Assembly: GCF_039679125.1 (NCBI RefSeq)
Contig: NZ_CP155551.1
Span: 4,154,001 to 4,218,000, forward strand
From: Blastococcus sp. HT6-4
Lineage (GTDB): Bacteria; Actinomycetota; Actinomycetes; Mycobacteriales; Geodermatophilaceae
Reading direction: 5' to 3'
Length of the DNA stretch: 64,000 nt
The position numbers and the translations under genes were made by a program. The notes under the pieces were generated by a model. The model was not told the DNA's origin. It was given only the letters and a program-made list of their open reading frames with translations, and searched no databases. Positions 1-64,000 of this stretch are shown here, in pieces. Each line of letters begins with the position of its first letter. The first letter of the stretch is position 1.

Positions 1-195
1 CGAGCCCGACGTCGGGGTGTCCAGCCCGCCGGCGAGGTGCAGCAGCGTCGACTTCCCCGACCCGGACGGGCCCATGACGGCGACCAGCTCCCCGGGCCGG
101 ACGGCGAGGTCGACCCCGCGCAGGGCCTGGACGACGGCGTCGCCCTGGCGGTGCTCGCGGGTGACCCCGGACAGGACCAGGACCGGGTTGCTCAT
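1..195 (-). CDS. ABC transporter ATP-binding protein (N-terminal part, cut by window edge)
   Basis: The first 65 codons of an ATPase are visible; the rest lies beyond position 1. The start is the ATG at 195, inside an ATGA overlap with the stop of the PadR gene, so the two are co-transcribed. Residues 41-49 read GPSGSGKST, a Walker A motif, followed by LLHLAGGLD, typical of the LolD/MacB-type ATPases that partner FtsX-like permeases. PadR-ABC-permease operons are common in actinobacteria and often handle drugs or antimicrobial peptides. The substrate cannot be inferred because the permease is outside the window. Confidence 0.9.
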   Translation of the reverse strand, partial: MSNPVLVLSGVTREHRQGDAVVQALRGVDLAVRPGELVAVMGPSGSGKSTLLHLAGGLDTPTSGS

Positions 196-776
196 CGCCG
201 GCTCCCCTCGACCGCCGGGGCCGCGGCCGCGTCGTCGGCGGGCGCGGAGGCGGGGCGCGCCGCCGCCGCGCGGGCGACCCGCGCCTCGCAGTGGTCGAGC
301 CAGCGGATCTCCGCCTCCGCCCGGAAGACCAGGGAGTCCAGGACCAGCGACCACGCCAGGTCGCGGTCGGTGGCCCGGCTCTTGAGACGGGTCAGCTCCT
401 GCAGCGACGACATCGTCGCCGTGCGCTGCGTCTGCACCACGGCGAGGACGTCGACGCCCGGGGTGGTGACCGCGAGGGCCAGCTTGATGGCGAGCTCGTC
501 GCGCGGGGCGGCCTTCGCGCCGACCGGGGAGCCGAACCACGAGCGCACCTCCGCGCGGCCGAGGTCGGTCAGCCGGTAGGCGATCCGGCCGTCGCCGTCC
601 GCCTGCCCGTCGGGCGTGACGAACCCGTCCCGTTCGAGACGGTCGAGGGTCGTGTAGACCTGCCCGACGTTCAGCGGCCAGGTGGCACCGGTCGCCGCGT
701 CGAACTCGGCGCGCAGCTGGTAGCCGTGGCTGGGGCCGCGCTCCAGGAGCGCGAGGAGACCGTGCCGGATGGACAT
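192..776 (-). CDS. PadR family transcriptional repressor
   Basis: A 194-residue protein with an N-terminal winged helix (SIRHGLLALL, HGYQLRAEF, VGQVYTTLDRLERDGFV, residues ~2-60), the PadR signature, and a C-terminal helical dimerisation region. An in-frame ATG exists 30 bases upstream at 806, but I chose 776: a plausible promoter (TTGTGA 813-808, CATACT 790-785) would begin transcription at about 776-779, giving a leaderless message, and neither ATG has a Shine-Dalgarno sequence. The gene overlaps the downstream ABC ATPase gene by four bases. A perfect palindrome over its start suggests autorepression, with the ABC transporter as target. Family assignment is firm; the ligand is unknown. Confidence 0.9.
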   Translation of the reverse strand: MSIRHGLLALLERGPSHGYQLRAEFDAATGATWPLNVGQVYTTLDRLERDGFVTPDGQADGDGRIAYRLTDLGRAEVRSWFGSPVGAKAAPRDELAIKLALAVTTPGVDVLAVVQTQRTATMSSLQELTRLKSRATDRDLAWSLVLDSLVFRAEAEIRWLDHCEARVARAAAARPASAPADDAAAAPAVEGSRR

Positions 777-809
777 GGATACGGAGTATGCATACTCCGT
801 ATCCATGTC
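772..809. promoter_or_regulatory. Perfect 38-bp palindromic operator for the PadR gene
   Basis: Bases 772-790 (19 nt) are the exact reverse complement of 791-809, centred on TATGCATA, with an inner ATACGGAG/CTCCGTAT repeat. PadR operators are typically dyads of this kind. The palindrome contains the proposed -10 region and the start codon, so bound repressor would block both polymerase and ribosome access. Confidence 0.8.
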
Positions 810-813
810 ACAA
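785..813 (-). promoter_or_regulatory. Candidate promoter of the PadR-ABC operon
   Basis: On the minus strand TTGTGA (813-808) is followed after 17 bases by CATACT (790-785). The predicted transcription start falls at or within a few bases of the ATG at 776, implying a leaderless mRNA. The hexamers match consensus only partly; position relative to the palindrome is the main support. Confidence 0.45.
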
Positions 814-836
814 GGGGCTCGCGTCCGCGGCGGGGA

Positions 837-1382
837 TCAGTTGCCGTAGCGGCGCAGCAGCGGCTTCTCCTCGGCCGATGCGGCGACGTTCCGCTGGGCC
901 TCCGGGGGATCCAGCGGACCGCTGACCTGGTCCTGACTCGTGGCCGGCTCGTCCCCCGCCTCGTGGCGCGGCGTCCCGGCGGTCCCCCGGTGCTCGGCGT
1001 CGACCGGGTGCGCCGGCTCGGTCACCGTGCGCAGCTCGGATTCCTCCCCCGCGACACCGCCCACGACGTCCCGCTCGATGCCGTAGTGCCGGTAGAGCTC
1101 GCGCTCCTCGGCCGGCGACAGGCGGCCGTCCGGGTCGATCCGCGGAGCGTCCTTGGCGACGTCCTTGGCGACCGGCACCCGCAGGCCCTCGGTGGTGAGC
1201 TCGGCGTCCCGCAGCGGGACGAAGGTCTCCTTGGTACCGAAGAGCCCGGTCTTCACGGTCACCCACTCGGGCAGGCCGGTGTCGTCGTCCAGGTAGACGT
1301 CGGAGGCCTCTCCGATCCGGCTGCCGTCGACGTCGTAGACGTCCCGCTGGCGGATCTCGGCGACGCTGGCTCGGTCGATCAT
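837..1382 (-). CDS. PRC-barrel domain protein
   Basis: A 181-residue soluble protein. Residues ~10-75 form a PRC-barrel domain (DVYDVDGSRIGEASDVYLDDDTG, then EWVTVKTGLFGTKETFVPL). The C-terminal half is acidic, Pro/Ala-rich and probably disordered. I chose the ATG at 1382 over the GTG at 1397 because AAGGAG sits six bases upstream of it and the GTG would overlap that ribosome site. Actinobacterial proteins of this type are often general-stress proteins of unknown biochemistry. It is monocistronic, with about 160 bases to the next gene. Confidence 0.85.
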   Translation of the reverse strand: MIDRASVAEIRQRDVYDVDGSRIGEASDVYLDDDTGLPEWVTVKTGLFGTKETFVPLRDAELTTEGLRVPVAKDVAKDAPRIDPDGRLSPAEERELYRHYGIERDVVGGVAGEESELRTVTEPAHPVDAEHRGTAGTPRHEAGDEPATSQDQVSGPLDPPEAQRNVAASAEEKPLLRRYGN

Positions 1383-1543
1383 CGTGCTCTCCTTCACCGT
1401 TCGGCTCGTGCTGACCCTCCTGGGGTGTCCGCTCGCCGCAGCCGGAAACCGGCGCCGGCCCGCCGTAAGGACTTCGTGAGACGGCCGCCACCCCCTCCCG
1501 CCCGCGACGGTGACCCCGGCGCGGGCGGGAGACAGGGCTCAGC

Positions 1544-2401
1544 TCAGCGGGGGATCCAGTTGAAGTCGTCCGGGTCCGGGCCGATGCGGCCACCCCGGTC
1601 CAGCGCGGTGATCGCGCTCATCTGCTGCTGGTCCAGCTCGAAGTCGAAGATGGCGAAGTTCTCGGCCATCCGGTCCTTCGACGAGGACTTAGGGAAGATG
1701 ACGTCGCCGCGCTGGACGTGCCAGCGCAGCGTCACCTGCGCCGGCGTCTTCCCGAGCTGCTCGGCGAGCTGCACGATCGCCGGGTCGCCGAGCACCTGGC
1801 CCTGACCGATCGGCGACCACGCCTCGGTGACGATCTCGTGGTCGGCGTCGAAGGCACGCAGGTCGTCCTGGGCCAGGAACGGGTGGATCTCCACCTGGTT
1901 GACCGCCGGCCTGGTCTCCGACGCCGCGAACAGGTTCCGCAGGTGGTGGGGGTTGAAGTTCGAGACCCCGATCGCCTTGGCCCGGCCGCTGGCGTAGATC
2001 TCCTCGAGCGCCTTCCAGCGGGCGACGTAGTCGCTCACTGCCGGCAGCGGCCAGTGGATGAGGAACAGGTCGAGGTAGTCGAAGCCCAGCTCCTCCAGGC
2101 TCCGGTCGAACGAGCGGAGGATGTCGTCGCGCTCGAGCTTGTTGTTGTTCAGCTTGCTCGTCACGAAGACCTCGCCGCGGTCGATCCCGGACTCGCGCAC
2201 GGCCTGGCCGACCCCGGCCTCGTTGCCGTACATCTGCGCGGTGTCGATGTGCCGGTACCCGATCTCCAGGGCGGTGCGGGTCGCCTCGGCGGTCCGGTCC
2301 GGCGGGATCTGGTAGACGCCGAAGCCCAGCTGCGGGATCTCGACGCCGTTGTTCAGGGGGATGGTGGGGACTCCGGGGGCGGGCGTGGCAGCCACAGGCA
2401 T
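1544..2401 (-). CDS. Aldo/keto reductase
   Basis: A 285-residue NADPH-dependent aldo/keto reductase of the 2,5-diketo-D-gluconate reductase/AKR5 type. The barrel signature is clear: GYRHIDTAQMYGNEAGVGQAV near residues 48-65 (Asp and Tyr of the catalytic tetrad), FVTSKLNN (Lys), DLFLIHWPL (His), GVSNFNPHHL, and a C-terminal IFPKSSSKDRMAEN cofactor-binding loop. Start is uncertain by two codons: ATG at 2401 directly abuts GGAAGGA, whereas GTG at 2395 has better spacing. Substrate unknown; likely carbonyl detoxification or sugar reduction. Confidence 0.93.
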   Translation of the reverse strand: MPVAATPAPGVPTIPLNNGVEIPQLGFGVYQIPPDRTAEATRTALEIGYRHIDTAQMYGNEAGVGQAVRESGIDRGEVFVTSKLNNNKLERDDILRSFDRSLEELGFDYLDLFLIHWPLPAVSDYVARWKALEEIYASGRAKAIGVSNFNPHHLRNLFAASETRPAVNQVEIHPFLAQDDLRAFDADHEIVTEAWSPIGQGQVLGDPAIVQLAEQLGKTPAQVTLRWHVQRGDVIFPKSSSKDRMAENFAIFDFELDQQQMSAITALDRGGRIGPDPDDFNWIPR

Positions 2402-2459
2402 TCCTTCCGGTAGAGGGGAGGCGGTGCGACATGTCGTGTGCAACCGGCCTGTGGTGCGG

Positions 2460-3710
2460 CTACCCGTCGATCGGCGGCTCAATCCGCACCGCGCCCACCG
2501 CGGCGACCACCGGCTGGTCCCGCACGAACCGGCCCCCGGCCACCGCCAGCAGCGCGGCCACGGCTGCGGCCCCGGCCGGGACGGCGAACGCCGCCTGCGC
2601 ACCCCAGGCGTCCACCGCGGCGCCGGCCAGCGCCGACCCGGTGGTGACACCGAGCGTCAGCCCCGAGATCGTCCAGGCCAGCGACTCGGTGAGCACGCCC
2701 GGCCCGACGCGGGACTCGACCAGCGACGTCCCCGACACCAGCACCGGCGCGATGGTGAGCCCGGCGAGGAAGCCGCAGCCGGCGAGCACGGGCAGCGAAC
2801 CGACGCCCCACAGCAGCTGGGCGGCCAGCCCGAACGCGACCGCCGTCCCCACGAAGCGGGCGGCGAGCGTGCCGGGCAGCGGCGCCAGGCCGTAGACCAG
2901 CCCGGCCAGCAGGCTGCCCGCGGCGAAGACCGCCAGCACGGCCCCGGACAGCGCCGGCGCCCCCTCCGCCTCGGCGAACCCGACGACCACGACGTCCAGC
3001 CCGCCGAACACCGTGCCCACCGCGAGATAGGTGACGACGACGACCAGCAGCGTCGGCGTCAGCACCGCCCACCACCGGGGCCGCGGCCCGGTGCCCAGGG
3101 GGTGCGCCGGGGGCTGGCTCACCCGCAGGCCGGCCAGCCAGAGCCCACCGACCGCGCCGAGGACCACCCCGGTGAGGAAACCGACCGGCGGGGCGATCAG
3201 CGTCGCGAGCACGGTGACCAGGGGCGGGCCGATGACGAAGACGATCTCGTCGGCGACCGCCTCGAAGGCGAAGGCGGTCTGCCGGCCGGCCGGATCCAGC
3301 AGGGCCGACCAGCGCGCCCGTACCAGCGAGCCGATGTTGGGGCTGCTCGCGCCGACGGCCGCGGCCAGCAGGAACCAGCTCCACCGCGGGCCGTCGGCGA
3401 CGACCGTGGCCACGAAGGCGATGCCGGTGAGGAGGAAGGCGCCCATCGCCCAGGGCAGCACCTCGGCCTGACCGCGGCGGTCCATGGCGCGGGCCCACTG
3501 CGGGCCGGCCACGCCGTAGCTGAGGGCCAGCGTCCCGGACACCGCGCCGGCCAAGCCGTAGCTGCCGGTCCGGTCCTCGACGAGGAGCACCGCGCCGAGG
3601 CCGAGCATGGGCGCGGGCAGCCGGCCCACCCAGCCGGCCAGGGAGAACGCCACCGACCCCCGGACGGCGAACAGGCGGCGGTAGGGGCTGAAGACGGTGC
3701 GGGCCGACAC
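2460..3710 (-). CDS. MFS transporter
   Basis: A membrane protein of about 416 residues with roughly 12 hydrophobic segments, an Arg-rich loop (ARAMDRRGQ) between the first helices as in major facilitator proteins, and two Gly/Ala-rich halves. Substrate unknown; it resembles predicted drug/metabolite exporters. The open frame extends to 3827, but that would leave only ~30 bases to the divergent moaA start, and the extra N-terminus (PPTGGVATVAAPPERP) looks non-coding, so I chose the GTG at 3710, preceded by a GAGAG run. A GTG at 3734 is possible. Confidence 0.85.
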   Translation of the reverse strand: MSARTVFSPYRRLFAVRGSVAFSLAGWVGRLPAPMLGLGAVLLVEDRTGSYGLAGAVSGTLALSYGVAGPQWARAMDRRGQAEVLPWAMGAFLLTGIAFVATVVADGPRWSWFLLAAAVGASSPNIGSLVRARWSALLDPAGRQTAFAFEAVADEIVFVIGPPLVTVLATLIAPPVGFLTGVVLGAVGGLWLAGLRVSQPPAHPLGTGPRPRWWAVLTPTLLVVVVTYLAVGTVFGGLDVVVVGFAEAEGAPALSGAVLAVFAAGSLLAGLVYGLAPLPGTLAARFVGTAVAFGLAAQLLWGVGSLPVLAGCGFLAGLTIAPVLVSGTSLVESRVGPGVLTESLAWTISGLTLGVTTGSALAGAAVDAWGAQAAFAVPAGAAAVAALLAVAGGRFVRDQPVVAAVGAVRIEPPIDG

Positions 3711-3858
3711 GGTTCTCTCGCGCTTCCTGGCCACAGGCGAGTGCGGGAGGTCCTCCGCCGGTCTCTCGGGTGGCGCTGCGACGGTAGCAACGCCACCGGT
3801 CGGGGGTCGCCGTGATTTCCGGCCCACGCCCGTCGGCGGTCGCGGCTACATTCGGCCC

Positions 3859-4914
3859 ATGACCAGCGCCTCGCTCCCGGACCCCGCGGTGCGTCCCGTC
3901 GTGGGGGCGGTGCCCGCGGGTTCGGGTGGGCTGGTCGACCGGTACGGCCGCACCGCCACCGACCTGCGGGTGTCGCTCACCGACCGCTGCAACCTGCGCT
4001 GCACCTACTGCATGCCGCCCGAGGGGCTGGACTGGCTGCCCAAGGTGGAGGTGCTCACCGACGCCGAGATCGTCCGGCTGGTGCGCATCGGCGTCGAGCA
4101 GCTGGGCATCCGCGAGGTCCGGTTCACCGGCGGGGAGCCGCTGCTGCGCCCGGGCCTGGTCGGCATCGTCGCCGCGGTCACCGCGCTGCGGCCGCGCCCG
4201 GAGGTCAGCCTCACCACCAACGCCATCGGCCTGGCCCGGGTCGCCCCGGCGCTGGCCACCGCGGGGCTGGACCGGATCAACGTCAGCCTCGACACCGTCG
4301 ACCGCGACCGCTTCAAGGCCCTGACCCACCGCGACCGGCTCGACGACGTCCTCGCCGGGCTGGCGGCCGCGCAGTCGGCCGGGCTCACCCCGGTGAAGGT
4401 CAACGCCGTCCTGCTGCGCGGGATCAACGAGGCCGACGCGGTGCCGCTGCTGGACTTCTGCCTGGAGCGCGGCTACCAGCTGCGGTTCATCGAGCAGATG
4501 CCGCTGGACGCCCACCACGCCTGGACCCGCGGGGAGATGGTCACCGCCGAGGACATCCTCGCCCGGCTCTCGGCCGCCCACACGCTCACCCCGGACACCG
4601 AGGCCCGCGGCTCGGCGCCGGCCGAGCGGTGGCTGGTCGACGGCGGCCCCGCGACGGTCGGGGTGATCGCCTCGGTGACCCGCTCGTTCTGCGGCTCCTG
4701 CGACCGCACCCGGCTGACCGCCGACGGGCAGATCCGCAACTGCCTGTTCGCCCGCGAGGAGTCCGACCTGCGCACGGCGCTGCGCGGCGGCGCCACCGAT
4801 GCCGAGGTCGCCGACCGCTGGCGGATCGCCACCCTCGGCAAGCTGCCCGGGCACGGCATCGACGACCCGTCCTTCCTGCAGCCCAACCGGCCGATGTCGG
4901 CGATCGGGGGCTGA
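3859..4914 (+). CDS. moaA: GTP 3',8-cyclase MoaA
   Basis: Radical SAM enzyme that converts GTP to 3',8-cyclo-7,8-dihydro-GTP, the first step of molybdenum cofactor synthesis. The 351-residue protein has the N-terminal SAM cluster motif CNLRCTYC (residues ~45-52), the SAM-binding FTGGEPLLRP, and the C-terminal cluster CGSCDRTRLTADGQIRNC. It ends in Gly-Gly as MoaA requires. Full length for the family. moaD starts two bases after the stop, indicating one operon. The upstream region is shared with the divergent MFS gene. Confidence 0.97.
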   Translation: MTSASLPDPAVRPVVGAVPAGSGGLVDRYGRTATDLRVSLTDRCNLRCTYCMPPEGLDWLPKVEVLTDAEIVRLVRIGVEQLGIREVRFTGGEPLLRPGLVGIVAAVTALRPRPEVSLTTNAIGLARVAPALATAGLDRINVSLDTVDRDRFKALTHRDRLDDVLAGLAAAQSAGLTPVKVNAVLLRGINEADAVPLLDFCLERGYQLRFIEQMPLDAHHAWTRGEMVTAEDILARLSAAHTLTPDTEARGSAPAERWLVDGGPATVGVIASVTRSFCGSCDRTRLTADGQIRNCLFAREESDLRTALRGGATDAEVADRWRIATLGKLPGHGIDDPSFLQPNRPMSAIGG

Positions 4915-4916
4915 GC

Positions 4917-5159
4917 GTGTCCGTCACCGTGCGGTACTTCGCCGGGGCCCGGGCGGCCGCAGGCGTCGGGACCGAAGCCCGGGACGCCGGCAGCCTCGAC
5001 GAGCTGGTCGGCCAGATCGTCGCCGACCACGGCGAGAAGCTGGAGCGGGTGCTCGCCGCCTGCTCGTTCCTCGTCGACGGCACCCAGACCCGCGACCGGG
5101 CGGCACGGTTGTCGCCCGGGCAGGTGGTCGACGTGCTGCCGCCGTTCGCCGGAGGCTGA
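4917..5159 (+). CDS. moaD: Molybdopterin synthase small subunit MoaD
   Basis: An 80-residue ubiquitin-fold protein starting at GTG 4917, two bases after moaA. It begins SVTVRYFAGARAAAG and ends LPPFAGG; the terminal Gly-Gly is the thiocarboxylated sulfur donor used with MoaE. Placement directly after moaA supports the call. Its partner moaE lies about 1.7 kb away on the opposite strand. Confidence 0.93.
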   Translation: MSVTVRYFAGARAAAGVGTEARDAGSLDELVGQIVADHGEKLERVLAACSFLVDGTQTRDRAARLSPGQVVDVLPPFAGG

Positions 5160-5181
5160 CGAGCACGGGAGGATGAGTCCC

Positions 5182-5376
5182 ATGGGCATCTTTGACAAGG
5201 CGAAGGCCAAGGCCGAGGAGCTGTACGGCCGGGGCGTGGAGCTGTACGGGGAGTCGCACGGCGACGCCGCGGCGAAGATCGACGGCGAGGCGCACCGGCT
5301 GGAGGCCGAGGCCGAGGAAGAGCAGCTCGAGCGCGAGGAGAAGCGGGGCGACGACGGCCTCGCCGGCGCCCGCTGA
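5182..5376 (+). CDS. Small charged helical protein, function unknown
   Basis: A 64-residue protein, MGIFDKAKAKAEELYGRG onward, very rich in Lys, Glu and Ala, predicted as one or two amphipathic helices. An ATG at 5173 is in frame, but GGGAGG at 5167-5172 abuts it, whereas it is nine bases from the ATG at 5182, which I prefer. It resembles the short actinobacterial proteins annotated as Rv0909-type antitoxins or stress proteins, but I see no toxin partner and make no functional claim. Confidence 0.65.
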   Translation: MGIFDKAKAKAEELYGRGVELYGESHGDAAAKIDGEAHRLEAEAEEEQLEREEKRGDDGLAGAR

Positions 5377-5426
5377 CCCGCCGCGAGCGCGGTTGACCGG
5401 GCCCCGGCGGGGGAACACCCCACGGC

Positions 5427-5927
5427 ATGGTTCCGGCGGGGGTCGCCGACGTCACGCCGTGGCGGGACTGGTGCTCCGCCGCGGAGGGAGTCATGCGCTT
5501 CCTGGCCGAGTACGTCGGCTGGGACTTCTGGATGGTCACCCAGGTCATCGACGACCGGCAGGTGGTCCTGCTGGCCTACCCGCCCGACACCGTCCGGCCC
5601 GGGATCGAGCTGCCGTGGGAGCGGAGCTTCTGCCGCCAGATGATCGAGGGCAACGCACCCCGGCTCGCCACCGTCACCGCCGTCATCCCCGCCTACGCCT
5701 CCCGCACCACCGGCCCGCTGCGTGATGTCGCCGCCTACGTGGGGGTGCCGCTGCTCCGCGCCGACGACACCCTCTTCGGCACGCTCTGCGGCGTGGCGTT
5801 CCGTGCGAAGCCGCGCAGCGCGGCGCGCGACCTGGACGTGGTCGAGACGAGCGCCCGGATGCTCAGCACCATGATGGCCGCCGGGATGGAGCCCCCACCC
5901 CCGCCCGACACGTCGGCCGGGGGCTGA
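5427..5927 (+). CDS. GAF-domain sensor protein
   Basis: A 166-residue protein made almost entirely of one GAF domain: N-terminal helix with WCSAAEGVMRFLAEYVGWDFWMVTQV, the central SFCRQMIEG segment with one Cys, then AAYVGVPLLRADDTLFGTLCGVAF, the GAF strand-turn typical of small-molecule or redox sensors. There is no output domain, so it may act through a partner or be a stand-alone photoreceptor/redox-like module. It ends in a Pro-rich tail. Start could be any of a few codons around 5427. Confidence 0.8.
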   Translation: MVPAGVADVTPWRDWCSAAEGVMRFLAEYVGWDFWMVTQVIDDRQVVLLAYPPDTVRPGIELPWERSFCRQMIEGNAPRLATVTAVIPAYASRTTGPLRDVAAYVGVPLLRADDTLFGTLCGVAFRAKPRSAARDLDVVETSARMLSTMMAAGMEPPPPPDTSAGG

Positions 5928-5968
5928 GCGGGCTGGCGGCCGGGCCCCCGGTGCGATCAGATCGTGCG

Positions 5969-6808
5969 ATGCGCGCCGAACAGATCACCGGACCGGTTGC
6001 CCACCACGCCGAGGGGCCGGTCTGGTCGCCCGCATGGGGTGGGCTGCGCTGGGTGGACATGCTGGCCGGGGACGTCCTCGCCCTGGCGGCGGACGGATCG
6101 GTCCGTCGCGAGCACGTGGGTGACGTCGCGGCGGCGCTGCGTCCGCGCCGGGGCGGCGGAGCGGTCATCGGCGTCGAGCGCGGTTTCGCGTTGCAGGACG
6201 CCGACGGCACGCTCGTGCACCTGGATCCGGTCTGGGACGACCCCTCGATCCGCATGAACGACGGCGGCTGCGACCCCGACGGCCGGTTCTGGTGCGGATC
6301 GATGGCCTACGACCAGCGGCCGGGTGCCGCCTCGCTGTACCGGCTGGACCCGGACGGGTCGGTGTCCCGGGTGCTGGGCGACGTCACCGTCTCCAACGGG
6401 CTGGACTGGAGCCCCGACGGGTCGCTGGCCTACTACAACGACACCGCCACGCACCGCGTCGACGTCTTCGACTACGACCGGGACACCGGGCTGACCGGGC
6501 GGCGGCCGTTCGTCACCTTCGACGACGACGGCAACCCCGACGGGCTGACCGTCGACTCCGAGGGTGGCGTGTGGGTCGCGCTCTACGGCAGCGGCACGGT
6601 GCACCGCTACGACGCCTCGGGTCGGCTCGACGCCGTGGTCGAGGTGGCCACGCCGCAGGTCACCGCCTGCACGCTGGGCGGCCCGCAGCTGGACCAGCTG
6701 TTCGTCACCACGTCCGCCGAGGGCAGGGACGACGACCCGGTCGCCGGCTCGCTGTTCCGGGTGGACGTCGGGATGCGCGGCCGCCCCGCCAGGGAGTTCG
6801 CCGGCTAG
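5969..6808 (+). CDS. SMP-30/gluconolactonase family protein
   Basis: A 279-residue six-bladed beta-propeller lactonase. Metal-site residues of the family are recognisable: the Glu in HHAEGPVW (~residue 15), Asn in RMNDGGCDPDGRFWCG, Asn in VSNGLDWSPDG and Asp in GNPDGLTVDSEGGVWVA. Family members hydrolyse sugar lactones such as gluconolactone or xylonolactone. ATG 5969 is preferred to the GTG at 5951 because homology begins at AEQITGPV. It converges with moaE, nine bases away; no sugar-pathway neighbour identifies the substrate. Confidence 0.9.
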   Translation: MRAEQITGPVAHHAEGPVWSPAWGGLRWVDMLAGDVLALAADGSVRREHVGDVAAALRPRRGGGAVIGVERGFALQDADGTLVHLDPVWDDPSIRMNDGGCDPDGRFWCGSMAYDQRPGAASLYRLDPDGSVSRVLGDVTVSNGLDWSPDGSLAYYNDTATHRVDVFDYDRDTGLTGRRPFVTFDDDGNPDGLTVDSEGGVWVALYGSGTVHRYDASGRLDAVVEVATPQVTACTLGGPQLDQLFVTTSAEGRDDDPVAGSLFRVDVGMRGRPAREFAG

Positions 6809-6816
6809 GGAACTCC

Positions 6817-7227
6817 TCAGGGGCAGGCCACCCACTCCTCCTCGCCGTCGCCGAAGACCTGCCGCTTCCAGATCGGGAGCCGCTTCTTCACCTCGTCGAC
6901 GAGTTCGGCGCAGGCGGTGAACGCCTGACCGCGGTGGGAGGCGCTGACCGCGCAGGCCAGCGCGACATCACCGATGCCCAGCAGGCCGATGCGGTGGCTC
7001 ACCGCGACGGCGTGCACGTCGGGCCGGGCGGCGAACTCCGCGGCCAGCCCGGCGATCACCTCGGCGGCGGTGGGGTGACCGACGTACTCGAGCTCGGTCA
7101 CCGACCGGCCGCCGTCGTGGTCGCGGACCACACCGGCGAACGAGACGACGGCGCCCGCGGCCTCGTCGGCCACGGCGTCCTCGTGCTCGGCGACGGACAG
7201 CGGCTCGTCGACGACGCGGGCGATCAC
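6817..7227 (-). CDS. moaE: Molybdopterin synthase catalytic subunit MoaE
   Basis: A 136-residue protein starting at GTG 7227. It carries the MoaE core: SFAGVVRDHDGGRSVTELEYVGHPTA, AVSHRIGLLGIGDVALACAVSASHR, and the C-terminal VKKRLPIWKRQVFGDG, in which the Lys of the PIWK motif is catalytic. With MoaD-thiocarboxylate it inserts two sulfurs into cPMP to form molybdopterin. The start overlaps the stop of the upstream nucleotidyltransferase (GTGA, 7224-7227), so they form a two-gene operon. Confidence 0.95.
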   Translation of the reverse strand: MIARVVDEPLSVAEHEDAVADEAAGAVVSFAGVVRDHDGGRSVTELEYVGHPTAAEVIAGLAAEFAARPDVHAVAVSHRIGLLGIGDVALACAVSASHRGQAFTACAELVDEVKKRLPIWKRQVFGDGEEEWVACP

Positions 7228-7811
7228 GGCGCCGAAGGTACCCCGGGCGGCGGGACGTCGAGGTCGGCCGGATCGGCCAGCCCGCTGCAGTCGACCTCCG
7301 TGACGTCGCGGTCGGCCAGGTAGCGGCGCGCCCCCTCGTCCCCCGTCACCGTCTCCGCGACGCCCGCCCAGTGCTCCCGGCCTAGCAGCACCGGGTGGCC
7401 GCGGACGCCGTCGTAGGCGGCGACGGCGAGCGCGTCCGGCGAGGCGTGCGCGGCCACGGCCGCGAGCGCCTCCGGCGTCATCCCGGGCATGTCGACCAGG
7501 GTGATCAGCGCGGCGTCGATCCGGCCAGGCCAGCTGCGGAGCCCGTCGAGGCCGGTGCGGAGCGAGGAGGCCATTCCGGTCTCCCAGTCCTTGTTGGCCA
7601 GGACGACGGCGTTCCCCAGGCCGGCGCTGCGCCAGACGTCGACCGCACGTGCCCCGAGCACCACGAGGACCGGATCGCACACGGCGCTCGCCGTCGCCAC
7701 CGCCCGCTCGACCAGCAGGCTGCCCTCGTACTCGACCAGCGCCTTCGGCATCCCGTAGCGACGGCCGCCCCCCGCGGCGAGGACGACGGCGGCGACGACG
7801 GGAGCGCTCAT
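7224..7811 (-). CDS. MobA-like nucleotidyltransferase (molybdenum cofactor)
   Basis: A 195-residue NTP-transferase domain with the N-terminal nucleotide motif VLAAGGGRRYGMPKAL (residues ~10-25) and the metal-binding segment ALITLVDMPGM. The GGGRRYG-PKAL form matches the MocA/CoxI branch (molybdenum cofactor cytidylyl- or guanylyltransferase) rather than classic MobA. The context, overlapping moaE and close to modABC, supports a role in dinucleotide cofactor formation for xanthine-oxidase-type enzymes, although no such enzyme lies in the window. Confidence 0.85.
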   Translation of the reverse strand: MSAPVVAAVVLAAGGGRRYGMPKALVEYEGSLLVERAVATASAVCDPVLVVLGARAVDVWRSAGLGNAVVLANKDWETGMASSLRTGLDGLRSWPGRIDAALITLVDMPGMTPEALAAVAAHASPDALAVAAYDGVRGHPVLLGREHWAGVAETVTGDEGARRYLADRDVTEVDCSGLADPADLDVPPPGVPSAP

Positions 7812-7859
7812 CCCCCCACCCTCTCAGGGCCCGCGATGATCAGGTTCCCTGGTCATGAC

Positions 7860-7895
7860 GCGTCCTCCCTCACGGTCTGCGGTGAGGGAGGACGC
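7860..7895 (-). terminator. Strong hairpin terminator after modC
   Basis: Bases 7860-7873 pair perfectly with 7882-7895 (14-bp stem) around an 8-base loop. It lies 34 bases beyond the modC stop on the minus strand and likely ends the modABC transcript before mobA. It is flanked by an 11-base direct repeat, CGATGATCAGG, at 7834-7844 and 7897-7907. Confidence 0.8.
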
Positions 7896-7928
7896 CCGAT
7901 GATCAGGTGGGGTGATCGTCGATGCCCC

Positions 7929-8981
7929 TCAGCGGGCGTAGACGGCGACCTCGGAGGCCTTCACGGTCGCCCAGACCTCCGCGCCGGGGGCCAGCCCCAT
8001 CTCCGCGAAGGACGCCGCGGTCACGTCCGCCACCAGCGGCACCTCGCCGGACAGCTCGCACCGCACCGTGGCGCCGTGCGGGGTGGCGGCCACGACCCGG
8101 ACCGGCCAGACGTTGCGCGGGCTGCCGTCGGGACGGGTCGCGTACAGGGCCACCGACTCGGGGCGGACGGCCGCGAAGACCGGGCCGGCCGCCTCCTCGG
8201 CGACCGCCACCACCGCGCCCGAACCCAGCCGCACCAGCCGGCCCTCGCCGGTGCCGGGCAGCAGCGCCAGGCCGACCAACCGGGCCACGTAGTCGGTGCG
8301 CGGGCGACGGGCGACGTCGGCCGGCGCGCCGGTCTGCACCACCCGGCCCTCCTCGACCACGACCACCCGGTCGGCCAGCGCCATCGCGTCCACCGGGTCG
8401 TGCGTGACCAGCACCGTGCTCCCGTCGAAGCCAACCAGGTGCCGGCGCAGGTCGGCCCGGACGGACAGCCGGGTGCGGGCGTCCAGGGCCGACAGCGGCT
8501 CGTCGAGCAGCAGCAGCGCCGGATCGCCCACCAGCGCGCGGGCCAGGGCGGCCCGCTGGGCCTGGCCGCCGGAGAGCTCGGCGGGACGCCGGTCGCCGAG
8601 GCCGTGCAGCCCCACCCGGTCCAGCCACGCGGCCGCCGTCGCCCGCCGCTCGGCCTTCCCGGCGCCCCGCGTCCGGAGCCCGAACGCGACGTTCTCCGCC
8701 ACGCTCAGGTGCGGGAAGAGCAGCGCGTCCTGGAACACGACGCCCAGCGGGCGCCGGTGTGCGGGCAGGTGCGTTCCGGCGGGGACGTCGTCCCAGACCG
8801 CGCCGTCGACGGCGACGCGGCCGTCGTCGGGCGCCAGCAGCCCCGCGAGCACCCGCAGCAGCGTGGACTTCCCGGCCCCGTTCGGCCCGAGGACGGCGAG
8901 CACCTCGCCGTCGGCGACCTCGACCGGGACGTCGAGCACCAGCGAACCCCTCCGGACCGCGACCCGCGCCGAGACGCTCAC
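7929..8981 (-). CDS. modC: Molybdate ABC transporter ATP-binding protein ModC
   Basis: A 350-residue ATPase starting at GTG 8981, overlapping the modB stop by four bases. It has Walker A (GPNGAGKST, ~35), signature LSGGQAQRAALARAL, Walker B LLLLDEPLSALD and switch LVTHD. The C-terminal ~110 residues hold Mop/TOBE-type oxyanion-binding folds (AVRPESVALYATRPDGSPRN, then VTAASFAEMGLAPGAEVWATVKASEVAVY), as in ModC. It energises molybdate uptake through ModB and probably senses molybdate through the regulatory domain. Confidence 0.95.
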   Translation of the reverse strand: MSVSARVAVRRGSLVLDVPVEVADGEVLAVLGPNGAGKSTLLRVLAGLLAPDDGRVAVDGAVWDDVPAGTHLPAHRRPLGVVFQDALLFPHLSVAENVAFGLRTRGAGKAERRATAAAWLDRVGLHGLGDRRPAELSGGQAQRAALARALVGDPALLLLDEPLSALDARTRLSVRADLRRHLVGFDGSTVLVTHDPVDAMALADRVVVVEEGRVVQTGAPADVARRPRTDYVARLVGLALLPGTGEGRLVRLGSGAVVAVAEEAAGPVFAAVRPESVALYATRPDGSPRNVWPVRVVAATPHGATVRCELSGEVPLVADVTAASFAEMGLAPGAEVWATVKASEVAVYAR

Positions 8982-9781
8982 GACCCCACCCGTCCCAGCC
9001 AGCGGTCGCGCAGCAGGAGCAGGGTGGCCAGCGAGACGGCCAGCAGCACCAGCGACAGCACGATCGCCGCCTCCGGCTCCCGCTGCAGCGCCAGGTAGAC
9101 CGCGATCGGCATCGTCTGCGTCGTCCCCGGGAAGTTGCCCGCGAAGGTGATGGTGGCGCCGAACTCCCCCAGCGCCCGGGCCCAGCAGAGGACGGCGCCG
9201 GCAGCCACACCCGGGGCCACCAGCGGGAGGGTCACCCGGCGGAAGGTGGTCCACCGGTCGGCGCCGAGGGTGGCCGCCACGTCCTCGAACCGGGCGTCCG
9301 CGGCCCGCAGCGCCCCCTCGACGCTGACCACGAGGAAGGGCATGGCGACGAACGTCTCGGCGATGACGACGGCGGTCGTCGTGAACGGGATGGTGATGCC
9401 GAAGGCGTCGTCGAGCCAGCTGCCGATGATCCCCTGCCGGCCGAGCACGAGGAACAGCGCGACGCCGCCGACGACGGGCGGCAGCACGAGCGGGACGGTG
9501 ACCAGCGCGCGCAGCACGCTGCGGCCGCGGATGCGGGACCGCGCCAGCACCCACGCCAGCGGCACCCCGAGCACGAGCGAGAGCAGCGTCGCGAGGGTGG
9601 CCGAGACGAGGGAGAGGCGCAGGGCCTGGACCACGCCCGGGCCGGCGAGCTGCTCGCCCACCGACGACCACGGGGCGCGCACCACCAGGCCGACCAGTGG
9701 CAGGACGAGGAACGCGACGCCCAGCGCGGCGGGGACGAGGAGGGGAGCCGGGATCCGCGAGCCGGGCCGCACCCGGCTCAC
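8978..9781 (-). CDS. modB: Molybdate ABC transporter permease ModB
   Basis: A 267-residue inner-membrane permease with five to six hydrophobic segments and the coupling-loop EAA motif (EDVAATLGADRWTTFRRVTLPLVAPGVAAGAVLCWARALGEFGATITFAGN). That last stretch is characteristic of molybdate/tungstate permeases. Start GTG 9781 overlaps the modA stop (GTGA, 9778-9781) and its stop overlaps modC, so modA-modB-modC is a tightly coupled operon. Confidence 0.95.
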   Translation of the reverse strand: MSRVRPGSRIPAPLLVPAALGVAFLVLPLVGLVVRAPWSSVGEQLAGPGVVQALRLSLVSATLATLLSLVLGVPLAWVLARSRIRGRSVLRALVTVPLVLPPVVGGVALFLVLGRQGIIGSWLDDAFGITIPFTTTAVVIAETFVAMPFLVVSVEGALRAADARFEDVAATLGADRWTTFRRVTLPLVAPGVAAGAVLCWARALGEFGATITFAGNFPGTTQTMPIAVYLALQREPEAAIVLSLVLLAVSLATLLLLRDRWLGRVGS

Positions 9782-10587
9782 CGCACCACGAAGCCGGCGC
9801 GGAGCAGCGCCTCCTGCCCCTCGGAGGAGAGCACGAGGTCGACGAACGCCCGGGCGGCGTCGGGGTTGGGGGCGTCGGCGAGGCGGGCCACCGGATAGTC
9901 GTTGAACGTCACCACGGCCTCGTCGAAGCCGTAGAAGTCGACGCCGTCGCCGGCCGCGGTGAGATCCGAGTGGTAGACCAGCCCCGCGTCGACCTCGCCC
10001 AGCTGCACCTTCGTCAGCACCGCGCGGACGTCGTCCTCGTAGGTGTCCGGGGCGTCGGAGAGCCCGGCGGCGTCCAGCACCTCGGCGGCGGCACGACCGC
10101 ACGGCACCTCGGGGGCACAGACGGCGAGCGTCGTCCCCTCGTCGATGATCTCCGCCAGCGAGGAAGGGGCACGCTCCCCCGGCGGCACGGCGACGTCCCC
10201 CGGATCCTCCGTCGGCACGGCGAGGACCAGGGAGTTCCCCGCGAAGACCTGCGGCTCCTCGACGAGGCCGGCACCGGTCAGGCGAGCCATCTGCACCTCG
10301 TCGGCGGAGGCGAAGACGTCGGCCGGCGCACCCTGCTCGATCTGAGCGGCGAGCGCGGTGCTGCCGGCGAAGTTGAACCGGATGTCGAGGCCGGGCTCGT
10401 CGGCCACCAGGTCGTCCCCGAGCTGGGTGAAGACGTCGGTGAGCGATGCGGCGGCGAACACGGTGAGCGTTCCCGACAGCTCCCCGCCGGAGGAGGAACC
10501 CGGCGCATCGGACGAGGCCGCACCGCTGCAGCCGGCGAGCACCAGTGCCGCCGTCCCGAGGATCGCCGCGCGCCGCTGCGCGCTCAT
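9778..10587 (-). CDS. modA: Molybdate-binding lipoprotein ModA
   Basis: A 269-residue periplasmic-type binding protein. The signal peptide ends in a lipobox, LVLAGCSG (Cys ~20), so it is membrane-anchored. The mature part shows the ModA pattern: LTVFAAASLTDVFTQL, FNFAGSTALAAQIEQGAPADVFASAD, and LGEVDAGLVYHSD. These segments place Ser/Thr and backbone amides around molybdate. Start at ATG 10587; the frame extends upstream without a ribosome site. Confidence 0.95.
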   Translation of the reverse strand: MSAQRRAAILGTAALVLAGCSGAASSDAPGSSSGGELSGTLTVFAAASLTDVFTQLGDDLVADEPGLDIRFNFAGSTALAAQIEQGAPADVFASADEVQMARLTGAGLVEEPQVFAGNSLVLAVPTEDPGDVAVPPGERAPSSLAEIIDEGTTLAVCAPEVPCGRAAAEVLDAAGLSDAPDTYEDDVRAVLTKVQLGEVDAGLVYHSDLTAAGDGVDFYGFDEAVVTFNDYPVARLADAPNPDAARAFVDLVLSSEGQEALLRAGFVVR

Positions 10588-10636
10588 CGTGGTGACCCGG
10601 GCGCGGATGCCACGATCAGCGCGCACTCGCGGACCC

Positions 10637-11029
10637 TCACGGCACGTCCACACTGACCTGGGTGGCCTTGACCGTGGCCACCGCGCGCACCCCCGGCTCG
10701 AGGCCCAGCTCGTCGGCGGCCTCCCGCGACATCAGGGAGACGAGCCGGAACGGCCCCGCCTGCAGCTCGACCTGGGCCATCACCGTGTCGCGGACGACGC
10801 GGGTGACGATGCCGGTGAGCCGGTTGCGGGCCGACGACGGCGTCGCCCCGGGCTCGGGGGCCTCGTGCAGCTCGGTCGCCACCCGCGCGAGCGCGACGCC
10901 GTCGACGAGGGCCGGCCCGCCCCCCTCGCGCGACGCCGGAAGCCGCCCGGCCTCGATCCAGCGCCGCACCGTGTCATCGCTCACTCCGAGCAGGCGGGCG
11001 GCCTCGGCGATCCGGTGTTCGGTGGCCAT
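10637..11029 (-). CDS. Helix-turn-helix/Mop (TOBE) molybdate-responsive protein
   Basis: A 130-residue protein with an N-terminal MerR/excisionase-like helix-turn-helix (ATEHRIAEAARLLGVSDDTVRRWIEAGRLP, residues 2-32) and a C-terminal molybdate-binding Mop domain (SARNRLTGIVTRVVRDTVMAQVELQAGPFRLVSLMSREAADELGL and ATVKATQVSVDV). This architecture is typical of actinobacterial genes next to modABC; it probably senses molybdate and regulates the operon or buffers the metal. It lies 49 bases upstream of modA, same strand. ATG 11029 matches the start of homology. Confidence 0.88.
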   Translation of the reverse strand: MATEHRIAEAARLLGVSDDTVRRWIEAGRLPASREGGGPALVDGVALARVATELHEAPEPGATPSSARNRLTGIVTRVVRDTVMAQVELQAGPFRLVSLMSREAADELGLEPGVRAVATVKATQVSVDVP

Positions 11030-11232
11030 CGCGGACACCCTAGCTCCGCAGGTGCGGAACGACAACGCCGAGGGATGCCGCGTCTGCGGCGGCCCGTGGC
11101 GCCTCGGATCACCGCTCCCGCCGGACCCGTGGTGGCCGTAATTGATTCGTAACCACCTATTGGCGTGTAGCCCGGGCCTCAGCGGACATGCAACGAGCCG
11201 ACCCCAGTCCGCACGTGAACAAGGGATTCGAC

Positions 11233-11487
11233 ATGAACAAGCTCACCCGCGGCATCGCTGCCGCTTCCTTCTCCGGCTTCCTCGCGCTCGGCCTCGCCGC
11301 CTGCGGCGAGGAGGAGGGCACCGTCGAGGTCACCGAGACCGAGGAGCTCACGGAGACCGAGGAGCTCGAGACCGAGGTCACCGAGACCCTCGAGCCCACC
11401 GAGACCGAGACCGAGACCGAGGAAGAGGTCGTGGAGACCGAGACCGAGGTCAACACCGAGACCGAGACCGAGTTCGAGACCGAATGA
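11233..11487 (+). CDS. Small lipoprotein with Thr/Glu repeat
   Basis: An 84-residue protein starting at ATG 11233, seven bases after AAGGGA. Residues 1-25 form a signal peptide ending in lipobox LGLAACGEE (Cys ~24). The mature part is almost only Glu, Thr and Val (TETEELTETEEL, TETETETEEEVVETETEV), strongly acidic and extended. The DNA shows reiterated GAGACCGAG units. No family is recognised; it could be an acidic surface tether, a cation-binding lipoprotein, or a spacer whose length varies between strains. It ends four bases before the PMT gene, so the two may be co-transcribed. Confidence 0.75.
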   Translation: MNKLTRGIAAASFSGFLALGLAACGEEEGTVEVTETEELTETEELETEVTETLEPTETETETEEEVVETETEVNTETETEFETE

Positions 11488-11491
11488 TCCG

Positions 11492-12916
11492 GTGAGCACC
11501 GCCGTCGCACCGGCGGAGCAGCACACAGCGGGCGGCGCCTCCGGGCGCCGCCCGTTGTCGGCCTGGGTGGTCCCCCTCGCGTTGCTCTGCGTGGCCGCAG
11601 CCGTGCGGCTGTGGGACCTCGGCGACCCCGACCGGCTGTACTTCGACGAGAAGTACTACGGGGTCGACGCGTACGACTACGTGACCCGCGGCGTCGAGGA
11701 GGGCCGGCCGGCCCATCCACCGATGGGCAAGTGGGTCATCGCGCTCGGCATCCAGCTGTTCGGCTACACGCCGTTCGGCTGGCGCATCGGTGTGGCCGTG
11801 GCCGGGTCCCTGACGGTGCTCCTCGTCCACCTGTGCGGCCTGCGGCTGTTCCGCCGCACCGCACCGGCCGCCCTCGCGGCGCTCCTGGTGGCCCTGGACG
11901 GGCTCGCGGTGACCACCAGCCGCATCGCCATGCTCGACGCGGTGCTCGCCCTGTTCGTGGTCGCCGCCTTCTGGCTGGTCCTGCTGGACCGGGACGCCCG
12001 GCGGCACGGCCGCGGGGGCGGGGAGTCCCTGCGGCGCTCGTTCCTCGGGTCCCGCTACCGCTGGCTGGCCGGGGTCGCTCTCGGGCTGGCGGTCGCCACC
12101 AAGTGGTCCGGCCTGCTGGCCATCGCCGCCGCCGGTCTGCTGATCCTGGGCACGGAGCTGTGCTCCCGCCGCGAGGGGCTCCGCCGCGGCGCCCAGCGGG
12201 CGGCCGCCGTCACCGCCGGGGCCGTCCTGAGCCTCCTGCTGCTGCCCGCCGCCGTCTACGTCGCCGCCCACGCCGGCTGGTTCGCGAACTACGCGGACAG
12301 CTACGCCGCCGAACGCGCCTGCGACGCCGGGGACTGCGGCTCCGGGCCCGGCGACCGGCTCGAGACCTGGTGGGAGATGCACGTCGACCTGGTCGACATG
12401 CACCGCAACCTGGAGGCGACGCACCCCTACCGCTCGGACCCCCTGGGCTGGCCCTGGCTGGAACGGCCGGTGCTCGCCTACGCCGAGAGCTGCACGACGT
12501 CCCAGCAGGAGGCCGGGGAGTGCGAGGTCCCGCCCGGGACTGTCGCGCGGATCACCCTGGTCGGCAGCCCGGCGCTCTGGTGGCCGGCCCTGCTGGCCTA
12601 CCCGGTGCTCCTCTGGCGGGCGGCGGTCCGTCGGGACGGCGTCGCCGCGACGATCCTGGTGCCGCTGGTGCTGCTCTGGCTGCCGTGGCTGGCCGCCGGC
12701 AAGCCCGGCTACTTCTTCTACCTGCTCCCGGCGGTGCCCTTCATCGCCCTGGGCCTGGTCCGGGCCGTGCAGGTCAGCCCCCGCCCCCGCCTGCTCGGGG
12801 GCGGGCTGCTCGTCCTCGCCGTGGCCTGCTTCGCGTTCTTCGCGCCCATCTGGCTAGGGATCCCGCTGGACCGGGACGCCCTCGACCTGCGGTACTGGCT
12901 GCCGTCCTGGCGGTGA
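11492..12916 (+). CDS. Protein O-mannosyltransferase-like glycosyltransferase (GT39)
   Basis: A 474-residue multi-pass membrane enzyme starting at GTG 11492. The first external loop holds LYFDEKYYGVDAYDYV (residues ~50-65) with the catalytic Asp-Glu pair of GT39 enzymes, then AHPPMGKWVIALG, the conserved HPP-GK block. About ten transmembrane segments follow, with an extracytoplasmic loop (ETWWEMHVDLVDMHRNLEATHPYRSDP) carrying the His-containing motif of actinobacterial PMTs. It transfers mannose from polyprenyl-phosphate-mannose to secreted proteins. Its 3' end overlaps the opposite-strand GT87 gene by 63 bases. Confidence 0.9.
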   Translation: MSTAVAPAEQHTAGGASGRRPLSAWVVPLALLCVAAAVRLWDLGDPDRLYFDEKYYGVDAYDYVTRGVEEGRPAHPPMGKWVIALGIQLFGYTPFGWRIGVAVAGSLTVLLVHLCGLRLFRRTAPAALAALLVALDGLAVTTSRIAMLDAVLALFVVAAFWLVLLDRDARRHGRGGGESLRRSFLGSRYRWLAGVALGLAVATKWSGLLAIAAAGLLILGTELCSRREGLRRGAQRAAAVTAGAVLSLLLLPAAVYVAAHAGWFANYADSYAAERACDAGDCGSGPGDRLETWWEMHVDLVDMHRNLEATHPYRSDPLGWPWLERPVLAYAESCTTSQQEAGECEVPPGTVARITLVGSPALWWPALLAYPVLLWRAAVRRDGVAATILVPLVLLWLPWLAAGKPGYFFYLLPAVPFIALGLVRAVQVSPRPRLLGGGLLVLAVACFAFFAPIWLGIPLDRDALDLRYWLPSWR

Positions 12917-14095
12917 GCCGGCCGGCCGGCGCACCACCTCGACGACGACCCACACCAGCGCGAGGGCACGGAGGACGACGGCCACGGCCAGCACCGGGTA
13001 CGGCAGCCCCTCGCCGAAGCCCGCGCGGCCGCCGAGGTAGGGGAACTCGACGGCGTGCACCAGGACGTCGCTGAGCACCACGGCGACGAACGGCGCGGCG
13101 CGACGCAGGACCAGGGCCATGAGCGGCACCAGCCACAGCGTGTACTGCGGCGAGTAGACCTTGTTGGCCAGGATGAAGCAGACGAGCACCGGCAGCAGCA
13201 GCTGCCACCAGTCCTCGGGGCGGCGCCGGCGCACCCCGAGGACGACGACCGCGGTGGCAGCCAACCCGAACACGAGCAGGCTGGCGAGGCTCAGCGCCGC
13301 CGGATCCAGGTTCGGACCACCCAGCCGGGCGAGGAGGAACCAGAGGCTGTCGACGTGCGCGCCCCGACTGCTGCTCAGCTCGTAGAAGCGGTCCCAGCCG
13401 TCGGGCGCGAGCAGGTAGGCCGGCACGTGCACCGCCACGAACACCAGCGCCGCGGCGCCGCCGTGCAGGAGCGCGGCACCGGGCCGGCGCCGCGCCAGGA
13501 GAGCCAGCACGACCAGGGGAACGAGGAAGCCCGGGAACACCTTGGCGGCGGCGCCGAGGCCCGCGAGGACGCCCGAGGCGGTGTGCCGCCCCCGCACGTG
13601 GAGCAGGACCGCCCCGAGCAGCAGCGCCACCGGCAGCGTGTCCCAGTTGAAGAAGGCGTAGAGGAGCAGCGTGGGTGCGGCGGCCCACCACAGCAGCCGC
13701 CCCGGCCCCAGGCCCAGCCGACGCAGCAGCACCAGCGCCACCAGGACCTCGACCACCACGAACAGGCCGTTGGTCGCGGCGAACGTCATGGTGGTGGGGG
13801 CGCCCGGCAGCACGTGCGCGAGGACGGCGGCCAGCCAGATCCGGACGGCGAGCACCGGCGGGTACTCCAGCGGCTCGTCCCCGTAGGGCCCCGCCCCCTC
13901 GTCCAGCCCCCGGCGGGACCACAGCGGGGCCACGTCGGAGTAGCAGTAGCCGTAGAACTGCTCACCGCCGGACCAGCCACCGGGCAGGCAGCGGGCCCGC
14001 ATCCACCAGCCGCCGGCCAGCACCAGCAGGGCGACGCCGACCGCCGCCAGGGTGCCGGCCCGCCGCCGCCTGGTCGATGCGGTGGTGACGGGCAC
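12854..14095 (-). CDS. GT87-type membrane mannosyltransferase
   Basis: A 413-residue protein with about nine to ten hydrophobic segments and a DUF2029/GT87 pattern: early acidic loop (YSDVAPLWSRRGLDEGAGPYGDEPLEYPPVLAV), central FFNWDTLPVALLLGAVLLHVRG and AAKVFPGFLVPLVVLALL, and late NKVYSPQYTLWLVPLMAL. Actinobacterial GT87 enzymes use polyprenyl-phosphate sugars outside the membrane to build lipomannan or arabinogalactan-like glycans. The acceptor is unknown. The gene ends inside the 3' end of the convergent PMT gene. Confidence 0.88.
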   Translation of the reverse strand: MPVTTASTRRRRAGTLAAVGVALLVLAGGWWMRARCLPGGWSGGEQFYGYCYSDVAPLWSRRGLDEGAGPYGDEPLEYPPVLAVRIWLAAVLAHVLPGAPTTMTFAATNGLFVVVEVLVALVLLRRLGLGPGRLLWWAAAPTLLLYAFFNWDTLPVALLLGAVLLHVRGRHTASGVLAGLGAAAKVFPGFLVPLVVLALLARRRPGAALLHGGAAALVFVAVHVPAYLLAPDGWDRFYELSSSRGAHVDSLWFLLARLGGPNLDPAALSLASLLVFGLAATAVVVLGVRRRRPEDWWQLLLPVLVCFILANKVYSPQYTLWLVPLMALVLRRAAPFVAVVLSDVLVHAVEFPYLGGRAGFGEGLPYPVLAVAVVLRALALVWVVVEVVRRPAGSPPGRQPVPQVEGVPVQRDP

Positions 14096-14175
14096 CGCAA
14101 GACCCTAGCCGCGCCTGTGGACGGCGCGCCTCCTCCACAGGCCACCGGCTCCGGGCGTCGGCCCGGGCGGGCAGC

Positions 14176-15417
14176 ATGCCGATCGTGATCGACGACGCCT
14201 GGCTCGCGAACCTGCTCCGGCACCGGGCTCCGGCGCTCAGCGACGCCCGAGTCGCCGCCGAGGTGGCGGCCACGCTCAGCGCGCACGGGTTCGCCCTCGA
14301 CGAGGGTGGCCTGCTCACGCGGACGCTGGGCGACGCACTCGACGCCACCTGGGAGCGGGGATGGCAGCCGGCCGATGTCGCCCATGCCGTCCGGCGGCAG
14401 GTGGGCGCGGGAGCGGTGCCACTGCTCGTCGCCCTGGTCGCCGACCACGCGCGCCGCACGGATGCGGCCTCCCGGGCGCCCGAGGACTGGGTGGAGCAGC
14501 TGCACGAGCTCGGAGCACGTGATGGCGGGGCCGCGGCCGGGGACGCAGGTGGCACCACCACGGTCGTCCTGGCCTGGCACCGGGCCTCTCGGCGGGCACC
14601 GGCCGAGGCGTGGCGGATCGTGCTGCAGCTGACCGGGATGCTGCGCACCACCGCGCGGATCGAGCTCCTCGTGCCGCCGCCGTCGCGGTGGAGCGCAGCC
14701 CCGCGACGCGCCGATCGGTCGGGCGCGACCGACGACGACCGGGCGTTGCGGCGCATCCGCGCGCTGCTGGCAAAGGCGGAGTCGACGGGATTCCCCGACG
14801 AGGCGGAGGCGCTGACGGCCAAGGCGCAGGAGCTCATGACCCGGCACGCGGTGGAGGCGGCGCTGCTCGGCGGCGGCTCGCCGGCTGCCGTCGACGTCGA
14901 CACCCGGCGGGTGCACGTCACCGATCCCTATGCGCGCGCCAAGACCCGGCTGCTGGGCGCCGTCGCGGAGGCGAACGACGTGCAGCTCGTCTGGTATCAG
15001 GGCCTCGGCATCGCCACCCTCGTCGGCCTCCGGTCGGACCTCGACGCGGTGGAGCTGCTGTTCACGTCGTTGCTGCTCCAGGTCGTGCAGGCGCTGGCCG
15101 AAGCGGAACGGCAGCAGGGTCGCGGCGCGGCGCGGTCGTTCCGCCGCGCGTTCCTGCTCGGCTACGCCCACCGCATCGGCGAGCGGCTGGCCGCGGCACG
15201 CCGGGGGGCGACCGCCGAGGCGGAGGAGGAGCGGGGCCTGGATCTGCTCCCGGTGCTGCGGTCGCGGCAGGAGGCGGTGGCGGCCCGGACGGCGGAGCTG
15301 TTCCCCGGGGTCCGGCGCAGCCGCGACCGGTCCTCGGTGGACGCGGGCGGGTGGCACGCCGGCCGGGCCGCGGCCGAGCGAGCCGACGTCGCGCCCCGGC
15401 GATCGTCCCTTCGCTGA
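14176..15417 (+). CDS. DUF2786 domain protein
   Basis: A 413-residue soluble protein. Residues ~190-235 form the DUF2786 motif (ALRRIRALLAKAESTGFPDEAEALTAKAQELMTRHAVEAALL). The following region (KTRLLGAVAEANDVQLVWYQGLGIATLVGLRSDLDAVELLFTSLLLQ) matches the DUF7168-type extension often found with it. The N-terminal ~180 residues are Ala-rich and helical. Biochemical role is unknown; relatives occur in phages and actinobacterial chromosomes. The start at ATG 14176 lies 80 bases from the divergent GT87 start. Confidence 0.85.
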   Translation: MPIVIDDAWLANLLRHRAPALSDARVAAEVAATLSAHGFALDEGGLLTRTLGDALDATWERGWQPADVAHAVRRQVGAGAVPLLVALVADHARRTDAASRAPEDWVEQLHELGARDGGAAAGDAGGTTTVVLAWHRASRRAPAEAWRIVLQLTGMLRTTARIELLVPPPSRWSAAPRRADRSGATDDDRALRRIRALLAKAESTGFPDEAEALTAKAQELMTRHAVEAALLGGGSPAAVDVDTRRVHVTDPYARAKTRLLGAVAEANDVQLVWYQGLGIATLVGLRSDLDAVELLFTSLLLQVVQALAEAERQQGRGAARSFRRAFLLGYAHRIGERLAAARRGATAEAEEERGLDLLPVLRSRQEAVAARTAELFPGVRRSRDRSSVDAGGWHAGRAAAERADVAPRRSSLR

Positions 15418-15491
15418 CGCCCTTCCTTTCCCGCCACCACAGCGATCGAGGGGCCGCCCCGACCACCGGGACCACCGAGCCGCTGCGTCGG

Positions 15492-15507
15492 CGTTCCCGC
15501 GGGAACG
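15492..15507. promoter_or_regulatory. Perfect 16-bp palindrome upstream of the RecQ-like gene
   Basis: CGTTCCCG (15492-15499) is followed directly by its reverse complement (15500-15507), ending 54 bases before the proposed start. It could be an operator. It does not fit the actinobacterial SOS box, and no regulator can be assigned. In such G+C-rich DNA a chance palindrome is possible. Confidence 0.35.
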
Positions 15508-15561
15508 TGACGTGGGCCAGGGCACGGTTTGCCGCGGACCGCCGCAGGGGAGAGGCAGCCG

Positions 15562-17268
15562 GTGCCTCCCTCCCTGGAGCGGGACAACCCCGCCGGCGCC
15601 AGCGCCTCCGTCCGCACCCGCCGCATCCGCGAGTTCGCCCGCGACGTCCTGGGCCACGCGGAGTTCCGCCCCGGCCAGGAGCGCGCGATGCAGGCCGTCG
15701 TCGGAGGGCGGGACACGCTCGCCGTCCTCCCGTCGGGAGCCGGGAAGACGGCGGTCTACCAGGTCGCCGGGCAGCTGCTCGACGGGCCGGTCGTCGTCGT
15801 CTCGCCGCTCATCGCGCTGCAGCGCGACCAGGTCGACCGGCTGACCGAGTTGCCCGGCGAGGCGGGGCGCGCCGCCCAGCTCAACTCGAGCCTGTCGGCC
15901 GGCGACCAGCGGGAGGCGCTGGACGGCATCGGGGACGGAACGGTCCGCTTCCTGTTCCTCGCGCCCGAGCAGCTGGCCAAGCCGGAGGTGGTGGACACGA
16001 TCGCCGCGGCGGATCCGGCGCTGTTCGTCGTCGACGAGGCGCACTGCGTCTCCGCCTGGGGCCACGACTTCCGGCCCGACTACCTGCGGCTGGGCGGCGT
16101 CATCGAGCAGCTGGGCCACCCGACCGTCCTGGCCCTCACCGCCACCGCCGCGCCGCCGGTGCGGGCCGAGATCGTCGATCAGCTCGGGATGCGCGACCCC
16201 GAGGTGGTCGTGGCCGGGTTCGACCGTCCCGAGATCCGGCTGGAGGTCGACCAGTACGCCGACGCGCACGCGAAGGACCAGGGCGTGCTCGACCGGGTGC
16301 TCGCCGAGATCGGCGACGGCCGGGGGCCCGGGATCGTCTACGGCGCCACCCGCCGGGGCACCGAGGAGATCGCCACCGCGCTGGCCGACCGCGGGTTGCG
16401 CGCCCGGCACTACCACGCGGGGCTGACCAAGTCCGACCGCGAGGAGACCCAGCGCGCCTGGATGGCCGACGAGCTCGACGTCGTCGTCGCCACCACCGCG
16501 TTCGGCATGGGCATCGACAAGCCCGGCACCCGGTTCGTGGTCCACGCCGAGCCCGCCGACTCGGTCGACAGCTACTACCAGGAGATCGGGCGGGCCGGCC
16601 GGGACGGTGAGCCCGCGCTGGCCGTCCTGGTCTACCGCCAGGAGGACCTCGGGCTGCGCCGCTTCTTCGCCGCCGGCGCCCCGGCCGAGGAGGAGCTGCA
16701 GCAGGTGGCCGGGTTGGTGGCCGCCGCGCCGGCGGCGGGCCTCGAGGACGGCGTCGACGTGAAGACGCTGCGCGCGGAGACGGGCCGCGCCGCCACTCCC
16801 CTGGCCAGGGACCTCAACCTGCTCGAGCAGGTGTCCGCCGTCGTCCTGGACGAGGACGGCGCCGCCCACCCGGCCGAGGGCGCCCCCGCCCCAGGGGCGG
16901 CGGCCGCCGCGGCGCGCGAGCTCGCGGAGCACCACGAGAAGGTGGACCAGAGCCGGGTGGAGATGATGCGCGGCTACGCCGAGACCACCGAGTGCCGCCG
17001 GCAGTTCCTCCTCGGCTACTTCGGTGAGCAGCTCGACCAGCCCTGCGGCAACTGCGACACCTGCTCCGCCGGCACCGCCCGCGAGCACACCGACGACGAC
17101 GCGGGCACGCCCTTCCCGGTGGAGACGCCGGTGTCGCACAGCGAGTGGGGCGCCGGGGTGGTGATGCGGGTGGAGGACGACCGGATCACCGTGCTGTTCG
17201 ACGAGGTCGGCTACAAGACGCTCGCCGTGGCCGCCGTGCTGGAGCACGACCTGCTCCACCGCCGCTGA
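15562..17268 (+). CDS. RecQ-family ATP-dependent DNA helicase
   Basis: A 568-residue superfamily 2 helicase. Motif I is LPSGAGKTA (~57-64), motif II DEAHCVSAWGHDFRPDYLRL (~157), motif III LTATAAPPV, then motifs V-VI (ATTAFGMGIDKPGTRFVVHAEPADSVDSYYQEIGRAGRDG). A RecQ zinc site follows (C near 477, then CGNCDTC ~495-501). Instead of an HRDC domain, the C-terminus has a small Tudor-like fold (VSHSEWGAGVVMRVEDDRITVLFDEVGYKTL), as in UvrD/PcrA tails. GTG 15562 is preferred to TTG 15529 because AGGGGAGAGG lies just upstream. Confidence 0.93.
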   Translation: MPPSLERDNPAGASASVRTRRIREFARDVLGHAEFRPGQERAMQAVVGGRDTLAVLPSGAGKTAVYQVAGQLLDGPVVVVSPLIALQRDQVDRLTELPGEAGRAAQLNSSLSAGDQREALDGIGDGTVRFLFLAPEQLAKPEVVDTIAAADPALFVVDEAHCVSAWGHDFRPDYLRLGGVIEQLGHPTVLALTATAAPPVRAEIVDQLGMRDPEVVVAGFDRPEIRLEVDQYADAHAKDQGVLDRVLAEIGDGRGPGIVYGATRRGTEEIATALADRGLRARHYHAGLTKSDREETQRAWMADELDVVVATTAFGMGIDKPGTRFVVHAEPADSVDSYYQEIGRAGRDGEPALAVLVYRQEDLGLRRFFAAGAPAEEELQQVAGLVAAAPAAGLEDGVDVKTLRAETGRAATPLARDLNLLEQVSAVVLDEDGAAHPAEGAPAPGAAAAAARELAEHHEKVDQSRVEMMRGYAETTECRRQFLLGYFGEQLDQPCGNCDTCSAGTAREHTDDDAGTPFPVETPVSHSEWGAGVVMRVEDDRITVLFDEVGYKTLAVAAVLEHDLLHRR

Positions 17269-17380
17269 CGGCCGCCGTCCTCGACCTGCGGGACGGCGTG
17301 GGCAGGCTCATGATCATCGAGGGAACGACGGGTCGGTGCCCGGAGCAGACGGGCAAGGACCCAGGAGGAGGAGTGCGCGC

Positions 17381-19036
17381 GTGAAGGTCCTCGGCATCAA
17401 CGCGATCTACCACGACCCGGCGGCGGCGCTCGTCGTCGACGGGAGGATCGTCGCGGCGGCGGAAGAGGAGCGGTTCAGCCGGCGGAAGCACGGCAAGCGC
17501 CCGCTGCCGTGGAGCGCGTGGGAGCTGCCGGAGCTGTCGGCCGCCTGGTGCCTGGCCGAGGCCGGCATCCGCCCCGAGGAGCTCGACGCCGTCGCCTACT
17601 CCTTCGACCCGGCGCTGATGGGCACGCCGGAGGAGTCCGGTCTGTTCGACGACGGCGACACCATGCGCAGGAAGTACGCCGAGATGGCGCCGGACTTCCT
17701 GGCCCACGCCCTGCCCGGGCTGGACCCGGCGAAGGTCCGCTTCGTCAAGCACCACGTGGCCCACGCCGCCTCCGCGGGCAAGGCCGCGCCGCAGCGGGAC
17801 AACGCCGTCCTCGTGCTGGACGGCCGCGGGGAGGCGCACAGCCACCTCGCCGGCCGCTACGTCGACGGACAGCTGGAGGTGCTCGCCGGGCAGGCGCTCC
17901 CCCACTCGCTCGGGCTGATGTACGAGGAGCTCACCGACCACCTCGGGTTCCTGCGCAGCTCCGACGAGTTCAAGGTCATGGCGATGGCCTCCTACGGGAA
18001 GCCGCGCTTCCTCGGCGAGCTCACCGAGCTCATCCGGGCCACCGACGACGGCGGCTTCCGCACCGAGACCATCGACTTCGCCGAGTTCGCGCCCCGCCTC
18101 GGCAAGGGCGACGACTGGACCGAGGCCCACGCCGACCTCGCCGCCAGCGTCCAGACGCGCCTGGAGGAGGTGCTGGTCGACCTCGCCCGCTGGGTGCACG
18201 AGCAGACCGGCGAGAAGACGCTCACGATGGCCGGCGGCACCGCGCTCAACTGCGTGGCCAACACCCGCATCCTGGCCGAGAGCCCGTTCGAGCAGGTGTG
18301 GGTGCAGCCGGCCGCCGGTGACGCCGGCACCGCGCTCGGCGCGGCGCTGCACGTCGCCGCCGAGCTGAGCGAGCGCACCGAGCCGATGGCCGGGGCCGAC
18401 CTGGGCCGCGGCTGGGGCGACGACGAGATCGAGAAGGTGCTGCAGACGGCGGCGATCGTCTACGAGCGCCCCGACGACGTCGCCGAGGCCGTCGCCGAAG
18501 TGCTCGCCGACAACGGGATCGTCGCGTGGTTCCAGGGCCGCAGCGAGTACGGCCCGCGTGCGCTGGGCCACCGCTCGCTGCTCGCCCACCCCGGCTTCGA
18601 GGCCAACCTGGAACGGATGAACGACGTCAAGGGCCGCGAGCAGTTCCGCCCCGTCGCGCCGATGGTGCTGCTGGAGCGCGCCCCGGAGATCTTCAGCCGC
18701 GGGCCGATCCCCTCGCCGTACATGCTGTTCGTCCACGACGTCGCCGAGGAGTGGCGCGACCGCATCCCCACGGTCACCCACGTCGACGGCACGGCCCGGA
18801 TCCAGACCATCGACCCCGCGACCGAACCGCTGGTGCACCGCATGATCTCGGGGTTCGAGCGGCGCACCGGCCTGCCGGTGGTGGTCAACACCAGCCTGAA
18901 CACCGCGGGCCGCCCGATGGTCGACGACCCGCGCGATGCCCTGGAGTGCTTCGGCTCCGCCCCGGTCGACCTGCTCGCGATCGGCCCGTTCGTCGTCCGC
19001 CGGCCGAGGGCGACGTCCCGCACCGGGCGGGACTGA
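17381..19036 (+). CDS. NodU/CmcH-type carbamoyltransferase
   Basis: A 551-residue enzyme starting at GTG 17381 after AGGAGGAG. The N-terminal YrdC/Kae1-like ATPase fold has VLGINAIYHDPAAALVVDGRIVAAAEEERFSRRKHGKRP and the metal-binding HHVAHAAS (H-x3-H, ~125). Next come DGRGEAHSHLAGRY and MAGGTALNCVANTRI; the C-terminal carbamoyltransferase domain has GRSEYGPRALGHRSLLAHP and VVVNTSLNTAGRPMVDDP. Members carbamoylate hydroxyl groups of sugars or antibiotics from carbamoyl phosphate and ATP. No biosynthetic cluster surrounds it, so the acceptor is unknown. Confidence 0.93.
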   Translation: MKVLGINAIYHDPAAALVVDGRIVAAAEEERFSRRKHGKRPLPWSAWELPELSAAWCLAEAGIRPEELDAVAYSFDPALMGTPEESGLFDDGDTMRRKYAEMAPDFLAHALPGLDPAKVRFVKHHVAHAASAGKAAPQRDNAVLVLDGRGEAHSHLAGRYVDGQLEVLAGQALPHSLGLMYEELTDHLGFLRSSDEFKVMAMASYGKPRFLGELTELIRATDDGGFRTETIDFAEFAPRLGKGDDWTEAHADLAASVQTRLEEVLVDLARWVHEQTGEKTLTMAGGTALNCVANTRILAESPFEQVWVQPAAGDAGTALGAALHVAAELSERTEPMAGADLGRGWGDDEIEKVLQTAAIVYERPDDVAEAVAEVLADNGIVAWFQGRSEYGPRALGHRSLLAHPGFEANLERMNDVKGREQFRPVAPMVLLERAPEIFSRGPIPSPYMLFVHDVAEEWRDRIPTVTHVDGTARIQTIDPATEPLVHRMISGFERRTGLPVVVNTSLNTAGRPMVDDPRDALECFGSAPVDLLAIGPFVVRRPRATSRTGRD

Positions 19037-19097
19037 GCGGGCAGGTCACGGCCGGGTATCGGTTCGGGGCCGCCGGGCGTCCGGACCGGCCATCGCC

Positions 19098-19122
19098 GTT
19101 AGTCCTCCCCTGCCCCGGGTAC
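19098..19122 (+). promoter_or_regulatory. Candidate stress-sigma (SigB-like) promoter
   Basis: GTTA (19098-19101), 15 bases, then GGGTAC (19117-19122). Actinobacterial SigB-type promoters are close to GTTT-N14-16-GGGTA. It would give a ~55-base leader for the DUF4383 gene. Matched by eye only. Confidence 0.4.
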
Positions 19123-19183
19123 CGGGCTCCTGGCAGCCACCTGTCAAGAACCTGGCAGGTCTCACGACCCATGGGAGGACACG

Positions 19184-19630
19184 ATGTCTGCAACATCCGG
19201 CAACACCGGCGCGGACCGGGGCATGACCTGGCCGCAGATGCTGGCCCTGGCCATCGGGGCCATCTACACGCTGATCGGCGTCATCGGGTTCTTCATCACC
19301 GGATTCGACGACTTCGCGGCGCACACCGACGAGACCCTGCTCGGGTTCTCCATCAACCCGTTGCACAACATCGTGCACATCGTCATCGGGGTGGCGGGCC
19401 TGGCCCTGTTCCGGACCCTGAGGGGAGCCCGCACGTACGGCTGGCTGCTCGCCATCGGCTACGGCGCCGCGTTCATCTACGGCCTGTTCGCCGCCGGCGA
19501 GGAGGAGCCGCTGAACTTCCTCAGCATCAACTGGGCGGACAACTGGCTGCACCTGGTCAGCGCCCTGGCCGGTCTCGCGATCGCGCTGGGCCCGGTGCGC
19601 AACGCCGTCGAGGGGCGTACGCGCGCCTGA
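19184..19630 (+). CDS. DUF4383 membrane protein
   Basis: A 148-residue protein with four transmembrane helices (~20-42, 60-80, 85-105, 118-140). It carries the DUF4383 signature FSINPLHNIVHIVIGVAGLALF with two buried His residues, and NWADNWLHLVSALAGLAIAL. Function is unknown; family members are frequent in soil actinobacteria and often look stress-induced, which agrees with the SigB-like box upstream. A GGGAGGACACG ribosome site precedes ATG 19184, and a strong terminator follows. Confidence 0.9.
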   Translation: MSATSGNTGADRGMTWPQMLALAIGAIYTLIGVIGFFITGFDDFAAHTDETLLGFSINPLHNIVHIVIGVAGLALFRTLRGARTYGWLLAIGYGAAFIYGLFAAGEEEPLNFLSINWADNWLHLVSALAGLAIALGPVRNAVEGRTRA

Positions 19631-19662
19631 CACCGGCAGCACCGGCCGCCGAGCGGTCACCC

Positions 19663-19713
19663 GGCAGAGCCGGGCCCTGCCGTCCCCCGGGGGCGGGAGG
19701 GCCCGGCTCTGCC
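19663..19713 (+). terminator. Hairpin terminator after the DUF4383 gene
   Basis: A perfect 16-bp stem (19663-19678 with 19698-19713) with a 19-base G/C-rich loop, 33 bases after the DUF4383 stop. There is no U tract, as is usual for high-G+C actinobacteria. Confidence 0.75.
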
Positions 19714-19777
19714 GCGTCCGGGGGCCTGGGGCACCCCCGGTGCGACGGCGGTCACGTCCGGCGCTACGTTGCCGGGC

Positions 19778-20989
19778 ATGGACTTCGCTCTCTCCGCCAA
19801 GGCCGAGGACGTCTGCGCCCGCGCGTGGGACTTCATGCGCGAGCACGTGTTCCCCGCCGAGCCGGTGTACGACGCCTGGCGCGCCGAGCGCGGCCATGAC
19901 AACCACGAGCACCCGCCCGTGCTGGAGGAGCTCAAGGCCGAGGCGCGCAAGCGCGGCCTGTGGAACCTCTTCCACCACGAGGTCGGCGGGCTCTCCAACC
20001 TCGAGTACGCCTCGGTCGCCGAGATCACCGGCTGGTCGCCGGTCATCGCGCCGGAGTCGATGAACGTCGGCGCCCCGGACACCGGCAACATGGAGACGCT
20101 CATGCTCTTCGGGACGCCGGAGCACAAGGAGCGCTGGCTCAACCCGCTCCTCGAGGGCGAGATCCGCTCGGGCTTCGCCATGACCGAGCCCGACGTCGCC
20201 AGCTCCGACGCCCGCAACATCCAGACCTCGATCGTGCGCGACGGCGACGAGTACGTGATCAACGGCCGCAAGTGGTGGACCTCCGGCGCTGCCGACCCGC
20301 GCTGCCAGATCTTCATCGTGATGGGCAAGACCGACCCCGACGGCCCGCCGCACCGCCAGCAGTCGATGGTCCTCGTCCCCCGCGACACCCCGGGGCTGGA
20401 GATCATCCGGCACCTGCCCGTGTTCGGGTACCAGGACCAGCACGGCCACTCCGAGCTGCGGTTCACCGACGTCCGCGTGCCGGTCGGCAACATCCTCTCC
20501 GGCGAGGGCGACGGCTTCATGATCGCCCAGGCCCGGCTCGGCCCCGGCCGCATCCACCACTGCATGCGCGCCATCGGCATGGCCGAGCGTGCGCTGGCGC
20601 TGATGGTCGAGCGCAGCAAGAACCGCGTCGCCTTCGGCCGCCCGCTGGCCGACCAGGGCACCGTGCGGGAGGCCATCGCCCTCTCGCGGATCGAGATCGA
20701 CCAGGCCCGCCTCTACGTGCTGAAGACCGCCGACCTGATCGACAAGTACGGGGCCAAGGGCGCCCGCACGGAGATCTCGGCGATCAAGGTCGCCGCCCCC
20801 AAGGTCGCGCTCGACGTCATCGACCGCGCGATCCAGGTGCATGGCGGCGCCGGCGTCAGCAACGACACGGTGCTCGCCCGGTTCTACGCCAGCGCGCGCA
20901 CGCTGCGGATCGTCGACGGCCCGGACGCGGTGCACATCCGCGGCGTGGCCAAGGAGGAGCTGGCCCGGGAGCGCCCCTTCTCCGGCTGA
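19778..20989 (+). CDS. Acyl-CoA dehydrogenase
   Basis: A 403-residue FAD enzyme oxidising acyl-CoA thioesters. The flavin/substrate motif [20 protein letters not shown] sits near residue 130, the second signature ([32 protein letters not shown]) near 290, and [35 protein letters not shown] near 355 closes the C-terminal helical domain. The segment before FAMTEPD ([25 protein letters not shown]) matches the FadE/ACAD10-11 branch. Monocistronic, with terminators on both sides. Substrate chain length cannot be read from the sequence. Confidence 0.95.
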
Positions 20990-21006
20990 GCGAGCCCCGC
21001 ACGACC

Positions 21007-21040
21007 GGTGGCCCGGAACCGCTCGCGGTTCCGGGCCACC
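21007..21040 (+). terminator. Hairpin terminator after the acyl-CoA dehydrogenase gene
   Basis: A perfect 14-bp stem (21007-21020 with 21027-21040) with a 6-base loop, 17 bases after the stop codon. Confidence 0.85.
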
Positions 21041-21052
21041 GCCGTCTCCGGC

Positions 21053-21103
21053 TCAGGGGCTCGGCGCTCTCAGGGGCTGGGCGCCCTCAAGGGCTGAGCG
21101 TCG
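21053..21103. repeat. Three tandem 17-bp units
   Basis: Units at 21053-21069, 21070-21086 and 21087-21103 each begin TCA(A/G)GGGCT and share a GGGCT-GCG core. Because 17 is not a multiple of three, the TCA of each unit (TGA on the minus strand) falls in a different frame; the last is the stop of the 66-residue gene. Confidence 0.7.
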
Positions 21104-21287
21104 TCCCGAACCCGCCGCCGGCCAGCTTGGCCATCAGCTGCGTCCGGTCCAGGCCCATCTCCGCCAGCGCGTCGCCGTCCCGGTCGGTGTCGATCTCGTC
21201 AGGAAGGCGCCCCTCGACCTGATCGGCCGTGTCGTTGTCCCCCTCGGTGCGCAGCACCCGCACCAGTTCGTCCTTGTCCAGCTTCAC
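21087..21287 (-). CDS. Small hypothetical protein
   Basis: A 66-residue acidic protein (MKLDKDELVRVLRTEGDNDTADQVEGRLPDEIDTDRDGDALAEMGLDRTQLMAKL). The helical start followed by DEIDTDRDGDALAEMGLD looks like a short two-helix protein with an EF-hand-like acidic loop, but I recognise no family. GGACCGGTG upstream is a weak ribosome site. Frame and composition look like a real short gene; the stop lies inside a tandem repeat. Confidence 0.6.
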   Translation of the reverse strand: MKLDKDELVRVLRTEGDNDTADQVEGRLPDEIDTDRDGDALAEMGLDRTQLMAKLAGGGFGTTLSP

Positions 21288-21452
21288 CGGTCCTCCGTCC
21301 GCCGCCCGTCGGGCGTCGTCGTGAGTGTGGTGCGGATCACCACGGGCCGCAACGACGCCCGAGCGGAACCGCTCAGATCACGATCCGGTCACGGCGGCGT
21401 TCATCCGCCCACCCCTCGGCCGTCCTAGACAGTGACGACGGGGGGAGGCCCG

Positions 21453-21962
21453 GTGGGACGAACGGACGACGACGCCTTCGAGGCCTTCGTGGCGGCACGG
21501 TCGGGGGAGCTGCTGCGCACCGCCGTGCTGCTGACGAGGGACCGCGGTCACGCGGAGGACCTGCTGCAGACCGCGCTCGTGAAGGCCTACCGCCGCTGGG
21601 GCCGGATCTCCGGCGACCCGTTCCCGTACGTGCGCCGGGTGCTCGTCACCAGCGCCGCGAGCTGGTGGCGCTTGCGCAGCACCCAGGAGATCGTGTCGCT
21701 GCCGGCCCACGACCCGGCCACCCCTGACGGGACCGATGCCGTCGCCGAGCGCGAGCGGCTGGCCGAGGCGCTCGCGACCCTGCCGCCCCGCATGCGGGCG
21801 GTGCTCGTCCTCCGCTACGCCGAGGACCTCAGCGAGGCGGCCACCGCCGAACTGCTCCGGTGCTCGGTCCACACCGTGCGGAGCCAGACCGTCCGGGGCC
21901 TCGCCCGGCTGCGCGCCGTCCTCGGCGCCGCCGTCCCCGCCGCCGTCTTCGAGGAGTGCTGA
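21453..21962 (+). CDS. ECF sigma factor (SigE family)
   Basis: A 169-residue group 4 sigma factor. Region 2 (DAFEAFVAARSGELLRTAVLLTRDRGHAEDLLQTALVKAYRRWGRI, ~5-55) and region 4 (RLAEALATLPPRMRAVLVLRYAEDLSEAATAELLRCSVHTVRSQTVRGLARLRAVL, ~100-160) match the actinobacterial SigE family. GTG 21453 follows GGGGGGAGG with good spacing, so it is preferred to GTG 21432. A GGAAC box at 21365-21369 could mark an ECF promoter, possibly autoregulatory. The next gene starts one base after the stop and probably encodes its membrane regulator. Confidence 0.92.
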   Translation: MGRTDDDAFEAFVAARSGELLRTAVLLTRDRGHAEDLLQTALVKAYRRWGRISGDPFPYVRRVLVTSAASWWRLRSTQEIVSLPAHDPATPDGTDAVAERERLAEALATLPPRMRAVLVLRYAEDLSEAATAELLRCSVHTVRSQTVRGLARLRAVLGAAVPAAVFEEC

Positions 21963-21963
21963 C

Positions 21964-23382
21964 GTGACGATCTCCGACAGCGAGCTGGAAGCCGGCCTGC
22001 GCGACCTGCGCTATCGCGCCGACGTCCTCGCGCCTCCCCCGGCCGACCTGGCCGAACGCACCCGTGCGCGCTACCGCGCCCAGCGACGGTCCCGGACGGC
22101 GATCGCCGCCGGCGGCCTGGTGGCCCTGGCGCTCGTCGTCGGGGTGCCCGTCGCGACCTCCGGCCTGCTGAGCGGCGACCGGGGCGGCGAGGTCGCGGTG
22201 CCGAGCAGCCCGACCCAGGACCCGGCGCGCTCCCTCTACGACCTGCCGACGCGCGGCTCGTTCGCCGGGGACGAGGAGTGGCTGGCCGGGGTCCGGGAAC
22301 TCGACTGGATCCCCCCGGAGCTGGCCGCCCAGCTGCCGCCGGGCGTCGAGCTGCCCGATCCACCGGTCGACACCCGCCGGGTCGCCTGGGCTGGGGAGGT
22401 GGCCGGTGGGCGGGTGGCGCTCGTCCTCGGCCGGGCCGAGCAGGAAGTCCTCGGCCGGACCGGACAGGAGGGCCTGGTCCAGACCTGGTTCACCGGTCCC
22501 GGTGACGCCGTGCCGGGCGAGATGGTCCCGGTCGGCTTCCCCGGGCCAGGCTCCGAACTGGACCCCACGGCGCTGTTCGCCGCCCCCTACGGGTCGCCCG
22601 CGCAGCGCGTGCTGGTGGTCGTCGGCGCGCCCGGGGACGAGGCCCGGATGCTGACCGGCCGGACGGTGACGGCCTCGGCCGACGTCGTCGACCGCTGGGA
22701 ATCGGTGCTGATGGAGGAGGGCGCCGGCGCACTGGCGCTCGGCGACTCCGCCGACTGGCCGACCGGCCTCTCCGTGGAGATGTCCCGGCCCGGCCAGAGC
22801 CGGCCCCTCTACCCGCAGACCACCACCGGGGAGGGCCTGGACAGGGCCTGGAACGAGCCGGTGGAGGTCGCCGACCCCCGCGGGCTGCGCGGGCTCGCCC
22901 ACGAGTTCGTCCTGCAGGAGGCGGCGCGGCAGCTCGCCGGGCGGTACGGGCTGCCGCTCCGCGACCTCCGCCCGACCCTGCTCGCGGCCGGCCCCGTGGG
23001 TGGCGGCTCGGAGGACCGGACCCTCCTGGTCGGCCTGACCTTCCCCTCGGGCGCGACGGGCGCCGCGCTCGTCGACTACTGGACGGACTCCTTCGACATG
23101 GCGCAGGAGGACTCGTTCCGCGTCACGCTGGCCGCGGCCGGCACCCCGCTCCTGGAGCAGGTGTTCGCCGTGCCCACGGCGAACTCGATCACGATCAGCG
23201 GGCCGGAGTCCGGCGCCCTGGCCGAGGTCCTCCTCGCGGACGGCATCCTGCACGCCACGGTGCCGCTGGTGGACGGCGCCGGGGTGGGCCCACTGGGCCC
23301 ACCGGCGGCCGACCGGGTGCGGATCCTGGACGCCCGCGGCGCGGTCGTCGCCGAGGCACCGCTGTCGGAGCCCAGCGGATGA
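21964..23382 (+). CDS. Single-pass membrane protein, probable anti-sigma partner
   Basis: A 472-residue protein starting at GTG 21964, one base after the sigma gene. A ~50-residue cytoplasmic part (ELEAGLRDLRYRADVLAPPPADLAERTRARYRAQRRSR) precedes one transmembrane helix (~43-63, IAAGGLVALALVVGVPVATSGLL); the rest is a large external domain with no recognised motif. This layout is common for SigE-family partners in actinobacteria, but there is no HxxxCxxC zinc motif. Anti-sigma activity is inferred from position only. Confidence 0.7.
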   Translation: MTISDSELEAGLRDLRYRADVLAPPPADLAERTRARYRAQRRSRTAIAAGGLVALALVVGVPVATSGLLSGDRGGEVAVPSSPTQDPARSLYDLPTRGSFAGDEEWLAGVRELDWIPPELAAQLPPGVELPDPPVDTRRVAWAGEVAGGRVALVLGRAEQEVLGRTGQEGLVQTWFTGPGDAVPGEMVPVGFPGPGSELDPTALFAAPYGSPAQRVLVVVGAPGDEARMLTGRTVTASADVVDRWESVLMEEGAGALALGDSADWPTGLSVEMSRPGQSRPLYPQTTTGEGLDRAWNEPVEVADPRGLRGLAHEFVLQEAARQLAGRYGLPLRDLRPTLLAAGPVGGGSEDRTLLVGLTFPSGATGAALVDYWTDSFDMAQEDSFRVTLAAAGTPLLEQVFAVPTANSITISGPESGALAEVLLADGILHATVPLVDGAGVGPLGPPAADRVRILDARGAVVAEAPLSEPSG

Positions 23383-23468
23383 GCGAGCCGGCGTCGGTCA
23401 CCGCGATGCGGCAGCTCGCCGAGGAGGCGCGCCGGGGCCGGTCGGCCCCTCCGCGGCGGCCCCGGCGC

Positions 23469-23684
23469 TCAGTCCCGGCCGGCCCGTCGGACCAGAAGGG
23501 CGCCGACGACCGCGAGGACGGCGGCGACCACGAGCTGGCCGATCCCCACGCCCGCCTGGTCGGCGGCGAACCAGGTCGGTGACGACACGAGGAGCACGAA
23601 GGCGACGCCGAGGACGAGCAGTCCGACCAGGCGCTCGCGGCGGGCGTTGCGGGAGACGGGAGCGCCGGGGGACGGGTCGGTCAT
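23469..23684 (-). CDS. Small two-helix membrane protein
   Basis: A 71-residue protein with two transmembrane segments (~20-37 VGLLVLGVAFVLLVSSPTW, ~47-66 IGQLVVAAVLAVVGALLV) and a basic C-terminus (RRAGRD). No family recognised. It lies between the sigma/anti-sigma pair and the desaturase gene, on the opposite strand. Confidence 0.7.
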   Translation of the reverse strand: MTDPSPGAPVSRNARRERLVGLLVLGVAFVLLVSSPTWFAADQAGVGIGQLVVAAVLAVVGALLVRRAGRD

Positions 23685-23851
23685 GCCCCCACCCTGCCAA
23701 ACCGGCCCGCGCGGCGAGCGGCGGCGGCACGCCGTGTCGACGTGATCGAGGGGTAGCGGCAGGCCGGACGGGGAACTCCCGTACGAGCACGACCGAAGGT
23801 TCCGTCGGCGTAGGTTGCGACGACGCAGGTCGAGTCGACCCGGAGGTCCCC

Positions 23852-24802
23852 ATGCCCCAGACGTCCCCGCAGGCCGCAGTGCTGACGGAGCTCGAGCCCG
23901 TGGTCGCGGAGAACCTCGACCGGCACATCCGGATGGCGAAGGAGTGGCACCCGCACGACTACGTCCCGTGGGACGAAGGGCGCAACTTCGCCTTCCTGGG
24001 CGGCGAGGACTGGTCGCCCGAGCAGTCCCGGCTCGACGCCACGGCCAAGGCCGCGATGTTCGTGAACCTGCTGACCGAGGACAACCTGCCCAGCTACCAC
24101 CGCGAGATCGCCACCCGGTTCGGCCGGGACGGCGCCTGGGGCCAGTGGGTGGGCCGCTGGACGGCGGAGGAGGGCCGGCACGGCGTCGCGCTGCGCGACT
24201 ACCTCGTCGTCACCCGCGGGGTCGACCCGGTCGAGCTCGAGCGGGCCCGGATGGACTACATGACCACCGGCTACGACTCCGGTGACAAGACCCCGCTCGA
24301 GGCCGTCGCCTACGTCTCGTTCCAGGAGCTGGCCACGCGGGTCTCCCACCGCAACACCGGGAAGGCCACCGGCGACCCGGTCGCGGACAAGCTGCTGGCC
24401 CGCATCGCCACCGACGAGAACCTGCACATGATCTTCTACCGCAACCTCGTCACCGCGGCGTTCGACATCGACCCGGACGAGACGATGAAGGCCGTGGCCA
24501 CCGAGGTCATGAACTTCGAGATGCCGGGCGCGAACATGGCGAACTTCCGGAAGAACTCCACGATCATCGCCAAGGCGGGCATCTACGACCTGCGGCTGCA
24601 CCACGACGAGGTGGTCAGCCCGATCCTGCGCACCTGGAAGGTCTTCGAGCGCACCGACCTCGGGCCCGAGGGCGAGCAGGCCCGCGAGCAGCTGGCCGGG
24701 TTCCTCACCGGCCTGGACGCCCAGGCCTCGAAGTTCGTGGAGAGCCGCGAGCGGATGCGGGCCCGCATGGCGGCCAAGGGCGAGGTCCCCGTCCAGGTGT
24801 GA
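23852..24802 (+). CDS. Acyl-ACP desaturase (ferritin-like diiron)
   Basis: A 316-residue soluble fatty-acid desaturase of the actinobacterial DesA type, which introduces a double bond into acyl-ACP with ferredoxin and oxygen. Diiron ligands are visible in four helices: TEDNLPSYHREI (~72), WTAEEGRHGVALR (~107, ExxH), SFQELATRVSHRN (~155) and ATDENLHMIFYRN (~185, ExxH). GGAGGT lies four bases upstream of ATG 23852. Likely adjusts membrane fluidity. Single gene, convergent with a GNAT gene. Confidence 0.93.
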   Translation: MPQTSPQAAVLTELEPVVAENLDRHIRMAKEWHPHDYVPWDEGRNFAFLGGEDWSPEQSRLDATAKAAMFVNLLTEDNLPSYHREIATRFGRDGAWGQWVGRWTAEEGRHGVALRDYLVVTRGVDPVELERARMDYMTTGYDSGDKTPLEAVAYVSFQELATRVSHRNTGKATGDPVADKLLARIATDENLHMIFYRNLVTAAFDIDPDETMKAVATEVMNFEMPGANMANFRKNSTIIAKAGIYDLRLHHDEVVSPILRTWKVFERTDLGPEGEQAREQLAGFLTGLDAQASKFVESRERMRARMAAKGEVPVQV

Positions 24803-24839
24803 GGGGCCTCCGGACCGCGTACCGGTGCCCGGGCCCGGC

Positions 24840-25358
24840 TCAGAGCGGGCAGGACATGACGATCTCGTCGCGGTCGTCGCCGGGGGCCACCCGGATCGCC
24901 CCGGGCAGACGGCCGACCTCCCGGTAACCCAGTCCCCGGTAGAACCCGTCGACGCCCGTACCCCCGCGGGTGGTCAGGTGGAGGAACTCCCACCCGCGCT
25001 CCCGGGCGATCCGGTGCACCCCGTCCATCAGCACCCGGCCGAGCCCCTGGCCCTGGCGGGAGGGGTGCACCTGCACCCGCAGCACGGTGCCCCAGTGGCG
25101 GCGCAGCGGGCTCAGCGACCCGACGACGCTGGCGAAGCCCGCCGTCGCACCGTCCACCTCGAGCAGGGCGAGCACGTCCCGGCCGGAGTGGACGCCCTCC
25201 AGCAGCTTGTCGAGCAGCGGGGCGACGTCGTCCTCGGTGACCGGGGGCACGAACCCGACGGCGCCGCCGGCGTTGGTGACGTCGGTCCAGCAGCGGAGCA
25301 GCTCGGCCCGGAGCGGGTCGTCGACGGAGGTGACGGAGCGGACGACGGCGGCAGACAC
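24840..25358 (-). CDS. GNAT family N-acetyltransferase
   Basis: A 172-residue acetyltransferase starting at GTG 25358. The acetyl-CoA loop is RVQVHPSRQGQGLGRVLMDGVHRIARERG (~92-120; Q/RxxGxG), preceded by strand VDGATAGFASVVGS and followed by FYRGLGYREVGRLPGA, the GNAT C-terminal strand. The acceptor is unknown. It ends 37 bases from the desaturase stop, and its start lies about 90 bases from the divergent ArsR gene. Confidence 0.9.
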   Translation of the reverse strand: MSAAVVRSVTSVDDPLRAELLRCWTDVTNAGGAVGFVPPVTEDDVAPLLDKLLEGVHSGRDVLALLEVDGATAGFASVVGSLSPLRRHWGTVLRVQVHPSRQGQGLGRVLMDGVHRIARERGWEFLHLTTRGGTGVDGFYRGLGYREVGRLPGAIRVAPGDDRDEIVMSCPL

Positions 25359-25412
25359 GCGGTCATTCTCCGCCCCCGCCTCCGCGCCGACGCGGGGCCG
25401 TGGCCGATGGGC

Positions 25413-25442
25413 TTGTCATGCAAGCAGCCGCTTGCCTATTGT
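25413..25442 (+). promoter_or_regulatory. ArsR-family promoter with embedded operator
   Basis: TTGTCA (25413-25418) and TATTGT (25437-25442) are separated by 18 bases. The spacer holds GCAAGC-AGCC-GCTTGC, a perfect 6-4-6 inverted repeat at 25420-25435. The predicted transcription start is at about 25449, the GTG of the regulator gene, implying a leaderless message. A repressor on this site would block polymerase directly. Confidence 0.65.
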
Positions 25443-25448
25443 CCGGGC

Positions 25449-25721
25449 GTGGGCGACGTGTTCAGAGCCCTCGCGGACCCCACCCGGCGCGCGATCCTCG
25501 ACGTGCTCCAGGAGCGCGACGGCCAGACGTTGTTCGAGCTGATCAACCGGCTGGTCACCCGGCACGGCGTCAGCTGCTCGCGCCAGGCCGTCTCCCAGCA
25601 CCTGGGCGTGCTCGAGGCCGCGGGCCTGGTGTGCACCCGCCGCGAGGGGCGCTACAAGTTCCACCACCTGGACACCACCCCCCTGAAGGCCGTCACCGAG
25701 CGGTGGCGGATCGACCCCTGA
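25449..25721 (+). CDS. ArsR-family transcriptional regulator
   Basis: A 90-residue winged-helix repressor: VFRALADPTRRAILDVLQER, then SCSRQAVSQHLGVLEAAGLVCTRREGRYKFHHLDTTPLKAVTERW. It matches the small ArsR subgroup found upstream of glyoxalase/VOC or SRPBCC genes and lacks the CxC metal motif of ArsR/SmtB sensors, so it probably does not sense metals. GTG 25449 is chosen because the predicted promoter gives a leaderless transcript there. The VOC gene begins ten bases after the stop: a two-gene operon. Confidence 0.9.
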   Translation: MGDVFRALADPTRRAILDVLQERDGQTLFELINRLVTRHGVSCSRQAVSQHLGVLEAAGLVCTRREGRYKFHHLDTTPLKAVTERWRIDP

Positions 25722-25731
25722 GGAGGGCACC

Positions 25732-26118
25732 GTGCGGATCACCCTGACCAGCGTGTTCGTCGACGACCAGGAGAAGGCGCTGCGCTTCTACACCGACGTC
25801 CTCGGCTTCACGAAGAAGAACGACGTCCCGCTCGGCGAGCACCGCTGGCTCACCGTCGTCTCGCCCGAGCAGCCCGACGGCGTGGAGCTGCTCCTCGAGC
25901 CCGACGAGCACCCGGTCGCACAGGCCTACAAGACGGGGCTGGTCGCCGACGGCATCCCGTACAACTCGTTCACGGTGGCCGACGTGCAGGCCGAGTACGA
26001 CCGGCTGACCGCCCTGGGGGTCGCGTTCACCCAGCCGCCGGCGGCCATGGGACCCGTGACCACCGCCGTGCTCGACGACACCTGCGGCAACCTGCTGCAG
26101 ATCGCCGCCACGAACTGA
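25732..26118 (+). CDS. VOC (glyoxalase/bleomycin-resistance) family protein
   Basis: A 128-residue protein with two beta-alpha-beta-beta-beta modules: TLTSVFVDDQEKALRFYTDVLGFTKKNDVPLG, and VADVQAEYDRLTALGVAFTQPPAAMGPVTTAVLDDTCGNLLQI. Candidate ligands include the Glu in GVELLLEP. Such ArsR-coupled VOC proteins are usually dioxygenase- or lyase-like; the substrate is unknown. GGAGGGCACC precedes GTG 25732. The stop is four bases from the convergent LCP gene stop. Confidence 0.9.
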   Translation: MRITLTSVFVDDQEKALRFYTDVLGFTKKNDVPLGEHRWLTVVSPEQPDGVELLLEPDEHPVAQAYKTGLVADGIPYNSFTVADVQAEYDRLTALGVAFTQPPAAMGPVTTAVLDDTCGNLLQIAATN

Positions 26119-26122
26119 CCGC

Positions 26123-27676
26123 TCAGCCCCGCCGGGTCGGCGGCTCGCCCTCGGCCAGCGCCTGCTCCGCCCGCTCGGGGTCGTAGGCGCAGGCGTCGGC
26201 CAGGTCGGCCGACGGGTCCGGCGCCGCATCGGGCGCCTCGTCGGGTGCCGGGGCGGGCGCCTCGTCGGGTGCCGGGGCGGGCGCCTCGTCGGGTGCCGGC
26301 GGGGCCGGGTCCAGCGCCTCGTCGACCAGCGTGCGGATCCGGTCGTAGTCGGGATAGGCGGGGTCGATCACGTCGGTGTCGAACACGACGCTGCGGATGT
26401 CGGCGTCCTGCACGAGGAACGCGAGGTCGACGAAGTCGTCGAGCACCGACCGCGGGATGTCGGTCCGGACGATGTCCTCGGTCGTCCGCGCCAGCCGCTG
26501 GTAGCGCTGCAGGAGCGTCACGGGGTCGGCGGCCTCGACGATCGCGTTGATCGCGCAGCGCTGCCGGGCCATCCGGTCGTAGTCGCTGAGGCCGAACCGG
26601 CCGCGGGTGAAGTCCAGCGCGCGCTCGCCGCCCATGTGCTGGTCCGGGCCCGGCGCGATGTAGTCGTCGGGGAGGATGCCCAGCGTCGGCTCACCGCCGA
26701 TGGGGACCCAGTTGTTCACGTCGACGGTGATGCCGCCCAGCGCGTCGACCAGCTGGCTGAAGCCCTCGAGGTTGACCAGCACGTAGTAGTCGATGTCCAG
26801 GCCCAGCGCCTCCCCGACGCCCAGCTTCAGGAAGTCCGCACCCGGGTTGGCCGTGGGGCCGATGACGTCGGGGTACCAGGCCGGGCCGTTGCGGTAGACG
26901 GCGTTGAGCAGGCTCTCGCTCTCGCTCCCGGCCCAGAAGCCGTCGGGGTAGACCTCGGCCAGGGGGCTGTCCTCGGGGAACGGCAGGTCCTGCAGGTTGC
27001 GCGGCAGGCTGAGCAGCACCGTGTCGCCGGTGTCGGTGTCGATGCTGGCCACCATCACGGTGTCGGTGCGCACGCCCTCCCGGCCCTCCCCGCCGTCGCC
27101 GCCGAGCAGCAGGACGTTGACCCGCTCCTGGTCCGCGAAAGGGTCCGGGTCGTCGTCGTCGACGTCCACGGTCGCGGACTCCACGTCGTCGGCGAACACC
27201 CCGTCGATCAGGTCGCGGGACGTGGTGACCAGCTGCCCGACGAAGGCCGCCGGGACGGCGATCCCCGCGACGAGGACGGCGACCACCAGCGCGCCGACCA
27301 TGTGCCGGCCCCGCGAGGTGCCCGGCGGCACCAGCATGCGGTAACCGGCGACGACCACGGCCGCCCACAGCAGCGCCAGCACGGCGCCGCCGATACCGAT
27401 CCAGAGGAGCACGTCGGTGTCCACCGCCGTGCGGGCGGCGAAGCGGCGCCCGCCGGTGGCCAGCCAGACAGCACCGGCGACGAGCACCAGGAACACGGCG
27501 AGCACGACCGCACCCAGCCGCCGGCGACCCGCCGCGAGGAACGCCGTGCCGGGGACCAGGGCGCCCAGGACGGTCCAGCCCAGCGCCGCCCCGAAACCGC
27601 GGGCCGGCCGCCGGTCGCCGAGGCCGGAGGCCCGGCTACCCGGGTCGGGGACGGGGGACGTCGTCCCGCCGTTCAT
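26123..27676 (-). CDS. LytR-CpsA-Psr (LCP) family cell-wall ligase
   Basis: A 517-residue membrane protein with about four N-terminal hydrophobic segments (~30-160) and an extracytoplasmic LCP domain (~190-420): VNVLLLGGDGGEGREGVRTDTVMVASID, SLPRNL, LEGFSQLVDALGGITVDV and DFTRGRFGLSDYDRMARQR, with the Arg/Asp residues that bind polyprenyl pyrophosphate. LCP enzymes attach teichoic acid, arabinogalactan or capsule to peptidoglycan. The C-terminus has a Pro/Ala/Asp repeat. ATG 27676 has GAGGAG seven bases upstream. Four N-terminal helices rather than one is a variant seen in actinobacteria. Confidence 0.92.
   Translation of the reverse strand: MNGGTTSPVPDPGSRASGLGDRRPARGFGAALGWTVLGALVPGTAFLAAGRRRLGAVVLAVFLVLVAGAVWLATGGRRFAARTAVDTDVLLWIGIGGAVLALLWAAVVVAGYRMLVPPGTSRGRHMVGALVVAVLVAGIAVPAAFVGQLVTTSRDLIDGVFADDVESATVDVDDDDPDPFADQERVNVLLLGGDGGEGREGVRTDTVMVASIDTDTGDTVLLSLPRNLQDLPFPEDSPLAEVYPDGFWAGSESESLLNAVYRNGPAWYPDVIGPTANPGADFLKLGVGEALGLDIDYYVLVNLEGFSQLVDALGGITVDVNNWVPIGGEPTLGILPDDYIAPGPDQHMGGERALDFTRGRFGLSDYDRMARQRCAINAIVEAADPVTLLQRYQRLARTTEDIVRTDIPRSVLDDFVDLAFLVQDADIRSVVFDTDVIDPAYPDYDRIRTLVDEALDPAPPAPDEAPAPAPDEAPAPAPDEAPDAAPDPSADLADACAYDPERAEQALAEGEPPTRRG
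26235..26300. repeat. 24-bp tandem repeat in the LCP gene
   Basis: Two perfect 24-base units (26235-26258, 26259-26282) and a partial third encode the Pro/Ala tail APAPDEAP. This probably varies in length between strains. Confidence 0.85.
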
Positions 27677-27825
27677 CCCACCACTCCTCGTCGCAGCTCG
27701 GTCATCGGACCATGATCCCACCGTCCTCCCAGGTCGGCGGCCCGGTGATCGCGCACGGCGGTCGGCCGGCGCGACACCGGGGCGGCCGGCCCGGACCGTC
27801 CGCGGCCGTCCGTAAGCTCGCCGCC

Positions 27826-28626
27826 GTGCGCCTGGCCACCTGGAACGTCAACTCGATCCGCACCCGCGCCGACCGCGTGGCGGCCTTCCTCGAGCGGCAC
27901 GACGTCGACGTCCTGGCCATGCAGGAGACGAAGTGCCGGGACGACCAGTTCCCGGAGATGGTCTTCAGCGCCCTGGGCTACCAGGTCGCGCACCTGGGCC
28001 ACTCGCAGTGGAACGGCGTCGCGATCCTGTCCCGCGTCGGCCTGGAGGACGTCACGGCCGGTTTCCCCGGCATGCCGTCCTGGTCGTCGAAGGAGGGCCA
28101 GGACCCGGTGCCCGAGGCCCGCGCGCTGGGCGCCACCTGCGATGGGGTGCGGGTCTGGAGCCTCTACGTGCCCAACGGCCGCACGCTGGCCGACCCGCAC
28201 TACACCTACAAGCTCGAGTGGCTGGCCGCACTGCGCGACACCGGAGCGGGCTGGCTGGCCGACGACCCGGCCGCACCGGTGGCCCTGGTCGGCGACTGGA
28301 ACATCGCCCCGCAGGACGACGACGTCTGGGACATGTCGGTCTTCAGCACCTCGACGCACGTCTCCGCGCCCGAGCGGGCGGCGTTCCGGGCGGTGGTCGA
28401 CGCCGGGTACGCCGACGTGGTGCGCCCGCGCGCCCCGGGCCCCGGCGTCTACACCTACTGGGACTACACCCAGCTGCGCTTCCCCCGCCGCGAGGGCATG
28501 CGGATCGACTTCGTCCTCGGCTCCCCCGCCCTGGCCACCCGGGTGACCGGCGCCTTCATCGACCGCGAGGAGCGCAAGGGCAAGGGCGCCAGCGACCACG
28601 CCCCGGTCGTCGTCGACCTGACGTAA
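27826..28626 (+). CDS. xthA: Exodeoxyribonuclease III (AP endonuclease)
   Basis: A 266-residue endonuclease/exonuclease/phosphatase-fold enzyme that cleaves at abasic sites in base-excision repair. It begins VRLATWNVNSIRTRADRV with the metal-binding Asn, followed by LAMQETKCRDDQFP (Glu metal ligand), VYNGRT-like SLYVPNGRT, ALVGDWNIAPQDDDVW (Asp/Asn), MRIDFVLGSP and ASDHAPVVVDL (catalytic Asp-His). GTG 27826 matches family N-termini. The yaaA-like gene starts 22 bases after the stop, so the two are probably co-transcribed. Confidence 0.95.
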   Translation: MRLATWNVNSIRTRADRVAAFLERHDVDVLAMQETKCRDDQFPEMVFSALGYQVAHLGHSQWNGVAILSRVGLEDVTAGFPGMPSWSSKEGQDPVPEARALGATCDGVRVWSLYVPNGRTLADPHYTYKLEWLAALRDTGAGWLADDPAAPVALVGDWNIAPQDDDVWDMSVFSTSTHVSAPERAAFRAVVDAGYADVVRPRAPGPGVYTYWDYTQLRFPRREGMRIDFVLGSPALATRVTGAFIDREERKGKGASDHAPVVVDLT

Positions 28627-28648
28627 GGGGCACGTAGCCTGGCGCCTC

Positions 28649-29395
28649 GTGCTCGTCCTGCTGCCCCCGTCGGAGACCAAGGCCCCGGGCGGGGACGGTG
28701 CCCCGCTCGACCTCGGAACCTTGGTCGCGCCCGAGCTCACGCCGGTGCGCGCGGAGCTGACCAGGGCCCTGCTGGAGCTGGCCGCCGACGTCCCGGCGTC
28801 ACGGGCGGCCCTGGGCCTCTCGGCGAAGCAGGACGGCGAGATCGCCCGGAACGCGGCGCTGTTCACCTCGGGCACCATGCCCGCCCTGCAGCGCTACACC
28901 GGCGTGCTCTACGACGCCCTGGACGTCGGCTCGCTGACCCGTGCGCAGCGGGCCCGGGCCGATCGCCGGCTGGCCGTCGGCTCCGCGCTGTTCGGGCTGG
29001 TCGGCGCCGCCGACCGCATCCCGGCGTACCGCTTGTCCGCCGGCTCGGTCCTGCCCGGGCTGCCCACGCTGCGCTCGCTGTGGAGGCCGGCGCTGGGACC
29101 GGTGCTCGCCGGGAGGGAGGGGCTGGTGGTCGACCTGCGCAGCGGTTCCTACGCCGCGCTCGCCCCCGTCCCCCGGGCGGTGACCGTCTCCGTGCTGAGC
29201 GAGCGCCCCGACGGCACCCGGTCGGTGGTGAGCCACTTCAGCAAGGCGCACAAGGGCCGACTGGCCCGCATCCTGGCCACCACCACCGCGGAGCCGGACG
29301 GCGTCGTGCGACTGCGTGGGCTGCTGAGGCGGGCGGGGTTGCACGTGGAACATGACGGCGGCATGGCGCTGACCCTGGTGGTCCCGGCGGACTGA
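28649..29395 (+). CDS. yaaA: YaaA family peroxide-stress protein
   Basis: A 248-residue DUF328/UPF0246 protein starting at GTG 28649. It shows LVLLPPSETKAPGGDG at the N-terminus, RNAALFTSGTMPALQRYTGVLYDALDVGSLT, and the C-terminal VSHFSKAHKGRLAR helix-hairpin-helix-like motif. In Escherichia coli YaaA limits Fenton damage by reducing free iron and binds DNA. Its place after exonuclease III suits an oxidative DNA damage role. It is a divergent actinobacterial member. Confidence 0.9.
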   Translation: MLVLLPPSETKAPGGDGAPLDLGTLVAPELTPVRAELTRALLELAADVPASRAALGLSAKQDGEIARNAALFTSGTMPALQRYTGVLYDALDVGSLTRAQRARADRRLAVGSALFGLVGAADRIPAYRLSAGSVLPGLPTLRSLWRPALGPVLAGREGLVVDLRSGSYAALAPVPRAVTVSVLSERPDGTRSVVSHFSKAHKGRLARILATTTAEPDGVVRLRGLLRRAGLHVEHDGGMALTLVVPAD

Positions 29396-29429
29396 TGGCC
29401 GCGTCCTCGGCCGGCGTACCGGCGGTTGG

Positions 29430-29459
29430 TTGCGCACAACGGGTCCGTCGTGACATAAA
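29430..29459 (+). promoter_or_regulatory. Candidate housekeeping promoter of the SpoIIE-type phosphatase gene
   Basis: TTGCGC (29430-29435), 18 bases, then CATAAA (29454-29459), in a locally A/T-richer stretch between yaaA and the phosphatase gene. It would give a leader of about 70 bases. Confidence 0.4.
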
Positions 29460-29537
29460 CTCCTGGGACCACGCGACTCGAACAACGCGGGTGCGCTGGT
29501 CCCGAGACCCGGCGACCGCCGGGACAGAAGGGCTTCG

Positions 29538-32138
29538 GTGGACGGATCGGACCGCACGGTCGACTCCGGGCGCGGCCTCGGCGACCGCGCGGCGGCCCAG
29601 CTCCGCGGTGACGCGGCACGGCTGGCCGCGGCTCGCCGGCTGCTGCCCCCGGGCGACCGGCCCGGCCTCGGCCGGATCGCCGAGCTCGCCGCCCGGCTGC
29701 TCGGTACGTCCGGCAGCCAGGTGTCGCTGCTGGGCGAGGTGCAGCTGGTCGCCGCCGGGACCGGCGACGTGGCCGTGGGGACCACCGGTCCGCTCGAGGA
29801 ATCGCTCTGCACCGTGACAGCGGCGCTGCCCCGCGGCGAGGCGCTCGTGGTCACCGACGCGCGATCGGACAGCCGGGTCAACGACCTGCCCCCCGTGCGC
29901 GCCGGCGTCGTCGGCTCCTACCTGGGCACCCCGCTGGCCGACGCCGAGGGCCGCCCGATCGGCGCGCTGTGCGTCTTCGACCCCGAGCCGCGCGCGTGGG
30001 TGCCCTCCGAGATCACCACGCTCCGCCAGCTGGCCGCCTCGGTCATGACCGAGCTGGAGCTGTCGGCCATGCTGCGCCGGTACGAGGACGACCGGGTGCG
30101 CTGGGAACTGGCGACCGAGGCCGGCGGCGTCGGTACCTGGGACTGGGACCTGGAGACCGGGCACCTCACCTGGGACGACCAGCTGATCACGATGTTCGGC
30201 TACGACGTCGAGGGCTTCACGCAGACGATCGAGGCGTTCAACGACCGGCTGCACCCCGACGATCGGGCGTGGGTGGCCGAGGCCCTGCAGCAGGCGATCG
30301 ACGCCTGCGGCGACTTCGACGCCACCTACCGCGTCGTCCGGCCCGACGGCGAGACCCGGTGGATGCACGGCCGGGGGCGGGCGGTCCCCGGCCACCGCGG
30401 CGAGGCCACGCGAGTGCTCGGCGCCGCGTACGACATCACCGGCGAGCGGGAGGCGGCCACCCTGGTCACCCGCATCCTCGAGGCCATGCCGGCCGGCTTC
30501 TACAGCCTCGACCGGGAGTGGCGATTCACCCACGTCAACGCCGAGGCCGAGCGGCTGCTGCAGACGACGCGGGACGAGCTCCTCGGCCGGGTGCTGTGGG
30601 AGGCGTTCCCCGATGCGCTGCACAGCGTGTTCGAGGTGAGCTACCGCGAGGCCGTGCGCACCGGGCTGCCGGTGTCCTTCGACGCCTACTACCCGCCTCC
30701 GCTCGACGGCTGGTACGAGCTGCGCGCCTGGCCGAGCCCCGACGGCCTGTCGGTGTACTTCCTGGAGGTCACCGAGCGACGGCGGGTGCAGGAGCAGGCC
30801 GAGCGGTCGGCCCGGCGGCTGGCGCTGCTGGCCCAGGTCAGCGCCGACCTCGCGGGCGCTCTCGACCCGCAGACCGCGATGGCCCGCCTGCCGGAACTGG
30901 TCGTCCCCGCGCTGGCCGACTTCTGCATCGTGACCGTGGTGGACGCCGACGGCCGGCCGCGGGACGTGGGCTGCTGGCACGACGACGCGCAGATGCGGCC
31001 GGTGCTCGAGCGCTACGCGACCGTCCGCCTGGACGCCATGCCGCTGGACTCGCCGGCCGCGACCGCGCTGCGCACCGGTGAACGCACCCGCAACCAGTGC
31101 AGCGCCGTGCTCGACCAGCTCGGCGCCGGGGAGGCGTACGACCTGCTCGCGCGGCTGGGGCCCCGGGAGGCCGTCGTCCTGCCGATGCGCGGACGCAACC
31201 GCACGCTGGGGCTGCTCACCCTCTACTACGGCCAGGGCACCCCGGCGCGGACGGAGGACCTGGAGATCGCCCAGGAGGCCGCCGACCGCGCGGGCTTGGC
31301 GCTGGACAACGGGCGGTTGTACAGCGTCCAGCAGCAGCTGGCCGAGGGCCTCCAGCGCAGCCTGCTCACCGAGCCGCCGGAGCCCGACCACGCGGAGATC
31401 GCGGTGCGCTACCTCCCGGCCGCCGAGGCCGCCCGCGTCGGCGGCGACTGGTACGACGCCTTCCTGCAGCCCGGTGGCGCCACGATGCTCGTCATCGGCG
31501 ACGTCGTCGGCCACGACACCGAGGCGGCGGCGGCGATGGGGCAGCTGCGCGGCCTGCTGCGCGGCGTGGCGACCTACAGCGACGCCGGGCCGGTGGAGGT
31601 GCTGCGCGGGCTCGACGCCTCGATGACGACCCTGCAGATCACCACCCTCGCCACCGCCGCGGTCGCCCGGTTCGAGCAGACCCCAGACGAGCTGCGCCAG
31701 GGGATCACGCGGATGCGCTGGGCCAACGCCGGTCACCTGCCGCCGATGGTCATCGACGAGAAGGGCGCCGTCGCCGAGCTGGCGGAGTGGACCGGCGACC
31801 TGCTGCTCGGGGTCGACCCCGAGGTCCGCCGACGCGAGTCGGTCGCCACCCTTGCGCGCGGCTGCACGGTGCTGCTCTACACCGACGGGCTCGTGGAACG
31901 CCGCGACTCCGACCTCGACGAGGGCATCCTCCGGCTGCGGGAGGCCCTGGTGGACCTCGCCGACCGGCCGCTGCAGGAACTGCTGGACGAGCTCCTCGAC
32001 CGCCTGGTGCACGGCCGCCCGGAGGACGACGTCGCGCTCGTCGCCGTCCGGCTGCACCCCCAGGACCGGCCGCGCCCTCCGGAGGCCGGGCCGACGAGCG
32101 TGCCGCCCACCGTGCCCCCGGACCCGGCGCTCACCTGA
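29538..32138 (+). CDS. GAF-PAS-PAS-GAF-SpoIIE/PP2C phosphatase
   Basis: An 866-residue cytosolic signalling protein starting at GTG 29538 after AAGGG. Order of domains: GAF (~45-175, VGSYLGTPLADAEGRPIGALCVFDPEPR), PAS (~190-310, GTWDWDLETGHLTWDDQLITMFGYD), PAS (~315-430, FYSLDREWRFTHVNAEAERLLQ), GAF (~440-600) and PP2C/SpoIIE phosphatase (~620-840) with metal residues in GGDWYDAF, VIGDVVGHD, TLLYTDGL-like LLYTDGLVERR and PEDDVALVAVR. It probably dephosphorylates an anti-anti-sigma factor, feeding a partner-switching pathway. No partner lies next to it; the REP-like inverted repeat follows. Confidence 0.93.
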   Translation: MDGSDRTVDSGRGLGDRAAAQLRGDAARLAAARRLLPPGDRPGLGRIAELAARLLGTSGSQVSLLGEVQLVAAGTGDVAVGTTGPLEESLCTVTAALPRGEALVVTDARSDSRVNDLPPVRAGVVGSYLGTPLADAEGRPIGALCVFDPEPRAWVPSEITTLRQLAASVMTELELSAMLRRYEDDRVRWELATEAGGVGTWDWDLETGHLTWDDQLITMFGYDVEGFTQTIEAFNDRLHPDDRAWVAEALQQAIDACGDFDATYRVVRPDGETRWMHGRGRAVPGHRGEATRVLGAAYDITGEREAATLVTRILEAMPAGFYSLDREWRFTHVNAEAERLLQTTRDELLGRVLWEAFPDALHSVFEVSYREAVRTGLPVSFDAYYPPPLDGWYELRAWPSPDGLSVYFLEVTERRRVQEQAERSARRLALLAQVSADLAGALDPQTAMARLPELVVPALADFCIVTVVDADGRPRDVGCWHDDAQMRPVLERYATVRLDAMPLDSPAATALRTGERTRNQCSAVLDQLGAGEAYDLLARLGPREAVVLPMRGRNRTLGLLTLYYGQGTPARTEDLEIAQEAADRAGLALDNGRLYSVQQQLAEGLQRSLLTEPPEPDHAEIAVRYLPAAEAARVGGDWYDAFLQPGGATMLVIGDVVGHDTEAAAAMGQLRGLLRGVATYSDAGPVEVLRGLDASMTTLQITTLATAAVARFEQTPDELRQGITRMRWANAGHLPPMVIDEKGAVAELAEWTGDLLLGVDPEVRRRESVATLARGCTVLLYTDGLVERRDSDLDEGILRLREALVDLADRPLQELLDELLDRLVHGRPEDDVALVAVRLHPQDRPRPPEAGPTSVPPTVPPDPALT

Positions 32139-32154
32139 CCGCCGCGCTTCAGCA

Positions 32155-32214
32155 GGCATAGGAAGCTATGCCTACGCGTTTGCCGCCACATCCGTAGGCA
32201 TAGCTTCCTATGCC
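32155..32214. repeat. 22-bp inverted repeat with nested palindromes (REP-like or bidirectional terminator)
   Basis: Bases 32155-32176 are the exact reverse complement of 32193-32214, with a 16-base loop. Each arm itself contains GGCATAG-N4-CTATGCC. The element is A/T-rich against its surroundings and fills the gap between two convergent genes (stops at 32138 and 32226). It can serve as a terminator for both, or be a pair of inverted REP units or operator sites. Confidence 0.8.
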
Positions 32215-32225
32215 CGTGCTGCCGA

Positions 32226-33908
32226 TCAGGCGCGGTCGCGTCGGACCTGGGCCTTGCGCCCCTTGATCATCGTGGCCCGCAGCGCCTGCACGACCTCGTC
32301 GGCCGCGGACTCGGGCACCTCGACCAGCGCGAACCGCTGGTGGATCTCGATCGACCCGACGTCCCGCCCGGTCAGGCCGGTCTCCCCGGTGATGGCGCCG
32401 ACCAGGTCACCCGGACGGATCCCGGCGTCCCGCCCGACCCCGACGAAGAGCCGGGCGGCCGCGCCGCCCACCGACCGCGCCCGGGCCGGCGGCTTCCGGT
32501 CGCCACCCCGGCCGGCCGGCGCGCGGCCGCCGTCCCGCTCGGGACGGAAGGCGACCTGCGGGATCTCCTCGTCGTCGTCGACCGGGCCCGCCGCCTCGTG
32601 CGCCAGCTTCACCGCCGCCAGCGCGACCTCCATGAGGTCGAACTCGTCGGTGAGGGTCTCGACGACGACGCGGAACCGGTCCAGGTCGTCGGTCAGCAGG
32701 CTCTCCCGGAGCGCGCCCCGGGTGAGGTCGAGCCGCCGGGCCCGCAGATCGGCGACCGTGGGCACCTTCTCGACGGTGATCGGGGCGCCGGCGACCCGCT
32801 CGATCGTCTTCAGCATCCGGTGCTCGCGCGGCTCGGCGAGGGTGATCGCCACGCCCTCGCGGCCGGCGCGGCCCACCCGGCCGATGCGGTGCACGTACGA
32901 CTCGGGCGCCGAGGGGACGTCGTAGTTCACGACGTGGGTGAGCTGCTCGATGTCCAGCCCCCGCGCGGCGACGTCGGTCGCCACCAGCAGGTCCGCCGTC
33001 CCGCCGCGGAGCCGGCCCATCACCCGGTCGCGCTGCTCCTGGCTCATCCCGCCGTGCAGCGCCTCGGCCCGGTAGCCGCGGCCGTTGAGGGTCTCGGTGA
33101 GCGAGTCCACCTCCTCGCGGGTGCGGCAGAAGACGATCGCCGCCGCCGGGGCCTCGACGTCCAGGATCCGGCCCAGCGCGGCGGGCTTGGCGCCGCGGGG
33201 CACCACGTAGGCGGTCTGCCGGACCCGCGGGGCCTCCCCCGCGGCCGCCTGCTCCTTGGCGATGGTGATGCGCACCGGGTCGCTGAGGTGCCGGCGGGCC
33301 AGCGCGTCGAGCCGGCGCGGCATCGTGGCCGAGAACAGCACGGTCTGCCGCTGCTCCGGGGTCTCCTCGAGGATCGCCTCCAGGTCCTCGGCGAAGCCCA
33401 TGTCGAGCATCTCGTCGGCCTCGTCGAGCACGACGGTGGTGATCTCCCCCAGGTGCAGCGCGCCGCGGTTGAGCAGGTCCAGGGCGCGGCCGGGGGTGGC
33501 GACGACGACGTCCACGCCGGACTCCAGCGAGCGCAGCTGCCGCACGATCGGGGCGCCGCCGTACACGGGCAGGACGCGGGCGCCGAGCTCGCGGCCGTAG
33601 CGGTGGAACGCCTCCGACACCTGCACGGCCAGCTCGCGGGTGGGCACGAGCACGAGCGCGACCGGGGCGCGGTCGGTGCGGTGCGCGGGCAGCCGCTGCA
33701 GCACCGGGAGCGAGAAGGCGGCGGTCTTCCCGGTCCCGGTCGCGGCCTGGCCCAGCAGGTCACGGCCCTCGGCCAGCGGCGGGATCGCCTCCTGCTGGAT
33801 CGGGGTGGGCTCCTCGTAGCCGAGGGTGGCGAGCGCCTTCAGCAGCTCCGGGCGCAGGCCCAGCTCCTCGAAGGTGGCGCCGTCGCTGGTGGCTCGTTCG
33901 TCGGTCAT
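32226..33908 (-). CDS. DEAD-box RNA helicase (DeaD/CsdA type)
   Basis: A 560-residue ATP-dependent RNA helicase. Q motif GYEEPTPIQQEAIP, motif I AATGTGKTAA (~50-58), Ia PTRELAVQV, II VLDEADEMLD (~160), III SATMPRR, V-VI VATDVAARGLDIEQL and YVHRIGRVGRAGR. After a basic, Gly-rich linker the last ~75 residues form a DbpA RNA-binding domain (ARLFVGVGRDAGIRPGDLVGAITGETGLTGRDVGSIEIHQRFALVEVPE). Likely cold-shock/ribosome assembly role. ATG 33908 lies 63 bases from the divergent amidase start. Confidence 0.95.
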   Translation of the reverse strand: MTDERATSDGATFEELGLRPELLKALATLGYEEPTPIQQEAIPPLAEGRDLLGQAATGTGKTAAFSLPVLQRLPAHRTDRAPVALVLVPTRELAVQVSEAFHRYGRELGARVLPVYGGAPIVRQLRSLESGVDVVVATPGRALDLLNRGALHLGEITTVVLDEADEMLDMGFAEDLEAILEETPEQRQTVLFSATMPRRLDALARRHLSDPVRITIAKEQAAAGEAPRVRQTAYVVPRGAKPAALGRILDVEAPAAAIVFCRTREEVDSLTETLNGRGYRAEALHGGMSQEQRDRVMGRLRGGTADLLVATDVAARGLDIEQLTHVVNYDVPSAPESYVHRIGRVGRAGREGVAITLAEPREHRMLKTIERVAGAPITVEKVPTVADLRARRLDLTRGALRESLLTDDLDRFRVVVETLTDEFDLMEVALAAVKLAHEAAGPVDDDEEIPQVAFRPERDGGRAPAGRGGDRKPPARARSVGGAAARLFVGVGRDAGIRPGDLVGAITGETGLTGRDVGSIEIHQRFALVEVPESAADEVVQALRATMIKGRKAQVRRDRA

Positions 33909-33971
33909 CACCGAGCATCGTTCCCCGGCCGCAGCCGTCGCACGCACCCGGGCTTCTGGCAGGCTGCACGG

Positions 33972-35390
33972 GTGACCGCCGACGACGACCTCTGCAGCCG
34001 CCCGGCGACCGAGCTCGCGGCGCTCGTGCGCGCCCGCGAGGTGTCGGCCCGGGAGCTGCTCGACGCGCACCTGGCACGGATCGAACGGGTGAATCCGCAG
34101 GTGAACGCGATCGTGACCCTCGACGCCGACGGAGCGCGGGCGGCCGCCGACGCCGCCGACGCCGCGCAGGCGGCCGGGGAGCCGCTGGGCCCGCTGCACG
34201 GCCTGCCGGTCGCGCACAAGGACACCCACGCCACCGGCGGCATGCGGACGACGTGGGGCTCGCCGGTGCACACCGACACCGTGCCGGCGGCCGACGAGCT
34301 GGTGGTGGCGCGGCTGGTGGGCGCGGGCGCCGTCCGCGTGGGGAAGACCAACGTGCCGGAGTTCGCGGCCGGCTCCCACACGTTCAACCCGGTGTTCGGG
34401 GTGACGCACAACCCCTACCGGCACGGTCTCTCCGCGGGCGGCTCCAGCGGCGGGGCCGCTGCGGCGCTGGCGGCCGGGCTGGTGCCGCTGGCCGAGGGCA
34501 GCGACATGGGGGGCTCGCTGCGCAACCCCGCGGCGTTCTGCAACGTCGTCGGGCTGCGGCCGACGCCCGGGCGGGTACCCACCTGGCCCGCGCCGATGGC
34601 CTGGTCCCAGCTGTCCGTGCAGGGGCCCATGGGGCGGACGGTCGCCGACGTGGCGCTGCAGCTGTCGGTGCTCGCGGGGCCCGACCCCCGGGTGCCGATC
34701 GCGCTCGACGACGACCCGGCGGGCTTCCGCGCCCCGCTCCCCGACCGGCTCGACGGGCTCCGGGTGGCCTGGGCGCCGGACCTCGGTGGTCAGGTGACCG
34801 TGGATCCGGCGATCACCGCCGTGCTGGCGCCGTCGGTCGCGGTGTTCGAGTCCCTCGGCGCGTCCGTGGAGGAGGCCTGCCCCGACCTCTCCGGTGCCGA
34901 CGACGTGTTCGGCACGCTGCGCGCGTGGCTCTTCGATGCGGCGTTCGGCGACCTCGCCCGGCGCCGCCCGGACGAGGTCAAGGAGTCGATCCGCTGGAAC
35001 GCGGAGATGGGCGCGCGGCTCACCGGCGCCGACCTGGCCCGGGCCGAGCAGCTGCACACGACGCTGTACGAGCGGATGGTCGAGTTCTTCGGCCGTTACG
35101 ACGTCCTCGTGGCGCCGACGACGCAGGTGCTGCCGTTCCCGGTGGAGATCGAGTACCCGACCGAGATCGCCGGGGTGGCGCAGGAGAACTACCTGGAGTG
35201 GATGCGCTCCTGCACCGTCGTCTCGGCGACCGGCTGCCCGGCGCTCTCGGTCCCCGGGGGGTTCACCCCCGACGGGCTGCCGGTCGGGCTGCAGGTCGTC
35301 GGCGCGCCGCGGGCCGACCGCCGGCTGCTCGAGGTCGGGCACGCCTTCGAGCAGGCCACCGGCTTCGGCCGCCGTCGCCCCGCCCTCTGA
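33972..35390 (+). CDS. Amidase signature family enzyme
   Basis: A 472-residue amidase starting at GTG 33972. The Ser-cisSer-Lys triad is visible: Lys in LPVAHKDTHATGG (~80), Ser in SAGGSSGGAAAALAAG (~156) and Ser in GSDMGGSLRNPAAFCNVVGLRPTPGR (~180). Resembles the amidases annotated as GatA-like, but no gatB/gatC are adjacent and the C-terminus (VSATGCPALSVPGGFTPDGLPVGLQVVG) fits a stand-alone amide hydrolase. Substrate unknown. Its 3' end faces zwf across element A of the CTAG family. Confidence 0.92.
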   Translation: MTADDDLCSRPATELAALVRAREVSARELLDAHLARIERVNPQVNAIVTLDADGARAAADAADAAQAAGEPLGPLHGLPVAHKDTHATGGMRTTWGSPVHTDTVPAADELVVARLVGAGAVRVGKTNVPEFAAGSHTFNPVFGVTHNPYRHGLSAGGSSGGAAAALAAGLVPLAEGSDMGGSLRNPAAFCNVVGLRPTPGRVPTWPAPMAWSQLSVQGPMGRTVADVALQLSVLAGPDPRVPIALDDDPAGFRAPLPDRLDGLRVAWAPDLGGQVTVDPAITAVLAPSVAVFESLGASVEEACPDLSGADDVFGTLRAWLFDAAFGDLARRRPDEVKESIRWNAEMGARLTGADLARAEQLHTTLYERMVEFFGRYDVLVAPTTQVLPFPVEIEYPTEIAGVAQENYLEWMRSCTVVSATGCPALSVPGGFTPDGLPVGLQVVGAPRADRRLLEVGHAFEQATGFGRRRPAL

Positions 35391-35395
35391 CGCGG

Positions 35396-35437
35396 TCTAC
35401 GGTTCTCTAGCGACAGCGGTAGAGAACGCGATATCCG
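35396..35437 (+). repeat. CTAG-family element A (convergent intergenic)
   Basis: TCTA at 35396 and 35406, facing TAGAG at 35420-35424, GATA at 35430-35433. CTCTA/TAGAG arms form a dyad. It lies between the stops of the amidase gene (35390) and zwf (35456), where no promoter is needed. It matches element B at about 30 of 42 positions by eye. Confidence 0.75.
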
Positions 35438-35455
35438 CCGAGAGGTCCTGGCTGA

Positions 35456-36814
35456 TCATCCGGGGACGGGGCCGTCGGAGCCGGCGGGGTACTCCCCCAG
35501 CGGCACCTCGCCGGCCTGCCACGCGGCCAGGATCGGCTCGACGATCCGCCAGGACTCCTCCGCCTCGACGTCGCTGATCGACAGCGCCGCGTCTCCGGCC
35601 AGCATCTCGCGCAGCAGCAGCCCGTAGGCCGACAGCCCGGCCGGGGGCAGGGCGATGTCCAGCGTCCGCCGCTCGAGGTCGAAGGGGTCACCGGCGCCGT
35701 TGAGGTTGACCTCCAGCTCGATGCCGTCGGGGTCCAGGCGGAGCCGGAGCACGTCGGGCTGCGGCTCCTCGTCGGTGAAGGCCAGGTGCGGCACGGGCTT
35801 GAACCGGATCACGATCTCCCGCCGGCCGGCCCGCAGAGCCTTGCCGGTCCGCAGCCGGAACGGGACCCCGGCCCAGCGCCAGTTGTCCACGGTCACCGTG
35901 AACTCGGCGTAGGTCTCGGTCTCCCGGGCCGGGTCCACGCCCTCCTCGGCGGCGTAGTCGGGCAGCTCCCGCTCCCCGACGGTGCCGGCCGTGTAGCGGG
36001 CCCGGACGGAGTCCCCGGCCATGTCGACCGGCGGCCGGACGGCGCGTAGCACGTCGCCCTTGCGGGCCGAGAGCCCCGCGGCGTCGACGGTCAGCGGTGG
36101 CTCCATCGCCACCAGCGCGAGCAGCTGGAGCAGGTGGTTCTGGAGCATGTCGCGCAGCGCGCCGGCGGTGTCGTAGTAGCCCGCCCGCCCTTCGAGCCCC
36201 AGCGTCTCGTCGAAGACGATCTCCACCTGCTCGATGTGCCCGGCGTTCCACACCGGCTCGAACAACCGGTTGGCGAAGCGCAGGCCCAGGACGTTGAGCA
36301 CCGTCTGCTTGGCCAGGAAGTGGTCGATGCGGAACACCGCGTCCTCGGGCGCCAGCCGGTGGAGGATGCGGTTGAGCTCGGCCGCGTCGGCCCGGTCGCG
36401 GCCGAACGGCTTCTCGACGGCGAGGATCCCGCCCTCGGGCAGCCCGACCTCGGCCAGGGCCTCCAGGGTCGGCCGGAAGACGGTGTTGGGCAGGGCCAGG
36501 TAGACCACCGGCACGTCGCCGGCCCGGTCCAGCGCCCGGCGCAGGTCCGCGGCCTCGGTGACGTCGCCGCGGAGGAAGCCCAGCCGACCGATGACCCGGT
36601 CGCGGGTGGCCTCGGGCACGTGCGGCGCGTGGTCGGCCAGCCGGTGGCGTGCCCAGTCCTGGTACTCCTGGTCGCTCCAGTCGTGCCGGCTGACCGCGAG
36701 GACGTCGACGTCCTCGTCGAGCACGCCGGCCTCGAACAGCTCGGCCAGCCCTGGGAGCAGCAGCCGGCCGGTGAGGTCACCGGTCCCCCCGAGGACGACG
36801 AACGACCGCTTCAT
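35456..36814 (-). CDS. zwf: Glucose-6-phosphate dehydrogenase
   Basis: A 452-residue NADP-dependent enzyme of the oxidative pentose phosphate pathway. It shows the dinucleotide motif VVLGGTGDLTGRLLLPGL (~6-23), VEKPFGRD (~130) and the active-site RIDHFLAKQTVLNVLGLRFANRLFEPVWN (~161) with catalytic His. It is shorter than the usual 490-510 residues and has FLAK where YLGK is typical, so it may be a divergent paralogue. ATG 36814 has AAGGAG five bases upstream and overlaps the GH15 stop (ATGA). Co-transcription with GH15 suggests joint glucan/trehalose breakdown into the pentose pathway. Confidence 0.9.
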   Translation of the reverse strand: MKRSFVVLGGTGDLTGRLLLPGLAELFEAGVLDEDVDVLAVSRHDWSDQEYQDWARHRLADHAPHVPEATRDRVIGRLGFLRGDVTEAADLRRALDRAGDVPVVYLALPNTVFRPTLEALAEVGLPEGGILAVEKPFGRDRADAAELNRILHRLAPEDAVFRIDHFLAKQTVLNVLGLRFANRLFEPVWNAGHIEQVEIVFDETLGLEGRAGYYDTAGALRDMLQNHLLQLLALVAMEPPLTVDAAGLSARKGDVLRAVRPPVDMAGDSVRARYTAGTVGERELPDYAAEEGVDPARETETYAEFTVTVDNWRWAGVPFRLRTGKALRAGRREIVIRFKPVPHLAFTDEEPQPDVLRLRLDPDGIELEVNLNGAGDPFDLERRTLDIALPPAGLSAYGLLLREMLAGDAALSISDVEAEESWRIVEPILAAWQAGEVPLGEYPAGSDGPVPG

Positions 36815-38673
36815 GCCCGCTCCTTCCGCGTCCGGGCCACCTCGGCCGCGCGGCCGAGGTTCCACCCGCTGGTGATCACGCCGACGTGACTGAACGCCTG
36901 CGGGAAGTTCCCGAGGAAGGCCCCGGTCGATGGGTCGATCTCCTCGGCCAGCAGCCCCACCTCGTTGGCACGCCCGCACAGCGAGTCGTAGAGGTCGTGC
37001 GCCTCCTCCAGGCGGCCCTGCCCGGCCAGGTTGTCGACCAGCCAGAAGCTGCAGAGGACGAACGCCCCCTCCCCGCCGGGCAGCCCGTCGGGCGACTGGT
37101 CGTGCAGGTATCGGTACAGCAGCCCGTCACCGGCGTCCAGGCGACGGCGGACCGCCTCGGTCGTCGCCACCATGCGCGGGTCGTCAGCGGCGATCACCCG
37201 ACGCAGCGGGAGGGTGAGCAGCGAGCCGTCCAGCCCTCCGCGATCGCCCTGCCCCTCGGGGGTCAGCTGCTCGGTGAAGGTCTCCCGCTCCGGGTCCCAG
37301 GCCTGCTCGAGCAGGGTCCGCCGGATCGCGTCGGCCTCCTGCTGCCACCGTTCCCGCGGATGCGGCAGGCCGCACTGGTCGGCGATCCGGCGGGCGCGGT
37401 CGACGGCGACGTGGCACAGCGCCACCGAGTAGGTGAAGGGGCGGCCCGCGTCCCGGATCTCCCAGATCCCGTTGTCCGGCGTCCGCCAGTTGGCGATCGC
37501 CTGCTCGGTGAGCTCGCACAGCGCCCCCCAGAGGGGCTGGTCCACCTCTCCCCCGGACCGCACCCACTGGTAGGCGACGTCCAGCAGTTCGCCGTAGACG
37601 TCGTGCTGCACCTGGCGGGCCGCACGGTTCCCCCACCGGACCGGGCCCGAGCCGCGGTACCCCGACAGCGCGAGGTCCTCCCACTCCAGGCCCGGGCGCC
37701 GGCCGTCGAGGGTGTAGACGATGCTGGTCCGTTCGTCCCGCTCGACGTTGCGCAGCGTCCAGGCCAGGAACGAGTCGGCCTCGGCGTGCATCCCGATCCG
37801 GCGCAGCGCGTAGGTGGTGAACGCCGCGTCCCGGACCCAGGTGTACCGGTAGTCCCAGTTCCGGACACCGCCGATCTCCTCGGGGAGCGAGGACGTCGCC
37901 GCCGCCATGATCGCCCCGGTGGAGGCGTGGTCGAGGAGCTTGAGCGTGAGCGCGGAACGGCGCACCAGCGCGCGCTGCGGTCCGTCGTACGAGATGCACC
38001 CGATCCAGTTCCGCCATGCGGCGGCGGTCTGGTCGACCAGCCGCTGGGGGTCGGTCCGGGACCAGGTGTGCGTCTGGCCCGACCAGTGCAGGGTGCAGGT
38101 CAGCCGCTCGCCCTCGCGCAGCCGGACCCGGGTGGTCAGCGCGCCGTCCCGGCTCATGGCCAGCTCGTGCGAGCACCACAGGCTCAGATCCATCTCCGGG
38201 TGCGCGGGCCAGAGGAGGCGCCAGACGCCGAGCTCGCGGCGCACCAGCACGCCGTCCATCGGCGCCAGCCGGACCGTGACCTCGACGGTCCCGGACACCA
38301 CCGTCGCCATCCGCAGCAGCTCTCCCCGGCCGGGGGGCACCTGCTCGGCGAGGTCCGACCCCGAGCGCAGGGTCATGCAGTCGGTCAGCTCGAGCCGGCC
38401 GTCCGGGCCCTCCAGCTCGGTGACCAGCACGCCGGTGTCCTCGAGGTAGCGCTGGGCGGAGGCCTGCAGCCCCACCGGAGTCACGTGGAACCCGCCGCCG
38501 CGCTCCGCGTCGAGCAGCCCGGCGAGCAACGGGCGGCTGTCGAAGTCGGGCAGGCAGAGCCACGGGATCGCTCCGTCCCGCCCCACGAGGGCGCAGGTCG
38601 CCCCGTCGCCGATCAGGCCGTGGTCCTCGATGGGCAGGTAGCCGTCGGTACGGGAGATGGGGCGCAGCTGCAC
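36811..38673 (-). CDS. GH15 family glycoside hydrolase (glucoamylase/trehalase-like)
   Basis: A 620-residue protein. Its N-terminal beta-sandwich (DGYLPIEDHGLIGDGATCALVGRDGAIPWLCLPDFDS) precedes an (alpha/alpha)6 barrel: GGVRNWDYRYTWVRDAAFTTYALRRIGMHAEA (~268), SGYRGSGPVRWGN (~345), and EEIDPSTGAFLGNFPQAFSHVGVI (~580) with the likely general-base Glu. Mycobacterial homologues are trehalases or glucoamylases. No signal peptide, so it acts in the cytoplasm. It overlaps zwf by four bases. CTAG-family element B lies 86-127 bases upstream of its start. Confidence 0.93.
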   Translation of the reverse strand: MQLRPISRTDGYLPIEDHGLIGDGATCALVGRDGAIPWLCLPDFDSRPLLAGLLDAERGGGFHVTPVGLQASAQRYLEDTGVLVTELEGPDGRLELTDCMTLRSGSDLAEQVPPGRGELLRMATVVSGTVEVTVRLAPMDGVLVRRELGVWRLLWPAHPEMDLSLWCSHELAMSRDGALTTRVRLREGERLTCTLHWSGQTHTWSRTDPQRLVDQTAAAWRNWIGCISYDGPQRALVRRSALTLKLLDHASTGAIMAAATSSLPEEIGGVRNWDYRYTWVRDAAFTTYALRRIGMHAEADSFLAWTLRNVERDERTSIVYTLDGRRPGLEWEDLALSGYRGSGPVRWGNRAARQVQHDVYGELLDVAYQWVRSGGEVDQPLWGALCELTEQAIANWRTPDNGIWEIRDAGRPFTYSVALCHVAVDRARRIADQCGLPHPRERWQQEADAIRRTLLEQAWDPERETFTEQLTPEGQGDRGGLDGSLLTLPLRRVIAADDPRMVATTEAVRRRLDAGDGLLYRYLHDQSPDGLPGGEGAFVLCSFWLVDNLAGQGRLEEAHDLYDSLCGRANEVGLLAEEIDPSTGAFLGNFPQAFSHVGVITSGWNLGRAAEVARTRKERA

Positions 38674-38758
38674 GGGTCGGGTCCTCGGATCGGGGGCGGG
38701 TCCCCCCGGGGCTGCCCGTACGCGTCGGCGGCCAACCCTCCCCCGGCGACTCGCGGCC

Positions 38759-38800
38759 TCTATCGCTTTCTAGCGCATGAGCTAGAGAGCCCGATAACCG
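38759..38800 (+). repeat. CTAG-family element B (upstream of the GH15 gene)
   Basis: TCTA at 38759 and 38769, facing TAGAG at 38783-38787, GATA at 38793-38796. The dyad TCTAGC-N6-GCTAGA is perfect. It sits in the 161-base gap between the GH15 start and the gdh stop, both minus strand. Confidence 0.8.
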
Positions 38801-38834
38801 CCCAGATGCGCCACGACGCCGCAGCTCCCGGGGG

Positions 38835-41800
38835 CTACTTCTCCCCGGGGCGGGGGAGGCGGCGGGCCTGGCGGCGGCGGCGCAGCCCGCGCAGCGTCCG
38901 GACGGCGACCAGCAGCTCGGCCAGCTCCTGCCGGTCACCGGAGGTGATGTCGGCGAGCTGGGCGGCCGCCCGGTGCTGCGCGGTGTCCCAGCCCTCTTCC
39001 CAGCGGGCCACGAGTGCGTCCGGCGGGTCGGCGTCGGAGGCGCGCAGGGTCAGCACGTCCTCGGTCAGCGACGACTGCTCCATGCCGAGGTCGTCGCGCA
39101 GCGAGGCACGGGCCATCGCGGGCCACCGCCGGTCGCGCGGCAGCGCGATCACCAGCTCGCGCAGCGCCACCAGACCCAGCCGCTCGGCCAGCCGCTGCTG
39201 GACCTGCCCGGCCAGCGCCACGGGCGCCCCGGTCCGCTCGGCGACCACCGCCAGGTCGAGCGCCGCCGGGAGCAGGCCGGCGGCCGCCACCTGGGCGGCC
39301 AGGTCCGCCGGCACGCCGGCCTCCTGCAGCCGCGCGGCCCGGGCGGCGTAGGCCTCCGCCTCGCTGCCCAGCAGCCAGCCGGGCAGGCCGGCCTGCACCT
39401 CGGCCACCGAGCCGGCGAACCGGGCGGTCACCTCGGCCAGCGGGAGCGGGGTGTCGGCCGTGAGGTCGGGCTGGCGCAACAGCCAGCGGGTGGCGCGCTC
39501 GGCCAGCCGGGTGGCCTCGGTGCGCACCTCCACCTGGACGGCGGCGGCGACCTGGTTGTCCAACGGCCGCATCGCGTCCCACATGCGGTCGATCCCGAAC
39601 ACCGACCGCGCCACCACGTGCGCGCGCACCACGGTGGTCAGGGGCAGCCCGGTCTCCTCGACCAGCCGGAACAGCCCGGTGACGCCGGCGACGTTCACCG
39701 CCCGGTTCGTCAGGACCGTCGCGATGATCTCCCGGCGCAGCGGGTGGCCGGCGACCGCGCCGGGGAACCGGCGGCGCAACGGGGCCGGGAAGTAGTCGAC
39801 CAGCAGCTCCTCGAGGGCCGGGTCGTCAGGCAGCGGGGAGGCCACCACCGCATCCCCGGCCTGCAGCTTGGCGTAGGCGAGCAGCACCGACAGCTCCGGG
39901 CCGGTCAGCGCGTGACCGTCGCGGCGTCGTTCCGCCAGCGCGCGGGCGTCGGGCAGCGCCTCCACGCTGCGCAGCAGCCGGCCCGAGCGCTCCAGGGCCC
40001 GGATGAACCGCTCGTGGGAGTCCATCAGGCTGCGCGCCGAGGCGGTCTCGGTGGCGAGGGTGGCATTCTGCGCGTGGTTGTCGGTGAGCACGGCGGCCGC
40101 GACGTCGTCGGTCATCTCGCCGAGCAGCGCCGCGCGGCCCTCGGCGTCGATCCGCCCCTCGTCGACCACGCGGTTGAGCGCGACCTTGATGTTCACCTCG
40201 TGGTCGGAGGTGTCCACACCGGCGGAGTTGTCGATGGCGTCGTTGTTCACCCGGCCGCCGGCCAGGGCGTACTCGACCCGGCCACGCTGGGTGAGCCCGA
40301 GATTGCCGCCCTCGGCCACGACCCTGACCCGGAGCCGGCCGCCGTCCACCCGCACCGCGTCGTTGGCCTTGTCCCCGACCTCCAGGTGGCTCTCGGTCGC
40401 GGCCTTCACGTAGGTGCCGATCCCGCCGTTGAACAGCAGGTCGACCGGCGCGAGCAGCACCGCGCGGATCAGCTCGACGGGGCTCAGCGACCCCACCCCG
40501 GCGGGCAGGCCGAGCGCGACGCGCATCTCCTCGCTGACCGGGATCGACTTGGCGGTCCGCGGCCAGACGCCGCCCCCGGCGCTGATCAGCGCGGGGTCGT
40601 AGTCGGCCCACGAGGAACGCGGCAGGTGGAACAGCCGCCGCCGCTCGGCGAACGACGTCGCCGCGTCGGGGCTGGGGTCGACGAAGACGTGCCGGTGGTC
40701 GAAGGCGGCCACCAGCCGGATGTGCTCCGACAGGAGCATCCCGTTGCCGAACACGTCGCCGGACATGTCGCCGACGCCGACGACGGTGAAGTCGTCGCGC
40801 TGCACGTCGAGGCTCAGCTCGCGGAAGTGCCGGGTCACCGACTCCCAGGCGCCGCGGGCGGTGATGCCCATGGCCTTGTGGTCGTAGCCGACCGAGCCGC
40901 CCGAGGCGAACGCGTCGCCCAGCCAGTACCCGCGTTCGAGCGCCACGGCGTTGGCCAGGTCGGAGAACGTCGCCGTCCCCTTGTCGGCGGCGACGACGAG
41001 GTAGCTGTCGTCGCCGTCGTGCCGGACCACCTTCTCCGGCGGCACGACCCGCCCGTCCACCAGGTTGTCGGTGAGCGTGAGCAGCGCGCCGATGAAGAGC
41101 TTGTAGCAGGCCTGGCCCTCGGCGAGGATCTCCTCCCGCGAGGCCGCGCCGCCGTCGGCTCCCGTCGGCGGCTTCTTGACGACGAAACCGCCCTTGGCGC
41201 CGGTGGGCACGATGACGGTGTTCTTCACCATCTGCGCCTTGACCAGGCCGAGCACCTCGGTGCGGAGGTCCTCGTGGCGGTCGGACCAGCGCAGCCCGCC
41301 GCGGGCGACCTTGCCGAACCGCAGGTGCACCCCGGTGACGCGCGGCGAGCTGACCCACACCTCGTGGGCCGGCCGGGGCTCCGGGAGGTCGGGCACCACC
41401 GCCGGGTCGAGCTTGAGCGCCAGCGGGCCGCCGGCGTAGTAGGTGGTGCGCTGGGTCGCGATCACCGCGGCCAGCAGCGAGCTGAGCACCCGGTCGGCGT
41501 CGAGGGAGGCGACCTCGCCGATGGCGCGGCGCAGCGCCTCGACCAGGTCCGTCTGCCGGCCCTCGCGCCCGTTGACCCGCCCGGGCGAGAAGCGGGTCTC
41601 GAACAGCGCCACCAGCCGGGCGACGACGCCGGGATGGGCGGCGAGCGTGCGCTCGACGTAGGACTGGCTGAACGGCAGCCCGGCCTGGCGCAGCCACTGC
41701 ACGTAGGCCCGCACCACCGTCACCTGCCGCCAGGTGAGCCCGGCGAGCAGGACCAGCGCCCCGAGGCCGTCGTCCTCGGCCTGCCCGCGCCACACCGCGG

Positions 41801-43850
41801 CGACGGCGTCGGTGAACCGCTCGGGCAGCGAGCGCAGCAGCGGCAGGTCGACCGGGGGGACGGCGACGCCGAAGTCGTAGATCCAGGTTGGCGGCGCGCC
41901 GATCCGGTCGATCTCGTAGGGCCGCTCGTCGACGACGTCGACACCCATGTTCTGCAGCACCGGGAGGATGTCGGACAGCAGCAGCCGCTCCCCCACGCGG
42001 TACACCGTCAGCCGGCGGTCACCGGGAGCCGCGCCGGCCGGCGTCCACAGCCGCAGCGCCAGGTCACCGGCGGCCAGGCCGTCCAGGCGGGCGAGGTCCT
42101 CGACGGCCCGCTCGGCCGGGAAGTCCTCCTGGTAGGCGGCCGGGAAGGCGTCGGCGACGCGGGCGAAGATCCGCTCGGCGTCCGCGCCGAACCGGCCGGC
42201 CAGCGCGTCGGACAGGTCGTCGGTCCAGCTGCGGGCGGCCGCCGCGAGCTCGGCCTGCAGCGCGTCGACGTCGACGTCCACGTGCTGGCGCGCCCCCTGC
42301 CGGCCCACCGGACGGCGGACGACGAAGTGCAGCCTGGCCAGCACGGACTCGGTGGAGCGCGCGGTGAACTCGATGCTGGTGCCACCGAGGCGCTCGAGCA
42401 GCAGGTGCTGCATCGCCGTGCGGACGGCGGTGGTGTAGCGGTCCCGGGGCAGGTAGACCAGCGCCGACCAGAACCGCCCGGTCGGGTCCTGCCGCAGGAA
42501 CAGCCGGGTCTGCCGGCGCTCCTGCAGGTGCAGCACGGCCATCGCCACGGGGAGCAGCCGCTCGGCCCCGACCTGCATCAGCTCGTCGCGGGGATAGGTC
42601 TCCAGGACGTCGAGCAGCTGCTTGCCGGTGTGGCTGTCCGCGGGGACGCCGGAGCGCTCGATCACCTCGGCGACCCGGCGGCGCACGAGCGGGACGTCGA
42701 GCACGCTGGTGCCGTAGGCGGTGGACGGGAACAGCCCGACGAAGCGGCGCCGCCGGGTCACGCCGCCGCTGCGCGGGACGGTCACGGCGACCAGGTCCAG
42801 CCACGCCCGGCGATGCACCGTCGAACGGGTGTCGGCCTTCGTGACGGTGAGCCGGTGCCGCCCCGTGACCCCGGCGGCCTCGGGCGGGGCGGTCGCGGAG
42901 CGGGCCACGTCGGTGTCGCTGCGGAGCACGCCGAGGCCCGTGCCCGGCACCGGACGGGCGACGCTCTCCCCCTCGTCGGGGACCACCTCCACGTCGCGGG
43001 CGCCGAGGAGCACGAAGTTGCCGTCGGCCAGCCAGCGCAGCAGGGCCGCCGCCTCGGCGGGGTCGTCCGCGGGGTCGTCCGCGGGGTCGTCGACCGGGAC
43101 CGGCGCGGTCCCGCCGCCGGCGAGCACGTCGAGCTCGGCGGCGAGGTCGACCATGCGGGCGCGCATCCGGGCGCCGTCCTCGTGGACGGCCCGCACGTCG
43201 TCCAGGACGGTGCGCAGGCCGGTCACCAGGTCGCCGGCGGACTCGCCGTCGAGGGGCCCGTCGAGGACGACGGCCATCCAGGACTCGGTGACGGCGTCGC
43301 TACCGCAGGAGGCGGCGTCCCCGCTGTCGCAGAAGGTGATGATCCGGCCGCTCACGTCGCGGCGGACGACGAGCACCGGGTGGACCACGTGCTCGAGGGC
43401 GAAGCCCTGCCGGACCACCTCGGCGGTGACCGAGTCGACCAGGTACGGCATGTCGTCGGTAACCAGCCGGACGACGGTGCGGCCGGCCCGCCTGCCGCCG
43501 GGGAGCGGCTGCAGGTCGACGGTCGCCGCGCCGGGCGGGCGGACCTCGGCCAGCGCGAGGTGGCCGAGGGCGAGCGCCGCGAGATCGGCCGCGTCGGTGT
43601 CGAGGACCTCCTCGGACGGCTCGCTCCAGTAGTAGCGCCGGAGGAACGCCGGCAGGTCGTCGGCCGTGCAGCCCGGCGGCAGCGCGGCCTCCCCGCGCTC
43701 GGCCGCGGCCGCGGCGGTGCGCGCCGCCCGGCGCAGGAGCTGCTTCTTCTCGTCGCGGCCGGCCTCGAGGGCGGCCAGATCGGTGCGGGATCCGCCCGCG
43801 GGACCGTCGTGCACCGGAGCGTCCGGGACGACTCCGGTGTCACTCGCCAT
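38835..43850 (-). CDS. gdh: NAD-specific glutamate dehydrogenase, large (180-kDa) type
   Basis: A 1671-residue enzyme oxidatively deaminating glutamate to 2-oxoglutarate. The N-terminal ~700 residues are the regulatory region with ACT-like segments; the catalytic core (~700-1250) has [41 protein letters not shown] (~850-890, with the catalytic Lys) and [37 protein letters not shown], the NAD-binding motif. Full length for the L-GDH family known from Streptomyces and mycobacteria, where it is controlled by allosteric effectors and GarA-like proteins. ATG 43850. Three GDDPADDPA units near residue 260 are a short internal repeat. Confidence 0.96.
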   Translation of the reverse strand: [1671 protein letters not shown]

Positions 43851-43912
43851 GTCAGGCCACGCTACTGCTCTGCGAGACGCTCGTCACGGCGACGCGGGTG
43901 CCGGGGTGCGGC

Positions 43913-44281
43913 TCAGACCTTCTCGGTGATCTGGTCGGCCGCCCAGCCGCCGATGGCCAGGAGCAGTCCGCCGAGGACCGCCGTGGCGAAGCCGTCGACG
44001 GTGAGCCGGTCGGTGAGCGCCGCGGTGAGGCCGAGCAGGGCCGCGTTGATCACCAGGAGGAACAGCCCGAGGGTCAGCAGCACGAACGGCAGCGCCAGCA
44101 GGCGCAGGATCGGCCCGACGACCGCGTTGATCAGCGCGAAGACCAGCGCGATCCACAGGAAGGTGCCGACCGCGCCCAGCGGGGCGTCGGGGTTGCCCTC
44201 GACGTCGACGCCGTCGAGCGCGAGGGTGACCAGGTAGAAGACACCGGCCATCAGGACGACCTTGAACAGGAACCCGAGCAC
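43913..44281 (-). CDS. Phage-holin-like (YvlD family) membrane protein
   Basis: A 122-residue protein starting at GTG 44281 with four hydrophobic helices (~3-20, 38-58, 62-82, 95-115). The pattern AVGTFLWIALVFALINAVVGPILRLLALPFVLLTLGLFLLVINAALL is typical of the widespread family called phage holin family IV/YvlD. Chromosomal members are probably envelope proteins; there are no lysis genes nearby, so this is not evidence for a prophage. Element C of the CTAG family lies 47 bases upstream. Confidence 0.88.
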   Translation of the reverse strand: MLGFLFKVVLMAGVFYLVTLALDGVDVEGNPDAPLGAVGTFLWIALVFALINAVVGPILRLLALPFVLLTLGLFLLVINAALLGLTAALTDRLTVDGFATAVLGGLLLAIGGWAADQITEKV

Positions 44282-44327
44282 GGCCCCACGCTAACGCCCA
44301 AGATCGCAGGTGGGCCGTATTCACCGG

Positions 44328-44369
44328 TCTAGCGGTCTCTGGCGTCGGAGCTAGACGCGGGCAGACGGG
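44328..44369 (+). repeat. CTAG-family element C
   Basis: TCTA at 44328, degenerate TCTG at 44338, facing TAGAC at 44352-44356, CAGA at 44362-44365. The most diverged copy, but with the same spacing (24 and 34 bases from the first TCTA) as A and B. It lies in the divergent region between the holin-like gene and the AAA+ ATPase gene. Confidence 0.65.
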
Positions 44370-44406
44370 CCTCGACTTCCGCGGGTGCCGACACGCGCTA
44401 GAGCGT

Positions 44407-44449
44407 TCTACCGATCTCTAGTGCCCGGCGCTAGAGGACCCCATACGGT
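44407..44449 (+). repeat. CTAG-family element D (directly upstream of the AAA+ ATPase)
   Basis: TCTA at 44407 and 44417, facing TAGAG at 44432-44436, CATA at 44442-44445; one base longer than A-C. CTCTAG-N9-CTAGAG forms a 9-bp dyad. An extra CTAGAG lies just upstream at 44398. If CATACG acts as a -10 box, transcription starts within a few bases of the ATG at 44457. Confidence 0.8.
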
Positions 44450-44456
44450 GGTCGAC

Positions 44457-45650
44457 ATGGATCCCGTCCGGAACCCGTACGCCCCCGGCGCCGGACAGCG
44501 CCCGCCCGAGCTGGCCGGGCGCGACGGCGAGCTCGGGGCCTTCGACGTCGTGCTGGAGCGGATCGCCCGCGGCCGTCCCGAGCGCTCGCTCGTGCTCACC
44601 GGGCTGCGCGGCGTCGGCAAGACGGTGCTGCTCAACCAGCTGCGGTCCGCGGCCATCGCCCGCGGGTGGGGCACGGGCAAGATCGAGGCGCGCCCCGAGC
44701 AGTCGCTGCGCCGCCCGGTCTCCTCCGCGCTGCACATGGCGCTGCGCGAACTGGGCCCCCGGCACGGCGACCAGGAGTCGATCGCCGAGGTGCTCGGCGT
44801 CCTGAAGGCCTTCGCGCAGCGGGTCAACCCGGCCGACGCGAAGGTCCGCGACCGCTGGCAGCCCGGCATCGACGTGCCGCCCGCCACCGGCCGGGCCGAC
44901 TCCGGCGACATGGAGATCGACCTGGTCGAGCTGCTCAGCGACGCCGCGGGGGTGGCGGCGGACATCGGCAGCGGCATCGCCCTGTTCATCGACGAGATGC
45001 AGGACGTGCAGCCCGACGACGTCTCGGCCATCTGCGCCGCCTGCCACGAGCTCTCCCAGCAGGGAGCGCCGCTGATCGTCGTCGGCGCCGGGCTCCCCCA
45101 CCTGCCGGCCGTCCTGTCGGCGTCCAAGAGCTACTCCGAGCGGCTGTTCCGGTACCTGCGCATCGACCGGCTCGACCGCGAGGCGGCCGACCGGGCACTC
45201 CTGGCCCCGGCCGAGCGGGAGGACGTCGAGTTCGAGCCGGCCGCGCTCGACGCGCTCTACGCGGCCGCCGACGGCTACCCGTACTTCGTCCAGGCCTACG
45301 GCAAGGTCACCTGGGACGTCGCGGCCTCCTCCCCCATCACCGCCGCCGACGTCGCCATGGCGGCCCCGGTCGCGGAGGCGGAGCTCGCGGTGGGCTTCTT
45401 CGGGTCGCGGTACGACCGGGCCACCCCGGCCGAGCGCGAGTACATGCACGCCATGGCCGAGCTGGGCGGGGACGCCGGGGCGGCCGTGGCCACGTCGGAG
45501 GTCGCCGTCTCCCTGGGGCGCAAACCAGCGTCACTGTCCCCCGCGCGCGACTCGCTGATCAAGAAGGGGCTGGTCTACTCGGCCGAGCGCGGTCAGATCG
45601 CGTTCACCGTGCCGCACTTCGGCCGCTACCTGCTCCGCCACCCCGACTAG
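44457..45650 (+). CDS. AAA+ ATPase with C-terminal winged helix (Orc1/Cdc6-like)
   Basis: A 397-residue protein starting at ATG 44457, not at the ATG 44385 that lies upstream of element D. The N-terminal block NPYAPGAGQRPPELAGRDGEL resembles Orc1/Cdc6-type AAA_16 ATPases. Walker A is GLRGVGKT (49-56), Walker B IALFIDEMQD (~173-182), followed by LIVVGAGLPHLP (sensor 1 position, Asn absent) and ADGYPYFVQAYGKVTWD. Residues ~320-395 form a winged helix (VAVSLGRKPASLSPARDSLIKKGLVYSAERGQIAFTVPHFGRYL). Related proteins occur across actinobacteria without known function. DNA binding is inferred. Its TAG stop shares CTAG with the convergent esterase gene. Confidence 0.85.
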   Translation: MDPVRNPYAPGAGQRPPELAGRDGELGAFDVVLERIARGRPERSLVLTGLRGVGKTVLLNQLRSAAIARGWGTGKIEARPEQSLRRPVSSALHMALRELGPRHGDQESIAEVLGVLKAFAQRVNPADAKVRDRWQPGIDVPPATGRADSGDMEIDLVELLSDAAGVAADIGSGIALFIDEMQDVQPDDVSAICAACHELSQQGAPLIVVGAGLPHLPAVLSASKSYSERLFRYLRIDRLDREAADRALLAPAEREDVEFEPAALDALYAAADGYPYFVQAYGKVTWDVAASSPITAADVAMAAPVAEAELAVGFFGSRYDRATPAEREYMHAMAELGGDAGAAVATSEVAVSLGRKPASLSPARDSLIKKGLVYSAERGQIAFTVPHFGRYLLRHPD

Positions 45651-46855
45651 CACCGGCTGCGCCGGGCGTCCTTGACGAACACGATCCCGTCGGTGCCGGC
45701 CACGTAGGCCGGATCGAGCGGGGCGTAACCGAACCAGGGCGACACGCGGGCAGCGGGCGTTCCGTCGGCGAGGACCGCGGCCAGTCGGCGGGCGTCGACG
45801 ACGCACCGGTCCTCCGGCAGCGCGTACAGCAGCCCTTCGACGGTGTCGGGCGGAGGAGCGGCCACTCCCCGGTGGACGATCGTGCCGAGGGCCGTGGCCA
45901 TGAAGGCGTACCCCTCGCCCAACCGGACGCCGACGATCGCGCCGGCGCTCCACCACTCCACCGGCATCCCACCCATCCGCATCGTGCTCCGGTCCCGCTG
46001 GAGGTGGCTGTTGTGGGCGTGCACCAGCGTCGGACCCCGTTCGGCGAGGGCGAGCAGGTTGGCGGCCATCATCGAGTCCCGCACGCCGAGCAGCCGCGCC
46101 ATGCGGCCGGGTGAGGCGTCGGCCATCCCGAAGTGGTACCGCAGCAGGCCGGTGGCGGTGCGCCCGTACAGGCGTGCCCGGTGCCAGTCCTCCGGGGAGG
46201 ACGCCGCGATCAGCTGCGGCGCCTGCGCGTCGAGCGCGGCTCCCAGCTCGTCGGCGAGCAGCCGCAGCTGCGTGGCGTCGGGCGTGCGCCCGACCGACCG
46301 GGACGGATCCATCATCGCGCCGGGGTCGGTCCACCGGTCGTCGGCGCCGAGCAGGCGGTCGAGCACCTGCTCGGTGCAGGGCAGCAGGTCGGCATCCACC
46401 CAGGCGGCGAGGTAGGCGTGGAGCCCGGTGAGGGCCTGCCGCGGGCTCGCGGCGCCGGTGATCTCCAGCGGGCCGTCGAACCCGGCGAAGCGCACCCGCT
46501 CGGACTCCGGCCGGCCGTCGTTGTACGCACGCATCCAGCGCACTAGCTCCCGATTGGCCTCGAAGGCGCCCCACTCGTGGCTGAAGCCGTGCGCCATCAC
46601 CTCGTCGAGGCTCCCGGCGCCCGAGTTGACGTGGTCGTCCACGACCACGCCCATCAGGCAGTCGCTCTCGAGGGCGATCGTCCGGTAGCCCTCCCGCTCG
46701 ACGAGCTGCCGGAAGAGGTCGTTCCGCAGCTCCAGCAGATCCTCCTCGCCGTGGGTCGGCTCGCCCAGGGCGAGCAGCCGCGGCCTGACCGGGAGCAGTG
46801 CCATGACGGCGGCGGCGTCGACGGCGCGGACGGACTGGGCGATGCCGGTATTCAT
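45647..46855 (-). CDS. Erythromycin-esterase-like protein
   Basis: A 402-residue member of the Ere family, which contains macrolide esterases and many uncharacterised succinoglycan-associated proteins. Recognisable parts: LLALGEPTHGEEDLLELRNDLFRQLVEREGYRTIALESD (~22-60; conserved His and Glu), SHEWGAFEANRELVRWMRAYN and HAHNSHLQRDRSTMRMGG (catalytic-region His). ATG 46855 is used because the frame upstream (to 46999) runs into the MerR gene. Divergent from a MerR-type regulator 46 bases away, a layout suggesting drug-inducible control. Resistance is not demonstrable from sequence. Confidence 0.85.
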   Translation of the reverse strand: MNTGIAQSVRAVDAAAVMALLPVRPRLLALGEPTHGEEDLLELRNDLFRQLVEREGYRTIALESDCLMGVVVDDHVNSGAGSLDEVMAHGFSHEWGAFEANRELVRWMRAYNDGRPESERVRFAGFDGPLEITGAASPRQALTGLHAYLAAWVDADLLPCTEQVLDRLLGADDRWTDPGAMMDPSRSVGRTPDATQLRLLADELGAALDAQAPQLIAASSPEDWHRARLYGRTATGLLRYHFGMADASPGRMARLLGVRDSMMAANLLALAERGPTLVHAHNSHLQRDRSTMRMGGMPVEWWSAGAIVGVRLGEGYAFMATALGTIVHRGVAAPPPDTVEGLLYALPEDRCVVDARRLAAVLADGTPAARVSPWFGYAPLDPAYVAGTDGIVFVKDARRSRC

Positions 46856-46901
46856 GACCTCGACGGTATCGTTGAAGGAACGGTGGAGACTTAGCCTCGG
46901 G

Positions 46902-47678
46902 ATGGGCCGGATCTTGCTGCGAAAGCCCCAAAGAGGTGTGCGGCTCAGGCCGGTCGATCTGGCGCGTGCGCACGGGCTGTCCACCCAGGCCATCCGCAAC
47001 TACGAGGCGGCCGGAGTCCTCCCGGCGGCCGAACGCACCCCGTCCGGGTACCGCGCCTACACACCGCTGCACGCCCACGCCCTGCGGGCCTTCCTCGCCC
47101 TCGTGGCCGGGCACGGGCACCGGACCGCCACGGCGATCATGCGGGCGGTCGACGAGAACGCGACCGACGAGGCGCTCCGGCTCGTCGACGAGAGCCATGC
47201 GCAGCTCGTCGAGGACCGCCGCACCCTCCGGGACGTCGACGCCGCCGTCCGTGGCCTCGAACCGGTCCCCCCGGGACGGGGCGACGTGTTCGTCGGCCCC
47301 CTCGCGCGACGGCTGGGCATCCGCCCGGCCACGCTGCGCACCTGGGAACGCGCCGGCCTGATCGAGCCTCGCCGTGATCCGCGGACGGGCTACCGGGTCT
47401 ACAGCCCTGCCGACGTGCGCGACGCCCTCCTGGTCCACCAGCTCAGGCGCGGTGGCTACCTGCTGGACCAGATCGCCCCGCTCATCAGCCAGGTCCGCTC
47501 CGCCGGAGGCGTCGCGCCGCTGGAGTCCATGCTGGCCGACTGGCGGGCCCGCCTGTCGGCCAGGAGCCGCGCCATGCTCCGCGGGGCCGCAGCGCTGGAG
47601 GCCTACCTCGGCCACCGCCCGTCCCCGCCCGAGGAGGAGCCGGCCGCAGGCACGGCGCGACGTCCGGCCGCGACCTAG
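46902..47678 (+). CDS. MerR-family regulator with two helix-turn-helix domains
   Basis: A 258-residue protein. HTH 1 is PVDLARAHGLSTQAIRNYEAAGVLPAAERTPSGYRAYTPLHAHALRAF (~17-65); HTH 2 is VGPLARRLGIRPATLRTWERAGLIEPRRDPRTGYRVYSPADVRDALLVHQLRRGGYLLDQIAPLI (~132-197). This duplicated layout matches the TioE-type MerR regulators. A short dyad, CGTT-GAAGG-AACG (46870-46882), lies in the 46-base divergent spacer and is a plausible operator. An alternative start is the GTG at 46938. Its stop shares CTAG (47675-47678) with the convergent phosphatase gene. Confidence 0.85.
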   Translation: MGRILLRKPQRGVRLRPVDLARAHGLSTQAIRNYEAAGVLPAAERTPSGYRAYTPLHAHALRAFLALVAGHGHRTATAIMRAVDENATDEALRLVDESHAQLVEDRRTLRDVDAAVRGLEPVPPGRGDVFVGPLARRLGIRPATLRTWERAGLIEPRRDPRTGYRVYSPADVRDALLVHQLRRGGYLLDQIAPLISQVRSAGGVAPLESMLADWRARLSARSRAMLRGAAALEAYLGHRPSPPEEEPAAGTARRPAAT

Positions 47679-49480
47679 GAGATCGCGGCCGGCGGCGGGG
47701 CCATCGGGCCGGCCTCGGCCGGCCGGGGCCGGTCCATCGCGTGGGCGCGGACCGCCAGGACGGCGACGTCGTCCTCGACGTCCTCCTCCAGCATCTCCTC
47801 GAGCAGCCGGTCGCACAGCTCGGCCAGGGGCAGCCCCGCCGAGCGCTCCAGCAGGGCGCGCACCCGGGCCCGCCCGTCGTCCAGCGGGATCCCCCGCCGC
47901 TCGAACAGGCCGTCGGTGAACAGCAGGAGCGTGCTGCCGTCGGGCATGGCCGCCTCGCCGCCGGCCAGCCGCCCCACCCAGCCGGTGCCCAGGGGCGGGC
48001 CGACCGGCACCGTCAGGTCGCGGACCTCGCCGCCGGCCAGCAGGAGCATCGGGTCGGGATGGCCGGCCGACGCCCAGTGCAGGCGCCGGAGGCCGGCCGC
48101 GCGGTCGGCGTCGCCCTGCTCCACCCGGCAGACCAGCGCCGTGGCCATGGCGGGGACGGCGAGCCCCACGAGGGCCTGGTCGACCCGGCGGAGCAGGCCA
48201 CCGGGCTCCTCCAGCCGGTCGAAGGCGATCGCCCGCACGAGGGTCTTGATCTGGCCCATCGCGGCCGCGGCCGCCACGTCGTGGCCCATCACGTCCCCGA
48301 TGACCAGGACCGTGTCCCCGTCGGGCTGGAGGAACGCGTCGTACCAGTCGCCACCGATCGAGACGCCGCGGGTCGCCGGCCGGTACCGCACGGCCAGCTC
48401 GAGGTGGTCCGGCTGCACCGGCGGGGACAGCAGGCTCAGCTGGAGCCGCTCCGCCACCTGCTGGTTGAGCGCGAGCAGCCGGGCGTTGTCGAGGGCCAGT
48501 GCCGCCCGGCGGGAGGCGATCTCGGCGGTGCGCAGTTCGATGGCCGTGTGCGCCCCCCGCTCGGGCCCGTTGACCAGCGTGAGCGCGCCGAAGACCTCGC
48601 CGCGCGCGACCAGCGGGAACGCCGCGACCGCCACCGGGCGCAGCGGCTCGAGGGCCGCCCGGCTGCGCGGGTCGGCGATCATCGTCTCGAAGTGGCGGGC
48701 GGTCAGCTCGGGGATGACGACCGGCGTCGCGCTGCGCAGCGCGGTGGGCACCGGCGCGGTCGCCCGGTTGGAGGCGACCCGCGCGTCGGCGTAGCGGTGC
48801 ATCGCCTCGACCAGGGCGGGATCGCGGTGCGCCCGGCCGACGTCGCGCCGGGTGCCGTCGGCGTCGACCACGCTCACCAGGCACCAGTCGGCCAGCTGCG
48901 GCACGACGCGGGCGGCGAACCGGGCGGCGGCCTCGTCGATGTCCGGCGTGGAGGTCATGGCCTGGCTGATGTCCCCGAGGAGCATCAGGTGCCGGCCGGA
49001 CTCCTCGGCCTCCTGCCCGGCGCGCGCCGCCTCCGCGGCGGCCTACTCGCGGGCCGCCACGGCCGAGGCCCACTCCTCCTCGTTCCGCCGCCGGACGGTC
49101 ACGTCGTCGTAGGTCACCACCAGCCCGGCGTCGGTGAGGAACGCGTCGGCCCGGAACCACGTGTCCAGCGGGGCGAACCACGCCTCCGTGCTCCCCGACT
49201 CCCCGGTGGCGCGCACGCGCCGGTAGAGCTCGTCGAAGGGGCCGCCGACCGCCTCGGGGAACTCGGCCCAGATGTCCCGGCCGAGCAGCTGCGGGACGGT
49301 GCGGGCCAGCACGCGGGCGCCGGCCGGGTTCACGTAGCGGAACCGCCAGTCACCGTCCAGGACGAAAAGCGGCCGCTCCATGCCCTCCACCGCCCGGAGG
49401 AGCAGGCGCCCCGAGGGGCGTGCGGCGTCGTCCAGGGTCATCCCCCGCAGTGCTCCGTCCCGCCGCACGGTCGGCAGCAT
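47675..49480 (-). pseudogene. PAS-GAF-SpoIIE/PP2C phosphatase split by an in-frame amber codon
   Basis: One reading frame of 602 codons from ATG 49480 to 47675 is interrupted only by TAG at 49045-49043. Before it: a PAS domain (~25-140, MERPLFVLDGDWRFRYVNPAGARVLARTVPQLLGRDIW) and helix start EEEWASAVAARE. After it the same frame continues AAAEAARAGQEAEESGRHLM, then GAF (~165-330) and PP2C (~350-570; GGDWYDAFLQ, VLVIGDVMGHDV, LLLFTDGLFERR, EDDVAVLAVR). GAG or CAG to TAG would explain it. The downstream half could be made from ATG 48985 as a 436-residue GAF-PP2C protein. Sequencing error or suppression cannot be excluded. Confidence 0.8.
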
Positions 49481-49678
49481 GAGGTCCCAGCCTGACGGGT
49501 CGGCCGTGTGAAATCAATCCGCGGGCAACCCATCTCGCCGGCCCGGACGGGGCGCCGGGGCGGGGCCACGGCCGGCGGCGCCCGTCGGGCGGGAACCGGT
49601 TTCCGCGCCCGGACGGGGTTGACCCGGCGCCGCACGGGGCACCCCATGCCCGTCGGACAGGGACTCGAGGGGGAGAGC

Positions 49679-50137
49679 ATGGGGCGACTCGCGTGGCCGG
49701 TGCGCCCGCTGCCCGACGGACGGGGCGAGGTCTGGCGGTGGCGGCTCGCCGCACTGGCCGAGCTGCCCTCCGCCCGGGCGGCGCTGCGCAGCCGGCTCCG
49801 GGACATCGGCCTCCCGCACGACCAGGACGACCCGTCCAGCGAGCAACTCGTGCTGGCCTTCGACGAGCTCGCCTCGAACGCGCTGCGGCACGGCGAGTCG
49901 CCGGTGGTGGCGACGGTCGTGCCGGGGAGCGGCGGATGGCTGCTCGACGTGAGCGACCGGGCACCCGAGTCGATGCCGGCGCCGGTCGTCGACCGGGATC
50001 CGGCCCAGGGCGGCATGGGCCTGCAACTGGTGGCCCGGCTCTCGGTGGCCCACGGCTGGTACGTCGACGACGACTGCAAGCACGTCTGGGCCTGCCTGCC
50101 CACGAGCACCGCGGAGCGCGAGCCCGCCCTGGCCTGA
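49679..50137 (+). CDS. HATPase_c protein (RsbW/anti-sigma kinase-like)
   Basis: A 152-residue single-domain GHKL ATPase. The N box is VLAFDELASNALRHGESPVVATV (~58-80, Asn for Mg-ATP), the G1 region LLDVSDRAPE, and G2 DPAQGGMGLQLVARLSVAHGW (~110-130). In actinobacteria such proteins are anti-sigma kinases or regulators that pair with SpoIIE phosphatases and STAS proteins. GGGGGAG lies three bases before ATG 49679. Divergent from the split phosphatase gene, its likely functional partner. Confidence 0.88.
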   Translation: MGRLAWPVRPLPDGRGEVWRWRLAALAELPSARAALRSRLRDIGLPHDQDDPSSEQLVLAFDELASNALRHGESPVVATVVPGSGGWLLDVSDRAPESMPAPVVDRDPAQGGMGLQLVARLSVAHGWYVDDDCKHVWACLPTSTAEREPALA

Positions 50138-50168
50138 GCCGGGGTGTTCCACGTGCAACCAGGACGCG

Positions 50169-50204
50169 AGAGACCCCCGTCGCCCGGAGGCGACGGGGGT
50201 CTCT
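50169..50204. terminator. Bidirectional hairpin terminator
   Basis: A perfect 16-bp stem (50169-50184 with 50189-50204) and 4-base loop CGGA, between the convergent HATPase gene and the end of the chemotaxis operon. Confidence 0.9.
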
Positions 50205-50216
50205 GCGCTGTCACAA

Positions 50217-50711
50217 CTACGGGATGACCAGGGAGAGCGCACCCTTCCCGTAGGTGGGCACCTCGATGGCCAGGTCGACCCGGTTGAACGCGGCCAGCAT
50301 GCCGGCCAGGTCGCCCGGGACCTCCTCGCCCGGCGCGTAGAGCCTGTGCAGCTTCGAGTGCGGGGCGCCCGGGGTGTTGAACAGCGCGGAGAGCACGTTC
50401 ACCACCTCGTGCAGCGCCTCGACCTGCATGCCGCTGAGCTCGCCGTCCTCCTCCACGGCGTCCTGGGCGCCGCCGGGGGGCAGCAGGGCCAGGGCGGAGC
50501 CGGTGTAGGCCGACGCACCCAGGTCCATCAGGCACAGGGCGTTGACGTTCATGTGCGGGTCGACGTACACGGCCACGGACACCGGGCGGTCCGGGGCCGG
50601 CGTGACCGGGTCACCCGGGGCGACGGTGACCGGCTTGCCGACCAGCCCGGTCAGCATGTCGCGGACGTCCTTGGCGGCGGGCAGCTGCACGGCGCCGGCG
50701 GGGGCGGTCAT
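50217..50711 (-). CDS. CheC/CheX-like chemotaxis protein
   Basis: A 164-residue protein, last gene of the cheB operon, overlapping the upstream cheY stop by four bases (ATGA). The segment LSGMQVEALHEVVNVLSALFNTPG (~85-108) contains E-x2-N, the catalytic pattern of CheC/CheX/FliY phosphatases, and strands such as PVSVAVYVDPHMNVNALCLMDLGASAYTGSALALL and RVDLAIEVPTYGKGALSLVIP fit the CheC fold. Together with position this suggests a CheY-P phosphatase. The similarity is weak, so the name is tentative. Confidence 0.65.
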   Translation of the reverse strand: MTAPAGAVQLPAAKDVRDMLTGLVGKPVTVAPGDPVTPAPDRPVSVAVYVDPHMNVNALCLMDLGASAYTGSALALLPPGGAQDAVEEDGELSGMQVEALHEVVNVLSALFNTPGAPHSKLHRLYAPGEEVPGDLAGMLAAFNRVDLAIEVPTYGKGALSLVIP

Positions 50712-51070
50712 GCGATCACCCCGTCCAGGTGCTCCTTGAAGGTGTCCTCGGTGAAGGGCTTGGCGATGAGGAACAGGGCGCCGGCGTTGGCCGCCTTCTC
50801 CCGCATCTCCGGAGAGCCCTCGGAGGTCACGAACCCGAACGGCACGCTCGAGCCGGAGGAGCGCAGCGCCTGCAGGCACTCGATGCCGGTCATGTTGGGC
50901 ATGTTCCAGTCGGAGAGGACCAGGTCCGGCTTCTCCGAGCCGACCTTGGCCAGCGCGTCCGCGCCGTCCTCGGCCTCCACGATGTCGTGGTCGTCGTACC
51001 CCGCCTGACGCAGGGTGCGGATGACGATCTGCCGCATGACGCGGCTGTCGTCGGCGATCAGGATCTTCAC
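50708..51070 (-). CDS. cheY: CheY-like response regulator
   Basis: A 120-residue single receiver domain starting at GTG 51070. Acidic pocket DD at 7-8, phosphoacceptor Asp54 (LVLSDWNMPNMTG), conserved Thr/Ser in FVTSEGS and Lys in FLIAKPF. Ends with a four-base overlap into the CheC/CheX-like gene; it starts with GTGA overlap on the CheX-like stop. Probable flagellar motor regulator phosphorylated by CheA. Confidence 0.93.
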   Translation of the reverse strand: MKILIADDSRVMRQIVIRTLRQAGYDDHDIVEAEDGADALAKVGSEKPDLVLSDWNMPNMTGIECLQALRSSGSSVPFGFVTSEGSPEMREKAANAGALFLIAKPFTEDTFKEHLDGVIA

Positions 51071-51609
51071 TGTGGCACCTCGTTCTCGCGAGTGGGGGAA
51101 GGGACCGGCAGTGGCGGGAGGGCGCCCTGCACGGAGATGGAGACCGGCTCGCCGCGCCACACCAGGTCGATGCGGCAGACGTCGGCCGGGTTGCGGACGA
51201 CCGGGGCGTTGCCCACCTGCGGCAGGCTCAGCGCGGACGGGCCCGGGAGTGAGGCCTTGACGTTGCCGCCGACCACGTTGGCGATCTCGCCGAAGGCGTC
51301 GGCGACGTCCTCGTCGTCGAGCACGTCCGGCGCCGTCTCCCGGAGCAGCGCCCGGGAGAGCTCCTCGGCGGTGCTCCGGCCGGTGGTGAGGACGACGCTG
51401 CCGGTCCACGGGCCGACGACGTCGACCCAGCTGGACACGATGTCGACCGGCAGCCGGCCCGGCAGCGGGACGAGCACCTCGTCCTCTCCGACGAGGGCGA
51501 CCCACGCCTCGCCGGCGATCGACAGGATGGTGCCCTCGTCGATCAGGTCGGTGATGACCGGGCGGACGTCGCTGGCGCGGCGACGCTCCCCCGTGTCGGT
51601 CGTGCTCAC
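51067..51609 (-). CDS. CheX-like phosphatase
   Basis: A 180-residue protein starting at GTG 51609. The block DVADAFGEIANVVGGNVKASLPGPSALSLPQV (~103-134) is the CheX signature with E-x2-N, the residues that orient water for CheY-P hydrolysis. The preceding GSVVLTTGRSTAEELSRALL matches the CheX strand-helix. It lies between two CheY genes, overlapping both by four bases, so translation is coupled and it probably dephosphorylates one of them. Confidence 0.85.
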   Translation of the reverse strand: MSTTDTGERRRASDVRPVITDLIDEGTILSIAGEAWVALVGEDEVLVPLPGRLPVDIVSSWVDVVGPWTGSVVLTTGRSTAEELSRALLRETAPDVLDDEDVADAFGEIANVVGGNVKASLPGPSALSLPQVGNAPVVRNPADVCRIDLVWRGEPVSISVQGALPPLPVPSPTRENEVPQ

Positions 51610-51989
51610 AGGGCAGCCTCCTGGGGGAGCAGGCCGAGCAGCGCGAGCTTGTCGCGGAAGGCATCGGCGGTGAACGGCTTGATCATGTACTCGTGGGCGC
51701 CGGCGGCCAGGGCACGGACGATCTGCGTGTGCTCGCTCTCCGAGGTGACCATCATCATGGTCATCCGGCGCCACGCCGGGTTGGAGCGGACGGCGGAGAC
51801 GAACTGCAGCCCGTCCATGACGGGCATGTTCCAGTCGATGGTGGCGAGGTCGGGCACCCAGCCCTCGTTCAGCACGTCGAGGCCCTCGCCGCCGTGGCCG
51901 GCATCGCGGACCTCGTAGCCGAGGCCGGTGAGGATCCCGCTGACGATCCGTCGCATGGCGCGGGAGTCGTCGATCACCAAGGCGCGCAT
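51606..51989 (-). CDS. CheY-like response regulator
   Basis: A 127-residue receiver-only protein. Acidic pocket DD at 7-8, Asp52 (LATIDWNMPVMDG), Thr/Ser in MMVTSESEH and Lys in YMIKPF. ATG 51989 overlaps the cheR stop by one base (TAATG). It is the second CheY in the operon; one may drive the motor while the other acts as a phosphate sink, but sequence does not say which. Confidence 0.93.
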   Translation of the reverse strand: MRALVIDDSRAMRRIVSGILTGLGYEVRDAGHGGEGLDVLNEGWVPDLATIDWNMPVMDGLQFVSAVRSNPAWRRMTMMMVTSESEHTQIVRALAAGAHEYMIKPFTADAFRDKLALLGLLPQEAAL

Positions 51990-52813
51990 TACTTCCCCTT
52001 CAGTGGGCGGTAGGCGGAGCTGCGGCCGATGACGACCCGCTCCCACGAGTCGTCGACGCCGAGGGTGGTCTCGGCGGCGCCGAGGAAGAGCCAGCCGTCG
52101 GGCCGCATCAGGTCCCGCACACGGCGGAGGATCGACTGCTTGGTCGGCAGGTCGAAGTAGATGAGCACGTTGCGCAGGTAGACCACGTCGAACGGGCCCA
52201 TCCGCGGCAGCGGGGCGGCGAGGTTGCACTCGCTGGCGTTGACCATCCGGCGGAGGTTGGCCGACACCTCCCACTCGTTCCCGGCCCGCGTGAAGTGGCG
52301 GACCAGCATCGGCGCGGGCAGCCCGCGGTTGACCTCGAGCTGGCTGAACCGGCCGGCGCGGGTGCGCTGCACCATCTCGCGGGACAGGTCGGTCGCCGAG
52401 ATCGCCACCCGGGAGGCGGCGTTGGGCAGCGCGTCGTCCAGCAGCATCGCGATCGTGTACGGCTCCTGCCCGCTGGAGCAGGCGGCCGACCAGATCTGCA
52501 GCCGCTCGTTGGCGCCACGGGCGGACACCAGCGCCGGCAGCACCGTCGAGGTCAGCGCGGTGAACGGGTCGCCGTCGCGGAACCACGAGGTCTCGTTCGT
52601 GGTGAGCGCCTCGACGATCTTCCTCGTGTCGTCGGCGTTGGGACGCACCCGCACCGACTCCACCAGCTTCCCGACGTCGGCCAGGCCCATCTGCCTGGCG
52701 ATCGGCAGCAGCCGGGCCTCCACGAGGTACTCCTTGCCCGGCTGGAGCACGATCGCGCTCTCCTTGCGGACGAGGTCACGGACCCAGTCGAAACTGGTCG
52801 CGGTCAGGCTCAT
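51989..52813 (-). CDS. cheR: Chemoreceptor methyltransferase CheR
   Basis: A 274-residue SAM-dependent methyltransferase that methylates receptor glutamates. The N-terminal helical domain includes ALTTNETSWFRDGDPF (~75); the SAM-binding core has RLQIWSAACSSGQEPYTIAMLLDD (GxxxGxE-PY type, ~105-130), and MGPFDVVYLRNVLIYFDLPTKQSILRRV (~205-232). No pentapeptide-binding or TPR extension. ATG 52813 overlaps the cheB stop by four bases. Confidence 0.96.
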   Translation of the reverse strand: MSLTATSFDWVRDLVRKESAIVLQPGKEYLVEARLLPIARQMGLADVGKLVESVRVRPNADDTRKIVEALTTNETSWFRDGDPFTALTSTVLPALVSARGANERLQIWSAACSSGQEPYTIAMLLDDALPNAASRVAISATDLSREMVQRTRAGRFSQLEVNRGLPAPMLVRHFTRAGNEWEVSANLRRMVNASECNLAAPLPRMGPFDVVYLRNVLIYFDLPTKQSILRRVRDLMRPDGWLFLGAAETTLGVDDSWERVVIGRSSAYRPLKGK

Positions 52814-53946
52814 CGACGACCTCCCACGGCCATAGCGGTTCCGGGGCGCAGGGGTGCGGTCCCGGAGAGGTGTCGCTGGATCGCCTCGGCGATCCGCTCC
52901 AGCGGAAGGACCTCGTCGGCGTAGCCGGCCTGCGCCACGGCACCGGGCATCCCCCAGACGACGGAGGTCGCCTGGTCCTGGACGACGACGGTGCCGCCGG
53001 CGTTGCGGATCTCGCCGCAGCCGTTGCGGCCGTCGGCGCCCATGCCGGTGAGCACCACGCCCAGGACGGCGCCGTCGTAGGCGGCGACGGCCGAGCGGAA
53101 GAGCGGGTCCACCGCCGGGCGGCAGAAGTTCTCCGGCGGGCCCTGGTTGAGCGAGGTCGAGAACCCGGCGCGGCCGTTGGCACGGACGACCAGGTGGTGG
53201 TCGCCGGGCGCCAGGTGCACCGTGCCGGGGGCCAGTGGGACGCCGTCGACCGCCTCGACCACGCGCAAGGGGCTGAGCCGGTCCAGTCGCTGGGCGAACT
53301 GGCGGGTGAAGACCGGGGGCATGTGCTGGGCGAGCAGGACCGGCACCGGCAGGTTCGCCGGCAGGGCGGGCAGCACCCGGGCCAGCGCCTCCGGGCCACC
53401 GGTGGAGGACCCGATCACCAGCACCGCGGGCTTCTTGCCCGGGCCGGTCCGCGGAGCGGCGGGGCGCGGCGGCGGGACGGGGGCGGCGGCGCGGGCGGAC
53501 GTCGCCACCGGACGGCCGGTCAGCGCCTTGATCTTGGGGATCAGCTGCTCGCGGACGCTCTCCATCGACTGCGCCACGCTGCCGACGTTGGCCGGCTTGG
53601 TGACGTAGTCGTTGGCACCGGCCGACAGCGCGTCGAGGGTCGCGGTGGCACCGCGCTCGGTCAGCGTGCTGAACATGATGATCGGCACCCGGCTGAGTCC
53701 CCGTCCCGCCCCACCACCCCCCGCAAGCCCCCGGATGGCACGGACCGCCTCGATGCCGTTCATCTCCGGCATCTCGATGTCCATCGTGACCAGGTCGGGC
53801 TCGAGCTGGGAGAGCTTGCTCACGGCGGCCCGGCCATTGACGGCGGTGCCCACGACCTCGATCCCGGGGTCCGCGGAGAGCACGTCGGTGACGATCTTGC
53901 GGACGACGACCGAGTCGTCGACCACCATCACCTTGATCGGGTTCAC
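52810..53946 (-). CDS. cheB: Chemoreceptor methylesterase/deamidase CheB
   Basis: A 378-residue response regulator enzyme. Receiver domain (~4-125) with Asp56 (LVTMDIEMPEMNG) and Lys in YVTKPA; linker rich in Pro/Ala; methylesterase domain (~185-365) with catalytic Ser in VIGSSTGGPEAL, His in LLAQHMPPVFT and Asp in LTGMGADGRNG. GTG 53946 follows GGAGGACGC. An upstream in-frame ATG overlaps the -10 box of the proposed promoter and is excluded. First gene of a six-gene operon. Confidence 0.96.
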   Translation of the reverse strand: MNPIKVMVVDDSVVVRKIVTDVLSADPGIEVVGTAVNGRAAVSKLSQLEPDLVTMDIEMPEMNGIEAVRAIRGLAGGGGAGRGLSRVPIIMFSTLTERGATATLDALSAGANDYVTKPANVGSVAQSMESVREQLIPKIKALTGRPVATSARAAAPVPPPRPAAPRTGPGKKPAVLVIGSSTGGPEALARVLPALPANLPVPVLLAQHMPPVFTRQFAQRLDRLSPLRVVEAVDGVPLAPGTVHLAPGDHHLVVRANGRAGFSTSLNQGPPENFCRPAVDPLFRSAVAAYDGAVLGVVLTGMGADGRNGCGEIRNAGGTVVVQDQATSVVWGMPGAVAQAGYADEVLPLERIAEAIQRHLSGTAPLRPGTAMAVGGRR

Positions 53947-54420
53947 GCGTCCTCCTGGCCCCTGCCCGCGTCGACCGGCAGGCTCGTTGTTCTGTATCGG
54001 CATGTCCGCGCCCGGCTTGAGCCCTTCGGCGGTACGGCACCGGACATCTCCCCGTCGGGGGAGATGGACGACGAAAGGTGCCGTGGCTGGGCGCCAGACC
54101 GGGCGGAACTGCCGGCCGACGCCCGGGACCGCAGGTGCCAGGAATGGCGGCGGAGGGGACGGCGGCGGCGAGGTCAGCGCGCTCGAGGACGCCCCAGCCG
54201 CCGCGACCACACGGGTGCGGCGGGCTGGTGCTGCCTACGATTCTCGGCGCACCGAGGCCGGAATACAGCCGACACGCAGACGGTGTGGCCCCATTTTCTG
54301 GCCGTCAGAAATTGTCGACTTCGGCGAATTCGGCGACCCGCACGACCATTGTCGACATGATCCGCCGGAATGGCGGTGAACTGCTCGGACGCGCGGCGGG
54401 GGAGGTGGACTGCCGGGCGG
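53947..54420. other. 474-base intergenic region upstream of cheB
   Basis: Contains the FliA-type promoter (53994-54020), a 9-bp hairpin CATCTCCCC-N4-GGGGAGATG (54045-54066) just upstream of it, and an A/T-richer stretch (54285-54370) with ATTGTCGAC twice (54311-54319, 54348-54356). I see no convincing gene on either strand. Its length for a same-strand gap and A/T content suggest extra regulation, or a remnant of a lost gene. Confidence 0.5.
53994..54020 (-). promoter_or_regulatory. FliA/WhiG-type (sigma-28 family) promoter of the cheB operon
   Basis: On the minus strand TCAA (54020-54017), 15 bases, then GCCGATAC (54001-53994). The consensus is TAAA-N15-GCCGATAA; this differs at two positions. 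Predicted start about 53987, leader ~40 bases. It links the operon to a motility sigma factor outside the window. Confidence 0.7.
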
Positions 54421-55326
54421 TCAGCCGAGTGCGTCGACCGCGCGTCCGGGGGCGCGCAGGACGGTGACGGCGTCCGCGCCGAGGAGGTCGTCGAGCACGA
54501 TCGCCTGGACGCAGCCGGCGACGGCGTTCCACACGCCGGCCGCGCCGTCGTGCAGGTCGAAGCCGCCGTCGAGGAACGCCTGGACGGCGAGCAGCTGAGC
54601 CGCGGCCAGCGCGCGCGTCCGGCCCGAGACGTGGGCGCCCCAGGAGGCCTCGTGCATGGCGGTGGCCCACGGCCGGTGCGCGGCCCGGCCCTCGTCCACC
54701 GCGATCCGCCAGCGGGTCCGGCCGGCGTCGTCGAGATCGCGGACGGCGTCGAGGAAGCCGGTCAGCTCGTCGGTGGCCGGGCCCAGGCCCCAGACGGCGG
54801 GCTCGGTCAGCGGACCGGCGTCCAGCGCGCGGTCGAAGGCGGCGGTCAGCTCGCGGCGCACCAGGGGCGGCAGCACGCCGGCGGCCCAGAAGCCGACCGC
54901 GGCGTCGGCCAGGACGTCGGCGGCCTCGTCCCACCGATCGGCCTCCACGTGGCCGGAGAGCGGGTGCTCGTGCCCCAGGACGTCCTCGCGGAGCAGCCGC
55001 TCCAGCGTCGGCGCGTCACCGATCGTGCCCTGCTCCAGCTGGGCGACCAGGATGGCGGCCCGGTTGCCCTCGCCACCGCCCGCCTCCGCGGCCGAGCGCA
55101 TGTGCGGCACGGCGGCCGCCATCTCGCGGGCCCGGCGGGAGCGGACGGCGCGCACGCCCCGCTGCTCGCGGTCCAGGCCGCGTGCGGGGTGAGCGGCGGC
55201 CAGGCGGGCGACGGCCGGCTCGTCCGCCCCCAGGCCGGTGAGCAGCACCTCGGCCACGGCGCGGCCCGCGGGCAGGCGGACCAGGTCGAATCCGAGGGTG
55301 GCGGCACTGACCAGCGAGTAGGGCAC
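54421..55326 (-). CDS. Unknown Ala-rich helical protein in the chemotaxis locus
   Basis: A 301-residue soluble protein starting at GTG 55326, seven bases after GGAGG. It begins PYSLVSAATLGFDLVRLPAGRAVAEVLLTGLGADEP, continues with mostly Ala/Leu/Arg helices, and contains HEASWGAHVSGRTRALAAAQLLAVQAFLDGGFDLHDGAAGVWNAVAG. I recognise no domain. It lies between cheW (with terminator) and cheB, same strand, so a role in signalling is possible by context only. A palindrome lies ~140 bases upstream. Confidence 0.75.
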   Translation of the reverse strand: MPYSLVSAATLGFDLVRLPAGRAVAEVLLTGLGADEPAVARLAAAHPARGLDREQRGVRAVRSRRAREMAAAVPHMRSAAEAGGGEGNRAAILVAQLEQGTIGDAPTLERLLREDVLGHEHPLSGHVEADRWDEAADVLADAAVGFWAAGVLPPLVRRELTAAFDRALDAGPLTEPAVWGLGPATDELTGFLDAVRDLDDAGRTRWRIAVDEGRAAHRPWATAMHEASWGAHVSGRTRALAAAQLLAVQAFLDGGFDLHDGAAGVWNAVAGCVQAIVLDDLLGADAVTVLRAPGRAVDALG

Positions 55327-55463
55327 GACAGGGCCTCCGGGGCTCGGCGAACAGGACGTCCCATGCTGTCTGCCCTGTCCGCCGAGCGCCATGCAGTCGT
55401 CACCCGTTCGCTGGAGTGACCACCCGCCTACTGGGCGTGTCGCGTCATGCTCTGCCATCAATC

Positions 55464-55480
55464 CATCACGCTGCGTGATG
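55464..55480. promoter_or_regulatory. 17-bp palindrome upstream of the unknown gene
   Basis: CATCACGC-T-GCGTGATG, perfect 8-1-8 dyad in a relatively A/T-rich stretch (55445-55490). Plausible operator; no regulator assigned. Confidence 0.5.
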
Positions 55481-55528
55481 TAACCCACCTCCGGGTGCGG
55501 ACGCCGGGTGCTCGCCCCGGGAACGCGT

Positions 55529-55562
55529 GAGCGGCGGGGGAGGTCTCCCTCCCCCGCCGCTC
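55529..55562 (-). terminator. Hairpin terminator after cheW
   Basis: A perfect 15-bp stem (55529-55543 with 55548-55562), loop of 4, 38 bases beyond the cheW stop on the minus strand. Confidence 0.85.
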
Positions 55563-55600
55563 CACCGCACCGCGGGTGTCCTCCGGAGGAGGACGGATCG

Positions 55601-56053
55601 CTACGCGCTGACGGCCTTCTGGACGTCGAGGGCGAGCAGGAGCTTCCCGTCGAGCTTGTAGGCACCCCGGATCAGGTCGCGCGACTGGCCCTCGAGGGTG
55701 TCCGGCGGAGCCTCGAAGTCACCGGCGTCGACGTCCACGACGTCGGCGATGGAGTCGACCAGCATGCTGACGGCCTCGCCGTGCAACCGGACGACGATGA
55801 CGACGGGATCGGTGCCCTCCGGCCGCGGCGGGCGACCGAGCCGCTCGCGCAGCTCGATCGCGGTGACCACCTGGCCGCGGAGGTTGATCAGGCCGGCGAC
55901 GGCCGTCGGTGCGAGCGGCACACGGGTGAGCTGCTGGCTGCGCAGCACCTCCTGCACGTGCTCGACCTCGATGCCGTACAGGTCGCCGTCCAGCCGGAAG
56001 GTGGCCAGCTGGCCGCTGGTCGCGGGCGCGAGAGGGCGGGTCGGAGCGGTCAT
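55601..56053 (-). CDS. cheW: Chemotaxis adaptor CheW
   Basis: A 150-residue CheW-domain protein coupling receptors to CheA. Typical blocks: LATFRLDGDLYGIEVEHVQEVLRSQQLTRVPLAPTAVAGLINLRGQVVTAIELRERLG and VRLHGEAVSMLVDSIADVVDVDAGDFEAPPDTL. ATG 56053 lies one base after the cheA stop, so the two are translationally coupled. Confidence 0.96.
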   Translation of the reverse strand: MTAPTRPLAPATSGQLATFRLDGDLYGIEVEHVQEVLRSQQLTRVPLAPTAVAGLINLRGQVVTAIELRERLGRPPRPEGTDPVVIVVRLHGEAVSMLVDSIADVVDVDAGDFEAPPDTLEGQSRDLIRGAYKLDGKLLLALDVQKAVSA

Positions 56054-56054
56054 G

Positions 56055-58520
56055 TCAGACCTCCAGCAGGGAGTCGGAGACGCCGGTCGGCGCCGAGGAG
56101 TGCGAGTAGAAGGCCGGGTCGGCGGCGAGGATCGCGGCCCGGACGTCGAGCAGCTCGGTCACCTTGTCGCCGAGGACGGCGGAGCCGAGCAGGCCCATGT
56201 CGTCGATGTCGCTGCGCACGGCAGCCTCGCCGTCGACGATGTCGAGGATCTCCTCGACGACGATGGCGACGCTGCGGCCGTGGTCGGCGTAGACGATCAC
56301 CTCGAGCACCTCGCGGTCGCTCTCGCCGTAGGCACCGAGGTGCCGGTCCAGCCGGACGATCGGCAGGATCGCCCCGCGGTACTGCACGACCTCGCGGTTG
56401 CCCACCTTCTCCACCGCCTCCGTGCGGACCTGCTCCAGGCGGGTGACGGTGTCCAGCGGGATGGCCACGCGGCGGCCGCCGCCGATCGCGGCCAGCAGCA
56501 TCCGCTGCCGCTCGGTCTCGGCCGCGGCGGTCTGCAGCGACGTGGTCCGGGACTCCTGGCGCTCGGCGGTCTCGGTGCGCAGGGCGCGGCGGGCCAGTGC
56601 CTGCACGTCCAGGATGAGCGCCACCGTGCCGTCGCCCAGGACCGTGGCGCCGGAGTACAGCCCGATGGACTTCAGCTGCCCGCCGACCGCCTTGACGACG
56701 ATCTCCTCGGTGTTGATCACGCGGTCGACGACGAGCCCGAAGCGCCGGCCCTCGGAGCGGAGGACGGCGATGACCACGTGCCCGTCGTGCCGCTCGGAGG
56801 TCAGCCCCAGGACGTCGGTGAGCCGGACGAGGGGGAGGAGCTCACCGCGGAGTCGGTAGACCTGCGCCCCGCCGACCTCCTCGACGGCGTTCACGGCCTT
56901 CTCCGCGTCCAGGCTGACCAGCTCCTGCAGGCTGATCTGCGGGATCGCGTAGCGGTCGGCGGCGCACTCGACGGTCAGCGCCGGGACGATCGCCAGCGTC
57001 AGGGGGATGCGCAGGCGGCAGACGGTGCCCACGCCCGGCTCGGACTCGACCTCGATCGTGCCGCCGATGGACTCGATGTTCGTCTTGACGACGTCCATCC
57101 CGACGCCGCGGCCGGAGACGTTCGTGACCGCCGCGGCGGTGGAGAAGCCCGGCAGGAAGATCAGCTGGAGGATGTCCGCGGGGCTCATCCGGGCCAGCGC
57201 GTCCTGGGTGAGCAGGCCGCGCTGCACGGCCCGGGCGCCGAGCTTCACCGGGTCGATCCCGGCGCCGTCGTCGGCCACCTCGACCACGACCTGGCCGCTC
57301 TCGTGCCGGGCGCGCAGGGTCAGGACGCCCTCGGCCGCCTTGCCGGCCTTCTTGCGCGCGTCCGGCGCCTCGATGCCGTGGTCGACGGAGTTGCGGACCA
57401 GGTGGGTCAGCGGGTCCTTGACCGCCTCGAGCAGCGTCTTGTCGAGCTCGGTGTCCTTGCCCTCCATCTCCAGGCGGACGTTCTTGCCGCACTGGATGCC
57501 GAGGTCGCGGACGACGCGGGGCAGCTTGGACCAGATGTGGTCGATGGGCTGCATGCGCGTCTTCATGACGCCCTCCTGCAGCTCGCTGGCGATGAGGTTC
57601 AGCCGCTGCGAGGCGCGCACCAGGTCGGTGTCGGTCGAGCGGCCGACGTACTGGACGATCTGGTTGCGGGTCAGCACCAGCTCACCGACGAGCAGCATCA
57701 GCTCGTCGAGCAGGTCGACGTCGACCCGGATGGTGCTGTCGGCGACGGCTCGGCGGACCTGGCCACCGGCGGCGTCGGCCGGGACGGCCTCCCCCTCGGG
57801 GTGGTGGTCTGCGGCGGCGGGCTCGGGCACCGGGTGCTCCTCGACGGCGGGGGCCGCGGTCAGCGGCTCGTCGGACAGGTCGTCCAGCAGGTCGTCCTGC
57901 GGGACGTCGTGCAGTTCCTCGACCGGAGCGGGGGCGGGCTTGGCGCGGGGTGCCCGCTTGGCCGGCGCCTTGGCGGCAGCGGGCGCCTTGGCCGGCGCCT
58001 TGCGGGCAGCCGGCTTCGCGGCCGCCTCGGCCGGCGCCTTGCGGGCAGCCGGCTTCGCGGCCGCCTCGGCCGGGGCCTCGGCCACCGGAGCCGGGGCCGG
58101 AGCCGGGGCCGGGGCCGGGGCCGGGGCGGCCGGCCCGTCCTCCATGGCGGCGCTGATGGCGGCTACGACGGCGGAGACGTCCACGGAGGCCTCGCCGCCG
58201 GTGGCCTCGATGGAGGTCAGCAGGGAACGGACCGTGTCCACCATCAGCAGCAGCACGCTCGTGCGCGCCGGCGTCAGCGCCAGCTCGCCGTCGCGCAGCC
58301 GGGACAGCATGTTCTCGCCGACGTGCGTGACCTCCTCCAGCCGGTTGAAGGCGAGGAAGCCGCTGGTGCCCTTGATGGTGTGGATGGTCCGGAAGATGCT
58401 GGACAGCCGCTCGCGGGAATCGGGCTCCTGCTCGAGCGCGACCAGGTCGGTGTCGAGCTGGTCGAGGTTCTCGTGGCTCTCGACGAGGAATTCCTCGACG
58501 ATGTCGTCCAGACCGTCCAC
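56055..58520 (-). CDS. cheA: Chemotaxis histidine kinase CheA (two CheW-like domains)
   Basis: An 821-residue kinase starting at GTG 58520 (AAGG five bases upstream). P1 phosphotransfer domain ~1-105 with His47 (TIHTIKGTSGF); a long linker ~125-250 rich in Ala, Lys and Pro with a perfect 13-residue duplication; dimerisation ~255-330; HATPase ~335-480 (LTHLVRNSVDHGIEAPDARKKAG, VADDGAGIDP, SGRGVGMDVVKTNIESIGG); CheW-like domain ~485-625; and a second CheW-like domain ~650-800 (RMLLAAIGGGRRVAIPLDTVTRLEQV). A recognisable P2 CheY-binding domain is absent or replaced by the linker. Confidence 0.95.
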   Translation of the reverse strand: MDGLDDIVEEFLVESHENLDQLDTDLVALEQEPDSRERLSSIFRTIHTIKGTSGFLAFNRLEEVTHVGENMLSRLRDGELALTPARTSVLLLMVDTVRSLLTSIEATGGEASVDVSAVVAAISAAMEDGPAAPAPAPAPAPAPAPVAEAPAEAAAKPAARKAPAEAAAKPAARKAPAKAPAAAKAPAKRAPRAKPAPAPVEELHDVPQDDLLDDLSDEPLTAAPAVEEHPVPEPAAADHHPEGEAVPADAAGGQVRRAVADSTIRVDVDLLDELMLLVGELVLTRNQIVQYVGRSTDTDLVRASQRLNLIASELQEGVMKTRMQPIDHIWSKLPRVVRDLGIQCGKNVRLEMEGKDTELDKTLLEAVKDPLTHLVRNSVDHGIEAPDARKKAGKAAEGVLTLRARHESGQVVVEVADDGAGIDPVKLGARAVQRGLLTQDALARMSPADILQLIFLPGFSTAAAVTNVSGRGVGMDVVKTNIESIGGTIEVESEPGVGTVCRLRIPLTLAIVPALTVECAADRYAIPQISLQELVSLDAEKAVNAVEEVGGAQVYRLRGELLPLVRLTDVLGLTSERHDGHVVIAVLRSEGRRFGLVVDRVINTEEIVVKAVGGQLKSIGLYSGATVLGDGTVALILDVQALARRALRTETAERQESRTTSLQTAAAETERQRMLLAAIGGGRRVAIPLDTVTRLEQVRTEAVEKVGNREVVQYRGAILPIVRLDRHLGAYGESDREVLEVIVYADHGRSVAIVVEEILDIVDGEAAVRSDIDDMGLLGSAVLGDKVTELLDVRAAILAADPAFYSHSSAPTGVSDSLLEV
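57991..58068. repeat. 39-bp perfect tandem duplication in cheA linker
   Basis: 57991-58029 and 58030-58068 are identical and encode the 13-residue unit containing AAAKPAARKAPAE. Next to it (58086-58131) GGGGCC hexamers encode an Ala-Pro run. Confidence 0.9.
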
Positions 58521-58575
58521 TGGTGCCTTCTCTCTGATCGGCGGGGCGCAGTCGGCCCCGCTGGGTCATCGGCGG

Positions 58576-58610
58576 GCCGCCGGCGGACTCAAGGTGAATC
58601 CGCCGGCGGC
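58576..58610 (-). terminator. Hairpin between mcp1 and cheA
   Basis: A perfect 12-bp stem (58576-58587 with 58599-58610) with an 11-base loop, ~70 bases beyond the mcp1 stop, in the same relative place as the hairpins after the other receptor genes. A perfect GCCGATAA lies just upstream (58632-58625), so it could alternatively be in the cheA leader. Confidence 0.6.
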
Positions 58611-58679
58611 AGCCGCCAGGGGTGTTATCGGCAGTTCGTCGCCTCTGACCGACCATTCGGCGCGGGGACGCCGCGCCGG

Positions 58680-59466
58680 TCAGTAGGTGAAGCGGCCCAC
58701 CGTGGTGCGCAGGCCGGCGGCCATCCGCGACAGCTCGTCGACCGCGGTGCGGGTCTGGGTCAGCGCCTGGGTCGTGGAGTCCGCGGCGGTGGAGACCCCG
58801 GAGATGTTCTCCGCGATCTGCGTCGTCCCACCGGCGGCCTCCTGCACCGACCGCGACATCTCGTTCGTCGTCGCCGTCTGCTCCTCCACCGCCGAGGCGA
58901 TGGTCGTCTGCCGGTCGGAGATCTGGGCCACGATCGAGGAGATCTCCCCGATCGCCGCCACCGCCGCGGTCGTGTCGCCCTGGATCGCCAGCACCCGCCG
59001 CGCGATGTCCTCGGTCGCCTTCGCCGTCTCCTGCGCCAGCTCCTTCACCTCGTTGGCCACGACGGCGAAGCCCTTGCCGGCCTCGCCGGCGCGGGCGGCC
59101 TCGATGGTGGCGTTCAGCGCCAGCAGGTTCGTCTGCTCCGCGATCGAGGTGATCACCTTGACGACGTTGCCGATCTCGGCCGAGGACTCCCCCAGCTTCG
59201 CCACCGTCGCCGTCGTCGTCTCCGCCGCCGTCACCGCACGCGCCGCCACCTCGCTGGCCTCCGCCGCGTTCGTCGCGATCTCCCGGATCGAGGCACCCAT
59301 CTGCTCCGCACCCGCCGCCACCGTCTGCACGCTGCGCGACACCTCCTCCGCCGCGCCGGAGACCACACCGGACTGCGCCGAGGTCTCCTCCGCCGACGCC
59401 GAGATCTGCGCCGACGACGCCGACAGCTCCTCGCTGCTGGCCGCCACCGCATCCGCCGAGGCGGCG
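58680..59466. repeat. Receptor signalling-domain repeat, copy 1
   Basis: Nearly the same DNA occurs at 60660-61446 and, up to the window edge, 63576-64000, including long runs identical at synonymous positions. The sensor domains upstream are unrelated. Confidence 0.85.
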
Positions 59467-60350
59467 ACCTCGCCCAGGACCCCGCGGAGCGTGCCCATGG
59501 CCTCGTCGAGCGCCCGGCCCATCCGGCCGAGCTCGTCGCGGGACGTGAGGTCGCTCGTCCTCGTCAGGTCCCCGGCGGCCAGGCCGGCCGCGGCGTCCTG
59601 GACCTTCCGGGCAGCGCGGGCGATACCGGTCGCCACGCCGAGGCCGAGGCCGGCGGCGAGCGCGATCCCGACGATCATCGCGACGATCGCGATCGTCCGT
59701 TCCCACTCGTAGCTGTCCCGGACGGCGTCGGCGGCCGCGGCGGCCTCGGTCATCTCCATCTCGCGCAGGATCTGGATGTCCTCGCCCATCTCCGCGGCGA
59801 TCGGCACGCCCTGCCGCTCGTTCGCCGCCGCCCAGCCCGCGACGTCGTCGGCCGCGGCGAGCGGAGCCAGCACCTGCTCCTGGAACGCGACGTACTCCTG
59901 GATGTCCACCGCCAGCTCCTCCGCCAGCGCGAGCTTCTCCCGGTTGTCGGTGCCGGCGGCGTACTCCACCAGCGTCGCGTCGAACCGGTCGCGGTGGCCC
60001 TGCACCTTGGCGGCGTGGGCCTGGAGCTCCTGGGGGGTCTGGGCGATGAGCATGTCGCGGGTCCCGACGCGCATGTCGCTGAGCGTGGCGTCCAGCTCGG
60101 CGGCGGCGACCGCTCCCTGCAGGTTGTTGCCGTACAGCTGGTCGGCCTGGTCGGCCGCCCCGCTCATGCCGACGATCCCGAGCACCCCGAGGCCCACCGC
60201 GACGGCCGCGCTGACCGAGACGGCGCCGAGCACCTTGGTCTTGACGGAGAGGTCGGCCAGCCGGGACATGGGGGACCGGCCGGGGGCGGCGGTCGGCCGG
60301 CCCGCCGGTCGGCGGACCGGGGTGACGGCCGTGCGGGCAACTGCGGTCAT
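58680..60350 (-). CDS. Methyl-accepting chemotaxis protein (mcp1, intact)
   Basis: A 556-residue receptor from ATG 60350 (GGAG seven bases upstream). TM1 ~38-60, a periplasmic four-helix-bundle sensor (~62-215, with [34 protein letters not shown]), TM2 ~220-240, HAMP (~242-295, [33 protein letters not shown]) and a cytoplasmic signalling helix bundle (~300-556) with tip [26 protein letters not shown]. No C-terminal CheR/CheB pentapeptide; it ends GRFTY. Ligand unknown. Confidence 0.95.
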
Positions 60351-60659
60351 GGTGGTGCTCCAGGGAGAAAGGGGTTGGCAGGCGCCGGATTGGCCGGGCG
60401 AAGGTCGCCGGGCCCGGTGCGGGGCGGTACGCACCAGAAGGTAGGGCGCGGCGGACCGGAAAAGTACGGAATTGCCGGCGTGTCCCGATGGAGCGACAAC
60501 ATTGATCGGCGACCGCATTTCCGGTGTCGACTTGACGGCAGTTGCGGTACGCCGACCGGCCCGCACCGCATTCCGGGAACAATGGCGGCGGAACGCACGA
60601 AGGCGTGGTGACCGGGATTCCGGTCACCACGCCTTCGCGTGGACGTGCAGCGGCGTGGA
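60351..60659. other. 309-base gap between mcp1 and mcp2
   Basis: Holds the mcp2 terminator (60598-60637) and the mcp1 upstream region. On the minus strand it has GCCGATCA (near 60530-60523), one base off a sigma-28 -10 box but without a matching -35. No gene seen. Confidence 0.5.
60598..60637 (-). terminator. Hairpin terminator after mcp2
   Basis: A perfect 18-bp stem (60598-60615 with 60620-60637) and a 4-base loop, 23 bases beyond the mcp2 stop. Confidence 0.9.
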
Positions 60660-61446
60660 TCAGTAGGTGAAGCGGCCCACCCCTGCGCGCAGGTCCGCGG
60701 CCATGCGTGACAGCTCCTCGACGGCGGTGCGGGTCTGCCCCAGCGCCTGGTTCGTCGCATCGGCCGCGCCCGAGACGTTGCTGATGTTCGCGGCGATCTG
60801 CCCGGTGCCGCCGGCGGCCTCCTGCACCGACCGCGACATCTCGTTCGTCGTCGCCGTCTGCTCCTCCACCGCCGAGGCGATGGTGGTCTGCCGGTCGGAG
60901 ATCTGGGCCACGATCGAGGAGATCTCCTCGATCGCCGCCACCGCCGCGGTGGTGTCGCCCTGGATCGCCAGCACCCGCTTGGCGATGTCCTCGGTGGCCT
61001 TCGCCGTCTCCTGCGCCAGCTCCTTGACCTCGTTGGCCACCACCGCGAAGCCCTTGCCCGCCTCACCGGCCCGCGCGGCCTCGATCGTGGCGTTCAGCGC
61101 CAGCAGGTTCGTCTGCTCCGCGATGGACGTGATCACCTTGACGACGTTGCCGATCTCGGCCGAGGACTCGCCCAGCTTGGCCACCGTGGCGGTGGTCGTC
61201 TCCGCCGCGGTCACCGCCCGCGCGGCCACCTCGGAAGCCTCGGCCGCGTTGCTGGCGATCTCCCGGATCGACGCACCCATCTGCTCGGCACCGGCGGCGA
61301 CGGTCTGCACGTTCCGGGACACCTCCTCCGCCGCACCGGCGACCACACCGGACTGCGCACTGGTCTCCTCCGCCGACGCCGAGATCTGCGCCGAGTTGGC
61401 CGAGAGCTGCTGCGACGACGCGGCGACCGCGTCGGCCGACGCGACG
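60660..61446. repeat. Receptor signalling-domain repeat, copy 2
   Basis: Near-identical DNA to 58680-59466; see that copy. The region encoding the [19 protein letters not shown] tip differs by only scattered synonymous changes. Confidence 0.85.
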
Positions 61447-62259
61447 ACGGAGGCCATGACCTCGCGCAGACTCTCCTGGGCGACGTCGAGGGCTGCGGCC
61501 ATGCCACCGATCTCGTCGGACTGCTCGATGCCGGTCGTCCGCGTGGTCGCCCTCGGCGAGCCCCTGGATGACGTGCTGGACCTTGAGGAGGCGGCGCCGG
61601 ATCCCGCGGGCGACGACGTAGCCCACCGTCAGGGCGAGGGTCGCACCGACGGCGAGGACGGTGATGAGCAGGGTCCGGGCGTCGCTGCTGGTGTCGGTGA
61701 CCGCGGCCGCGGAGTCGCGGGCCTCGGTGATCTCGGAGTCGAGGAGCTGACCGATCCCGCCGGTGACTGCCGCCATGATCTTCTGCGCCTCGGCGTACTT
61801 GGCACCGGCCGTGGCGGCGTCGCCGGCGCTGTAGGCCTGGTGGGTCTCGGCCTGCACCTGGGTCCAGGTGTCGTAGTCCGCGAGCGCCTGCTCGGCCAGA
61901 GCCTGCTGGTCGGCGGTCGGTTCCGTGTCCAGGTACCCGTCGCCGGCTGCGGAGAAGGCCTCGGCGGCCGCGAGCGCGCCGTCGGCCCACGCCTTCGCGT
62001 TCTCCGGGCTGATCCTCGGCAGCAGCCCGGCGGTCTGGTTGAGCTGGAGGGTGAGCAGCTGCGACCGCATCTCCTCCGCCTGCACGAGGGCCTGGGTGCT
62101 CTGCCGGTAGTTGGCCTCGGCCTTGTCGGCCGCATCGCCCAGGGAGACGGCGCCGACGGTCCCGACGGCGACGCCGGCCAGGACCGCGACGGAGACGGAG
62201 GCGAGGATCTTGCCCGAGACCGACATTCCGCCGATCGCACGGCGCACAGGTATTGCCAC
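60660..62259 (-). pseudogene. Methyl-accepting chemotaxis protein mcp2 with frameshift in HAMP
   Basis: Starting at GTG 62259, the frame encodes TM1 (~16-38), a sensor helix bundle (YRQSTQALVQAEEMRSQLLTLQLNQTAGLL onward), TM2 (~190-212) and the HAMP start [13 protein letters not shown]. At about 61545 the frame is lost; the sequence resumes in another frame as [29 protein letters not shown] and continues through an intact signalling domain to GRFTY at 60660. Two bases missing (or one extra) restore EGDLTRTT. The lesion is not in a homopolymer, so it may be real. The signalling half alone has an ATG at 61502. Confidence 0.8.
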
Positions 62260-62336
62260 AGGACTTGTCCGTTCTGGAGGGTGATCGGAATGGTTTCCCG
62301 GCGGCGTGTCCCGGCGGGCGCTGAACGGGGAGCCGT

Positions 62337-63273
62337 TCACTCGCAACGAGAAGTTACGAGGCGGGAGTCGCGCTGTCGAACATTGTCCGCGTGTCGCACG
62401 AAGTTGTTCCGCAACAATTCGGGCACGGAGTTGACGAGTCGATAATTGCTTTTCGACGACCGGATCCGCGATGTCGACACGGTGCTGCCGAGCGAGGCGG
62501 CCATCCGGCCCAGCTCGTCACCCGAGCGCACCTCCGGCGTCACGGTCAGGTCGCCGGCCGCGAGAGCGTCCACCGACTTCTGCACCGAGCGCACGGTGGC
62601 GACGATCTGCCGCACGACGAGGACCGCCAGCACCGCGGCGGCCCCGATGCCGATCGCCAGGGCGATCCACAGGGTGTAGCGCGCCGACGTGGCGAGGTCC
62701 TGGCCGGCTGCGGCGTCGGCCTCCGCATCGGCGGCCTGGCGCTCCTGCTCCGCGCCGAAGGCGTCGGACAGGGCGCGCCCCGTCTCGGCCAGCGGCCCGG
62801 TGACGATGCCCTGCACGACATCCCTGTTCCCGGCGTCGGCCGGGGGTACAGCTGCTGGTCGACGACAGCGAAGTAGGCGTCGATCGCCTCCTGCATCGGC
62901 GCGAAGCCGGCCGGGTCGTTCAGCGTGGCGACGTAGGCGTCGATCTGCTCGCCGAACTCCACCCGGCGCTCGGCCAGGTCGACCCGCAGCTCGGCGCGCG
63001 TGGCTCCGTCGATGAAGCCGTACATGTTGTTGCGCGCGCGCTCGCCCTGCCAGGTGCGCTGCGCCTCGCCGAGCTTGTTGAGCGGGACGATCGAGTCCTC
63101 GTACAAGGTGTCCCCGCGTCGGCCAGCGTGTCGATCCGCTGGATGGCCAGCGCCGTCAGCCCGAAGGCGACGATGGCCAGCACCGCGAGGGCGGCGCCGA
63201 TCTTCGCGCCGACCGGGCGGTCGGTGAACCAGCCCGCCCGTCCGGAGCGGGTGGTGCGTGCAGGGACAGTCAT
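62337..63273 (-). pseudogene. Degenerate chemoreceptor mcp3: two frameshifts and no signalling domain
   Basis: From ATG 63273 the frame gives TM1 (~22-44, VGAKIGAALAVLAIVAFGLTALAIQRIDTLADAG), then shifts at the CCCC run 63112-63115; the sensor continues DTLYEDSIVPLNKLGEAQRTWQGERARNNMYGFIDG and shifts again at the GGGGG run 62842-62846, resuming with DAGNRDVVQGIVTG, TM2 (ARYTLWIALAIGIGAAAVLAVLVV) and HAMP (DALAAGDLTVTPEVRSGDELGRMAASLGS). Similarity ends near 62465; an unrelated tail runs to 62337. Each shift is a one-base loss in a homopolymer. Missing signalling bundle means no CheA control. Confidence 0.75.
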
Positions 63274-63575
63274 CGTGGTTCTCCAGGAAAGTGACTCGTA
63301 CGAGCGGATCGGGACGGCGTCGCGTCCACGTCGACGCTTCTCGTCCCCACATCCATCGCGCGTCTCGGGCGCGACGGGCAGAAAGGTGGGGCACGTCCGA
63401 ATCCGGATCGTCCGGATTTCAAGCGTGTCGGATCCGGCCCGGAAGATCGGTCGGTGACCGTGTCGCGGCCGTCGACATGCCGCCATTCCGGCCGGCGTCA
63501 CCTGCAGAAATGCGGAACGCCGGTGGCGACCGGGGAACGGTCACCACCGGCGTTCCGGCGGATGTGCAGGCGCGA
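63274..63575. other. 302-base gap between mcp3 and mcp4
   Basis: Contains the mcp4 terminator (63514-63556) and the mcp3 upstream region, somewhat A/T-richer around 63290-63430. No gene seen. Confidence 0.5.
63514..63556 (-). terminator. Hairpin terminator after mcp4
   Basis: A 19-bp stem (63514-63532 with 63538-63556) with one G-T pair and a 5-base loop, 20 bases beyond the mcp4 stop. Confidence 0.88.
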
Positions 63576-64000
63576 TCAGTAGACGAAGTTCCCCACGGTG
63601 GTGCGGAGGTCCGCCGCCATCCGCGACAGCTCGTCGACGGCGATGCGGGTCTGGGTGAGCGCCTGGGTCGTGGAGTCCGCGGCGCCGGAGACCCCGGAGA
63701 TGTTCTCCGCGATCTGCGTCGTCCCACCGGCGGCCTCCTGCACCGACCGCGACATCTCGCTGGTGGTGGCCGTCTGCTCCTCCACCGCCGAGGCGATGGT
63801 GGTCTGCCGGTCGGAGATCTGGGCCACGATCGAGGAGATCTCCTCGATCGCCGCCACCGCCGCGGTGGTGTCGCCCTGGATCGCCAGCACCCGCTTGGCG
63901 ATGTCCTCGGTCGCCTTCGCCGTCTCCTGCGCCAGCTCCTTGACCTCGTTGGCCACCACCGCGAAGCCCTTGCCCGCCTCACCGGCCCGCGCGGCCTCGA
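63576..64000 (-). CDS. Methyl-accepting chemotaxis protein mcp4 (C-terminal part, cut by window edge)
   Basis: The last ~141 codons of a receptor: signalling tip [58 protein letters not shown], second helix [55 protein letters not shown], ending VGNFVY. The frame is open to 64000, so sensor and HAMP lie outside. DNA is nearly the same as in mcp1 and mcp2. Confidence 0.93.
63576..64000. repeat. Receptor signalling-domain repeat, copy 3 (partial)
   Basis: Nearly identical in DNA to 58680-59100 and 60660-61080. Confidence 0.85.

Follow-up and report, generated by a model that had tools for sequence, protein, structure and literature searches.

Chromosomal sites near the replication origin that have a dedicated binding protein are known from the ParB-parS system and from the DnaA boxes. 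A second type of arrangement is found in Saccharolobus, where Orc1-2, a non-initiator Orc1 protein composed of an AAA+ core and a winged helix, is reported to be a transcription regulator that binds its own promoter, strongly so in the ATP-bound form, and controls a DNA-damage regulon through a short asymmetric ANTTTC site (PMC9738581). In mycobacteria, IniR (Rv0339c / MMAR_0612) is a STAND ATPase regulator; it is reported that it controls a single operon, that its ATPase domain is likened to archaeal SSO1545, and that the 818 aa protein has an SdiA-like DNA-binding domain in addition to a MalT-like one (PMC5760070).

Here, we describe an ATPase of Blastococcus sp. HT6-4 and the DNA elements around its gene, which lie in a stretch of 64,000 nucleotides (the window). 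The ATPase differs from IniR in its length of 397 aa and in having a winged helix but no such extra domain. In contrast to Orc1-2, it falls below the Orc1 family model, and its associated site is a dyad of four half-sites. The site is also different from parS and the DnaA boxes, and neither the ParB nor the DnaA families appear among the 13 Pfam matches of the ATPase up to E 10. Among the papers listed in our search of the open-access literature, none had a title or opening of an abstract that described this ATPase family or the four-half-site element.

The gene occupies positions 44457..45650 on the + strand. Its conserved start is the ATG at 44457, not the GTG at 44385 that would give a longer frame. 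An earlier note on this DNA, made from the letters alone, had proposed Walker A and B motifs and a C-terminal winged helix. Both motifs are present (GLRGVGKT and ALFIDEMQD, respectively), and the winged helix appears in the predicted model of the protein (mean pLDDT 82.7, pTM 0.76). Pfam AAA_16 (PF13191) matches with 77.2 bits against a cut-off of 32.6, and ATPase_2 remains below its threshold (15.3 versus 33.2). The predicted helices stop at residue 394 and no further domain follows; the long extra sensor domain of MalT/IniR-type STAND regulators is thus lacking from this 397 aa protein. Identity to the ATPase is 93–97% within the genus and 72–79% for orthologs at the level of the order. In Orc1/Cdc6 proteins, which load the helicase at the replication origin to which they bind, the lid carries a sensor-2 arginine of the GDxR type. 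The likely lid segment of the present ATPase reads GYPYFVQ in the family consensus. G273 and P275 are invariant and Y274 is almost invariant in 17 homologs, and the G273-P275 segment may be the GxP lid motif of STAND NTPases.

The earlier note had likened the protein to archaeal Orc1/Cdc6. This holds for the general layout, an AAA+ core followed by a winged helix, but not for family membership by score: the protein scores 15.3 bits with the NCBIfam model TIGR02928, whose cut-off is 181.3, and the match is limited to residues 16–62, the P-loop region. Weak matches to Orc1/Cdc6 models were seen for 15 of 17 members of the ATPase family. When the suggested structural comparison was run, two other archaeal proteins outranked the archaeal Orc proteins, namely 2qen (PAB2304; Z 23.1, rmsd 4.9, 322 residues) and 2fna (SSO1545; Z 21.3, rmsd 4.8, 324 residues), both of which match over the full-length fold. 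The Orc proteins also align over the full length, with Z scores of 14.7–18.8 (A. pernix ORC2: Z 18.8, rmsd 6.5, 336 residues), and plant and animal STAND proteins reach Z scores of about 15–17. Foldseek returned 2fna, Cdc6 and ORC2 at its top ranks. A sequence search of solved structures with the single protein yielded nothing convincing, and a search with the family profile gave matches mainly in the P-loop region. As judged from the predicted model, which has the full-length fold of the STAND NTPases (SSO1545/MNS side), the archaeal SSO1545/PAB2304-type ATPases match better than Orc1/Cdc6. These best full-length fold matches are 13–15% identical to our protein. Archaeal Orc1-2 provides a useful analogy.

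Four copies of a DNA element, designated A to D, accompany the gene. A simple reading as CTAG pairs was replaced when the comparison of loci among relatives revealed a conserved unit of four half-sites, TCTA-N6-TCTA-N10(11)-TAGA-N6-(C/G)ATA or AGA. From one half-site start to the next the distance is 10, 14 (15 in D) and 10 bp, respectively, and the fourth half-site is weaker than the others. Element A (35396..35433, + strand, 0 mismatches) is located between the convergent 3' ends of an amidase gene (33978..35390, + strand, start approximate), which ends just before it, and of the glucose-6-phosphate dehydrogenase gene zwf (35456..36814, − strand). Element B (38759..38796, + strand, 0 mismatches) lies 86 bp upstream of the start of a gene for a GH15 family protein with a trehalase-like N-terminal domain (36811..38673, − strand). 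Element C (44328..44365, + strand, TCTA/TCTG/TAGA/CAGA) is situated 47 bp upstream of a divergent gene for a small, holin-like membrane protein (Pfam Phage_holin_4_2; 43913..44281, − strand), and element D (44407..44445, + strand, TCTA/TCTA/TAGA/CATA with an 11-base centre) in the promoter region of the ATPase gene. The earlier placement of C and D within 130 bases of the ATPase start and of A and B in the preceding 9 kb agrees with these coordinates: C and D begin 129 and 50 bp before the ATG, and A and B are 9.06 and 5.70 kb away from the gene. Further out, the region is flanked by two related-looking genes on opposite strands (29538-32138 and 47675-48985), which form long inverted repeats of about 71% and read as SpoIIE-like sensor-phosphatases.

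CTAG is a rare word in this DNA, with 17 occurrences in the window compared to 57 expected from shuffles, and five of them fall within about 110 bp upstream of the ATPase gene. The pattern TCTAN{8,12}TAGA occurs at only 4 places in the genome of 4,297,415 bp, three of which are A, B and D, versus 29 places for the same pattern read backwards. When 4 sites were placed at random in 2,000,000 simulated draws, 103 draws brought 3 of them together within 9 kb. The full four-half-site pattern, searched with up to 3 mismatches, finds A, B and C as the only places in the whole genome (the other strand gives the same or overlapping places), D falling outside this fixed pattern by its 11-base centre. 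The elements are thereby confirmed as more than a chance occurrence, and in this genome they are confined to the ATPase locus.

The relation between element and protein extends to other genomes, as the earlier note had proposed to check. Among 60 relatives, an element with at most 1 mismatch was present in 49 of the 50 genomes that have an ortholog (at least 70% identity) and in none of the 10 that do not, three of which have distant ATPase homologs; the exception is G051, where the ortholog is present and the element absent. The reversed control pattern had two matches in all 60 genomes taken together. A class-wide sample of 148 genomes (ortholog at 55% identity or more, element again at no more than 1 mismatch) gave 40 of 52 with an ortholog against 2 of 96 without (Fisher 6e-23), where the relatedness of genomes and homologs makes such tests overstate independence. 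Elements without the ATPase, the observation that the earlier note had named as speaking against its hypothesis, are thus limited to the latter two genomes, and element and ATPase are co-distributed by computational comparison. In G154, which has no ortholog, the element lies inside an ORF; in G063, which has no credible ATPase, it is found at L173:2529-2566 and overlaps the 3' end of a putative D-Ala ligase gene by 14 bp. One or two matches of the control pattern were also obtained in each of several class genomes, most of which belong to one family. Of the 40 positive genomes, 30 carry an element within about 10 kb of the ATPase gene and 7 only in the gap between gyrB and gyrA. In the remaining three (G117, G128, G200) it is found only elsewhere, at least 55 kb from the ATPase gene or on another contig, and these sole distant elements may be due to chance. 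Twelve of the 52 genomes with an ortholog had no element at this threshold, 4 of which have a site with 2 mismatches in the ATPase promoter. We also noticed a second copy of the ATPase gene in G011 (G011:C2:2036420-2037618), in several pieces, apparently broken and accompanied by its elements, seemingly the product of a segmental duplication.

The positions of the elements relative to the adjoining genes are largely fixed. The element starts 49 bp before the ATPase gene in 20/20 loci of the family. In other families, where the neighbouring genes differ, it is often found at −48 to −50, and in Nocardia and Rhodococcus its position is close to −70. Our named set comprises the 80 best orthologs out of at least 570 relatives; it favours close orthologs and contains some metagenome-assembled genomes. 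Of these 80, 64 have a D-like site with 0–2 mismatches, and none of 400 shuffled upstream regions came below 4. Of the 20 loci that contain C, 18 have it 46–50 bp upstream of the holin-like start, and the other two 56 and 57 bp upstream (21 loci were examined, including the window, and some of the holin-like starts were extrapolated from the alignment start). In L064, L071 and L072 the holin-like gene is 3–7 kb away from the ATPase gene and has kept its element; in L077 the gene is present and no element was found. For B, the distance to the GH15 start is 86–99 bp in 6 of 10 loci with that gene, the other four having no site with 2 or fewer mismatches. Element A is placed 3–8 bp past the amidase stop codon in 13 of the 16 loci where the amidase was found, the window included.

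Leaderless transcripts and the TANNNT hexamer are both topics of mycobacterial papers. A −10-like hexamer of this type, TACGGT (44444..44449, + strand), is located 13 bp upstream of the ATG, where it shares bases with the fourth half-site of D. TANNNT is found 12–14 bp before the ATPase start in all 80 of the named orthologs (best 80 of at least 570), compared to a mean of 1.5 and a maximum of 15 of 80 in other three-base windows, and it overlaps the fourth half-site wherever D is at −48 to −50. This short distance and the overlap suggest that the ATPase has a leaderless promoter that is covered by D.

The strongest evidence as to which protein binds the elements comes from the paralogs. The promoters of divergent ATPase homologs contain different half-sites, for example TTTA/TTTA/TAAA/TAAG, in the same layout. 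We scored this mirrored 10-bp layout in the promoters of 24 divergent homologs (25–60% identical) and in 98 other promoters from the same loci, leaving out the orthologs, the near-duplicate L187, L221 and L174; seven of the 24 homologs come from one clade. A score of at least 12 out of 16 was reached by 14 of the 24 versus 4 of the 98 (Fisher 5e-9); the other 10 homologs stayed below 12. Only the 10-bp period stood out, periods of 7, 8, 9, 11, 12 and 13 showing no excess, and a general dyad score over 19 pairs was less discriminating and reached significance for some homologs only. The TTTA-type pattern occurs exactly once per genome, just upstream of the paralog, in 6/6 genomes, and in 0 of 7 genomes without the paralog; as the pattern was derived from the same six promoters, only the absence elsewhere is free of circularity. 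A seventh member of the clade (G219), which was outside this genome search, has three of the four half-sites. G008 contains both systems, with TCTA elements near the ortholog and a TTTA element at the paralog. The recognition helix of the two clades reads mostly KPSSLSPARDxLIKKG and STQxGPTRAELINMG, respectively (L181 departs from the latter). Half-site and recognition helix therefore change together in our computational comparison.

These data argue for an ATPase that binds DNA at operators of its own, regulates its own synthesis and is probably switched by ATP, a reading to which we give a probability of about 0.78. From the co-distribution and the half-sites of the paralogs, the ATPase very probably binds the elements, as the earlier note had supposed; among the roles that it had offered (autoregulator, replication-associated factor, chromosome-organising protein), autoregulation fits best. 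We infer the physical binding, the direction of the regulation, the role of ATP and the signal. The winged-helix protein would, with ATP bound, recognise the four half-sites, all on the same face of the helix, as two direct repeats 10 bp apart and their mirror image, and ATP binding would probably switch a dimer or a higher oligomer between DNA-binding states, with the ATP form, as dimer or larger assembly, holding the four half-sites. On D, the ATPase would cover and block its own, probably leaderless, promoter and thus limit its own synthesis. On C, whose distance from the holin-like gene is that usually seen for activator sites, it could help the polymerase at this gene, and it may also bind to the nearby elements B and A.

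A pure promoter role for every element was rejected. Outside the D position, 76 of 83 elements in the named loci (best 80 of at least 570) are intergenic, 6 lie inside ORFs and 1 was classified as 'edge'. Of the 76, 25% (19) are found between convergent, 25% between divergent and 50% between tandem genes, compared to 19%, 24% and 56% for random intergenic positions (in this tally the ATPase coordinates were fixed and D-position elements dropped, and the ORF calls are crude, with starts prone to over-extension). The share of convergent sites is random-like, and a simple promoter regulator does not explain the non-D elements, since they are not biased to promoters. It is possible that the ATPase marks an origin-proximal stretch of the chromosome through a local array of sites, like ParB on parS or Orc1/Cdc6 on its origin boxes, and that autoregulation at D is secondary, but we consider this doubtful as an account of the whole. 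Room for an organising role is left by the random-like site contexts, including the convergent share given above, by the element spacings and by the location of the gene. Short arrays are found beside the ATPase gene, and 36 of 50 element spacings below 150 bp measure 63–70 bp in the best 80 of at least 570 loci; in Actinomadura, this spacing occurs downstream of the ATPase gene. The gene itself is less than 300 kb from dnaA in 17/17 single-contig genomes that were entered (12 with circular distances of 56–298 kb, five in the linear list). By linear distance, 35 of 36 ATPase-dnaA pairs on the same contig are within 300 kb, a set in which five of the 36 are single-contig and fragmented genomes favour short distances. 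However, gene order near the origin is generally conserved, which makes location weak evidence, and in G200 the distance is 663 kb. The genome under study has four sites only and no regular array, and D, C and the element at gyrA keep fixed or narrow distances from gene starts.

This last element was observed in nine genomes of a genus (g65) that is presumably Nocardioides, where it is placed in the short gap between gyrB and gyrA, 11–30 bp before gyrA; the gyrase domains were confirmed by Pfam at one locus. It overlaps the end of gyrB in 7 of the 9 loci (L160-L168) and is 4 or 15 bp away from it in the other two. In the seven, it is the outer half-site that overlaps the gyrB end, so that coding and site sequence are shared. 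With G243 as the tenth, 10/10 ATPase-bearing genomes of the genus carry the element. G171, from the same genus, has only a 30% identical homolog and no gyrB-gyrA element (the best site has 7 mismatches), although one such loss amounts to an isolated case rather than a statistic. No element with up to 3 mismatches was found in the loci around gyrA of three ATPase-less genomes from another genus of the same family, or of seven ATPase-bearing genomes from other families; the gyrA target is therefore particular to g65. In 8 of 9 genomes the gyrB-gyrA element is 6.8–7.8 kb from dnaA, which would suit an organiser of the origin region, and in G092 it is 94 kb away.

Autoregulation by the ATPase also has to be weighed against another regulator that is encoded elsewhere and binds the elements, the ATPase being just one of its targets. 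A candidate gene at 46893-47678, 2.4 kb from the ATPase start, codes for a protein with two MerR-type DNA-binding domains and adjoins an erythromycin esterase family gene, and the binding by the ATPase is something that we infer. Of the 80 named orthologs (best 80 of at least 570), 62 carry the motif GACAC, which resembles the WhiA core motif, no more than 110 bp from the ATPase start, so that other factors may act there. In the window, GACACG is seen at 44385-44397, just upstream of D. Yet the elements stay with the ATPase gene when the neighbouring genes change, and the paralogous ATPases have half-sites of their own, which makes a foreign regulator improbable. The double-MerR protein was rejected as the binder, as it had no match (E ≤1e-10) among those listed for 40 family and order loci.

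Still less can be said for a role of the elements in transcription termination or as RNA hairpins. L050, L051 and L078 contain near-perfect palindromic copies and A sits between convergent genes, but most copies preserve half-sites and spacing instead of long stems, D and C keep fixed distances upstream of genes, and the half-sites vary together with the protein. In 34500-47000, Rfam has no matching family with E up to 1, and at its gathering score it reports tRNAs only, in six loci. We regard this explanation as very unlikely. A true Orc1/Cdc6 initiator at a second origin, for which the AAA+ and winged-helix architecture, the Orc fold matches and the weak model matches of family members could be cited, is the least credible of all in view of a score far below the cut-off in the P-loop only, the better fold matches of other archaeal ATPases and the presence of dnaA in 60/60 relatives (dnaA was sought in these and in 37 chosen class genomes).

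For the family, these findings mean that a highly conserved protein, described in the libraries used by nothing more specific than a general AAA domain, now has a concrete partner that can be tested, namely a DNA site whose conservation extends over many families of the class. The series of paralogs represents a natural specificity code (TCTA versus TTTA and others) and could show how this winged helix reads DNA. A more far-reaching and tentative view is that of an undescribed actinobacterial chromosome factor, in which an ATP-driven AAA+/STAND assembly on origin-proximal arrays would couple the amount of the protein to local chromosome structure and, in one Nocardioides-like genus, to gyrase expression, with paralogs that use orthogonal half-site codes. 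If the origin-linked reading is true, the ATPase would be a new factor of the origin region in a group of which many members matter to industry and medicine.
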